A DNA stretch of 37,892 nt. Origin: Aquamicrobium aerolatum DSM 21857 (lineage in GTDB: Bacteria; Pseudomonadota; Alphaproteobacteria; Rhizobiales; Rhizobiaceae). The notes below the pieces were generated by a model. It searched no databases. It worked only from the letters and a program-made list of their open reading frames with translations, and was not told where the DNA came from. The translations under genes were made by a program, and so were the position numbers. Of this stretch, positions 1-37,892 are shown one piece after another (position 1 is the first letter of the stretch; every line of letters starts with the position of its first letter). Location: the NCBI RefSeq assembly GCF_900113935.1, contig NZ_FORF01000024.1, forward strand, positions 1 through 37,892, read 5' to 3'.

Positions 1-658
1 CAAGGTCGGACGAGACGTATGAGGGGCCATTGTCAGAGAGCAACCGCGGTCGCTGCGCAACCTTTGCGCTGTCACAGCCGGACGCTTGCAGGGCCATGGT
101 CAGCGTGTCGGTGACATCTCCCGCCTTCATCGTGGTGCATAGCTTCCAGGCGATGATGTATCGTGAGAAGTCGTCGAGCACAGTCGACAGATAGAACCAG
201 CCCCAGCCGATGACCTTGAGATAGGTAAAATCAGTCTGCCACAGTTGGTTCGGTGCTGTCGTCTTGTCATGGAACTCGTCGGCGGCCTTGATGACGATGA
301 AGGCCGGGCTGGTGATCAGATCATGCGCCTTGAGCAGGCGATAGACCGAGGATTCCGAGACGAAATAGCCCTTCGTGTCGGTGAATGTGACCGCCAGTTC
401 CCGCGGCGACAGCTCCGGCTCGTTCAGCGCCAGCTCGACGATCTGGTCACGCACCTGATCGGGGATGCGGTTCCAGACCCGGTTCGGTCGGGGCCTGCGA
501 TCGTCCAGCGCATCGACGCCGCCGGCAAGGAAGCGGTCATACCAGCGATTGAAGGTCGAGCGCGGTATGCCGAGTTTCTGCAATGTGCGCCGCGCCGACA
601 GGTGCGAGTTCTCGACCAGCCGGATGATCTCCAGCTTTTCGGATGCGGGGTATCTCAT
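1..658 (-). CDS. IS3-family transposase OrfB (DDE catalytic subunit), 3' truncated by window edge
   Basis: This is the catalytic part of an IS3 transposase. Translated by hand from the ATG at 658, the frame stays open to the window edge (about 219 residues). It begins MRYPASEKLEIIRLVENSHL, a helix-turn-helix region, and then carries the integrase core. The first catalytic Asp is in WQTDFTYLKV and the second in LLSDNGPSYVSSDL. The third residue (Glu) lies beyond the window. Its ATG overlaps the orfA stop as ATGA. It is in the -1 frame relative to orfA, so it can also be made as an OrfAB fusion by frameshifting. Whether the element is intact cannot be judged. Confidence 0.88.
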   Translation of the reverse strand, partial: MRYPASEKLEIIRLVENSHLSARRTLQKLGIPRSTFNRWYDRFLAGGVDALDDRRPRPNRVWNRIPDQVRDQIVELALNEPELSPRELAVTFTDTKGYFVSESSVYRLLKAHDLITSPAFIVIKAADEFHDKTTAPNQLWQTDFTYLKVIGWGWFYLSTVLDDFSRYIIAWKLCTTMKAGDVTDTLTMALQASGCDSAKVAQRPRLLSDNGPSYVSSDL

Positions 659-1029
659 TCGTCGTCGCCCCCATCCGCGATCATGCTTTTTTTAAACAGC
701 CGCAGTTCCAGCGCCTGCTCGGCGACGACTTCCTTGAGATCGCGTGCCTCTTTGCGCAGCACCTTTACTTCGTCACTGGTGGCGGCACGTGCTGTGTCGC
801 CGGCAAGCCGCTTCTTGCCAGCCTCCAGGAATTCCTTCGACCAATTGTAATAAAGGCTCTCGGCAATCCCCTCACGCCGGCACAGCGCGGCGATCGACTC
901 CTCACCACGCAATCCCTCCAGCACAATGCGGATCTTCTCTTCCGCACCATATTGCTTGCGGGTTGCACGGCGGATGTCCTTGATGACCTGCTGCGCAGGC
1001 GCTTTCCCTGTCCCGGATTTCTGTCTCAT
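655..1029 (-). CDS. IS3-family transposase OrfA (helix-turn-helix, DNA binding)
   Basis: A 124-residue protein typical of IS3 OrfA. It has an N-terminal HTH_Tnp_1 region (YGAEEKIRIVLEGLRGEESI, then the recognition helix around LCRREGIAESLYYNWSKEFL). A leucine-rich coiled coil (VKVLRKEARDLKEVVAEQAL) follows and would mediate dimerisation with OrfAB. OrfA recognises the element ends. The gene ends in an ATGA overlap with orfB, and the slippery tract lies about ten codons before the stop. No disruption is visible. Confidence 0.92.
   Translation of the reverse strand: MRQKSGTGKAPAQQVIKDIRRATRKQYGAEEKIRIVLEGLRGEESIAALCRREGIAESLYYNWSKEFLEAGKKRLAGDTARAATSDEVKVLRKEARDLKEVVAEQALELRLFKKSMIADGGDDE
686..693 (-). 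other. Programmed -1 frameshift slippery site of the IS3 transposase
   Basis: On the minus strand the end of orfA reads CTG TTT AAA AAA AGC. It contains seven A followed by G, the A-AAA-AAG type of heptamer used by IS3 elements. After a -1 slip the frame stays open (AAG CAT GAT CGC GGA TGG and so on) and enters orfB. That would give the OrfAB fusion transposase. The role is known for the family; frameshifting here is inferred. Confidence 0.65.
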
Positions 1030-1098
1030 CTTCGCTCCTTTTGAAAGGCTACGATGAACCAGAAATCCTCCGTTCTCAGTTAAGCCAGTTTGGTACCA

Positions 1099-2337
1099 TC
1101 AGCGCTGACGCCGGACAGTTGGTTCGAATGATTGATAGGTTTTTAAACCGCTGATCGCACCGTCCATGAAACGCGGTGTTCCAACAGAGCCCTTCAACCA
1201 ACAATCGGCTCGGCTTTTCACGTAGGTGAATGCGATGCACTGAATGTTGGCCGCGCAAGCTAAACGGCATTGCTGGGCGGTTTTTGAGTGCGCATGTGGC
1301 CGTGATGACAGATCGCCGCCTGGCAGATCGACCTGCTCGTATACTCCCTTGTTTGGGTCGATAACCCCTATCGAGAAAACTCTTGGCTCTTGGTCATTCG
1401 CTCGAAGGAGTTCGCCCGAGATCGCGACGACATTGCCGTCCCTTGCGCCCCGTTGCTCCTTCAAGAAGCAGTTTGGGCCCCTTACGATGCGCTCATCGGT
1501 GTTGTAGGTGAATGCCTTACACTGCCCGGCGAGCTTGAAGCACTCTAACGCACAGGATGAAGCATCACTAACGCGAGCAGTGCCGATATCGGCTCCAAAG
1601 AAGTCGAGCCCTTGATAAACAGCGAGCCTATTTGATCTTCTCGCATATCCTTCGATTGCAGAGAGCCCTTTGATCACCCTCGAATCTCGCTCAATGCTAG
1701 GAAGGCTTGCTGTCTCCCTCATTGACATGCGGCTGACCTGTTCTGTTGTGTCAGTTGCATTATTCGTCAAGCTGGACTCCTGTTGAACGTCTCCCCGCCG
1801 TCGATTGATCCCAATGCGCGCGATGTCCTCGCTAGAGAAAACATACATATCTTTGGGTGGTGTCTTGAACATGATGGTAAGAACCTCAATCGGCGTATTG
1901 AACCGATTGAGCACATCGAGAATATCTGAAATCGAATTTTGAGCGCTGATCAAGTTGCCGGTGTCGTTCGATATTTGGTGCACGCCGAGCTCACCGTCTG
2001 CCTGGCGCTCATGACCTGCCAAGAAGATCAACGAGCAAGCAGAATAGCAATTTGAGCCACGTGGAATGATTGTCGATAGCTTTTTGCTATGCACGTCGTC
2101 CGCAATGAGCAATGCCATTGCGACCAGGCCGCCACCACTATTGAGAACGAGAAGTTCAGCCTCCGGCGCTGCCTTAAGTGCGCGTCGAAAATCTAGCGCT
2201 GATCCTGCATCAATATCTCCGTCAAGACGTATAACGCCATTCTTGGCATCTGCAGAAAAAGCACCAAAGCTCTGAGCTTTGGCGTCCGGCGTTGCTGCAC
2301 ACAGAAGAAACAAAAACATACAGCCAATGAAACGCAC
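1099..2337 (-). CDS. Secreted ClpP-like protein with two PAN/apple domains; 3' end overwritten by IS
   Basis: About 412 residues from a GTG at 2337, chosen because AAGGGG lies seven bases upstream and the product then begins with an Arg followed by a hydrophobic signal peptide ending near DAKAQS. An in-frame GTG at 2376 gives 425 residues but has no Shine-Dalgarno. The N-terminal half resembles the periplasmic ClpP-like (SDH-fold) family: a GDID start, LVLNSGGGLVAMALLIADDV and a Ser in GSNCYSACSLIFLAG. Two cysteine-rich PAN-like domains follow, near ALECFKLAGQCKAFTYN and CRLACAANIQCIAFTYVK. PAN domains bind protein or carbohydrate. The final VRRQR and the stop are encoded by the apparent IS end, so the native C-terminus is probably lost. 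Substrate and role are unknown. Confidence 0.72.
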   Translation of the reverse strand: MRFIGCMFLFLLCAATPDAKAQSFGAFSADAKNGVIRLDGDIDAGSALDFRRALKAAPEAELLVLNSGGGLVAMALLIADDVHSKKLSTIIPRGSNCYSACSLIFLAGHERQADGELGVHQISNDTGNLISAQNSISDILDVLNRFNTPIEVLTIMFKTPPKDMYVFSSEDIARIGINRRRGDVQQESSLTNNATDTTEQVSRMSMRETASLPSIERDSRVIKGLSAIEGYARRSNRLAVYQGLDFFGADIGTARVSDASSCALECFKLAGQCKAFTYNTDERIVRGPNCFLKEQRGARDGNVVAISGELLRANDQEPRVFSIGVIDPNKGVYEQVDLPGGDLSSRPHAHSKTAQQCRLACAANIQCIAFTYVKSRADCWLKGSVGTPRFMDGAISGLKTYQSFEPTVRRQR

Positions 2338-2481
2338 GGCGAGACCCCTTACCAAACTCGATATTAATGGAGCCACATGCGAGCGTCAGTTGCAAGGCTA
2401 GCTGGATTGTGCCGGGATAGTCCTTGGCTCCCCTACTGGGGTGCCCTACGCGAGACCATCAACACCCGTTGGAGGTCTCAC

Positions 2482-2691
2482 ATGGCAACGATCCGGAAGC
2501 TCAGAGGGCGCTGGCAGGCGCAGGTGCGTCGTCGAGGAATGAAGCCACGCGCAAAGAGCTTCGACAGCAAGCTCGAGGCTGAAAAGTGGGCGCGTGATCT
2601 CGAAGCCCAGGTCGATCGTTTCGGTTCTGCGCCAGACATCAAGATGCTCGAGACAACGACGCTTGGAGCCTTCCTTGAGCATGGTTCGTGA
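2482..2691 (+). pseudogene. Truncated tyrosine-recombinase (phage-type) integrase, N-terminal fragment
   Basis: The ATG at 2482 follows a strong Shine-Dalgarno (GGAGG in TTGGAGGTCTCAC). The 69 residues, beginning MATIRKLRGRWQAQVRRRG, match the N-terminal arm-binding region of prophage or island integrases (short beta strands followed by KSFDSKLEAEKWARDLEAQV). The frame stops after TTLGAFLEHGS, where family members enter the core-binding SAM-like domain. The catalytic domain with R, H, R and Y is absent. It is therefore a remnant marking a former integrative element. The longer open frame from 2377 has no Shine-Dalgarno and no family match upstream of 2482. Confidence 0.7.
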
Positions 2692-2749
2692 TCACAAGCC
2701 ATTTGCATGGTTTGATAAGCAGCGCGCGTCGGTAGACGCAGAGCGTCGC

Positions 2750-3130
2750 CTAGGTTTCGGCGTCGAGGTGAAGCTTGTGGACGATGCGATGTACCACTGG
2801 CGCAAAAATGACGCTGAAGGCGGCAAGGAAGAACAGGCTCGCATAGAGCCCGAACAAGGCGACAAACACCCGACCGGCATAGGTTTCAGGTAACTGAATG
2901 AGCCCCAACCCTGCAAGAATGTGGGCGGAATGCAGCATCGCGTCTTCAAGCGTGTAGTTTTCGAACGCAAGAAAGCCGAGCGCACCGACAATCACCGAGG
3001 TGGCCAGGAGAAGAACGACGTAAAGGGCGTGCTTGCATAGCCGCCAGATAAAGCGTTCGCTCGAGATCAGGCGATCGGAAATCTTTTCATACATGCCTGC
3101 GATCAATAGCTCAGCCGCGCGATATGACAA
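2750..3130 (-). CDS. Small integral membrane protein, ion-channel-like conserved family
   Basis: Up to 126 residues with three hydrophobic stretches: HALYVVLLLATSVIVGALGFLAF, a shorter amphipathic segment around MLHSAHILAGLGLIQLP, and VFVALFGLYASLFFLAAFSVIF. It ends FAPVVHRIVHKLHLDAET. The layout (helix, re-entrant-like loop, helix, then a histidine-rich tail) resembles a conserved hypothetical family sometimes annotated as potassium-channel-like. No canonical TVGYG selectivity filter is present. The start is uncertain: TTG at 3130 or ATG at 3094, neither with a strong Shine-Dalgarno. It is divergent from the nuclease gene at 3227. Transport function is not demonstrated by the sequence. Confidence 0.65.
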   Translation of the reverse strand: MSYRAAELLIAGMYEKISDRLISSERFIWRLCKHALYVVLLLATSVIVGALGFLAFENYTLEDAMLHSAHILAGLGLIQLPETYAGRVFVALFGLYASLFFLAAFSVIFAPVVHRIVHKLHLDAET

Positions 3131-3226
3131 GTCTTCTGCGGATAGGCTCTGGCTCGCCTCGTCGGTCAGATCGGGCTATAGCAGATGTCCGCCCTCCGGT
3201 TGTTTCTCCCAAGCCCTTTGTGAGCC

Positions 3227-4351
3227 ATGTTTCGTTTTATCCATTCGAGCGACCTGCACCTAGGCAAGCGGTTCGGCAATTTTGCTGGTGATCTGCCTGC
3301 CAGGTTACGCGAAGCGCGGCATGCTGTGATCGCGCGTCTCGCCGCGCATGCGCGCGAAAATGGCGTTCAGACGGTTCTTCTGGCCGGCGACACCTTCGAT
3401 ACAGAGACGCCCGCGCCCGATATTCGCAGGCAGGCGCTGTCCGAGATGGGCCACCATGCGCCGATCCGCTGGGTGATCCTGCCAGGAAATCACGACTCGC
3501 TGCAGGCGACACAACTCTGGTCGACGCTTAAGGAGGAGGCGCCCGCCAATGTCGTGCTGGCCACAGAGGCAAGCATGATAGATCTTTCGCCTGATGTCGT
3601 CCTGCTGCCAGCGCCCTGCACGACGCGTCGTCCCGGTCGTGACGTAACTGCGTGGATGGACAATGCCGCAAGTGGTGACGGCGTCCTGCGCATCGGGCTC
3701 GGTCATGGCGCAATCCGCAGTTTTTCTGAGGAGGCGTCGGTGCTCGACGTCATCGATCCAAACCGAGCGCAAATGGCGGGACTTGACTATCTGGCGCTTG
3801 GCGACTGGCACGGCGCGCTGGAGATCGACCCGCGGACCCGCTATAGCGGCGCTCCCGAACCTGACCGTTTCAAGCATGAGCGACCGGGTGAAGCTTTGCT
3901 GGTAACGCTTGAGGGCCGAGGTGCGTTGCCGCAGATCAAAAGTCTGCCAACTGCAAGCTTCACCTGGAGGATGCTGGATCTGCATCTTCTTGGACAGCAA
4001 GATCCGCAGGATGTGCTTGAAGGGGCGTTGCCCGAGTTGAGGGAACGTCGCAAGACGCTGCTGCGCGTGATGGCAAGCGGCCGCCTGCATCTTGAGCAGC
4101 GCGCCGCGCTGATGCAGGCAATCGATGCAGCAGTTCCTGATTTCGCGTTCCTGGAACTGGATGAGGACCAGCTGGTCACTGAATGCGTTGCTGACGACCT
4201 CGACCAGATCGATGCGTCTGGCGCGTTGCGGGAAGCGGCGGACGCGCTTTTTGCGGAAGCTGCCAATGAGAGCCTTTCACCTGATGAGCGTGACATTGCG
4301 CGTGGGGCACTTGCGCGGCTCTATACCTATGCGCAGCAGGTGACAGCATGA
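3227..4351 (+). CDS. SbcD/Mre11-like DNA repair nuclease (YhaO type metallophosphoesterase)
   Basis: A 374-residue calcineurin-like metallophosphoesterase. The metal-binding motifs appear in order: SSDLHLGKRFG near residue 7, LLAGDTFDTETP near 51, VILPGNHDSL near 83, GLGHGAIRS near 159 and LGDWHGALEI near 191. This is the Mre11/SbcD/YhaO set coordinating two Mn ions for exo- and endonuclease activity on DNA ends. The C-terminal part would form the capping domain and contact the partner ATPase. The stop overlaps the start of the Rad50-like gene by four bases (ATGA), so the two are almost certainly co-translated and form a complex. The closest relatives appear to be the YhaO branch rather than classical SbcD; that assignment needs a phylogeny. 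Confidence 0.88.
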   Translation: MFRFIHSSDLHLGKRFGNFAGDLPARLREARHAVIARLAAHARENGVQTVLLAGDTFDTETPAPDIRRQALSEMGHHAPIRWVILPGNHDSLQATQLWSTLKEEAPANVVLATEASMIDLSPDVVLLPAPCTTRRPGRDVTAWMDNAASGDGVLRIGLGHGAIRSFSEEASVLDVIDPNRAQMAGLDYLALGDWHGALEIDPRTRYSGAPEPDRFKHERPGEALLVTLEGRGALPQIKSLPTASFTWRMLDLHLLGQQDPQDVLEGALPELRERRKTLLRVMASGRLHLEQRAALMQAIDAAVPDFAFLELDEDQLVTECVADDLDQIDASGALREAADALFAEAANESLSPDERDIARGALARLYTYAQQVTA

Positions 4352-6975
4352 AGATTTCGGCGCTGCGTCTCTTCAACGTCAAGCGCTTTGCCAATCGCGG
4401 TGTTGCGATCGAAGGCATCGGCGATGGTGTCAACGTGTTGTGCGCGGCAAACGAGTTTGGCAAATCGACCAGCTTCGAAGCGCTTCATGCCCTGTTCTTT
4501 CAGCGCCATTCGGGCATGCCCGATGCTGTCCGCAAATTGCGTCCTTACAGCGGCGGCAACCCAATGGTGGAAGCGGACATCACGACTGCAAAGGGCCAGT
4601 TTCGGCTCGCCAAACAATTTTACAGTGGCGGATGGGCGCGCATCACCGATCTACAACATGGAAACATCATCGCGCAGGCCGACGAGGCGGAGCATTTCAT
4701 CGCCAATCTCGTCAAGGGTGGCACCGCCGGTCCTGCCGGATTGTTATGGGTGAGGCAGGGCCTTACCGGGATCGAAAAGCGCAGCAACGCCGAGGAGGAG
4801 GGCGAGAAGCAGGTGCGCCGGAGCTTGCTGGAATCGGTTCAGGGCGAGGTCGAAGCGATCACTGGTGGCCGTCGCATGGCGGAGATCATGACATCGGTCA
4901 CTCAGGAGCTCGAGAAGCTGGTTTCCAAGCGTGGTCCGCGGGCAGGAGGTCGCTATGCGCTGGCGCTCGAGGAAAAAGACCGGCTGAGGGAAGCCGAGAC
5001 GAAGCTTGCCGATGAGGTCGGCCGTTTGCGCGCGGCTCTGGATCAGCGCACGGCCGCCATGCGCAGATTGTCCGAGCTGGACCATGCAGAGGAGAGACAG
5101 GCCCGCCGTCTGGCTCGCGAGAACGCGCAGAAAGCTCTCGACAGGGCGAAAGCGCATGGTGAGAAAATGAGGGCGGCGGAGGCCGAACTCCAACTGGTTC
5201 GTGAACAGCGGAAAGCCGCTGAAGCGAGCTTGTCCAGCTTTGATGAAGCTCTGGCGCGCGCAAACACACTGGCCGGCCGATTGCAGGCCAAGCAGCAGAA
5301 GTTGAGCCAGGTTGCAGATGAGCGGCGTGCAGCTTCCGTTGAGGTGGATGTGACGCGGGCAGATCTTGACGCTGCCGAAGTGGCGGAGAAGGAGGCGCGC
5401 GATCTGCTGACCAGGCTTGAGGCTGGTCTGAGGGCGAGAGCAGCATCACAACTCAAGGCTGAGTTGGAGCACAAGCTGGACCATGCCGAAAAAATGCGGC
5501 TTGAGATCGAGCAAGGCGAGGCGAGGCGGGACACGTTGCGCATTCGTCAGGAAGACGTCGACGCCTTGCAGAAGCTCGAGATCGAGATCGCGCAATTGCG
5601 AGCGGTCGAAGAAGCAGGAAAGCCGTCAGTGTCGATCTCTTATCATTCAGAGTCTGCCGTGCGTGTATCGCTGGACGAGCAAACCCTGGAAGACGGGAGC
5701 GAGCAGAGTTACGAGGAGACGGCGCGTCTTTCCATTCCGGGTGTGGCGATGATCACGCTGAGATCCAGCCAGTCGTCGCAAGTCGGCGCGCGCCTTCGAA
5801 AACTTGAAGAAAATCGAAGCAACCTGCTGAACAGGATGGGCGCGACGGGGCTGGCTCAGGCGCGGGAAACGCAGGCGCGCGGTCAGGAGCTTGATGCCGG
5901 GCTGCGTGAGTTGAAAGCGCGTTTTTCGCTGGTGGCACCAGAGGGGCTGGCCAAGCTTCGCCAAGCGCTTGCGGCGTGCGAGGTTGAAGACAAAGGAGAG
6001 CTTTTGGAGCTGAAAGCTGATCCGGAGCAGTTGCGGACAGAAGTTTCGCTCGCGCAGCAAAAACGCGAACTTGCCAGACAGAGGCAGCGAGAAGTCGAGC
6101 CGCGCCGCGCGCAAGCAGATGAGGCGTTTGTCGCTGTCCAGATGGCAATTGCAGCCTTGCAGGCGGAAAAGGCACAGATCGACGCAATTCTCGGCACTGC
6201 GCAAGAGGAGTGGGAGACCCGCCGCGCGACACTTGCGGCAACACGCGCTGCGTTGGAGGCGCGGCACGAACACGCGCAGAGCTTGGTGGACAGTCTTTGT
6301 GCTGATGCAGTGGACCTTGAAGCCGCGATGGCTGCGTCGAACCGTGCCTGTTCAGTAGAAGAGGCTGCCGACAAGGAAATTGCCGCTTTGCGCGAAAGGC
6401 TGGCTGGTCTGAACGCGCAGATCCGTGCCGGGTCCGATGAGGCCGTCGAGGAGGAGTGGCAAGAAACGCGTGAAGCTCTGGAGCTTGCCCAAGCACGCGT
6501 CACGGCTTTCGAAAAGGAGATCGCAGTCTTGCAGAAGCTTGGTGCCGCCTTGGAGACGGCTCGCGCGCAGGCACGCGAACTCTATCTCAAGCCGGTGGTC
6601 AACGAGCTGAAGCCATTGCTGTCATTGTTGTTCGATGACGTCGCGATCAGTTTCGACGACAAGTCGCTGTTGCCGGAAAAAATCATCCGCAGCGGTCAGG
6701 AGGAGGATGTCGAGCGTCTCAGTGGCGGGATGCGGGAGCAATTATCGGTTCTGACGCGTCTGGCCTTTGCCCGTCTGCTCGCGCGTGATGGACGCCCTGC
6801 GCCTGTCGTTCTTGACGATGCCTTGGTCTATTCTGACGATGACCGCATCGAAAAGATGTTTGATGCTCTGCATCGTCAGGCGCGCGACCAGCAAATCATC
6901 GTGTTTTCCTGCCGCCAGAGGGCCTTCCAGAAGCTGGGAGGAAATGTTCTGGAAATGATCGATTGGCAGCCGTGA
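4348..6975 (+). CDS. Rad50/SbcC-like coiled-coil ATPase (YhaN type) without zinc hook
   Basis: An 875-residue SMC/Rad50-like ATPase that would partner the upstream nuclease in DNA end processing. The N-terminal lobe has a P-loop, LCAANEFGKSTSFEAL near residue 30; the usual first Gly of GxNExGKST is Ala. Long heptad-rich coiled coils occupy roughly residues 180-420 and 480-720. The C-terminal lobe has the ABC signature RLSGGMREQLSVLTRLAFAR near 790 and Walker B APVVLDDALVYSDDD. Rad50/SbcC usually have a CxxC zinc hook at the coil apex. None is present here. A beta-rich, non-coiled insert (about residues 424-473, around KPSVSISYHSESAVRVSL) sits there instead. The length is shorter than SbcC (about 1050) and nearer YhaN. 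The start ATG overlaps the nuclease stop. Confidence 0.87.
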   Translation: MKISALRLFNVKRFANRGVAIEGIGDGVNVLCAANEFGKSTSFEALHALFFQRHSGMPDAVRKLRPYSGGNPMVEADITTAKGQFRLAKQFYSGGWARITDLQHGNIIAQADEAEHFIANLVKGGTAGPAGLLWVRQGLTGIEKRSNAEEEGEKQVRRSLLESVQGEVEAITGGRRMAEIMTSVTQELEKLVSKRGPRAGGRYALALEEKDRLREAETKLADEVGRLRAALDQRTAAMRRLSELDHAEERQARRLARENAQKALDRAKAHGEKMRAAEAELQLVREQRKAAEASLSSFDEALARANTLAGRLQAKQQKLSQVADERRAASVEVDVTRADLDAAEVAEKEARDLLTRLEAGLRARAASQLKAELEHKLDHAEKMRLEIEQGEARRDTLRIRQEDVDALQKLEIEIAQLRAVEEAGKPSVSISYHSESAVRVSLDEQTLEDGSEQSYEETARLSIPGVAMITLRSSQSSQVGARLRKLEENRSNLLNRMGATGLAQARETQARGQELDAGLRELKARFSLVAPEGLAKLRQALAACEVEDKGELLELKADPEQLRTEVSLAQQKRELARQRQREVEPRRAQADEAFVAVQMAIAALQAEKAQIDAILGTAQEEWETRRATLAATRAALEARHEHAQSLVDSLCADAVDLEAAMAASNRACSVEEAADKEIAALRERLAGLNAQIRAGSDEAVEEEWQETREALELAQARVTAFEKEIAVLQKLGAALETARAQARELYLKPVVNELKPLLSLLFDDVAISFDDKSLLPEKIIRSGQEEDVERLSGGMREQLSVLTRLAFARLLARDGRPAPVVLDDALVYSDDDRIEKMFDALHRQARDQQIIVFSCRQRAFQKLGGNVLEMIDWQP

Positions 6976-7019
6976 AACGCGCGTAATTGCAGACGCTTCC
7001 CAAAAACATTGCATATCGA

Positions 7020-7041
7020 CGCAACTTTCATGAAGTTTGCG
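7020..7041 (+). promoter_or_regulatory. Imperfect inverted repeat upstream of the osmolyte transporter operon
   Basis: CGCAACTT and AAGTTTGCG flank TCATG, giving an eight-pair dyad with one bulged T. It lies about 40 bases upstream of the substrate-binding protein ATG. It could be a repressor site or an RNA hairpin. No known consensus was recognised and the assignment is tentative. Confidence 0.3.
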
Positions 7042-7080
7042 ACGTTAACCCTGAACTTTGACTGACAAAGTGAGGGGGCC

Positions 7081-7995
7081 ATGAGGTCGTCATCTGTATT
7101 TGCCGCTGCATTCGTGTCCTTTGCTCTGACCGCTTTCGGGACGGCCAGCGCACAGGTTGTGGTCTCTTCCAAGATTGATACCGAAGGCGGTGTTCTCGGC
7201 AATGTCATCAAGCTCGTCCTTGATCAGGACGGCATTGCGACTGCGGACCGAATCCAGTTGGGTGGGACGCCTGTTGTGAGAAATGCGATCGTCGCCGGCG
7301 AGATCGATATCTATCCTGAATATACCGGCAATGCTGCTTTCTTCTTTGACAAGGCCGACGATCCAATCTGGAAAGACGCTTCTGGCGCCTATGAGGAAGC
7401 AAAAAAGCTCGACTATGAAGCCAACAAGCTCGTATGGCTCGCGCCTTCTCCCGCCAACAACACCTGGGGTCTGGCGGTGCGGCAGGATGTTGCGGACGCC
7501 AACAAGCTGGTGACGCTGTCAGACTTCGGCGCCTACGTCGCTGGCGGTGGTGATGTCGTGCTTGCGGCCTCAGCCGAGTTCGTCAACTCGGCTGCAGCAT
7601 TGCCGGCGTTCCAGACTGCATATTCCTTTACGCTCAAGCCAGAGCAACTGATCACTTTGTCCGGCGGCGACACTGCCGCAACGATTGCGGCAGCAGCCAA
7701 TCAGACAAGTGGCGCCAATGTCGCTATGGTCTACGGGACTGATGGCGGCATCGCGCCTTCCGGGCTTGTTGTTCTGCAAGACGACAAGAGCGTGCAGCCG
7801 GTGTATCAGCCCGCGCCAGTGATCCGTGAGGAAGTGCTCGCGAAGTATCCGCAGATCGAAATGCTCCTGAAACCAGTCTTCGAGAAGCTCGATCTCACGA
7901 CATTGCAAACGCTTAACGGGAGGGTGCAGGTAAGAGGTGAGCAGCCCAGTTCCGTCGCGCGTGATTTTCTGGTCGAAAACGGCTTCCTTAAATAG
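7081..7995 (+). CDS. yehZ: Glycine betaine-type ABC transporter substrate-binding protein (OsmF/YehZ family)
   Basis: 304 residues with a Sec signal peptide (hydrophobic core to about residue 24, cleavage likely after GTASA). The mature protein starts QVVVSSKIDTEGGVLGNVIK and contains GEIDIYPEYTGNAAFF near 77. Both are hallmarks of the OpuAC/QAT-type binding domain for quaternary ammonium compounds, where aromatic residues box the trimethylammonium group. AGTGAGGGGG precedes the ATG. It is the first gene of a four-gene cluster in the same order as E. coli yehZYXW, which encodes a low-affinity glycine betaine importer. The exact ligand here (betaine, choline or another solute) is inferred from family only. 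Confidence 0.87.
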   Translation: MRSSSVFAAAFVSFALTAFGTASAQVVVSSKIDTEGGVLGNVIKLVLDQDGIATADRIQLGGTPVVRNAIVAGEIDIYPEYTGNAAFFFDKADDPIWKDASGAYEEAKKLDYEANKLVWLAPSPANNTWGLAVRQDVADANKLVTLSDFGAYVAGGGDVVLAASAEFVNSAAALPAFQTAYSFTLKPEQLITLSGGDTAATIAAAANQTSGANVAMVYGTDGGIAPSGLVVLQDDKSVQPVYQPAPVIREEVLAKYPQIEMLLKPVFEKLDLTTLQTLNGRVQVRGEQPSSVARDFLVENGFLK

Positions 7996-7998
7996 GCG

Positions 7999-9207
7999 AT
8001 GCACGCTCCTGCACGACCCGCCAGTGGGCAGCGCGCGTTCCTTGCCACACAGTTTGACCGGCTGGGAATTCTGATCGCCTTGCTGGCTGCATATGGGGTG
8101 GCGGGAAATTCGTTCGTGTCGTTTCGCCTCAATCGCATCGTGCCCGGTCAGGGCGTCAGTCTCTGGGCGTCTCTTCCTTCAGGCTTGTCATATGCAGCGA
8201 TCGTCGTCGTTGCGTCCGGCTGCATCGTCGCGCTGGTCCGCTCCCGGCCTGTCGTGCGCGCGGTGGCTGGAATTGCCGTCGTTGCCTGCATGTTCGCCCT
8301 GGTCGGACTTGCCGGCGAAAATCTTCTTTCCGACGGGGACGAACTGGCGCGGGTCTCGCCAGCAGCGGGTTTCTGGCTTGTGGGATTTGCCTTCTCGCTT
8401 CTTTCAGTTGAAGGGCTGTCCCGCATGTCGCTTCGTCCGGGCGTGCGTGTGGCACTTCTCGCAGCTGTCACGGGGACCGTACTTGGGGCGTTGTCTTTCG
8501 GCGTCTGGGACGATCTTTCGATCATGAATGAGTATCGGAGCCGCTCAGAAAGCTTCTGGAGTGAAGCTGCAACTCATCTTCAGCTTGCGTTCGGGTCAAT
8601 GGCGGCCGCAGTGCTTGTTGGTGTGCCGCTCGGGCTGTTGTGCTTTCGGATGCCACGGGCAAAGACCGCGATCCTTACCGTTCTCAACACGGTGCAGACT
8701 GTGCCGTCGATGGCGATGTTCGGGCTGATGATCGCGCCGTTGGGTTGGATCGCTCTTCATGTTCCAGGTGCATCTGCGCTCGGCATTCGCGGCATTGGCG
8801 CGGCCCCTGCCTTCATTGCCCTGTTTCTTTACTCGCTGCTTCCCGTTGTCGCCAACACGGTGGCCGGACTAGCGAACGTGTCTGCGACGATCCGCGATGC
8901 CGCTCGTGGGATGGGGATGACGTGGCTGCAGAAGCTGCTTCGGATCGAGTTGCCCATCGCCTTTCCGGTGATCCTGACTGGTATCCGGATCGTCCTGGTG
9001 CAGAATATCGGGCTGGTGACGATTGCGGCGCTGATTGGCGGCGGCGGGTTTGGCACTTTTGTCTTTCAGGGCATCGGGCAGATGGCAATGGACCTGGTTC
9101 TGCTCGGCGCGGTCCCGACGGTCGCGCTCGCATTCGGCACGGCAGTGGTGCTCGATGCGGTGATCGACGCAAGCTCGGTCCCGACAGAACAGCGAGCAGA
9201 TACGTGA
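7999..9207 (+). CDS. yehY: Osmolyte ABC transporter permease (YehY type)
   Basis: A 402-residue inner-membrane protein. Hydrophobic helices fill the N-terminal half, an extension typical of YehY (385 residues in E. coli). The BPD_transp_1 permease domain occupies about residues 190-390. The EAA-like loop that contacts the ATPase is near IRDAARGMGMTWLQKLLRIE, followed by LPIAFPVILTGIRIVLVQNI. It starts three bases after the binding-protein stop and ends in a GTGA overlap with the ATPase gene, showing a tightly coupled operon. Confidence 0.87.
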   Translation: MHAPARPASGQRAFLATQFDRLGILIALLAAYGVAGNSFVSFRLNRIVPGQGVSLWASLPSGLSYAAIVVVASGCIVALVRSRPVVRAVAGIAVVACMFALVGLAGENLLSDGDELARVSPAAGFWLVGFAFSLLSVEGLSRMSLRPGVRVALLAAVTGTVLGALSFGVWDDLSIMNEYRSRSESFWSEAATHLQLAFGSMAAAVLVGVPLGLLCFRMPRAKTAILTVLNTVQTVPSMAMFGLMIAPLGWIALHVPGASALGIRGIGAAPAFIALFLYSLLPVVANTVAGLANVSATIRDAARGMGMTWLQKLLRIELPIAFPVILTGIRIVLVQNIGLVTIAALIGGGGFGTFVFQGIGQMAMDLVLLGAVPTVALAFGTAVVLDAVIDASSVPTEQRADT

Positions 9208-10142
9208 TCGAGATCGAAAATGTCAGCAAGCGATATGACGGTCGTCTGGTCGTGGATGACGTGTCTCTGGTCATCGAGCCGCACAAGATCGTCACGATCG
9301 TTGGGATGTCGGGTTCAGGCAAGACGACACTGCTTCGGATGATCAATCGGCTGGTGCAACGTGACAGCGGCTGCATTCGTCTGGACGGTACCGATAATGA
9401 GTTGATACCGGGGCACCTCCTGCGGCGCTCGATCGGATATGCGATACAGGGCGACGGGCTTTTTCCGCATCGATCGGTTGCCGAAAATATCGCCACCGTG
9501 CCGCGCCTGCTGGGGTGGGACAAGCAGCGGATCCATGCCAGGGTGACTGAATTGCTGGCGCTCTTTCAACTTGATCCGGCAGTTTACGCAGAGCGATTTC
9601 CTCATCAGTTATCGGGTGGGCAGCGTCAAAGGGTTGGCGTGGCGCGTGCGCTTGCTGCAGGACCGAATGTCCTTTTGATGGATGAGCCATTTGGCGCCCT
9701 GGACCCGATCATCCGCAGCAAGGCGCGCGATGATCTGCTAGCCATTCACCGGGCCATTGGCACCACCATCGTGATGGTTACCCACGACATGGATGAAGCG
9801 GTAACGCTGGGCGACAGGATTGCGGTGATGGATGCCGGCCGGCTGCTGCAATATGCATCGCCAGCCGAGATCATGGCCAATCCGGCGAACCCTTTTGTTG
9901 AAACTCTGGTGGGAAGCAGTGAGCGACCTTTCCGGATGCTGTCGTTCGGATGCGTTGCGGACATTGTCGAGCCGGGTGAGGCTGAGGGCGCTCCGATCTC
10001 GCTGGACGCGTCCTTGCGCGACGCTCTTGCCGAGCTCCTGTGGTCGGGAAGGTCGGCGATTCCGGTTCATGACGACAATGGGATGATCGTTGGACAGGCC
10101 AAACTGAAAACGGTCCTGAACCGGGCAGCGAAACCGGTATGA
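9204..10142 (+). CDS. yehX: Osmolyte ABC transporter ATPase (YehX type), GTG start
   Basis: 312 residues, starting at a GTG that overlaps the permease stop (GTGA). A much longer frame open from 8640 is antigenic noise in another frame of yehY and is not used. Motifs: Walker A GMSGSGKTT near residue 36, Q-loop YAIQGDGLFPH, signature HQLSGGQRQRVGVARALAAG, Walker B VLLMDEPFGALD, and H-loop MVTHDMDEAV. After the nucleotide-binding domain a short C-terminal stretch (about 245-312, including AIPVHDDNGMIVGQAKL) looks like a single CBS motif. Such motifs are known in OpuA-type ATPases to sense ionic strength, so osmotic gating is possible here. Confidence 0.88.
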   Translation: MIEIENVSKRYDGRLVVDDVSLVIEPHKIVTIVGMSGSGKTTLLRMINRLVQRDSGCIRLDGTDNELIPGHLLRRSIGYAIQGDGLFPHRSVAENIATVPRLLGWDKQRIHARVTELLALFQLDPAVYAERFPHQLSGGQRQRVGVARALAAGPNVLLMDEPFGALDPIIRSKARDDLLAIHRAIGTTIVMVTHDMDEAVTLGDRIAVMDAGRLLQYASPAEIMANPANPFVETLVGSSERPFRMLSFGCVADIVEPGEAEGAPISLDASLRDALAELLWSGRSAIPVHDDNGMIVGQAKLKTVLNRAAKPV

Positions 10143-10885
10143 GCTGGATCACGAACCTGGTGCGGGTCGCAGTTCTCGCTCTGCTCGTGCTGTTCCTGGT
10201 CTGGCCCGAACTGTTTGAGCCGATGTTTGCGCCGCTGACGCGGAACGGTGCCCCGGCCATCTACACCCGACAAAGCCTGTTCACACTCGCATGGCATCAT
10301 TTGGCAATCGTGGCGGCTGCCACCTTGGCTGCGGGGATTGTCGCCGTTGGCATGGCCATTCTGGTTACCCGTGAAGCGGGGGCAGAGTTGCTGCCTTTCG
10401 CGCGTAGCGTCGTCAATATCGGTCAGACTTTCCCACCGGTAGCGGTTTTGGCTCTCGCCGTGCCGGTATTTGGATTTGGAACCTGGCCGACATTGATCGC
10501 CCTGTTCCTCTACGCATTGCTGCCCATCTTCGAGAATACGCTGACTGCTTTGACCACGTTGCCGCGAGATGTCATCGAAGCTGCGCGCGGAGCCGGCATG
10601 AGTGGGTTTCAGAAGCTGATGCAGATCGAGTTGCCGCTGAGTGTTCCGCTTATTCTCGCAGGGGTGAGGATCGCGGTGGTGATCAGTCTTGCGACGGCGA
10701 CGATCGGGTCGACCGTAGCGGCGAGCACTCTCGGTGAGGTGATCATCGCAGGGCTGCTTTCCAACAATACTGCCTTTGTCCTGCAGGGAGGACTGGTCGT
10801 CGCCGTAATGGCGGTGCTGCTGCACGACGCCCTGATGCTGATGGAGCGTCGGCTGGCACGATCGATCGACAATCAAACTGACTGA
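10139..10885 (+). CDS. yehW: Osmolyte ABC transporter permease (YehW type)
   Basis: 248 residues with one N-terminal helix (VAVLALLVLFLVWPELF) and a BPD_transp_1 domain. The ATPase-contact loop is around VIEAARGAGMSGFQKLMQIE, which parallels that of the first permease. The start overlaps the ATPase stop by four bases (ATGA). It is the last gene of the yehZYXW-like cluster and is followed directly by a short hairpin. With YehY it would form a heterodimeric membrane channel. Confidence 0.87.
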   Translation: MSWITNLVRVAVLALLVLFLVWPELFEPMFAPLTRNGAPAIYTRQSLFTLAWHHLAIVAAATLAAGIVAVGMAILVTREAGAELLPFARSVVNIGQTFPPVAVLALAVPVFGFGTWPTLIALFLYALLPIFENTLTALTTLPRDVIEAARGAGMSGFQKLMQIELPLSVPLILAGVRIAVVISLATATIGSTVAASTLGEVIIAGLLSNNTAFVLQGGLVVAVMAVLLHDALMLMERRLARSIDNQTD

Positions 10886-10908
10886 TCGAGTTTCTTGATC
10901 TTCTTTCC
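10884..10908 (+). terminator. Probable terminator after the osmolyte transporter operon
   Basis: A seven-pair stem (GATCGAG, loop TTT, CTTGATC, one G-T pair) overlaps the yehW stop codon. A T-rich run, TTCTTTC, follows. The stem is short and AT-containing, so it may be weak. Confidence 0.42.
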
Positions 10909-10986
10909 CGACGCTGACCCAGCGGTAGTAATGTTGGCGCCTTGTACTGATTGGTGGCGCCGAAGCTGCCCTCGGAACAGTTGTCG

Positions 10987-11031
10987 ATTGCATCAGTTGC
11001 AATTGACCTTCCATGCCATCCTTCATAAAAA
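10987..11031 (+). promoter_or_regulatory. Candidate sigma-70 promoter with adjacent dyad upstream of wzm
   Basis: TTGACC at 11003-11008 and TAAAAA at 11026-11031 are 17 bases apart and lie about 65 bases before the chosen wzm ATG. A perfect six-base inverted repeat (ATTGCA, TCAGT, TGCAAT) at 10987-11003 touches the -35 element and could be an operator. The evidence is consensus matching by eye only. Confidence 0.38.
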
Positions 11032-11096
11032 GGCCACACCTATGCTGGTTTTGGGCGGCATACGCGTGCTCCCGAATTGCGACATCAAGGACAGAT

Positions 11097-11963
11097 ATGG
11101 AAAGCCAGACGCCTCGAGTTCTGCGTCAATCGAACGCGGAAGACGGTTGGGCAACGTTGTCGCCAAAGTCGATGCTGACGACCGTCTACAAGCACAGGCA
11201 GCTCATACTCCGCATGACCCAGCGTGAGCTGGAGGGCCGGTTCAAGGGCTCCCGGCTCGGGATCCTCTGGGTGATCCTGCAGCCCTTGCTGATGCTTGGC
11301 GTCTACACATTTGCGTTTGGTGTGGTTCTTCAGGCCAGATGGGGCCAGGAGGCCAGCGGCTCACCATGGGAATATGCGCTGTTCTTGTTCACGGGCTTGC
11401 TTGTCTTCAACGTTTTTGCGGAGCTTGTCAGTCGAGCGCCGTCGCTGATGCTGGAAAACACCAGCTATATCAAGAACATGGTTTTCCCGACTGAAATTCT
11501 GCCTGTCGTCAGTCTGTTGGCTGCCCTGTTCAATTTTGCGATCGGCTTTGCGGTCCTGATGGTCCTCTATCTCGTACAGCGCGGCCTTCCTCCGATCACT
11601 ACACTGCTTGTAGCGCTGCCTCTCCTGCCATTGTGCCTGCTCACGCTGGGGCTGTCATGGTTCCTGTCAGCCCTTGGTGTCTATGTCCGTGATCTGCGGC
11701 AGTTGATTGCGATTGTGATCCCGGCATTGATGTTTTTGAGCCCATTGTTCTACCCCGTGTCGATATTGCCCGAAGCAGTCCGGCCGATCATCATGTTGAA
11801 TCCGCTGGCTCCGATCATCGAGTCGATGCGTGAACTGATATTTTACGGACGGCTTCCGAACTGGGGTAGCTACCTCTTGGGCGTGGCGGCGAGCGCCGCG
11901 GTCGCGTGGCTTGGATATATCTGGTTCGTAAAGACCCGTCGGGGGTTTGCCGATGTCGTCTGA
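11097..11963 (+). CDS. wzm: Polysaccharide ABC exporter permease (Wzm/KpsM family)
   Basis: 288 residues from the ATG at 11097, chosen because AAGGA lies six bases upstream. The frame is open from 11013, but the extra 28 residues look non-coding. The protein has the ABC-2 exporter pattern: a cytoplasmic amphipathic start with RELEGRFKGSRLGILWVILQ near residue 46, then six hydrophobic helices ending KTRRGFADVV. Wzm forms the membrane channel that moves undecaprenyl-linked O-antigen or similar glycan to the periplasm. The wzt start overlaps its 3' end. Confidence 0.87.
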   Translation: MESQTPRVLRQSNAEDGWATLSPKSMLTTVYKHRQLILRMTQRELEGRFKGSRLGILWVILQPLLMLGVYTFAFGVVLQARWGQEASGSPWEYALFLFTGLLVFNVFAELVSRAPSLMLENTSYIKNMVFPTEILPVVSLLAALFNFAIGFAVLMVLYLVQRGLPPITTLLVALPLLPLCLLTLGLSWFLSALGVYVRDLRQLIAIVIPALMFLSPLFYPVSILPEAVRPIIMLNPLAPIIESMRELIFYGRLPNWGSYLLGVAASAAVAWLGYIWFVKTRRGFADVV

Positions 11964-13293
11964 AGTTGTGATCAAGGCCGATGGCCTCGGCAAGGCGTAT
12001 ACGATATTCAAGCGTCCCGAAGATCGGCTGAAGCAGATGCTGAGCTTTGGACGAAAGAAATACTACGATCATTACTGGGCTTTGCAGGACGTCAACTTGG
12101 AAGTCCGCAAGGGGCAGACTGTCGCGCTGATCGGCCACAACGGCGCCGGCAAATCAACGTTCCTGAAGCTTTTGTGCGGAACCGTGCCGCCAACGACTGG
12201 TTCGATCAGCGTTGCGGGCCGCATTGGTGCGCTCTTGGAGCTTGGTGCAGGTTTCAATCCCGAGTTTACCGGGCGTGAGAATTTGCGCCTTGCTGCTTCC
12301 GTACAGGGCTTTTCTGAAGCGGAAATCAAAGCCAAGGAGCCGGAAATCATCGCCTTTGCCGAGATTGGCGACTTTCTCGACCAACCGGTCAGGCTCTATT
12401 CCAGCGGCATGTATGCGCGCCTTGCCTTTGCGGTGATGGCGCATGTCGATCCGGATATTCTGATCGTCGACGAGATACTCTCCGTAGGCGATGCTGCTTT
12501 CCAGCAAAAATGCATGCGTTTCGTGCGTCGTTTTCGCGAGCGCGGAACTTTGCTGTTCGTCTCCCATGATTCTGCTGCGGTGTTGAATCTGTGCGAGCAC
12601 GCGGTATGGCTCGACGCTGGAACCGTGCGGATGGCTGGGGCCGCAAAGGACGTCTGCCTTGCCTACCAGGCCTCGATTGAGGAAGGCAAAAGCAACGCCA
12701 GTGCATTTCATATCGGGGGAAGCCGACGCCGTCTCGAAGCCGTCGAGCCGGTGGCAGACAAGACCGAGGAACTCTTGCGCGAGAGTGGTTCTGCGCCCAA
12801 GGTCAAGATATTCTCGTTTGACGCGGAAGCTCCCTCCTATGGACACGGCGGCGCCACCATCCGCCACGTGTCGTTTCTCGACAGCAATGGCGCGCCACTG
12901 ACGCTACTGACAGCGGGCGACGAAGTTACATTGCAGGTTGAAATCGTGGCAAACAGAGATCTGGAAAGCCCGATCATCGGTTTCTACGTCAAGGATCGCC
13001 TGGGTCAGAACCTTTTTGGCAACAATACGTTCGCGACCTACGCTGATCGCAACCCAGGAGCCCGCCAAGGCGACGCCATGACGGCGTCATTCCGCTTTCG
13101 TCTTCCGTTCATGCCGAATGGGGATTACTCGGTGACCGCTGCAGTCGCGGACGGAACTCAGGACGACCATCTTCATCATCATTGGATCGATGATGCACTG
13201 ATTTTCAAAGTCATAAATGAAATAGAGATTCAAGGCCTGCTTGGTGTGCCGATGAATTCTATTGATCTCCTTCTGGATGAAGGAGGAGGCTAA
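11953..13293 (+). CDS. wzt: Polysaccharide ABC exporter ATPase with C-terminal carbohydrate-binding domain (Wzt)
   Basis: 446 residues from the ATG at 11953 (MSSEVVIKADGLG), overlapping wzm by eleven bases. Residues 1-250 are an ABC domain: Walker A LIGHNGAGKST, the Wzt/KpsT-type LELGAGFNPEFTGRENL segment, signature YSSGMYARLAFAVMA, Walker B ILIVDEILSVGD and switch His in LFVSHD. Residues about 270-446 form an extra C-terminal domain around VSFLDSNGAPLTLLTAGDEV and IIGFYVKDRLGQNLFGNNTF, matching the Wzt_C beta-sandwich. In E. coli O8/O9a this domain recognises the modified non-reducing end of the glycan and couples chain termination to export. Ligand specificity here is unknown. Confidence 0.88.
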   Translation: MSSEVVIKADGLGKAYTIFKRPEDRLKQMLSFGRKKYYDHYWALQDVNLEVRKGQTVALIGHNGAGKSTFLKLLCGTVPPTTGSISVAGRIGALLELGAGFNPEFTGRENLRLAASVQGFSEAEIKAKEPEIIAFAEIGDFLDQPVRLYSSGMYARLAFAVMAHVDPDILIVDEILSVGDAAFQQKCMRFVRRFRERGTLLFVSHDSAAVLNLCEHAVWLDAGTVRMAGAAKDVCLAYQASIEEGKSNASAFHIGGSRRRLEAVEPVADKTEELLRESGSAPKVKIFSFDAEAPSYGHGGATIRHVSFLDSNGAPLTLLTAGDEVTLQVEIVANRDLESPIIGFYVKDRLGQNLFGNNTFATYADRNPGARQGDAMTASFRFRLPFMPNGDYSVTAAVADGTQDDHLHHHWIDDALIFKVINEIEIQGLLGVPMNSIDLLLDEGGG

Positions 13294-13380
13294 ATGGAAC
13301 TTATGAGTTGGGGCAAACTCGTTTCGTTCATTCCCACGCTGTTGTGTATTTTTCCGGTTCAAGTGGGCGATTGTGAATAG
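13294..13380 (+). CDS. 28-residue hydrophobic small protein or leader peptide
   Basis: Directly after the wzt stop, AAGGAGGAGGCTAA precedes an ATG. The frame runs 28 codons to a TAG and fills almost the whole gap before the acyltransferase gene. The product, starting MELMSWGKLVSFIPTLLCIF, has a hydrophobic core (residues about 9-23) and two cysteines, so it could be a single-span membrane microprotein. The Shine-Dalgarno is among the best in the window. No family is recognised. The alternative is a leader whose translation controls the weakly initiated downstream gene. Confidence 0.45.
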   Translation: MELMSWGKLVSFIPTLLCIFPVQVGDCE

Positions 13381-13387
13381 GTGATTT

Positions 13388-14434
13388 TTGCGTACGGTAG
13401 GATCCTCATTTCAGTCGCAGCGGAACAATTTTGACATTATTCGTATGATCGCAGCGAGTCTGGTTTTGATTAGCCACTCGTTTCCGCTGTCAGGCCATAG
13501 TTATGAGCCGTTCGCCCATTTGGGAGGCTATGAGACCGGTGGCGGGTTTGGAGTCAATGCGTTCATCGTTATCAGCGGCTTCCTGATTTGCCGTTCGGTA
13601 GAACGAGGCGATATCGAAGCCTTCTACCGAGCTCGGTTTCTGCGTATTGTTCCAGCGCTTGCTGTCGTCACTCTTCTGCAAGTCTTTATCATCGGGCCGA
13701 TATTTACTGATGCGAGTTTGACGCAGTATTTCTCGCTTAACCTGCGTCAGTTCCTCAACGTGTTTGTGTTTACTGTGGTCCCATCGGCTCCGACCGTCTT
13801 CACGGACCTGCCGCATGGCCAAATGATCAATGGCTCCCTTTGGACGCTGCCGATCGAGGCTTCTTTCTATGTCGTCATCTCGTTTCTTTTCTTGGGCAAG
13901 GTTTTGCGACCGGAAAGATTTTGGGTAGTCTTGGTACTTCTGGCGGCTGGATATTATCAGTTGAGCGTCAGCGGTTGCTCGTGGTCGGATCAGTGCGGGA
14001 TGATTGCCCGCAATCTTCCGCTCTATTCCACGACCAGATTGGCGGTGTTTTTTAGCATCGGTGCTGCTTTTTGGATTTATAGGGATCACATCCCACTCAG
14101 CCCATGGATCGCATTCTTCGCCTTGGTGGCTCTTGCACTTGCAGCTAGTAATCCGGGTATAGTGAAGGATGCGTTCTTTTTTGTCTGCTTCAGCTATCTG
14201 GTGATTTTCGTCGGATGCTACGCGAAGGTAGAGGTCAATTGGTACGAAAAGTTAGGTGATCTGTCATATGGGACTTACGTATTCGCATGGCCTGTGCAGC
14301 AGATTGTGCTGTCATTGTTCGGCCTGGAAATGAATCCATATGTGTTTGCTATCATTGCATTCGTTCCGACCGTGATGCTTGCTTGCGCTTCTTGGAATCT
14401 GGTGGAGAAAAGAGCACTTCTCCTCAAAAGATAG
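13388..14434 (+). CDS. Acyltransferase-3 family membrane protein (OafA-like)
   Basis: 348 residues, many hydrophobic helices. The family hallmark appears at the start, RNNFDIIRMIAASLVLISHS, with the conserved His of helix 1. It is followed by GGGFGVNAFIVISGFLICRS and the R-x10-H-like region AFYRARFLRIVPALAV. These proteins O-acetylate (or otherwise acylate) sugars of surface polysaccharides, using acyl-CoA from the cytoplasm. The start is a TTG at 13388 preceded by AGGTGA at short spacing; no upstream ATG is in frame and the next ATG cuts the conserved motif. It sits between wzt and the GT fusion, so it probably decorates the exported glycan. Confidence 0.82.
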   Translation: MRTVGSSFQSQRNNFDIIRMIAASLVLISHSFPLSGHSYEPFAHLGGYETGGGFGVNAFIVISGFLICRSVERGDIEAFYRARFLRIVPALAVVTLLQVFIIGPIFTDASLTQYFSLNLRQFLNVFVFTVVPSAPTVFTDLPHGQMINGSLWTLPIEASFYVVISFLFLGKVLRPERFWVVLVLLAAGYYQLSVSGCSWSDQCGMIARNLPLYSTTRLAVFFSIGAAFWIYRDHIPLSPWIAFFALVALALAASNPGIVKDAFFFVCFSYLVIFVGCYAKVEVNWYEKLGDLSYGTYVFAWPVQQIVLSLFGLEMNPYVFAIIAFVPTVMLACASWNLVEKRALLLKR

Positions 14435-14475
14435 CTGTATATTTATCACCTTCGCGTTTAATTTTTAGGGCTAAG

Positions 14476-14495
14476 ACTTTCGCTGGAGCGAAGGT
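14476..14495 (+). promoter_or_regulatory. Stable hairpin immediately upstream of the Shine-Dalgarno of the fusion GT gene
   Basis: ACTTTCGC and GCGAAGGT pair (eight pairs, one G-T) around a TGGA tetraloop. It ends two bases before CGGAG, the Shine-Dalgarno of the 1353-residue protein. No T-run follows, so a terminator is less likely. It may affect translation or mRNA processing. Confidence 0.35.
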
Positions 14496-14509
14496 TCGGA
14501 GTTGCACTT

Positions 14510-17500
14510 ATGGCAAAGTTTAAATCTTCGGCGCTGATCGAAAAGCTTGATCTCGGTGAGGAGCTTGATTGGGAGCCTGCACGGCTTGTCGCTCCGGGTC
14601 CCTGGGCAGGGCATATCCCATTTGCTCATTGGCTCATCAAAGCAGCCGCTCCCAAAATCTTGGTGGAGCTTGGCACTCATACTGGCAATTCATTCAGTGC
14701 ATTCTGCAACTCGATCAAGAAGCACGCGCTCGACACTCGCGCCTATGCGGTCGACACTTGGCAAGGTGACGAGCATGCCGGATATTATGGCAACGAGATC
14801 TACGACGAGTTAAGGCAGTATGTAGGTGATGAATTTGGGTCTTCCGCAACTCTTGTGCGGTCGACCTTTGATGATGCCCTGTCTGATTTTGCACCGGGGA
14901 CGATCGATCTTCTTCATATTGACGGCATGCATAGTTACGAGGCTGTCAAACATGATTTCGATACCTGGGTAGATAAACTATCAGAACGAGGAATTGTACT
15001 TTTTCACGACACCAACGTCCATGAAAGAGGCTTCGGTGTTTGGAAGCTGTGGGACGAAATCAGCGCAGACTTCCCCTCATTCGAATTCAAGCATTCCAAT
15101 GGTCTGGGCGTGTTGGGGGTTGGCAACTCGCTTCCAGGCACAATCAAGGCGCTGTTCGACGCAAATGGGCAGAAAGACGAACGCACGCGTGTACGAACGG
15201 CGTTTGCTGTGCGTGGACGCAGGTTTGAACTGATCACAGAGCTGGAAGCGGTGCAGGGTGCGCTTGGTGAGGCCCATGAAGCCATTGAAGATGCGCGCGG
15301 TCATATCGGAGAATTGAACGCCGCCAAGAATGAGCTGGAAGCTGCCGTCACCTCGCTTCAGGAGGCTTTGGGCAGCGCCAAGCGAAACAATTCAGAGCTC
15401 TCGAAGACAATTCACGAGCTTTATGGTTCGACCTCATGGCGCGTGACACGACCATTGCGCCTTGCCAGCAAGGCTTACAGCCGATACCTGCGTCGCTACA
15501 TTCAGGCGATTGCTCGACGCACCCGCGGTGGCACGACAACTGCGACACGCGAAGAGTCTGCGCTCCACAATGTAGGTCTTCGCGACGCTGTACGCTCCAT
15601 GATGTCCAGCCGACTTGACGCATTCCTGAACGCGGGCGCCCGCCTGCGTCTGCCCAGCTCGGCTGCTCCGGACGTTACCATCATACTGGTTCTCTACAAC
15701 CAGGCGGAAATGACTTATGCGTGCCTTTCCGCGATCAAGGAGTGTCTTGCAGACAGCTCTGTCAAGATCGAGACGATCCTGTTTGACAATGGCTCTACCG
15801 ACCAGACGCACGCTCTGCTGGAGCGGCTTGATGGCGCGACCATCATCCGCAACCCGGAAAATCTGCACTTTCTGCGCGGCGTCAATGCGGCGAGCCGGAC
15901 TGCGAACGGACGCCATATACTGCTGCTGAACAATGACGCTCAGCTAACTCCCGGCTCCTTGGAAAACGCTGTTCGGATGCTTGACGAAGATCCGTCAATC
16001 GGCGCGGTCGGGGCGCGGATCATTTTGCCGGATGGTCGCCTGCAGGAGGCTGGATCAATCATATGGGCGGACGGAACCTGTCTCGGCTATGGACGGGGGA
16101 GAAATCCGAACGATGACGAAGTGATGTTCCAGCGCGATGTCGATTATTGCTCTGGGGCTTTCCTGCTGACGCCCCGCAGCTTGTTCGAGCGACTAGGCCG
16201 GCTGGATGAGGTCTATGCACCGGCATATTACGAGGAAACGGACTATTGTGTGCGCGTGTGGAAAGAAAATCTGCGCGTGGTTTACAATCCGAAGGTGACG
16301 ATCCACCACTTCGAGTTCGCAAGCTCCGGTAAAGTCTCAGACGCCCTGCAGTTGCAACAGCGGAATCTGGAAACCTTTCGCAGCCGCCATGCGGACTGGC
16401 TCGCGCAGCAACATCAAACAAATCCCCAGAACGTCTTGCGCGCGCGCTTCCACCGGGCGCGCGCGCCACGCATCCTCTTTCTGGAGGATCGGGTGCCAAA
16501 GCCGTGGTTGGGTGCCGGCCTGCCACGTGCCCAGGACATTGTTGCCGAGCTTAGTCGTGCCGGGGCACAGGTGACGATATTCCCAATGCTGAGGGAACCA
16601 GAGAACTGGCACGATATCTGGAAAACCCAGCCGATTGATGTCGAAGTGATTTTGCCGCTTGTCCGGGACGAAGGGCTGGCCGCTTTTCTTCGGGAGCGCA
16701 GCAACTATTACGATGCAATCTTTGTCTCGCGTCCACACAATATGGCCGAACTTCAAGCGGTTCTCTCGAAAGAGCCGCTGCTGAAAGGCAGGGCCCGCCT
16801 CATCTATGACGCGGAGGCTCTATTCGCCAATCGAGAAATACTCAAAAAGCAGCTAGAGGGTACGCCGCTTTCCGGGCAGGCGCAGGAGAAACTCATTCAG
16901 GATGAGTTGGCATTGACGAAAGGCAGTGATCTTATTCTCTCTGTCACAGAGTCTGAACGAAAGATCATGCAACGAAGCGGCCTGAGCAATGTCGCTGTAT
17001 TGGGGCATCAGGTTCATCAGGACCTGACGTCGGCACCGTTCGAGAAGCGTAAGGACATCGTGTTCCTTGGCGCGATACATGGCGATGATTCTCCGAACGC
17101 CGATTCCATCCGTTGGTTCGCGGCAGAAGTATTGCCGAAATTGCGCGAATTGCTGAAGATGCCCGACTTGCGTCTGCAGGTCGTTGGCGTCGTGAACAGC
17201 GCGCCGTCACTGGCGGAACTCGATGGAAAGATGATCGATCTCCTGGGGCGGATAGATAATCTGAAGTTGTTTTTCGAGGATGCACGCCTCGTGGTGGTGC
17301 CAACTCGTTTTGCAGCCGGGATTCCACACAAGGCACATCACGTTGCATCCCTTGGTGTTCCCATGGTGGTTACCGACCTGATTGCCGAGCAGCTAGGATG
17401 GGAGTCTGGCCGCGCTATTCTCGCGAGCTCAGATCCAATCCAATTTGCCCATCATTGTCGGGCGCTCTACACGGATCGCGACTTGTGGGAAACGCTGCGC

Positions 17501-18571
17501 TCTAACGCGGTGGCGCGAATCGAAGATGAGTGCTCTCCAGGGGCGTTCCGAGCGACCATTCAGCGCGTCATGGATCTTGCTGGTCAGGCCGCCGAAGTGC
17601 TCCCGGTGTCTGAAGGCGAAAGAGGGCGGACAATTTCCCAAGGCACCGCATCGCATTCACAGAACGCAGAAATTGCGGGACCATCCGTGGCCTTACCTTT
17701 TGGATACCGTCCGCTACGGCGCGAAAATGGGCACGGCGTGGCAGCTGTCTTCCATATTTTTTATGTCGAAGTTGCGGAAGAAATCCTGCGCTATGCCAAC
17801 AATCTTCTACCGGGAACCGATATTTTTATATCGACAAACACCCAGGAGAAAGCAGATCACATCGCCACAGTCTTTGCAGGCTATCATGGCGGTGCCGTTG
17901 CTGTTCGCGTAGTGCCGAACAGGGGCAGAGATATTGCTCCGAAGTTGATCGGCTTTCGCGAGGTCTATGACAATTATGATCTTGTGCTGCATCTCCATTC
18001 CAAAAAATCGGTGCACAACAGCGATCTAGCTCCGTGGCGCGGATATTTGTATGAGACGCTACTCGGCTCTGTAGAGCAGGTGCAGGATATTCTGGAAATA
18101 TTCGACCGTTCGTCAGGCATCGGAATGATCTTCCCGCAACATTTCGAGTATATTCGCCAATGGGTGTCGTGGGACAATAATTTCGAACAATGTCAGGCTC
18201 TCTCGGCGCGGCTTGGGTATCAGTTGCGTGAAGGTCATCCGCTAGATTTTCCTTCGGGATCAATGTTCTGGGCCCGGACGGCCGCCTTGCGCCCTCTGCT
18301 GGATTTGGAAATGTCGTTCGATGAGTTCCCTGTCGAAGGCGGTCAGGAGGATAGCACTCTGGCGCATGCCGTGGAGCGTCTGTATGCCATTGTCTGTGAG
18401 GTGTCGGGGCATGATTGGATCAAGATCGCCAGGCGAGATCTCTTGAAAAGCCCCGTCGGCGTTACCAAGATCGATCGACCCGAGGATCTCGACGATTTTC
18501 TTGCACATAAATTGGTGAGGTTGACGTCCACCCCACGTATGGCTCCACACGCATCTGTAAGCGAAAGCTAG
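14510..18571 (+). CDS. Multi-domain polysaccharide enzyme: methyltransferase, coiled coil, GT2, second GT, RgpF-like domain
   Basis: 1353 residues; ATG with GGAG eight bases upstream. Domains in order: (1) class I SAM-dependent methyltransferase, about 40-215, motif I LVELGTHTGNS and LLHIDGMHSYEAVKHDF (Methyltransf_24-like); (2) coiled coil, about 232-305, ending HELYGSTSWRVTRPLR, a linker common in rhamnan/O-antigen GTs; (3) GT2, about 388-625, with VTIILVLYNQ, DNGSTD, the DxD-like LLLNNDAQL and EETDYCVRVW; (4) a GT1/GT4-type domain, about 654-1020, with PNADSIRWFAAEVLPKL and RFAAGIPHKAHHVASLGVPM; (5) an RgpF-like domain (rhamnan synthesis F), about 1077-1300, with NRGRDIAPKL and DLVLHLHSKKS. 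It probably adds several sugars and methylates or caps the glycan at the inner membrane. Sugar specificity is inferred only. Confidence 0.85.
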   Translation: MAKFKSSALIEKLDLGEELDWEPARLVAPGPWAGHIPFAHWLIKAAAPKILVELGTHTGNSFSAFCNSIKKHALDTRAYAVDTWQGDEHAGYYGNEIYDELRQYVGDEFGSSATLVRSTFDDALSDFAPGTIDLLHIDGMHSYEAVKHDFDTWVDKLSERGIVLFHDTNVHERGFGVWKLWDEISADFPSFEFKHSNGLGVLGVGNSLPGTIKALFDANGQKDERTRVRTAFAVRGRRFELITELEAVQGALGEAHEAIEDARGHIGELNAAKNELEAAVTSLQEALGSAKRNNSELSKTIHELYGSTSWRVTRPLRLASKAYSRYLRRYIQAIARRTRGGTTTATREESALHNVGLRDAVRSMMSSRLDAFLNAGARLRLPSSAAPDVTIILVLYNQAEMTYACLSAIKECLADSSVKIETILFDNGSTDQTHALLERLDGATIIRNPENLHFLRGVNAASRTANGRHILLLNNDAQLTPGSLENAVRMLDEDPSIGAVGARIILPDGRLQEAGSIIWADGTCLGYGRGRNPNDDEVMFQRDVDYCSGAFLLTPRSLFERLGRLDEVYAPAYYEETDYCVRVWKENLRVVYNPKVTIHHFEFASSGKVSDALQLQQRNLETFRSRHADWLAQQHQTNPQNVLRARFHRARAPRILFLEDRVPKPWLGAGLPRAQDIVAELSRAGAQVTIFPMLREPENWHDIWKTQPIDVEVILPLVRDEGLAAFLRERSNYYDAIFVSRPHNMAELQAVLSKEPLLKGRARLIYDAEALFANREILKKQLEGTPLSGQAQEKLIQDELALTKGSDLILSVTESERKIMQRSGLSNVAVLGHQVHQDLTSAPFEKRKDIVFLGAIHGDDSPNADSIRWFAAEVLPKLRELLKMPDLRLQVVGVVNSAPSLAELDGKMIDLLGRIDNLKLFFEDARLVVVPTRFAAGIPHKAHHVASLGVPMVVTDLIAEQLGWESGRAILASSDPIQFAHHCRALYTDRDLWETLRSNAVARIEDECSPGAFRATIQRVMDLAGQAAEVLPVSEGERGRTISQGTASHSQNAEIAGPSVALPFGYRPLRRENGHGVAAVFHIFYVEVAEEILRYANNLLPGTDIFISTNTQEKADHIATVFAGYHGGAVAVRVVPNRGRDIAPKLIGFREVYDNYDLVLHLHSKKSVHNSDLAPWRGYLYETLLGSVEQVQDILEIFDRSSGIGMIFPQHFEYIRQWVSWDNNFEQCQALSARLGYQLREGHPLDFPSGSMFWARTAALRPLLDLEMSFDEFPVEGGQEDSTLAHAVERLYAIVCEVSGHDWIKIARRDLLKSPVGVTKIDRPEDLDDFLAHKLVRLTSTPRMAPHASVSES

Positions 18572-18627
18572 TTTTGAGAAAAAGGTGGATTGGCGAAAGC
18601 GACGAGTCGGAAGTTGTAGAGCGGTAA

Positions 18628-20061
18628 GTGAGCAGGGTTCAGCACGTGCAGAACAATAGCCTGAAATTCGGTACGAGTGGACTTCGCGGGCTTTCCCTTG
18701 AACTCAAGGGGGGCGAAGCGCGCCGCTACGCCCTGGCATTCTTGCGCTACCTTGGCGAGCAAGGCAGCAGCGTTTCGGAACTCTATCTGGCGCGGGATTT
18801 TCGGGACAGCAGTTCGGAAATCCTTCGAGACTGTGCGGCCGCAGCTGCAATTGTCGGGATTCGCGCTGTTGATTGCGGTGCCGTTCCGACACCCGCACTG
18901 GCGCTCCATGCGATGGCGGCCGGTGCTCCCAGCATCATGGTCACGGGAAGTCATATCCCTGAAGACCGCAATGGATTGAAATTCTATCTGTCCTCGGGTG
19001 AGATTTCCAAAGCTGATGAGGACGGCATTCTCCGCCAGCTTCGGCCCGTGGAAGCCGGCGACTATGCTGCGCCGGTGCGTGTGGAGGAGGCAGAAGCGCG
19101 TGAGCGCTATGTTGCAAGATATGCAAGGTTGCTCGCACCGGAGCTGCTCAAGGGGCTTCGTGTTGGCATCTTTGAGCACTCGACGGTGGCGCGGGATATT
19201 CTGGGGGACATCTTCCGTCATTGCGGAGCCGAAATAGTTCCCCATGGTCGCGCCGAGCGTTTCGTCGCGGTGGATACGGAGGCGTTCTCCGACGTCGTTT
19301 TCCAGCCATTGGCCGGATGGTTGGAAGCTTACCGGCTTGACGCCATCGTGTCGGCGGACGGTGACGGTGATCGTCCTTTGTTGATGGACAGCCAGGGTCG
19401 CTTCGTCAGGGGCGACGTTCTGGGCCTGCTGACCGCAGCGTTTTTAGGTGCGGATACCGTCGTGACCCCGGTCACGTCCAATACTGCAATCGAAGCGACA
19501 GAATATTTTGGCCAGACGATGCGTACGCGTGTCGGCTCGCCCTTTGTGATCGAGGGAATGCAGGCTGCGGTTGCGACCGGCAGTCGCCGGACGGTGGGAT
19601 TCGAGGCCAATGGCGGCACGCTTCTCGGCAATTCGATTGTGATGAACGGCATGACGATCGAGGCGCTGATGACGCGCGATGCCGTTCTGCCTTTGCTTGC
19701 AAGTTTCGGCGCGGCGGCATCCCGTGGAATGTCCTTGTCGGAGCTGGTGGCTTCGCTGCCGTTGCGCACTGCGTTGAGCGGGCGTCTTGCAGACGTGCCT
19801 GCACAGGCGAGCACCAGGCTTTTGACCAGCTTGCGTGATGATAGCTATGCCGCGACATTTTTCGCAGAGCAGGGCAACATCATCCGAAGGGCTGATATTG
19901 ATGGGCTCCAGTTCTGGCTCGATAACGATATTCTCTATCATTTTCGTCCGTCCGGAAACGCACCTGAACTCCGTTGTTATGTTGAAGCGCGTACAGGCCG
20001 TGAAGCAGAGGCAGCGCTGGCGTGGGGGCTGGCTGCCGCAGCAAAGGAAGTCGCGGTCTGA
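18628..20061 (+). CDS. manB: Phosphomannomutase (ManB / NoeK-like)
   Basis: About 477 residues of the alpha-D-phosphohexomutase family, interconverting mannose-6-phosphate and mannose-1-phosphate. It starts with LKFGTSGLRGLSLEL. The phosphoserine loop is MVTGSHIPEDRNGLKFY near residue 109 and the Mg site is VSADGDGDRPLL near 239. The sugar loop is FEANGGTLLGNS and the phosphate-binding end is FRPSGNAPELR. The start is uncertain: GTG at 18628 or GTG at 18646 (AGGG upstream of the latter). It precedes manC, so the pair makes GDP-mannose. The sequence differs from PgM/GlmM-type loops enough to favour a mannomutase. Confidence 0.83.
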   Translation: MSRVQHVQNNSLKFGTSGLRGLSLELKGGEARRYALAFLRYLGEQGSSVSELYLARDFRDSSSEILRDCAAAAAIVGIRAVDCGAVPTPALALHAMAAGAPSIMVTGSHIPEDRNGLKFYLSSGEISKADEDGILRQLRPVEAGDYAAPVRVEEAEARERYVARYARLLAPELLKGLRVGIFEHSTVARDILGDIFRHCGAEIVPHGRAERFVAVDTEAFSDVVFQPLAGWLEAYRLDAIVSADGDGDRPLLMDSQGRFVRGDVLGLLTAAFLGADTVVTPVTSNTAIEATEYFGQTMRTRVGSPFVIEGMQAAVATGSRRTVGFEANGGTLLGNSIVMNGMTIEALMTRDAVLPLLASFGAAASRGMSLSELVASLPLRTALSGRLADVPAQASTRLLTSLRDDSYAATFFAEQGNIIRRADIDGLQFWLDNDILYHFRPSGNAPELRCYVEARTGREAEAALAWGLAAAAKEVAV

Positions 20062-20163
20062 ATCGGGCTGGGCGGCCTTGTTAAGATGGCGGGGGCACGT
20101 TAGGCCTTCTGGAAAACGTTCGATGTTTTTCCGCGCAAATGCAGATGCACTTTTGAGGATCCC

Positions 20164-21588
20164 ATGACCAAGCTCGTTGTTCCGGTAGTGCTGGCAGGTG
20201 GACACGGTACCCGTCTTTGGCCGATGTCGCGGTCGGCGCGCCCCAAGCAGTTTCTTGAGCTGGTCGGTGAAGGTTCGCTGTTTCAGCAGACCTTGCTGCG
20301 TGCAAGCGATAATGAGCGCTACAGCGCGCCCATAATCCTGACCAATGCAGATTATCGGTTTATCGTTGCAGAGCAGGCGCAGGAACTCGGCATTGCTCCG
20401 CAGGCGATCATGCTTGAGCCTTCGGCGCGCAACACCGCACTCGCCATTGCTGTCGCCGCGGTGGCGGCGGTCGACAATGATGAAGATGCTATCCTGCATG
20501 TGCTGGCTTCAGATCACGCCATTGATGCAGGCGCGGACTATTACAAGGCAGTAGATGTCGCTGCGCAGGCTGCTGCAAATGGGCGTCTGGTGGCTTTCGG
20601 CATCGAGCCGACACGTCCGGAAACGGGCTATGGCTATATCGCTGTAGGGGAAGATCTGGGACATGGCGTCAATGTCATTGACCGGTTCGTGGAAAAGCCT
20701 GACCTTGCCAGAGCGCAGGAATTGCTCACCAATGGTGGCCATGTCTGGAATTCTGGCATGTTCATGATGGCCGCGAGGACGTATCTTTCAGAGTGCGAAC
20801 GTCTTGCGCCAGAGACCTACGCGGCCGCACGGTCGGCCATGGCGCAGGCGCGCAGGGATCTCGACTTTGTGCGTCTGGACGGCGCTGCATTTGAAACCGC
20901 GCCGAATATTTCTGTCGACTATGCGATATTTGAAAAGACCAACCGGGCTGCAGTCCTGCCTGTCAGTTTCGCCTGGTCGGACCTTGGCTCCTGGGATGCA
21001 GTCTGGAAAGCGCACAAGCCGGATCAGGACGGCAACGTTGCGGTCGGACCCGCACTGATGTCGAACAGCCGTGACTCCATGGTGGTCAGTGACGGCGCGC
21101 ATGTCGTTGTCGATGGCTTGCAGGACATTGCTGTCATCGCCAGTACGGATGCGATCTATGTTGGGCGTCTCAGCAGCGCGCAAGGCGTCGGACAGATCGT
21201 CAAGGCGCTCAAGTCGGATGATACGACGCGCGGCTTGACGGAAATTCACAAGACTGCCTATCGGCCCTGGGGTGGCTATTCCTCGGTGTTGTCGGGAGAG
21301 CGTTTTCAGGTGAAGCGGCTGTTCGTCAAGCCGGGCAAGAAGCTGTCTCTTCAAAAACATCATCACCGATCGGAGCATTGGGTCGTCGTGAAGGGGACCG
21401 GTGAGGTCACTATCGACGACAAGGTCATCTTGTTGTCCGAAAATGAATCGGTCTATTTGCCCCTTGGCTGCACCCACAGGCTCGCCAACCCCGGAAAAAT
21501 CCTGCTGGAGTTGATTGAAGTCCAGACCGGGTCTTATCTGGGGGAAGATGATATCATCCGAATAGAAGATGAGTTTGGGCGCAGTTGA
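20164..21588 (+). CDS. manC: Mannose-1-phosphate guanylyltransferase / mannose-6-phosphate isomerase (bifunctional)
   Basis: 474 residues. The N-terminal nucleotidyltransferase domain (about 1-290) opens with VPVVLAGGHGTRLWPMSRSA and carries RPKQFLEL and FVEKPDLARAQE. The C-terminal cupin (about 355-470) contains YRPWGGYSSVLSGERFQVKR and the metal-binding LQKHHHRSEHWVVVKGTGEV. This is the type II PMI/GMP architecture (ManC/XanB/AlgA). It makes GDP-mannose from mannose-1-phosphate and GTP and can isomerise fructose-6-phosphate. It is placed after manB and before rmlC. Confidence 0.92.
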   Translation: MTKLVVPVVLAGGHGTRLWPMSRSARPKQFLELVGEGSLFQQTLLRASDNERYSAPIILTNADYRFIVAEQAQELGIAPQAIMLEPSARNTALAIAVAAVAAVDNDEDAILHVLASDHAIDAGADYYKAVDVAAQAAANGRLVAFGIEPTRPETGYGYIAVGEDLGHGVNVIDRFVEKPDLARAQELLTNGGHVWNSGMFMMAARTYLSECERLAPETYAAARSAMAQARRDLDFVRLDGAAFETAPNISVDYAIFEKTNRAAVLPVSFAWSDLGSWDAVWKAHKPDQDGNVAVGPALMSNSRDSMVVSDGAHVVVDGLQDIAVIASTDAIYVGRLSSAQGVGQIVKALKSDDTTRGLTEIHKTAYRPWGGYSSVLSGERFQVKRLFVKPGKKLSLQKHHHRSEHWVVVKGTGEVTIDDKVILLSENESVYLPLGCTHRLANPGKILLELIEVQTGSYLGEDDIIRIEDEFGRS

Positions 21589-21632
21589 TAGTTCGCTCAA
21601 TTCTAGCTGAAATCTGAAAGAGACAGTCTCCC

Positions 21633-22205
21633 ATGAGCGGAAAAGTTTATCTGCTGCATCCCAAACGCTATGGCGACAGTCGTGGCTGGTTTACAGAGGT
21701 CTACAGCGAGAAAAAATTTGCAGAGCTGGGGATCACCTACCGCTTTGTGCAGGATAACCACTCGCTTTCCGTTCCTGTGGGCACACTGCGCGGCTTGCAT
21801 TTTCAGACGCCGCCTTTCGCTCAGGCAAAGCTCGTCCGTTGTGTGCGCGGCAGCATTTATGATGTCGCCGTAGATCTTCGTAAGGGATCGCCTACATACG
21901 GGTCTTGGGTGGGAGCTGAACTGTCTGCAGAAAACGGTGACCAATTGCTGATCCCGGTGGGGTTCGCTCATGGATTTGTGACGTTGGAGGCTGATACCGA
22001 GGTCACCTATAAAGTCTCAGACGTTTACGCTCCGGAAAATGACGCGGGTATCGCATGGGACGATCCACAGATCGGTGTGGACTGGCATCTGCCGGCCGGA
22101 GTTGCGCCCACGCTGAGTGAAAAGGACACCAGACATCCGGCCTTGGCGCAGTTCGACAGTCCGTTTGTGTTCGATGGCACGCCGATGACGCTTGTGGAAG
22201 TCTGA
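21633..22205 (+). CDS. rmlC: dTDP-4-dehydrorhamnose 3,5-epimerase
   Basis: 190 residues, the normal length for RmlC. The cupin fold shows GDSRGWFTEVYSEKKF near the start, QDNHSLSVPVGTLRGLHFQT with the active-site His, RCVRGSIYDVAVDLRKGSPT, and LIPVGFAHGFVTLE. It epimerises C3 and C5 of dTDP-4-keto-6-deoxyglucose. The ATG follows GAAAGAGACAGTCTCCC, where a GAGAC/GTCTC dyad covers the ribosome-binding region. rmlD begins one base after its stop. Confidence 0.93.
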   Translation: MSGKVYLLHPKRYGDSRGWFTEVYSEKKFAELGITYRFVQDNHSLSVPVGTLRGLHFQTPPFAQAKLVRCVRGSIYDVAVDLRKGSPTYGSWVGAELSAENGDQLLIPVGFAHGFVTLEADTEVTYKVSDVYAPENDAGIAWDDPQIGVDWHLPAGVAPTLSEKDTRHPALAQFDSPFVFDGTPMTLVEV

Positions 22206-22206
22206 G

Positions 22207-23115
22207 ATGGCAGGAAGGCTCCGAATTCTTGTCACCGGCGGCACCGGTCAGGTCGGCACCGAGCTTGCGCGTCAGGCTTGGCCTGACCATGTCGAGTTGA
22301 TCCTGCCAAACCGTCAAGAACTCGATCTCGCATCGAGCGAGGCTGTGCGCGCTTATGTCATGGCAGGGCGCTTTGACGCTGTGATCAACCCTGGTGCGTA
22401 TACTGCGGTCGACAAGGCGGAAGCAGACTGCACGACGGCATTCGCGGTCAACGCCATGGCCGCAGCGGCTTTGGCGGATGCAACGCGTGAGTTGAATATC
22501 CCGCTTGTGCATGTGTCCACCGACTATGTCTTCAATGGCTCCAAATCCGAGGGCTACCAGGAAGACGATCCGATCAATCCGATCAACGTCTACGGAGCTT
22601 CCAAGGCTGCCGGCGAACATGCGGTTCGGCTGGGTAACCCCCGTCATGTCATTTTGCGCACGGCATGGGTGTTTTCACCGCATGGGAGTAATTTCGTCAC
22701 GACGATGTTGAGACTGGCCGACAGGCCAGAACTCCGGGTCGTTAGCGATCAGAAGGGCTGTCCGACCGCAGCGTCAGATATTGCCGAAGCGCTCCGCATT
22801 ATTGCCATGCGTCTGATCGAGGATCGCGATGCGCCTGTCGGCACCTTCCATTTTGTCAACGCAGGTGACACGACCTGGTTCGGTCTTGCCAGTGAGATCT
22901 TTCGCCAGGAAAGAGAAGCTGGCTCTTCCGTTCCGGAAGTGATTGCGATCTCGACGACGGACTATCCAACTCCGGCCCGACGCCCGGCAAATTCCGTGCT
23001 ATCAGTTGCCCGCCTGGTTGACCAATACGGTATTTCGCCTCGTCCGTGGCAACTTGCGTTGAAGGATACGCTGGCAGCGTTGCGCAACGAAAGATCGAAA
23101 GGTGCCCCATCATGA
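22207..23115 (+). CDS. rmlD: dTDP-4-dehydrorhamnose reductase
   Basis: 302 residues from the ATG at 22207 ([17 protein letters not shown]), preferred over the GTG at 22192 because GGAAG lies at good spacing. It is an SDR-fold enzyme with the glycine-rich NAD(P)-binding loop at the N-terminus, [13 protein letters not shown], and the YxxxK catalytic pair in [14 protein letters not shown]. It carries out the last step to dTDP-L-rhamnose. It overlaps rmlA by ATGA. Confidence 0.93.
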
Positions 23116-23996
23116 AAGGCATTATTCTGGCGGGAGGGTCGGGCACGCGATTGCATCCGGCAACGCTGGCCGTCAACAAGCAGCTGATCCCGATCTACGA
23201 CAAGCCGATGATCTACTATCCGCTGTCGGTGCTCATGCTGGCCAAGATCCGCGAGATCCTGATCATTTCTTCGCCCGAATATCTCGACAGCTACCGCCGG
23301 CTGTTCGGAGACGGCAGCAAGTGGGGCCTCGATATTTCCTATGTCGTGCAGCCCAGTCCGGACGGTCTCGCGCAGGCTTTCACGCTCGGCGCCGAATTTA
23401 TTGGCAAGGATCCCGTTGCCCTCGTCCTTGGCGACAACATCTTCTTTGGCGCAGGCATCAGGGGGCTTCTGGATGCAGCCCGCAATCGTGAGGCCGGGGC
23501 GTCGGTATTTGCCTACGAAGTTGACGATCCGGAACGCTACGGGGTCGTTGAACTTGATTCCGAGGGGCGGGCTGTCAGCCTCGAAGAGAAGCCTGAGCGG
23601 CCGAAATCCCGCTATGCCGTCACAGGGCTATATTTCTACGACAACAAGGTGGTCGAGTATGCGCGTAGTCTGAAGCCATCGGCACGGGGCGAATACGAGA
23701 TCACCGATCTGAACCGCATCTACATGGAGGCAGGTGCGCTTTACGTGGAGCGGATGTCGCGCGGCTATGCCTGGCTGGACACCGGAACACATGACAGCTT
23801 GCTTGAGGCCAGTGAGTTCGTTCGAACGATTCAACATCGCCAGGGAACGCACATCGCCTGCATTGAAGAAATAGCCTATCTCAATGGGTGGATTTCAAAA
23901 GATAAGATTGTTGAGTACGGGCATTATTATTCCAAGACAGCCTATGGAAAATATCTGCTGAAACTTGCCGAGATGCCAGTGCCGGGCGGCCATTGA
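23112..23996 (+). CDS. rmlA: Glucose-1-phosphate thymidylyltransferase
   Basis: 294 residues from the ATG at 23112 ([20 protein letters not shown]), which overlaps the rmlD stop; the frame upstream to 23046 is not used. Signature residues include [31 protein letters not shown] and [20 protein letters not shown]. It makes dTDP-glucose from glucose-1-phosphate and dTTP, the first committed step of dTDP-rhamnose synthesis, and is usually feedback inhibited by the end product. Length and sequence match RmlA closely. Confidence 0.94.
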
Positions 23997-24039
23997 TCTG
24001 GCTACTGGCGTCAGTACTCTCTGAATGAATGGAGTTGGT

Positions 24040-25101
24040 ATGCGAATTCTTGTGACAGGCGGGGCTGGCTTTATCGGGTCCGCGCTGGTTCGTCATCTTG
24101 TGGGCGATGTCGGCGCTGAAGTCCTGACGGTTGATAAGTTGACCTACGCAGGAAACCTCGCTTCGCTCAAGTCGATCGAAAACGCCCCCAACCACCGTTT
24201 CCTGCGGGCTGATATCTGCGATGTTGCCGCAATGCATGCTGCATTCGACGAATTCAGGCCTGACCGGGTCATGCACCTGGCCGCTGAAAGTCATGTCGAT
24301 CGCTCCATCACCGGTGCTGGCGAATTTGTGCAGACCAATGTGATAGGCACTTTCAACATGCTGGAGGCTGCGCGTCGATATTGGGACCAGCAGACCGGCT
24401 CAGCCAAAGAGGACTTCCGCTTCCTGCATGTGTCGACTGACGAGGTCTACGGATCGCTCGGTGAAGACGGGTTGTTTACTGAGACAACGGCCTATGATCC
24501 GTCGTCGCCCTATTCCGCCTCCAAAGCGGCGAGTGACCACCTTGCGACGGCCTGGCACCGGACTTATGGCCTGCCGGTGGTTCTTTCCAACTGCTCAAAC
24601 AATTATGGGCCTTACCACTTCCCCGAGAAGCTGATCCCGCTGATCATTCTGAATGCACTCGAAGGCAAGCAGTTGCCGATTTATGGCAATGGCGTCAATG
24701 TTCGTGACTGGCTGTATGTCGATGACCATGCAAAGGCTCTGCATCTCATTGCCAGTCGGGGCCGTCTTGGCGAAAAATACAATGTCGGCGGACGCAATGA
24801 GCGCCGCAATATCGATGTGGTGAAGCGCATTTGCGAGATCATGGACAGGTTGCGTCCAAATTCAGCGCCGCATGCGCAACTGATCCACCATGTCACCGAT
24901 CGTCCGGGTCACGATGCGCGATACGCCATCGATGCGACGAAGCTTGAGCGAGAGCTTGGCTGGCGCGCGCAGGAGAATTTCGACACGGGTATCGAAAAAA
25001 CGGTTCGCTGGTATCTGGAAAATCAGTGGTGGTGGGAGCCGTTGCGTGGCGGCGTCTATGCCGGGGAGCGTCTCGGTGTTCTGGAGCAGCCAAAAGGATA
25101 A
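24040..25101 (+). CDS. rmlB: dTDP-glucose 4,6-dehydratase
   Basis: 353 residues from the ATG at 24040, six bases after GGAG; an ATG at 24025 would add five residues. It is an extended SDR with [15 protein letters not shown] for NAD binding, [10 protein letters not shown], the catalytic [10 protein letters not shown] and the [10 protein letters not shown] Tyr/Lys pair, then [15 protein letters not shown]. It oxidises, dehydrates and reduces dTDP-glucose to the 4-keto-6-deoxy sugar. It is the last plus-strand gene of the locus, converging on a GT gene 21 bases away with no obvious terminator between. Confidence 0.94.
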
Positions 25102-25122
25102 GGCAATGCAGCGGCCTGCCGC

Positions 25123-25944
25123 TCAGAAGAGCTTCAGCCCGTGCTGGCGGTAAAACAGGGCTGCCGACTTGCCAAATTGCCGGATGTGCCACCAGCCCTT
25201 GCGGGCTGCGTGGCCGCCTGCATGGGTGATCTCTACGGAAGGAACATAGGCGGTGCGTGCCGCCGCTCCTGAACGAAGCGAGAGATCGAAATCCTCGAAA
25301 TACAGAAAATAGCGCGGATCGAAGCCTCCAAGCTTCTGGAGCAGCGCACCCCTGAACATCATGAAACAACCGCTGACGATGGGCGGTGACCAATAGGCTT
25401 CTTCATTTGTCTCGGCGCGCATCTCATAGCGAGCAAGGCGGCGTTCAAACAGCGCCCTCATGAAGGGCGGAGCAAAGCCCCGCAAGAGGAGGTCGAACAG
25501 AGCTGGATAGCGTTTGCAAAGGAACTGGCGTGTGCCGTCAGGCCAGTGTGCCTTGGGTGTGAGTAGCCCTGTATCCGGGTTCTTGCGCATGAAACTGATC
25601 GCTGTTTTGAGCGCATCAGGTTGCATCTGGATGTCTGGATTGAGAATGAGGTGAAACTCTCCAATCCGCTCAAACGCCAGATTGTGAGCGCGCCCAAAGC
25701 CGATATTTCCATGCCCTTCGAGGACGCGCACCGGCCAATGGGACAGTTCCTCGCGGGCAATTTTGCCGGCATCACTTTGAGGACTGTTGTCCACCAGTGT
25801 GATCAGAACGTTCGGCTCATCGAGTTGGGCTAAGGCTTCTTGCAGGCTTGCCAGTGTTGCCCGCAATTCGCTGGCGTCGCTGAGAAAGGTGACGATCGAG
25901 ATCGTCAGCAGTTCAGGCGCAGTGCTGCTGTGGGGAGCCGTCAC
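25123..25944 (-). CDS. GT2 glycosyltransferase, WbbL-like rhamnosyltransferase
   Basis: 273 residues of GT-A fold. It has ISIVTFLSDASELRATLASL at the N-terminus, TLVDNSPQSDAG, GHGNIGFGRAHNLAFERI and the DxD-like LILNPDIQMQPDAL. These are characteristic of WbbL-type dTDP-Rha rhamnosyltransferases. The C-terminal EDFDLSLR holds the likely catalytic base, and no membrane helix is visible. It overlaps the upstream GT by ATGA. The rml genes next door would supply its donor. Acceptor unknown; the rhamnosyl assignment rests on family resemblance and context. Confidence 0.8.
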   Translation of the reverse strand: MTAPHSSTAPELLTISIVTFLSDASELRATLASLQEALAQLDEPNVLITLVDNSPQSDAGKIAREELSHWPVRVLEGHGNIGFGRAHNLAFERIGEFHLILNPDIQMQPDALKTAISFMRKNPDTGLLTPKAHWPDGTRQFLCKRYPALFDLLLRGFAPPFMRALFERRLARYEMRAETNEEAYWSPPIVSGCFMMFRGALLQKLGGFDPRYFLYFEDFDLSLRSGAAARTAYVPSVEITHAGGHAARKGWWHIRQFGKSAALFYRQHGLKLF

Positions 25945-26852
25945 TTTCTGCCCATCCTGTTACGCAGCCCATGCCAAATTCCCAAGGACATCATTTTCGC
26001 GTGCCGAAGTCGTTGCGGGACGAACACGGAAAAAAATAGCGACTGCCGAACCACGCGCCACAGCAGCACAAACCGCCACTGTGCCGATATCCATGGGCGT
26101 CGTGCCAGCCAGATTGCATTGCGCGCATGGTAATAATGTCGCAAGGGACTGTGAACGGGAACGCGACGGTCGCGAAATTGTACCCACTCGTCTCCCAGTG
26201 CATGCATCATCCGGGCCGGGTAGACCCCATAGGACCGGTAGCCCAATTGACGGGCGCGCAGACCCCACTCGATGTCGACATAGTCGATGAATAGCTCGGC
26301 AGCCATCGGGCCGATGGCGTCCAGTGCCTTCATCGGGATCAGACAGCCGGAGGCAATGAGGAAATCGGCTTCCGTGATATCCTCTCCGGGCGCCTTCAGC
26401 CGCCGTTTTAGTTGAAGCCCGTCCAGATAGACAAATGGTGCGGTCTCGCCCTGGCGTTCGTCGAGATAGCTCGGCCCTACGGCTGCGACCATGTGGCCGG
26501 ATCGTGAAAGGCCTTGCTCGGCTGTCAGAAGCCTTTCGACCATGTCAGCGGCAGGGACACTGTCCTGATCCATAAGCAGGACAAATTCAGCGCTGTGTCT
26601 GCGGGCATGCTCGATTCCGACGTTCTGTGCGTGAGCAATGCCGAAATTTTCGCCAAGCTCGATCAGCTCGGTGGTCGTTGCCTCGCGCAAGGTTGAAAAG
26701 TCGAAGTCCGAGCCATTGTCGACGATGACGAGGCGCGTTAGTTGCGGAAGCACGGCATGCACAAGAGCCTCCAGCATCTCTGCCGTAGGCTGATAGGTGA
26801 CTATGACGCCGCAGACGTTGGCCGCTTCACGCGATCCTGCCAGTGTGTTCAT
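25941..26852 (-). CDS. GT2 glycosyltransferase, RfbN/rhamnosyltransferase-like
   Basis: 303 residues. The N-terminal GVIVTYQPTAEMLEALVHAV, VIVDNGSDFDFSTLRE and ENFGIAHAQNVGIEHARR, and the metal motif FVLLMDQDSVPAADMVERL, fit bacterial rhamnosyltransferases of GT2. FIDYVDIEWGLRARQLGYRS provides the later acidic motif. The C-terminal part (YHARNAIWLARR) is basic and amphipathic, suited to peripheral membrane association. It starts three bases after the stop of the 581-residue protein with only a weak Shine-Dalgarno, implying translational coupling, and overlaps the next GT by four bases. Confidence 0.82.
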   Translation of the reverse strand: MNTLAGSREAANVCGVIVTYQPTAEMLEALVHAVLPQLTRLVIVDNGSDFDFSTLREATTTELIELGENFGIAHAQNVGIEHARRHSAEFVLLMDQDSVPAADMVERLLTAEQGLSRSGHMVAAVGPSYLDERQGETAPFVYLDGLQLKRRLKAPGEDITEADFLIASGCLIPMKALDAIGPMAAELFIDYVDIEWGLRARQLGYRSYGVYPARMMHALGDEWVQFRDRRVPVHSPLRHYYHARNAIWLARRPWISAQWRFVLLWRVVRQSLFFSVFVPQRLRHAKMMSLGIWHGLRNRMGRK

Positions 26853-26855
26853 GCA

Positions 26856-28601
26856 TCAGGCAATGCCGTAATCTAGGAAGTCCTGCAAGTGTCCGATCGT
26901 GGAGATGACATGTCCGTCGTCAGTTACCCACCGTCGCGTGTAGGCGATGTCGGTTGGATCGTCGATTGTGGTCATGTCGATCAGGACGATCTCCATGTTG
27001 AACTGGATGAGTTCGACTTTTTCTGCGGTGCGAATGAACTGCGTGATGATACGTTGTGCGTCAGCATCGTATTGGTTGTCGTGAGGAGCGCTCACGCTAC
27101 CCTTGGCATTGCCTGTAAGGCCTGATGTTGGCGTGTCAGCTGCGACGGCGCCTTTCAGCGGATCCAGGACAGCGACGACGAGACCTGCGTCTTCCGCGTC
27201 ACCATCACCGCTGATGCGGGTCAGAACTTTGTCGAGATCCGAATAGTTCAGCGTTGTCGCGACGGTAACGCTGCCAAATTGATAATCGTTGATCGTCCCG
27301 GCAAACTGACTAAAGAGTGGCGGTAGCTGCGGACTTTCCTTTTGGGTCGTATTCGATGAGCCAGCACTGGCAGGTGCCGGGCTTGCGCCCCCGCTCGTTG
27401 TTGTCTGTATCGCGCTTGCCTTGGCTTCGGAGCGCTCTGCTTTGAGCGGCGGGGATGATCCTGCAATTTCAGATTTTGGTTCATCCGGCGCGTCTGCAAT
27501 GGAATTCGGGTCAGGCTCAACAGGCAGTTGGGCCAATATGTCTTCAGGCGCACTGATATGGAGCGCGATAGCAAGACTGTTGGAGATCTGGACGTCGCTC
27601 ATCTGCCCGTTGCTGCTTTCCGGAAGCATCGGCGCGTCATGGGCGGATTGTGTGGTGAAGTCTGAAAAGTCAAGTTCGCCGGCGCCGGCAAGCAGGAACG
27701 AGTTTTCATCGGGACTTGTGGTTCCGCTCGCCGCTATGTCAGTCTCAATTTCATTTTCCGGGATGATCAGGAAGCCGTAGCTGACCGCGATCAGCGCGAG
27801 ACTTGCGGCGACACCCTGCGCCAGCTGGGGTGCAGCTGTTGACGTGGTTCCACGGTTTTCGCTCCCCAGTGTTGTCAGTCTTACTGTTTCTCCCGGCATC
27901 GGAGCCGTTGCCGCATTCATCGGCTGCGCGTCACCATCGCCCAGCTCACCAATAGTTTGGCTGAGGTGCAGCAATGTGAGTTCAGGTACGAATTCATTGC
28001 TTTGGGCTGCCAAGTTGCCAAGAATTTCAGATGCCTTCGACTCAGCGTTCGGCTGGTCGCTTCCGGACACTTCCTGCATTGCTTCGGCAACGCTGACGAA
28101 GTCGTCCGACGCCAGATAAAGAGACCACACCAATGCGGCCAGCATGACGGATGGATGCAGGCGGATCATCTGATCTTGCAGTGCGCGAGGCCTGAATGCC
28201 ACGACATTGCTCGCTGCGGCCTGGGTCTTGTAGGCGACCTGCCGCACGAAGCGATTGATGAGTTCGGCAAAGTCCGATCCGCGCAATATGTCTGTCAGCC
28301 CAGGGCTGTCGAGTAGATAAGATCCGTCGATACGAGCAAGATGAACAAAAACCTCGCCATTATCGCGACAGAAGACGAACCAGGGATCACCTTCATCGCT
28401 GACACCGCGCCCAGTAGAAATGCGGACATTTGCCTGCACTAGCAAGTCTTCTACGCGATAAAGACCCGCCAGTTCGTTATTGTCCCAGTCCGCGAGGCGG
28501 AACTCTTCGGCTGTATCATGATGTGATGCTGCCGCCTGGGCCTGGGAGTGCGGGCGGGTAGTGCCTTGTCTTGGTCCGGGAAAGGCGAAGATTTTGGCCA
28601 T
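26856..28601 (-). CDS. Unrecognised 581-residue protein with one membrane helix, next to type I exporter and rhamnosyltransferases
   Basis: The start is the ATG at 28601 (MAKIFAFPGPRQG); the frame extends to 28661 but the added 20 residues look non-coding. An N-terminal globular region, about 35-135, contains DWDNNELAGLYRVEDLLVQA and DEGDPWFVFCRDNGEVFVHL. Two hydrophobic segments follow: SVMLAALVWSLYLA and GVAASLALIAVSYGFLII, the latter (about 270-285) the likely membrane span. A long Pro/Ser/Ala/Glu-rich region follows. The C-terminal part (about 430-581) includes FAGTINDYQFGSVTVATTLN and ends in HLQDFLDYGIA. It is the first gene of a minus-strand operon with two GT2 genes and is divergent from prsD/prsE-like genes. 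I do not recognise a family of known function. Confidence 0.75.
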   Translation of the reverse strand: MAKIFAFPGPRQGTTRPHSQAQAAASHHDTAEEFRLADWDNNELAGLYRVEDLLVQANVRISTGRGVSDEGDPWFVFCRDNGEVFVHLARIDGSYLLDSPGLTDILRGSDFAELINRFVRQVAYKTQAAASNVVAFRPRALQDQMIRLHPSVMLAALVWSLYLASDDFVSVAEAMQEVSGSDQPNAESKASEILGNLAAQSNEFVPELTLLHLSQTIGELGDGDAQPMNAATAPMPGETVRLTTLGSENRGTTSTAAPQLAQGVAASLALIAVSYGFLIIPENEIETDIAASGTTSPDENSFLLAGAGELDFSDFTTQSAHDAPMLPESSNGQMSDVQISNSLAIALHISAPEDILAQLPVEPDPNSIADAPDEPKSEIAGSSPPLKAERSEAKASAIQTTTSGGASPAPASAGSSNTTQKESPQLPPLFSQFAGTINDYQFGSVTVATTLNYSDLDKVLTRISGDGDAEDAGLVVAVLDPLKGAVAADTPTSGLTGNAKGSVSAPHDNQYDADAQRIITQFIRTAEKVELIQFNMEIVLIDMTTIDDPTDIAYTRRWVTDDGHVISTIGHLQDFLDYGIA

Positions 28602-28781
28602 ACTGTCTCTCGGATATGCGCATTCGGCGGCGCAGCGCTCAGATTGATGCCGACGCCGCAATCAGATGGGGAAGTGTTGCACGATGTCTTTTAGGGCGGA
28701 TGTTTTCAGGATGGAAGAGGTAAGTTGCTTGAGTGGGATAAGGAATTCCCGTAATTTTACCAATTAAACAAATTTTCTATA

Positions 28782-28831
28782 TTTATAATGCGGAAAATAC
28801 ATTGAAATCAAAACATTACAGTTATCACTGT
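28782..28831 (-). promoter_or_regulatory. Candidate promoter and dyad for the 581-residue protein operon
   Basis: On the minus strand TTGATT (28811-28806) and TATAAA (28787-28782) are separated by 18 bases. A perfect inverted repeat, ACAGT-TATC-ACTGT, lies seven bases upstream of the -35 element. The 5' UTR to the ATG at 28601 would be about 170 bases. Assignment is by consensus only. Confidence 0.42.
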
Positions 28832-29070
28832 TTTCTTAAGGTGGTGGAGTGATATTGCAATGTGGTCACGGCAATTGTTATCTGTCGTGATGGGGTGAGG
28901 TGGTAAATGATGGCTGGTAGCTTAGGATAAGATGATTCTCAGGGCGGAATCAGAGATTTATTGCGTGTCGCATATGAGAATTTTGTGAATTCATATTTGC
29001 GTTCCAGCATCGATCCGGCATGTGCTGACTAATTGCCGTTCTCGGTTCAATGATGTAGAACCTCAATACT

Positions 29071-29098
29071 TTGACGCCATATATCGGCACCATATCGT
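29071..29098 (+). promoter_or_regulatory. Candidate promoter for the type I secretion genes
   Basis: TTGACG and TATCGT are 16 bases apart just upstream of the exporter ATG at 29110. If used, the 5' UTR would be very short (a few bases), consistent with the weak Shine-Dalgarno before that ATG. This is weak evidence. Confidence 0.28.
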
Positions 29099-29109
29099 GA
29101 GATGAACAG

Positions 29110-30831
29110 ATGATTGTGAAGACCCCGCTCCAAAGCGCGTACGAGAAATTCCGTGCGGTGGTCGTCACCACATTTGTCTTTAGCTTTGCAATCAATATCC
29201 TTCTTTTTGCTGCTCCGCTTTATATGTTGCAGATTTATGATCGAGTTCTTGGCACGCGTAACGAAAATACGCTTGTCATGATCTCGCTCATCACCGTCTT
29301 CATGATGATGGTTTACGGCATTCTGGAATATATTCGCTCAAGGATGCTGGTTCGGGCCGGAATGCAGTTCGACGAGGTGCTGTCGCAAAGCCTGTTCAGC
29401 CGCGCTGTAAAGATGCGGTTGTCGAATCCGAATTCGGGTGCGGACCAGATCTTGTCGGATGGCGACAAGGTTCGTGAGTTTCTGACCGGAACCGGGATCA
29501 TTGCCTTTTTCGATGCGCCCTGGGTGCCTGTTTTCATCATTGTTTGCTTCTTGTTCCACCCCTGGCTGGGATACCTTGCGCTCGGCGGCGCGCTTGTGAT
29601 CTTCGCTCTTGCGCTGATCAATGAATATGCCACCCGCCAGCAGCTCAGAGCCGCAAACAATGCGGCGCATGGGGCCAGTCAGTTTGCCGCAACTGTGCTT
29701 CAGAACGCTGAAGTCATTCGCTCGATGGGCATGGAGAAGGCGCTGGGAGAGCGCTGGAACCAGCGCCATGGCGAGATGCTGACCGCACAGGCGGGCGCCA
29801 GTGACAAAGCTGGCACCATCATGACGTTTCAGAAATTTTTCCGGATGGTGTTGCAGTCAGCTATCCTGGGACTTGGTGCTTATCTCGCGCTTCACCAGGA
29901 GATCACGCCAGGCATCATGATTGCGGCATCAATCATGATGGGGCGCGCGCTTCAGCCCGTTGAGCAGGGGGTTGCCCAGTGGAAGCAGTTTGTGACGGCA
30001 CGGCAGGCGCATGAACGACTGACGAAGATGTTCGCCATGGTCGCAGGCGATGAGGAAAGAACTGAGCTGCCAACTCCACAAGGCAGTATTACGGTCGAAA
30101 ATCTGACATCTTTCCTTCCGGGAACCCGTACGGCGTTTCTCAAAAACATCAATTTTACAGTAAATCCGGGTGAGACTCTGGCGATTATCGGGCCGTCCGG
30201 ATCGGGAAAATCGAGTTTGATCCGCCATCTTGTCGGTGTGTGGCCGGCAGTCGCCGGCACGGTTCGGATTGATGGCGCTGAAGTCGCCCACTGGGATGCA
30301 GAGCAGCTGGGCCGTTATCTCGGTTACCTGCCGCAGGAAGTGCGGTTATTCGCCGGCTCTATTTCAGAAAACATTTCACGATTCCGGGAAAGCGATTCTG
30401 AAAGCGTGGTGAAGGCTGCGATGATGGCTGGGGTCCATGACATGGTGCTGCGTCTGCCCGGCGGCTACGAGACGCAGGTCGGCGACAATGGACAGCAGCT
30501 TTCGGGCGGCCAGCGCCAGCGCGTCGGCCTGGCCCGTGCAGTGTACGGCTTGCCGAAGATCGTTGTGCTGGATGAGCCGAATTCCAATCTCGACAGTGAG
30601 GGTGAGAACGCGCTGTTTGAAGCCATCAAGCTGATGAAAGCTGCCGGTGTGACGGTCGTTCTGGTCACCCACAAGACCAATCTCCTGGCAATCAGCGACC
30701 GGGTGCTGATCCTTCGCGACGGTGTCATGCAGGCGTTTACGACGCCGCAGGAACTCTTCAAGCCAACGAATGCCAGTGTTCAGCCTATGCCAGTGCCAGC
30801 AAATGGCGTTCCGATCCAGCAGCGGGCGTGA
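29110..30831 (+). CDS. prsD: Type I secretion system permease/ATPase (PrtD/PrsD family)
   Basis: 573 residues fusing a membrane domain and an ABC ATPase. The N-terminal half has the PrtD-type helices (TTFVFSFAINILLFAAPLYM, then FFDAPWVPVFIIVCFLFHPW, a family hallmark). The ATPase has Walker A IIGPSGSGKSSL near 362, Q-loop YLPQEVRLFAGS, signature QQLSGGQRQRVGLARAVYG, Walker B IVVLDEPNSNLD and H-loop VTHK. There is no N-terminal C39-like peptidase domain. Members export RTX proteases, lipases or EPS glycanases with a C-terminal signal through an HlyD adaptor and a TolC-like channel. In rhizobia PrsD/PrsE export EPS-cleaving glycanases; the substrate here is not in the window. Confidence 0.88.
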   Translation: MIVKTPLQSAYEKFRAVVVTTFVFSFAINILLFAAPLYMLQIYDRVLGTRNENTLVMISLITVFMMMVYGILEYIRSRMLVRAGMQFDEVLSQSLFSRAVKMRLSNPNSGADQILSDGDKVREFLTGTGIIAFFDAPWVPVFIIVCFLFHPWLGYLALGGALVIFALALINEYATRQQLRAANNAAHGASQFAATVLQNAEVIRSMGMEKALGERWNQRHGEMLTAQAGASDKAGTIMTFQKFFRMVLQSAILGLGAYLALHQEITPGIMIAASIMMGRALQPVEQGVAQWKQFVTARQAHERLTKMFAMVAGDEERTELPTPQGSITVENLTSFLPGTRTAFLKNINFTVNPGETLAIIGPSGSGKSSLIRHLVGVWPAVAGTVRIDGAEVAHWDAEQLGRYLGYLPQEVRLFAGSISENISRFRESDSESVVKAAMMAGVHDMVLRLPGGYETQVGDNGQQLSGGQRQRVGLARAVYGLPKIVVLDEPNSNLDSEGENALFEAIKLMKAAGVTVVLVTHKTNLLAISDRVLILRDGVMQAFTTPQELFKPTNASVQPMPVPANGVPIQQRA

Positions 30832-30843
30832 GGTTTTTCTGCC

Positions 30844-32145
30844 ATGACTAACAATAATGCCGGTCCAAGCCCCCGGCCATTCATCGTCGCGGGTTACAGC
30901 GTCATTGCCATGGCCTTTGGTGTCGCTGGCGTCTGGGCTGCGACTGCCAAGCTCGATCGTGCGGTGATTGCGCCAGGTGTTATCGAGGTTGCGAGCAATC
31001 GCAAGGAAGTGCAGCATCTGGAAGGCGGCATCATACATGAGCTGTTGGTCCGGGAGGGGCAGGAGGTCAAGAAGGGCGACATTCTGTTACGGCTGAATGA
31101 CGTCCAGGCCGCAGCCAATCTCCAGGTGCTTACGATTCGGCAGCACATAGCGCAGGCGACAGAAGCGCGGTTGCTGGCCGAGAGGCGGATGGATCCGACG
31201 TTCGAGCTGCCAGAAAACCTGCTGGTGGACACCACGCCTGAAGTGCGCAAGGCCGTTGCCGACCAGCGAGAGATCTTTCAGGATCGCGCTTCGATTCTGA
31301 CGTCGCAGATCAATATCCTGTCGAATCGGATCGATCAGCTGCAGCGCGAGATGGAAGGGCTGGAGGGGCAGAAAGAGGCGTTCCGTCGACGCGCCGAAAT
31401 TCTGTCCGAGCGGCTGGAGCGACTGCGCCCCGGCCTGAAGAATGGCTCGGTCCAGAAAAACCTTTTTGCCTCCTATGAAGAAGAGCACGTCGAGGTGCAG
31501 GCCAACGTCGCGCGCATGGATACGGAAAAGGCCAAGGTTGAAAAATCAATCGGCGAAACCGAATTCCAGATTCTTCAGGCGCAACAGCAGTACAAGGAGC
31601 GCGCGAGTTCCGAGTATAAGGAAGTCAACGGGCAGCTTCAGGAGTTGCTGGAGCAGCGCAAGGTAGCCGAAAATGTGCTGGCCCGTACCCGAATTGCGGC
31701 GCCCGTCGACGGCGTTGCACAAAACCTGCGCTTCCATACTGCCGGTGGCGTGATCAAGCCGGGTGAAATCCTTCTGGAGGTCGTGCCGCTGGAGGAAAGC
31801 CTCGTCATCAATGCCCATGTTGCGCCGATCGACATGGACAGTGTTCGCGCCGGTCTCAAGGCAGAGGTCAAGTTTTCCGCGTTTCCAGGCCGCTTCATGC
31901 CGATCGTGATCGGCGAGGTGGATACGGTATCGCGCGGCAGCATCACGCCGCCCGACGGCCGGTCACCGCCTTATTTTCTTGCTCGTATCAACGTCAATAA
32001 AGGCATGGTGCCGGACGATGTCGAGGAGCGCCTGAGCGCTGGAATGCCAGCAGAAGTGCTCATATCGACCGGCGAGCGAACTGTGCTGGACTATCTGACG
32101 TCTCCTCTGACGGATGCGATCCGGCGTAGCATGCGAGAAGACTGA
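30844..32145 (+). CDS. prsE: Type I secretion periplasmic adaptor (HlyD/PrtE/PrsE family)
   Basis: 433 residues. A single N-terminal membrane helix (PFIVAGYSVIAMAFGVAGVW) is followed by a lipoyl-like half-motif, KEVQHLEGGIIHELLVREGQ. Long coiled-coil hairpins come next, about 90-280, including LSNRIDQLQREMEGLEGQ and LLEQRKVAENVLARTRIAAP. The second lipoyl half is DGVAQNLRFHTAGGVIKPGE, and a beta-barrel C-terminal part follows with RAGLKAEVKFSAFPGRFMPI. It bridges the ABC protein and an outer-membrane TolC-type channel. It begins 12 bases after the exporter stop and ends in a strong terminator. Confidence 0.9.
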   Translation: MTNNNAGPSPRPFIVAGYSVIAMAFGVAGVWAATAKLDRAVIAPGVIEVASNRKEVQHLEGGIIHELLVREGQEVKKGDILLRLNDVQAAANLQVLTIRQHIAQATEARLLAERRMDPTFELPENLLVDTTPEVRKAVADQREIFQDRASILTSQINILSNRIDQLQREMEGLEGQKEAFRRRAEILSERLERLRPGLKNGSVQKNLFASYEEEHVEVQANVARMDTEKAKVEKSIGETEFQILQAQQQYKERASSEYKEVNGQLQELLEQRKVAENVLARTRIAAPVDGVAQNLRFHTAGGVIKPGEILLEVVPLEESLVINAHVAPIDMDSVRAGLKAEVKFSAFPGRFMPIVIGEVDTVSRGSITPPDGRSPPYFLARINVNKGMVPDDVEERLSAGMPAEVLISTGERTVLDYLTSPLTDAIRRSMRED

Positions 32146-32152
32146 TATGAGG

Positions 32153-32183
32153 AAAGCCTGACGATGGCGTCAGGCTTTCTTAT
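32153..32183. terminator. Strong bidirectional terminator between prsE-like gene and purU
   Basis: A perfect eleven-pair stem (AAAGCCTGACG, loop ATGG, CGTCAGGCTTT) is followed by CTTAT. The A-rich left arm gives a T-run on the opposite strand. The flanking genes converge, so it can serve both. Confidence 0.8.
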
Positions 32184-32207
32184 CGCTCTATCTGAAGCAG
32201 TGTCAGT

Positions 32208-33092
32208 TTAGCCCATCCGCTCCGACGCGTAGGATCCTGGCGAAGCGGGGAAGACAACGGTCTTGTCGCCATTGATGAAGACCCGCCGATGAATGTGTGC
32301 ATGAAGCGCACGTGCAAGAACCTGGCTTTCCACGTCACGCCCGAGGCTGACATAGTCTTCAGCGCTTTGGGCATGGGTTACACGCACGGTATCCTGTTCG
32401 ATGATCGGGCCTTCATCCAGATCAGCCGTCACATAATGCGAGGTCGCGCCGATGAGTTTGACGCCGCGCTCATAGGCTTGCTTGTACGGGTTCGCCCCCT
32501 TGAATGAGGGCAGGAACGAATGGTGGATGTTGATGATCCGCCCCGACATTCTTTGGCACATCTCGTCAGACAACACTTGCATGTAGCGTGCCAGCACGAT
32601 CAGTTCTGTGCCCGTTTCTTCAACGATGCGCATCTGATGCGCCTCGGCGTCCGCCTTCGTCTCCTTGGTGACGCGGATGTAGTGGAAAGGAATGTCGTGG
32701 TTTACGACCGTCTTCTGATATTCCATGTGGTTCGATATCACGGCGACGATGTCGATCGGCAGCGCACCGATCCGCGAGCGATAGAGGATGTCGTTCAGAC
32801 AATGTCCGAAGCGCGAAACCATGATGGTGACTTTCATCCGCTCGGCTTCGTCATGAATGGCCCAGTCCATGGAGAAGGCTTCGCCAATTGCTGGAAAATC
32901 GTCGCGCAGGGCGTCGATCTCTGTTCCCTGCTCTGAGACGAAATTGACGCGCATGAAAAAACGGCCGGTGTGAATGTCGTCAAATTGCGAGCTGTCGGTA
33001 ATGTTGCAGCCGTGTTTGGCAAGAAATGTCGCGATTGCCGCAACGATGCCTCGAGTTCGCGGGCAGGTCACGGTCAGAATAAACTTGCGCAT
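32208..33092 (-). CDS. purU: Formyltetrahydrofolate deformylase
   Basis: 294 residues. The N-terminal ACT domain (about 1-85: MRKFILTVTCPRTRGIVAAI, ITDSSQFDDIHTGRFFMRVN) precedes a formyltransferase-like hydrolase domain. Catalytic residues are in GRIINIHHSFLPSFKGANPY (N and H) and GATSHYVTADLDEGPIIEQD (H and D). It hydrolyses 10-formyl-THF to THF and formate, balancing the one-carbon pool. In rhizobia purU genes often accompany methylglycine/glycine betaine catabolism, where one-carbon units are released; here that is only context. A palindrome 77-86 bases upstream may be an operator. Confidence 0.93.
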   Translation of the reverse strand: MRKFILTVTCPRTRGIVAAIATFLAKHGCNITDSSQFDDIHTGRFFMRVNFVSEQGTEIDALRDDFPAIGEAFSMDWAIHDEAERMKVTIMVSRFGHCLNDILYRSRIGALPIDIVAVISNHMEYQKTVVNHDIPFHYIRVTKETKADAEAHQMRIVEETGTELIVLARYMQVLSDEMCQRMSGRIINIHHSFLPSFKGANPYKQAYERGVKLIGATSHYVTADLDEGPIIEQDTVRVTHAQSAEDYVSLGRDVESQVLARALHAHIHRRVFINGDKTVVFPASPGSYASERMG

Positions 33093-33168
33093 GAAATCTC
33101 CGATACGTTCGCGACAGACATCAGGGCCAACTCACGCATGACGCGACGAGTCGACCGCCTCGGGAGGT

Positions 33169-33178
33169 TGTATACAAT
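33169..33178 (-). promoter_or_regulatory. Perfect 10-bp palindrome TTGTATACAA, candidate GntR/FadR-type operator upstream of purU
   Basis: TTGTATACAA lies 77-86 bases upstream of the purU ATG in the gap after the catalase gene. FadR-subfamily GntR regulators commonly bind sites of this TTGTATACAA form. The flanks (G and T) do not extend the symmetry. No regulator gene is present in the window, so the link is inferred. Confidence 0.45.
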
Positions 33179-33213
33179 GATATGAGGCCGGTCGAAAGCC
33201 GGTAAAGACAAAG

Positions 33214-33243
33214 TGTCCCCGGCGGCAAACGCGACCGGGGACA
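33214..33243 (-). terminator. Hairpin after the catalase gene, probable terminator
   Basis: TGTCCCCGG and CCGGGGACA form a perfect nine-pair stem around a twelve-base loop. It lies about 60 bases downstream of the catalase stop on the minus strand, followed there by CTTTGTCTTTACC. The tail is only moderately T-rich. Confidence 0.6.
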
Positions 33244-33306
33244 TCTTCAATCAGTCAAGGTGACTGTTTGCTTGGAACACCGCAGCTGGGTGCTCTAGGT
33301 ATGATT

Positions 33307-34815
33307 TCAGCCTTCGCCCATGCCCTGAACCGGCTTGGCTGCTGCGTGGTTGCGCACCTTTGCTTCGATGCGGGCGCCAACATCGGCATCGACGCTTTTC
33401 CAATAGTCGAACGCGCGGCTCAGGACAGGCTCACGAACGCCGCCCAGCAGGGCGCCTGCCACCGTCTCTACCAGCGCTGCGCGCTGGTCGTCGTTAAACA
33501 CTTTGCGTACCAGCTTGCCCGGCTGCGAGAAATCGTCGTCTTCGCTACGCAGCGTGTAGGCGGTACGAACCATCGTTCCGTCCGCTTCCCAGCCGTCTGC
33601 AACGGCGCCGGTTTCATCTGCCCATGGGCGTCCGCCGCTGTTCGTTGCGTAGACCGGTGCGTCGCCGGAATGGTGATATGCCATCTGGCCGTCGAACATG
33701 TAGGTGTTGACAGGGACTTTTGGCTGATTGACCGGCAGTTGGTGGAAATTGGTGCCGATACGATTACGCTGTGCGTCGTTATAGGCGAATGCCCGCCCGA
33801 GAAGCATGCGGTCCGGCGAAAGGCCGATACCCGGCACGGTATTGCCCGGCGAGAATGCGGCCTGCTCGATCTGAGCGAAGAAGTTCTCCGGGTTGCGGTT
33901 GAGTGTCATCTTGCCAACGCGGATCAGCGGATAATCCTCATGCGGCCAGGTCTTGGTCAGGTCGAACGGGTTGATGCGGTAGGTCTTTGCCTCTTCATAT
34001 GGCATTACCTGCACCGACATGATCCAGCTCGGATGCTCGCCGCGCGCAATTGCATCAAAAAGGTCACGGCGGTGGAAGTCAGCGTCGTCGCCAGCCATCT
34101 TGGCGGCTTCCTGATTGCTGAAAAACTCCATGCCCTGCTCGGTGTGGAAGTGGTACTTGACCCAGAACTTGTCGCCGCCGGCGTTGACCCACATATAGGT
34201 GTGCGAGCCATATCCGTTCATGTGACGCCAGGTGCGCGGCAGGCCGCGTTCGCCCATCAGATAGGTGACCTGGTGTGCTGATTCAGGATTGTTGGTCCAG
34301 AAGTCCCACTGCATGTGGTTGTCGCGCAGACCGGAGGCCGGAAGACGCTTCTGACTGCGGATAAAATGCGGGAACTTCATCGGGTCGCGCACGAAGAAGA
34401 CCGGCGTGTTATTTCCGACGAGGTCGTAATTGCCTTCGCTGGTGTAGAACTTCAGCGAGAAGCCTCGTACGTCGCGCCAGGTATCCGGGCTGCCCTGCTC
34501 GCCGGCAACGGTCGAGAAGCGGGCGAGCATCTCGCTCGAAGCCCCCGGCTGGAACAGTGCGGCCTTGGTGTAGGCGGAAACGTCTTCGGTCGTTTCAAAA
34601 ACGCCGAACGCGCCCGAGCCCTTGGCATGCGGCTGGCGCTCAGGCGTCTTCTCGCGGTTGAAATGCGCCATCTGCTCCAGAAAGTGCACGTCATGCAGCA
34701 CGATCGGGCCGTCTGCCCCAATCGTCAGCGAGTTGCGATCGCTGACAGCTGGTGCACCAGTGCTCATGGTCGATGGTGTGTTCGCAACATCTTTGATCTT
34801 GCCTGTGTCGGACAT
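33307..34815 (-). CDS. katA: Monofunctional haem catalase (small-subunit, clade 3)
   Basis: 502 residues from the ATG at 34815, chosen for AAGGAG upstream; the frame extends to 34878 but those residues are not family-like. The distal His region is [40 protein letters not shown] and [20 protein letters not shown] follow, then the distal Asn in [20 protein letters not shown]. The proximal haem-ligand region is [18 protein letters not shown], with the Tyr ligand upstream in [12 protein letters not shown]. The length fits the small-subunit NADPH-binding catalases. It decomposes hydrogen peroxide. No oxyR gene is adjacent. Confidence 0.93.
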
Positions 34816-35418
34816 GGGTAATCTCCTTGACGTTAGAAAATGTCGGGTTCTCGAACTACGCCGCTGCTCTGCCCACAAGATCGGTGCGATGCCGGGGCAT
34901 CTGTCTGAGAACGCCGCGATGATTGGTATCTCGCGTCCGGGTTACCGTTTCGGGCGTGTGATCGCAACTGGACAACAAACATATTCTCCAATCCCGGTCA
35001 GTCCTGAAACGGATAGCTGGCGCTGATTGATCGACGCGGAAGTCTACGCACTCGACATGTTTCCATTCGATGTCTTTGCCTACGCTGACACGGGCCGGAT
35101 GCTGTGCGCAGACATCTTCTGTCGATCCATCCAGCGAGAATATCGCGTGGCAGGTTGACATGTCAAATTATTGAAACAAAAGAAAAATACTGTCTGCGTG
35201 CGCCGTGTCAGCCTTGAAAGTGCCATTTTTCGTGCATAGGTTGCAGTCATGTGTATGGAGACGTTCATCAAAGTATCGAGGCTCGCCGGCAAAGCACGTT
35301 CTTTGTCCCGGGGCGGTACCGTCTGAACCCTCTCTGCCGCACATTTACCAGCTCCGGGAGCTTCACACATAGCGGTTCATTTCAACGATGCAGAAGCATC
35401 GAAAAATGGAGCGTATTC
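34816..35418. other. About 600-bp gap between catalase and Nudix genes, mostly unassigned
   Basis: The two genes diverge here. A minus-strand frame at 34856-35161 (101 codons from an ATG) has plausible codon use in its first half (starting MSTCHAIFSLDG). It lacks a Shine-Dalgarno and any recognisable family, so it is not called. TTGAAA at 35213 with ATAGGT sixteen bases on is a weak plus-strand promoter candidate. No OxyR-type ATAG-N7-CTAT site was seen. The stretch around 35161-35200 is AT-rich. Confidence 0.4.
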
Positions 35419-35574
35419 GTGACCAGTTCACATCAATCTCAAACATGCCGTGTCTGTCATCGCCACCTGCCGCGCGCAGCGCAGCGCTGTCCATGGTGCA
35501 AGCAGCCAAGCGTGTCTTCCGCCGCAAGCGGACACCCTGTCCGGGGCTCTTTCGGGGCGAGGGCATTGCGATGA
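35419..35574 (+). CDS. Small zinc-ribbon protein, 51 residues, coupled to the Nudix gene
   Basis: A GTG start at 35419 has GGAG seven bases upstream. The product contains TCRVCHRHLPRAAQRCPWCK, two CxxC knuckles about 11 residues apart, the pattern of a minimal rubredoxin-like zinc ribbon. A short Ser/Ala/Gly/Arg-rich tail follows. The stop overlaps the Nudix ATG as ATGA, suggesting translational coupling. The longer open frame from 35251 is not supported by a Shine-Dalgarno. Function unknown; it could bind the hydrolase or nucleic acid. It would be missed by length filters. Confidence 0.45.
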   Translation: MTSSHQSQTCRVCHRHLPRAAQRCPWCKQPSVSSAASGHPVRGSFGARALR

Positions 35575-36095
35575 TGGCGGCCAGTAGTGTTTTCAGTGCC
35601 CGGTGCGACGAGGCCGCCGCGCAGCAGTTTGGCGCCCTGCCATGGCGCAAGGGCCCTCGCGGTCGCTTGCAGGTGCTGCTGATCACGTCACGCCGCCGTG
35701 GCCGCTGGATCCTGCCGAAGGGGTGGCCGTTGGCCGATCGCGAGCCCTGCCTCGTCGCGGCGATGGAGGCTTTCGAGGAGGCCGGCGTGATCGGCGAAAT
35801 CGAGCCGAACCCGATTGGTCGTTACGACTATCTCAAGGAAGGTGGCGATGGTGCCGTCCAGCGCGTCTGTGTGACTCTCTTTGGCCTTTCTGTCGTCGGC
35901 ACGCTCACCAATTGGCCGGAGCGGGGCCAGCGCAAGCGCCGCTGGTTTGGTCTGGCAGAGGCGGCCGAAACGGTCGCCGATCATAGTTTGATCCCTCTCA
36001 TTCGCGCCATCCGCGACACCCCGCAAATCCTGTTTGACAAGGCGGAACCTGGCAGCATGTCATCTGCGCATTCTGGCAATCTTGTCCCGCAATAG
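35571..36095 (+). CDS. Nudix hydrolase
   Basis: 174 residues from the ATG at 35571 (an ATG also follows at 35574; GAGGG upstream). The frame is open from 35388, but the 61 extra residues are shared with the small zinc-ribbon frame. The Nudix region is WILPKGWPLADREPCLVAAM then EAFEEAGVIG. The metal-binding EAFEE core is kept, but the canonical first Glu aligns with Arg and the RE pair reads ME. The preceding VLLITSRRRGRWILPKGWP resembles diphosphoinositol-polyphosphate/Ap4A-type Nudix proteins. The substrate is unknown; a nucleoside polyphosphate is a reasonable guess. Confidence 0.82.
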   Translation: MMAASSVFSARCDEAAAQQFGALPWRKGPRGRLQVLLITSRRRGRWILPKGWPLADREPCLVAAMEAFEEAGVIGEIEPNPIGRYDYLKEGGDGAVQRVCVTLFGLSVVGTLTNWPERGQRKRRWFGLAEAAETVADHSLIPLIRAIRDTPQILFDKAEPGSMSSAHSGNLVPQ

Positions 36096-36121
36096 TTTAG
36101 ATGGTGGCAGCTGGAAATAAA

Positions 36122-36153
36122 TTGTGCTGCGAGCCGGGTGGATCGCAGCACAA
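36122..36153 (-). terminator. Terminator hairpin between convergent Nudix and 65-residue small gene
   Basis: TTGTGCTGCGA and TCGCAGCACAA form a perfect eleven-pair stem around a ten-base loop. Read on the minus strand, the tail is TTTATTTCC, T-rich. This fits termination of the minus-strand gene ending at 36170. In the plus direction the tail is GGGACAG, less suitable. Confidence 0.65.
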
Positions 36154-36169
36154 GGGACAGTTTGCAAAT

Positions 36170-36367
36170 TCACGCCGCGCTTGGGCCCGGATCGTCGTCG
36201 TCGGGAGAGGTGGGCTCCGGCGAGGTCGGCGTGACTGTTCTCGGCGCACGTCTGAACTGAAAACTCACGACGTTGCCGGTGCGGGCGGAGCTGTCATCGG
36301 ATGCCCGTCCGTGCGGGTTTTCAGGAGACTTGTCGCCAGTCTTCGACTGAGACGGTACATCTTCCAC
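36170..36367 (-). CDS. Small hypothetical protein, 65 residues, disordered, acidic C-terminus
   Basis: A GTG at 36367 is preceded by GGAGG eight bases upstream, and a terminator lies 17 bases beyond the stop. The product starts VEDVPSQSKTGD, contains TGNVVSFQFRRAPRTVTP, and ends PDDDDPGPSAA. It is polar, rich in Pro, Ser, Asp and Arg and is probably unstructured. A short VVSF-R/P motif with an acidic Pro-rich tail occurs in small hypothetical proteins of Hyphomicrobiales, as far as I recall. Function unknown. It lies downstream of rnk on the same strand, about 90 bases away. Confidence 0.45.
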   Translation of the reverse strand: MEDVPSQSKTGDKSPENPHGRASDDSSARTGNVVSFQFRRAPRTVTPTSPEPTSPDDDDPGPSAA

Positions 36368-36456
36368 GAAGAATTCCTCCGTTCCATGGTCTGTTTGCAA
36401 AAATAGACCGTCTTGCGCCGATCTATCTTGCCGAAACAGAAATCAGACGTGGTGTT

Positions 36457-36855
36457 TTATTGGACCGCATCTGTCTGCGGGGCCTGTACAGAGACGACGG
36501 TCAGGGTGCTGGACCTTCCGTCAGCGGCGACCCATTCCATGGTTTGCCCAGCGCGCAGGCCTAGTACTGCGGTGCCCACTGGCGTCAGGATCGAAACCTT
36601 GCCCTGAGCGATGTCGGCATCGGCCGGGTAAACCAATGTCAGGGTGCGGATCTGACCGTCCTGGTTCTGGTACTCGATCGTTGAGCCCATCTGCACCGTG
36701 GTCTGGAGCATTTCGCCGCGTTCGACGACGCGCGCGCGCTCAAGTTCACTGAGCAGTTCTTCCGCCATATCCGGCTTGCGGTCGAGCAGTCCATTTGCAA
36801 GCTGAAGCAAGCGGGCGTGATCGGACTTGTTGACGACGATACCTGGTTTGCGCAT
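36457..36855 (-). CDS. rnk: Rnk / GreA-GreB family nucleoside diphosphate kinase regulator
   Basis: 132 residues. It has a short N-terminal coiled segment (SDHARLLQLANGLLDRKPDM) instead of the long Gre coiled coil. An FKBP-like C-terminal domain follows with VQMGSTIEYQNQDGQIRTLT, VSILTPVGTAVLGLRAGQTM and VAADGRSSTLTVVSV. Rnk binds RNA polymerase near the secondary channel and has been linked in E. coli to nucleoside diphosphate kinase levels. The ATG has CGGAG about nine bases upstream. No acidic tip like that of Gre factors is seen, so cleavage stimulation is unlikely. Confidence 0.88.
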   Translation of the reverse strand: MRKPGIVVNKSDHARLLQLANGLLDRKPDMAEELLSELERARVVERGEMLQTTVQMGSTIEYQNQDGQIRTLTLVYPADADIAQGKVSILTPVGTAVLGLRAGQTMEWVAADGRSSTLTVVSVQAPQTDAVQ

Positions 36856-37018
36856 GACGATACTCCGGTTTGCTACGCGACTATGCGCGACAGCGCACGA
36901 TGGCTGTTCTGTTCCGCTGGATTGCTGCGGACGGAACTGAATATAGCTGATGACGTCGATCTTCCCGCGATCGGGGAGTTGACCTCATTGCCAAGCGGAC
37001 TTGGGTATTGACGAAGGG

Positions 37019-37055
37019 AGCCCCGGACTCGGGGCAATATATCCGAGCCGGGGCT
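37019..37055. other. GC-rich hairpin upstream of rnk
   Basis: AGCCCCGG-A-CTCGG pairs with CCGAG-CCGGGGCT: thirteen pairs with one bulge, loop GGCAATATAT. Neither side has a T-run, so it is not a canonical terminator. It lies about 165 bases upstream of the rnk start and could belong to its leader or be a remnant. Confidence 0.4.
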
Positions 37056-37320
37056 ACACTCGCGGGGAGCGACCCATATAGAAAGCGATTTTTACGTGCT
37101 CGAGTTTCATACGGATAGCATGACGCTGCTGCGGTTAAAGTCAAGCGGGATAAGTATTCCCTGCTCGGTATTTCGAGCTAGTGATCACGTGACCATTGCG
37201 CGCTGTCTGTTGCGCCGATTAGCGAAGAGCGTTCGCAACAAGCATTGTTTTTACCTGACTTGCCGGCACTCGGTCCCTGAAACAGGGGAGCCCTGGCGAC
37301 ACGGTCGAAGCCAACAAAAA

Positions 37321-37341
37321 AAGCGGGCCTGAAGCCCGCTT
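37321..37341. terminator. Rho-independent terminator
   Basis: AAGCGGGC, loop CTGAA, GCCCGCTT: a perfect eight-pair stem. On the minus strand a seven-T run follows directly; on the plus strand the tail is CCTTCGTTTT. No coding gene abuts it, so it may end an unseen RNA or read-through from either side. Confidence 0.7.
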
Positions 37342-37567
37342 CCTTCGTTTTCCGAGAATTCATCGCGCTGCCGGTACATCCACGGTCAACGTGCGTCTCA
37401 ATCGGAACAAATGCAGCGTCAGCGCTACCAGACCTCACCACGCATCCCGCAGGACGTCTGGAGCCGCAATCGGCCGCTGAACCCAATATGGGAACCCTTC
37501 AGGCAGGTTACAAGAGCCAAGCCCATCGTTGATTCAAAAGCGTAAATCGTAGGGGGCTAAGGGTTAA

Positions 37568-37584
37568 TGGCGGAGGGGGCGGGA
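37568..37584 (-). other. 17-nt match to a tRNA-Ser 3' end, possible attachment-site remnant
   Basis: On the minus strand TCCCGCCCCCTCCGCCA reads like the 3' half of a T-stem plus acceptor arm and CCA of a tRNA-Ser. The rest of a tRNA is absent: the upstream bases are GGCAG instead of GGTTCGAA. Integrative elements often duplicate such 3' ends. Short length makes chance similarity possible. Confidence 0.25.
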
Positions 37585-37638
37585 CTGCCGTCTAACCTTC
37601 TCCATCTAAGTTATGGATTTGTCTATACTGTTGGTAAA

Positions 37639-37722
37639 TTACAGACATGCATCTGCCGTCCTCCCGTGAAGCTGAAACACGTTCTTCGCCAAATCGACGC
37701 CGATGATGCTAACTTCTTCCAT
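37639..37722 (-). pseudogene. Truncated IS110-family transposase, N-terminal fragment
   Basis: The ATG at 37722 is preceded by AGGAGAGGGCATCC. The 27 residues begin MEEVSIIGVDLAKNVFQLHG, the N-terminus of IS110-family (DEDD) transposases with the first catalytic Asp in GVDLAK. Sequence after FQLHG no longer fits the family and a TAA follows. The gene is therefore cut soon after its start, at about 37665. The upstream region to the right edge is probably IS leader sequence. Confidence 0.72.
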
Positions 37723-37892
37723 GGATGCCCTCTCCTATAGCTTGTGCTTCGACACCACGAGTTTGGCACATCGCGATGCCGTCGGGGGAGAGCGGCAGAG
37801 GTGGTCCCGCCCTGTGAGACAGCTTGGCGGCTTTGCTAAGGTGGATCCGGTTGTTTCTACGCCGCCAATTGCTCCGTCATTTCTGCCGTAGC

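Follow-up and report, generated by a model that had tools for sequence, protein, structure and literature searches.

Among the known systems closest to the protein described here, O9a WbdD of E. coli is reportedly the subject of a ruler paper by Hagelueken in 2015, and WbbB is said to be that of a paper by Williams in 2017. The WbdD of E. coli O8 carries a methyltransferase only (PMC3482155). According to the accessible part of PMC11231755, K. pneumoniae O12 WbbB holds a terminator, a coil and two polymerising glycosyltransferases (GTs) in one chain, O7 ORF6 is a single protein with a methyltransferase, a kinase, a predicted CBM, a coil and two GT2 modules, and the C-terminal modules of both coil proteins polymerise. 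On the export side, the available portion of PMC9445017, which names 7K2T, reports that a domain of Aquifex aeolicus Wzt bound 3-O-methyl-D-mannose and did not bind mannose. For the E. coli O101/O162 wzm-wzt locus, the excerpt of PMC13168486 at hand describes a methyltransferase gene needed for O-methylation indicating terminal capping.

The fusion of cap, ruler and polymerase in one protein has therefore already been published (O7 ORF6 and O12 WbbB), and the view of the initial annotation that such modules are known only as separate or paired proteins is not supported, as far as the accessible text of PMC11231755 describes these two cases. Here we analysed a stretch of 37,892 nucleotides from Aquamicrobium aerolatum DSM 21857 (hereafter the window), in which one frame with an ATG start and no interruption encodes P0001 (Table 1). 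The methyltransferase, coil, two GTs and RgpF-like domain that had been read in this frame were all recovered by Pfam and by an AlphaFold model of residues 1–390: the order is Methyltransf_24, an 85-residue heptad helix, a basic amphipathic helix, GT2, GT4 and RgpF, the four Pfam domains all score above their curated cut-offs, and the model passes from a methyltransferase fold into one helix (222–306) and then another (308–339). Our search of the literature outside most subscription papers found no publication on this five-module architecture.

Table 1. Position, strand and supporting evidence of the window's features.
Feature	Coordinates	Strand	Evidence
Wzm-like ABC-2 permease	11013..11963	+	PF01061 6.5e-21
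Wzt-like ATPase with predicted C-terminal cap-binding domain	11947..13293	+	PF00005; PF14524 Wzt_C 7.2e-35; PDB 8dku, 7k2t
Wzt_C carbohydrate-binding domain, residues 297-432	12835..13242	+	PF14524; alignment to A. aeolicus 3-O-methyl-mannose-binding domain
Acyltransferase 3, possible O-acyl decoration	13388..14434	+	PF01757 1.4e-27
Five-module protein P0001, 1353 aa	14510..18571	+	single frame; Pfam; 80% homologue in congener
Class I O-methyltransferase module, residues 21-219 (PF13578), proposed chain terminator	14570..15166	+	Pfam; AlphaFold; PDB fold match MeT1; alignments
Continuous 85-residue heptad helix, residues 222-306, proposed ruler	15173..15427	+	AlphaFold; heptad shuffle tests
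Proposed membrane anchor at residues 307-339, comprising the STSWRVTRPLR motif and an amphipathic basic helix	15428..15526	+	hydrophobic moment; charge; motif counts; helix break
GT2 module, residues 380-634	15647..16411	+	Pfam; local profile; alignment of six orthologues
GT4 module, residues 654-1020	16469..17569	+	Pfam; local profile
RgpF (PF05045) module, residues 1074-1303, C-terminal half of profile, GT-A-like model	17729..18418	+	Pfam; AlphaFold; Foldseek (weak)
Phosphomannomutase/phosphoglucomutase (PMM)	18628..20061	+	PGM_PMM domains
Mannose-1-phosphate guanylyltransferase/mannose-6-phosphate isomerase (GMP)	20164..21588	+	NTP_transferase, MannoseP_isomer
RmlC-like (dTDP-L-rhamnose supply)	21633..22205	+	matches coincide with annotated rfbC of R. 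gilardii
RmlD-like	22192..23115	+	matches coincide with annotated rfbD
RmlA-like, true start probably some 20 codons inside	23046..23996	+	matches coincide with annotated rfbA
RmlB-like	24025..25101	+	matches coincide with annotated rfbB
Stand-alone GT2, possible adaptor or polymerase partner	25123..25944	-	PF00535; conserved in congener (L048)
Stand-alone GT2, possible adaptor or polymerase partner	25941..26852	-	PF00535; conserved in congener (L048)

The N-terminal SAM-binding fold that had been proposed was confirmed both by profile and by predicted structure. Methyltransf_24 (PF13578) matches residues 52–168 (4.7e-25; 88.9 bits against a cut-off of 26.3), and the class I SAM fold of the model has as its best PDB match the sugar O-methyltransferase MeT1 (6g80, E 4.9e-10), whose target in the available part of PMC9883506 is the 1-OH of methylmannose oligosaccharides. 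No kinase domain was found in P0001 by Pfam (E ≤ 0.1), none of the 7 PDB chains matched by the methyltransferase profile (E ≤ 1) bears the name WbdD, and WbdD is absent among the 50 fold matches listed for the model. WbdD identity was rejected on the grounds that no kinase was found, the methyltransferase lacks detectable sequence kinship, and GT modules share the chain.

The long helix follows directly on the methyltransferase domain, whose profile match ends at residue 219, and the heptad periodicity of residues 238–305 was matched by none of 5000 shuffles. The heptads of P0001 and of its orthologues in a congener and in Roseomonas gilardii were each matched by none of 1000, while those of three of the four long orthologues (L095, L099 and L101) were not significant (55, 259 and 485 of 1000 shuffles), which weakens the coil claim for these three. 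Spacers of about 90 versus 170–212 residues among the orthologues offer a natural comparison set for a ruler model. In the AlphaFold model the helix breaks at residue 307; beyond it, the top eight listed 18-residue hydrophobic moments start at residues 311–325, and residues 305–345 hold 10 K/R and no D/E. This basic amphipathic helix between coil and GT2 is one of two features that go beyond the initial annotation, the other being the RgpF domain as a weakly indicated third, GT-A-like GT.

Pfam assigns Glycos_transf_2 to residues 390–559 (1e-18), Glyco_trans_1_4 to residues 848–989 (3.5e-14) and RgpF to residues 1074–1296 (3.5e-51; 174.9 bits against a cut-off of 25), the last covering positions 269–498 of the 503 in the profile and not the whole of it. 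The RgpF sequence gave no useful match in the PDB, and its model resembles GT-A-like proteins weakly in Foldseek (best E 5.1e-5, TM about 0.2–0.4), which is suggestive of a third glycosyltransferase of GT-A-like fold.

Around P0001, the gene order on the same strand is Wzm, Wzt, acyltransferase, P0001, PMM, GMP and rmlCDAB, and the congener keeps Wzm, Wzt, fusion, PMM and GMP with no acyltransferase between Wzt and the fusion. Matches to the initiating-enzyme families PF00953 and PF02397 are absent from the window; the organism's own genome has four of PF02397 and one of PF00953, a 361-aa frame that is probably MraY.

We consider it fairly probable that P0001 is a membrane-bound terminator–ruler–polymerase of ABC-transporter-dependent O-polysaccharide synthesis, in which the methyltransferase caps, the coil keeps capping at a distance from polymerisation and the cap is read by the C-terminal domain (CTD) of Wzt. 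The basic helix after the coil would hold the protein on the inner membrane, and the GT2, GT4 and RgpF modules at that end, perhaps together with the two stand-alone GT2 enzymes, would extend a rhamnose/mannose chain on a lipid carrier, as suggested by the domains present and by the neighbouring rml and man genes. By analogy with WbdD, WbbB and O7 ORF6, the methyltransferase beyond the 85-residue helix would O-methylate the non-reducing terminal sugar once the chain reaches it, and growth would stop. Because no kinase domain was seen, the cap may be a simple O-methyl group, like that of E. coli O8, and not a methyl-phosphate; the Wzt CTD would then bind the methylated end and license export through Wzm.

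It is possible, if doubtful, that the methyltransferase caps as proposed but that the C-terminal modules make up only part of the polymerase, one or more of them (GT4 or RgpF) adding sugars of an adaptor or a side chain, with the stand-alone GT2 enzymes polymerising. Both stand-alone genes are kept in the congener. The canonical acidic motif of GT4 enzymes is EX7E, and an alignment of six orthologues did not show it at the aligned place in the GT4 module. Methyltransferase–coil proteins also carry many different C-terminal sets, or none that was found, so that no single set is needed for the head. The GT2–GT4 pair follows a P0001-type methyltransferase in 8 of 62 full-flank loci, and the 42 frames scored as methyltransferase only are an upper bound because the local profiles overlook some modules (the GT4-type domain of L143 was detected by Pfam only). 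Against this division of labour stand WbbB and O7 ORF6, whose C-terminal modules do polymerise in the available account (PMC11231755).

An unlikely alternative to a capping role is that the methyltransferase decorates internal repeat residues and that the coil merely tethers modules and sets no length. O-methyl sugars are found within the chains of many rhizobial and Azospirillum polysaccharides, and the stretch from the end of the methyltransferase domain to the SxSWRxTxPLR motif ranges from 32 to 487 residues across 49 proteins. Position argues the other way, as Pfam order and AlphaFold place the putative terminator distally, on the N-terminal side of the coil, with the GT modules C-terminal to it; with a CTD-bearing Wzt adjoining, the WbdD-like logic first proposed for this locus is supported. 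The coupling of methyltransferases to a Wzt domain of methyl-cap type also counts against internal decoration. The two best PDB matches of the window Wzt (Table 1) are to an O-antigen ABC transporter, and its Wzt_C is, by sequence, homologous to a proven methyl-cap reader, that of A. aeolicus (a distant match, 2.9e-11). Three of the four methyl-pocket residues are kept (Thr346, Ala348 and Trp362, the last also common in distant CTDs, 15/19), Leu300 is replaced by Tyr, and the contact positions His355 and Met353 hold Asp and Thr, respectively, in the window. Two surveys seeded with the window CTD alone gave close and distant classes, divided by a line set after the E-values were seen and with several close CTDs from one genus: a methyltransferase lay within 1.4 kb of 16/16 close CTDs and within 1.5 kb of at least 6/19 distant ones, and a P0001-family methyltransferase accompanied 8/16 and 0/19, respectively (one-sided Fisher 1.8e-5 and 5.5e-4). 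The value of 6/19 is a lower bound because Pfam covered part of the distant-CTD neighbours (one each at 10 loci, flagged ones at 5, and the large GT protein of L070), with L212, L203 and L204 covered by the local profile only and the last two being contigs of about 5 kb with little flank. At L070, the distant CTD nearest the dividing line, no methyltransferase was found.

The domain order of P0001 is not unique. The congener protein shares all its modules and their order at 80% identity over residues 1–1344, a Roseomonas gilardii plasmid gene keeps the order at 47.8% identity over 98%, and three further loci bring the distant loci to four in all (47–48% identity). That this order is invariably accompanied by a neighbouring CTD-bearing Wzt was not borne out: such a Wzt shares the locus in 2/6 five-module proteins (window and congener), whereas the other four have no Wzt in the locus, and the three genomes and one plasmid record searched for them gave no CTD match at E ≤ 0.01. 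Among the eight full-flank loci with the GT2–GT4 pair, a window-type CTD is nearby in only one, and the link to a cap reader is therefore not intrinsic to the architecture. The four five-module loci that lack a Wzt, and the 18 of 62 full-flank loci without a Wzt within about 10 kb, favour the notion, improbable in our judgement, that the fusion serves glycan assembly generally and that the window Wzt adjoins by chance; it is opposed by the Wzt in the other 44, 31 of them with a window-type CTD, and by the gap of 39 bp between Wzt and fusion in the congener. A frameshift or assembly error joining separate genes, which had been raised as a possible cause of the fusion, is excluded because the congener, R. 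gilardii and three further loci share the modules and their order, and an assembly artefact, in favour of which nothing was found, was rejected on this architecture, common to six sequences (P0001 included) that are 46–79% identical.

The SxSWRxTxPLR motif is conserved C-terminal to the coil in many proteins with differing heads. We tentatively suggest that coil and SxSWRxTxPLR helix could form a standard membrane-anchored chassis for interchangeable chain-ending heads and optional polymerase modules, in which the head sets the cap chemistry and the Wzt CTD is its matched reader. The heads would comprise methyltransferases of several families, a sulfotransferase, a glycosyltransferase and a deacetylase. 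If head and reader do correspond in this way, cap, ruler and export licence would be predictable from sequence.

Compared with the systems above, P0001 would be a cap–ruler–polymerase whose head is a plain methyltransferase and which carries three GT-like modules, tied to a Wzt domain type whose ligand is proven in Aquifex, and the prediction for such loci is a single O-methyl on a terminal Rha or Man. The A. aeolicus transporter shares a homologous Wzt CTD and serves a Rha/Man-rich polymer with a methyl cap in the accessible part of PMC9445017; its Wzt is a distant match in which two further contact residues differ. The E. coli O101/O162 locus is alike by description in pairing wzm-wzt with a methyltransferase (available excerpt of PMC13168486). 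MeT1, the 1-O-methyltransferase of mycobacterial methylmannose polysaccharide, is the closest solved structure and likewise has the end of a polysaccharide precursor as its target, but it is a stand-alone enzyme that modifies the 1-OH, the reducing end. WbdD of E. coli O9a/O8 shares the N-terminal methyltransferase and long coil and recruits its polymerase through its C-terminal region; unlike P0001, the O9a protein has a methyltransferase, a kinase and a C-terminal domain only, with no GT module (PMC3482155). The WbdD polymerase is a separate protein, whereas P0001 carries GT2, GT4 and the GT-A-like RgpF in the same chain. WbbB of K. pneumoniae O12 resembles P0001 in joining terminator, coil and polymerising GTs, but its terminator is a Kdo transferase (GT99) and its polymerising enzymes are GT102 and GT103, as given in the accessible text of PMC11231755. 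O7 ORF6 resembles P0001 in its N-terminal methyltransferase, coil, C-terminal GTs, wzm-wzt and rml locus and rhamnose-containing polymer. As far as the available descriptions go, O7 ORF6 differs in the kinase and predicted CBM that separate its methyltransferase from the coil, in its methyl-phosphate cap and in its two GT2 modules, whereas P0001 is set apart by Methyltransf_24, no kinase seen, and the succession of GT2, GT4 and RgpF.

The P0001 protein is encoded by a single uninterrupted reading frame of 1353 aa, in which Methyltransf_24, Glycos_transf_2, Glyco_trans_1_4 and RgpF all score above the Pfam cut-off; this agrees with the initial annotation, which described one frame with a methyltransferase, two glycosyltransferases (GTs) and an RgpF-like domain. 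AlphaFold modelling of residues 1–390 (one chain, alignment of 41 sequences, mean pLDDT 87.6) produced a methyltransferase fold, agreeing with the Methyltransf_24 match on a SAM-binding N-terminal fold, and then a single helix at 222–306, interrupted at 307 and succeeded by a helix at 308–339 and a further one, of lower certainty, at 347–379. The a/d positions of one heptad register are hydrophobic in residues 238–305 to a degree that beat all 5000 shuffles, and the coil claimed to follow the methyltransferase is supported by model and register. Residues 305–345 hold 10 K/R and 0 D/E, and all eight of the highest hydrophobic moments listed (18-residue windows) begin within residues 311–325. 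The RgpF domain is GT-A-like in its structure model, by a weak match (AlphaFold, Foldseek).

Features of the window, with positions, strands and basis of assignment
Feature	Position	Strand	Remark
P0001, five-module protein	14510-18571	+	Pfam, AlphaFold
SxSWRxTxPLR motif and basic helix of P0001	15428-15526		
601-aa protein	26856-28661	-	No Pfam family; beside ABC exporter
ABC exporter	29110-30831	+	
Gene resembling type I secretion membrane fusion protein	30844-32145	+	By reading
425-aa protein, two PAN domains	1099-2376	-	Pfam
Transposase-like frame, cut by contig end	2-658	-	By reading

A search of 100 genomes, including its own, found the full protein in one further genome, a congener (80% identity over residues 1–1344), and when 397 genomes from the order and 398 from the phylum were searched, at two scored candidates per genome, the matches listed included no further full-length one. 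In a plasmid collection 83 records matched P0001, one of them at ≥80% query coverage, from Roseomonas gilardii, where the relative is annotated 'rhamnan synthesis F family protein'. An alignment-based scan of one genome per species gave at least 514 confirmed relatives of the methyltransferase, the best 80 of which were retained. P0001-type methyltransferases occur in 109 frames of ≥200 aa in 144 scanned sources, which were picked by similarity rather than at random; L115/L116 and L132/L138 are among the near-duplicates they include. Not unique to the window, the exact order methyltransferase-GT2-GT4-RgpF was tabulated in 6 of the 109, with Pfam agreeing for all six. These are the proteins of the window, the congener, R. 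gilardii (Acetobacteraceae by its record), Humitalea rosea, Roseomonas rosea and a MAG under the name Asaia bogorensis, these three likewise Acetobacteraceae; the six split into two groups, with 79% identity inside the first, 65–76% inside the second and 46–48% across. Tails behind the remaining methyltransferases were GT2-GT2 (27), RgpF (12), GT2 (10), GT2-GT4 (6) and rarer kinds (6), and local profiles detected no tail module in 42. The architecture of P0001 is real and conserved. An assembly or frameshift artefact is ruled out by the 80%-identical congener protein and the same order in six proteins.

On the same strand 5' of P0001 lie a Wzm-like permease, a Wzt with a C-terminal domain (CTD) and an acyltransferase, and 3' of it mannose-nucleotide genes and rmlCDAB (rml names resting on matches that coincide with annotated rfb genes), followed by a pair of GT2 genes in the opposite orientation. 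The congener (L032, L048) keeps the order Wzm, Wzt, fusion, PMM, GMP, with the acyltransferase not between them, and its rmlD, rmlA, rmlB and both GT2 genes lie inverted beyond the other side of Wzm. Full flanks (≥6 kb upstream and ≥5 kb downstream) were available for 62 of the 80 loci; Wzt is present in 44 of these, 31 with a CTD of the window's type and 13 without, and absent from 18. For the eight GT2-GT4-pair proteins among the 62, a CTD of this type is nearby in one, a Wzt occurs without it in three and there is no Wzt in four. The expectation that the exact domain order always adjoins a Wzt with a CTD failed, holding for two of the six five-module proteins; the loci of the other four (L090, L095, L099, L101) contain no Wzt. 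Across the whole genomes of three of these sources, the Wzt matches among those listed span the ATPase part only, and the R. gilardii plasmid record, searched alone, gave no Wzt match. With the Wzt CTD as query, nothing was found at E≤0.01 in the three genomes and this plasmid record; the same query recovers the congener's domain at 8.3e-99. Each of the four loci also encodes a separate GT4 protein.

Queries with the CTD only, in 289 genomes of the class (11 matching genomes besides its own) and 398 of the phylum (25 besides its own), gave 35 distinct places, 16 close (E≤6e-35) and 19 distant (E≥2.4e-24), the dividing line being set after the E-values were seen. A methyltransferase lies ≤1.4 kb from the CTD in all 16 close places, versus ≤1.5 kb in at least 6 of the 19 distant ones (one-sided Fisher 1.8e-5), and one of the P0001 family in 8 of 16 versus 0 of 19 within 1.5 kb (5.5e-4), values that ignore shared genera (four close places from one genus, two from another) and short contigs in both groups. 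The other eight close methyltransferases belong to other families, five of them fused to GT modules; they were assigned by Pfam for L072, L088, L196, L199, L206 and L208 and by local profile only for L073 and L205. At L070, the distant CTD nearest the dividing line, the pocket motif is present and no methyltransferase was found.

The Wzt CTD encoded in the window matches its A. aeolicus counterpart at 2.9e-11. According to PMC9445017, the latter binds 3-O-methyl-D-mannose and not mannose, its methyl pocket consists of Leu300, Thr346, Ala348 and Trp362, and the Rha- and Man-rich polymer has 3-O-methyl-Rha or -Man at its end. That numbering runs one below the aligned chain; with this offset applied, the seven named residues that were checked coincide. 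At the four pocket positions the window has Tyr, Thr, Ala and Trp. Trp is kept in 16/16 close CTDs, 39/40 further CTDs from loci of P0001-type methyltransferases and 15/19 distant ones, Ala in 15/16, 36/40 and 8/19, and Thr, variable everywhere, in 5/16, 22/40 and 6/19; by these counts Trp and Thr are non-discriminating and Ala is better.

The window spans the whole of contig C3 and holds no PF00953 or PF02397 enzyme. Its own genome has one PF00953 enzyme, a 361-aa frame that is probably MraY, and four PF02397 initiating transferases (contigs C23, C41, C32, C28 and C17).

The anchor motif, searched as SW[RKQ][LIVMATY][TSA]xP[LIVMFYA][RK], occurs in 49 of the 109 frames with a P0001-type methyltransferase. 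For GT frames that lack this methyltransferase the count is 15 of 210, for the remaining frames, many of them not genes, 13 of 4225, and for shuffled proteins 0 of 2180. Conserved in 64 of the 319 methyltransferase or GT frames, the motif with its basic helix stands after coils or at C-termini, with heads that include methyltransferases, PIG-L, GT and sulfotransferase. Eight of the 49 place it ≤50 residues from the C-terminus, as methyltransferase-coil-anchor proteins without GT modules. In GT frames that have no P0001-type methyltransferase the motif also follows Methyltransf_11 (L072, L078, L088), PIG-L plus GT2 (L050, L084) and GT (L063, L070) heads. For ten of those 13 remaining frames, Pfam returned Methyltransf_23 twice, Glyco_tranf_2_4 twice, a sulfotransferase once and, weakly and under the cut-off, Methyltransf_24 twice; three had no Pfam family. 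The occurrence of the motif behind such varied heads suggests that the coil-anchor may be a common chassis with exchangeable heads. The sulfotransferase-headed protein of locus L158 (6083-7117) carries the SWR motif at its end, in a locus that also encodes a P0001-type methyltransferase and two GT2-type proteins ending in the same motif, and sulfate caps merit a look. A 1289-aa methyltransferase-RgpF-HAD protein with the SWR motif lies in an rml-wzm-wzt cluster on a Citrobacter braakii IncX5 plasmid (L092), and near-identical matches were listed on Citrobacter, Pantoea and Klebsiella plasmids.

The nearest solved fold to the P0001 methyltransferase is MeT1 (6g80, 6g7d; best E 4.9e-10, TM 0.68 on target), also its top sequence-profile match (8.8e-4); MeT1 methylates the 1-OH of methylmannose oligosaccharides, as described in PMC9883506. 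Because the helix begins directly after the methyltransferase domain and Pfam finds no kinase domain in P0001, its cap is predicted to be a plain methyl. PMC3482155 describes the WbdD of O8, too, as a simple methyltransferase.

P0001 is best explained as a putative methyl-capping terminator-ruler-polymerase. From methyltransferase to anchor motif, the window protein has 90 residues, its congener counterpart 97 and the four distant orthologues 170–212, and if these stretches are rulers, chain lengths should differ between orthologues to match; but in shuffle tests three of these four long versions lack a significant single heptad register. P0001 is a variation on an already published kind of protein: it fits the single-chain terminator-coil-GT plan described in PMC11231755 for K. 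pneumoniae O7 ORF6 and O12 WbbB, but differs from it at the head, which has Methyltransf_24 and no kinase, and at the tail, which has GT2, GT4 and an RgpF domain with a GT-A-like model.
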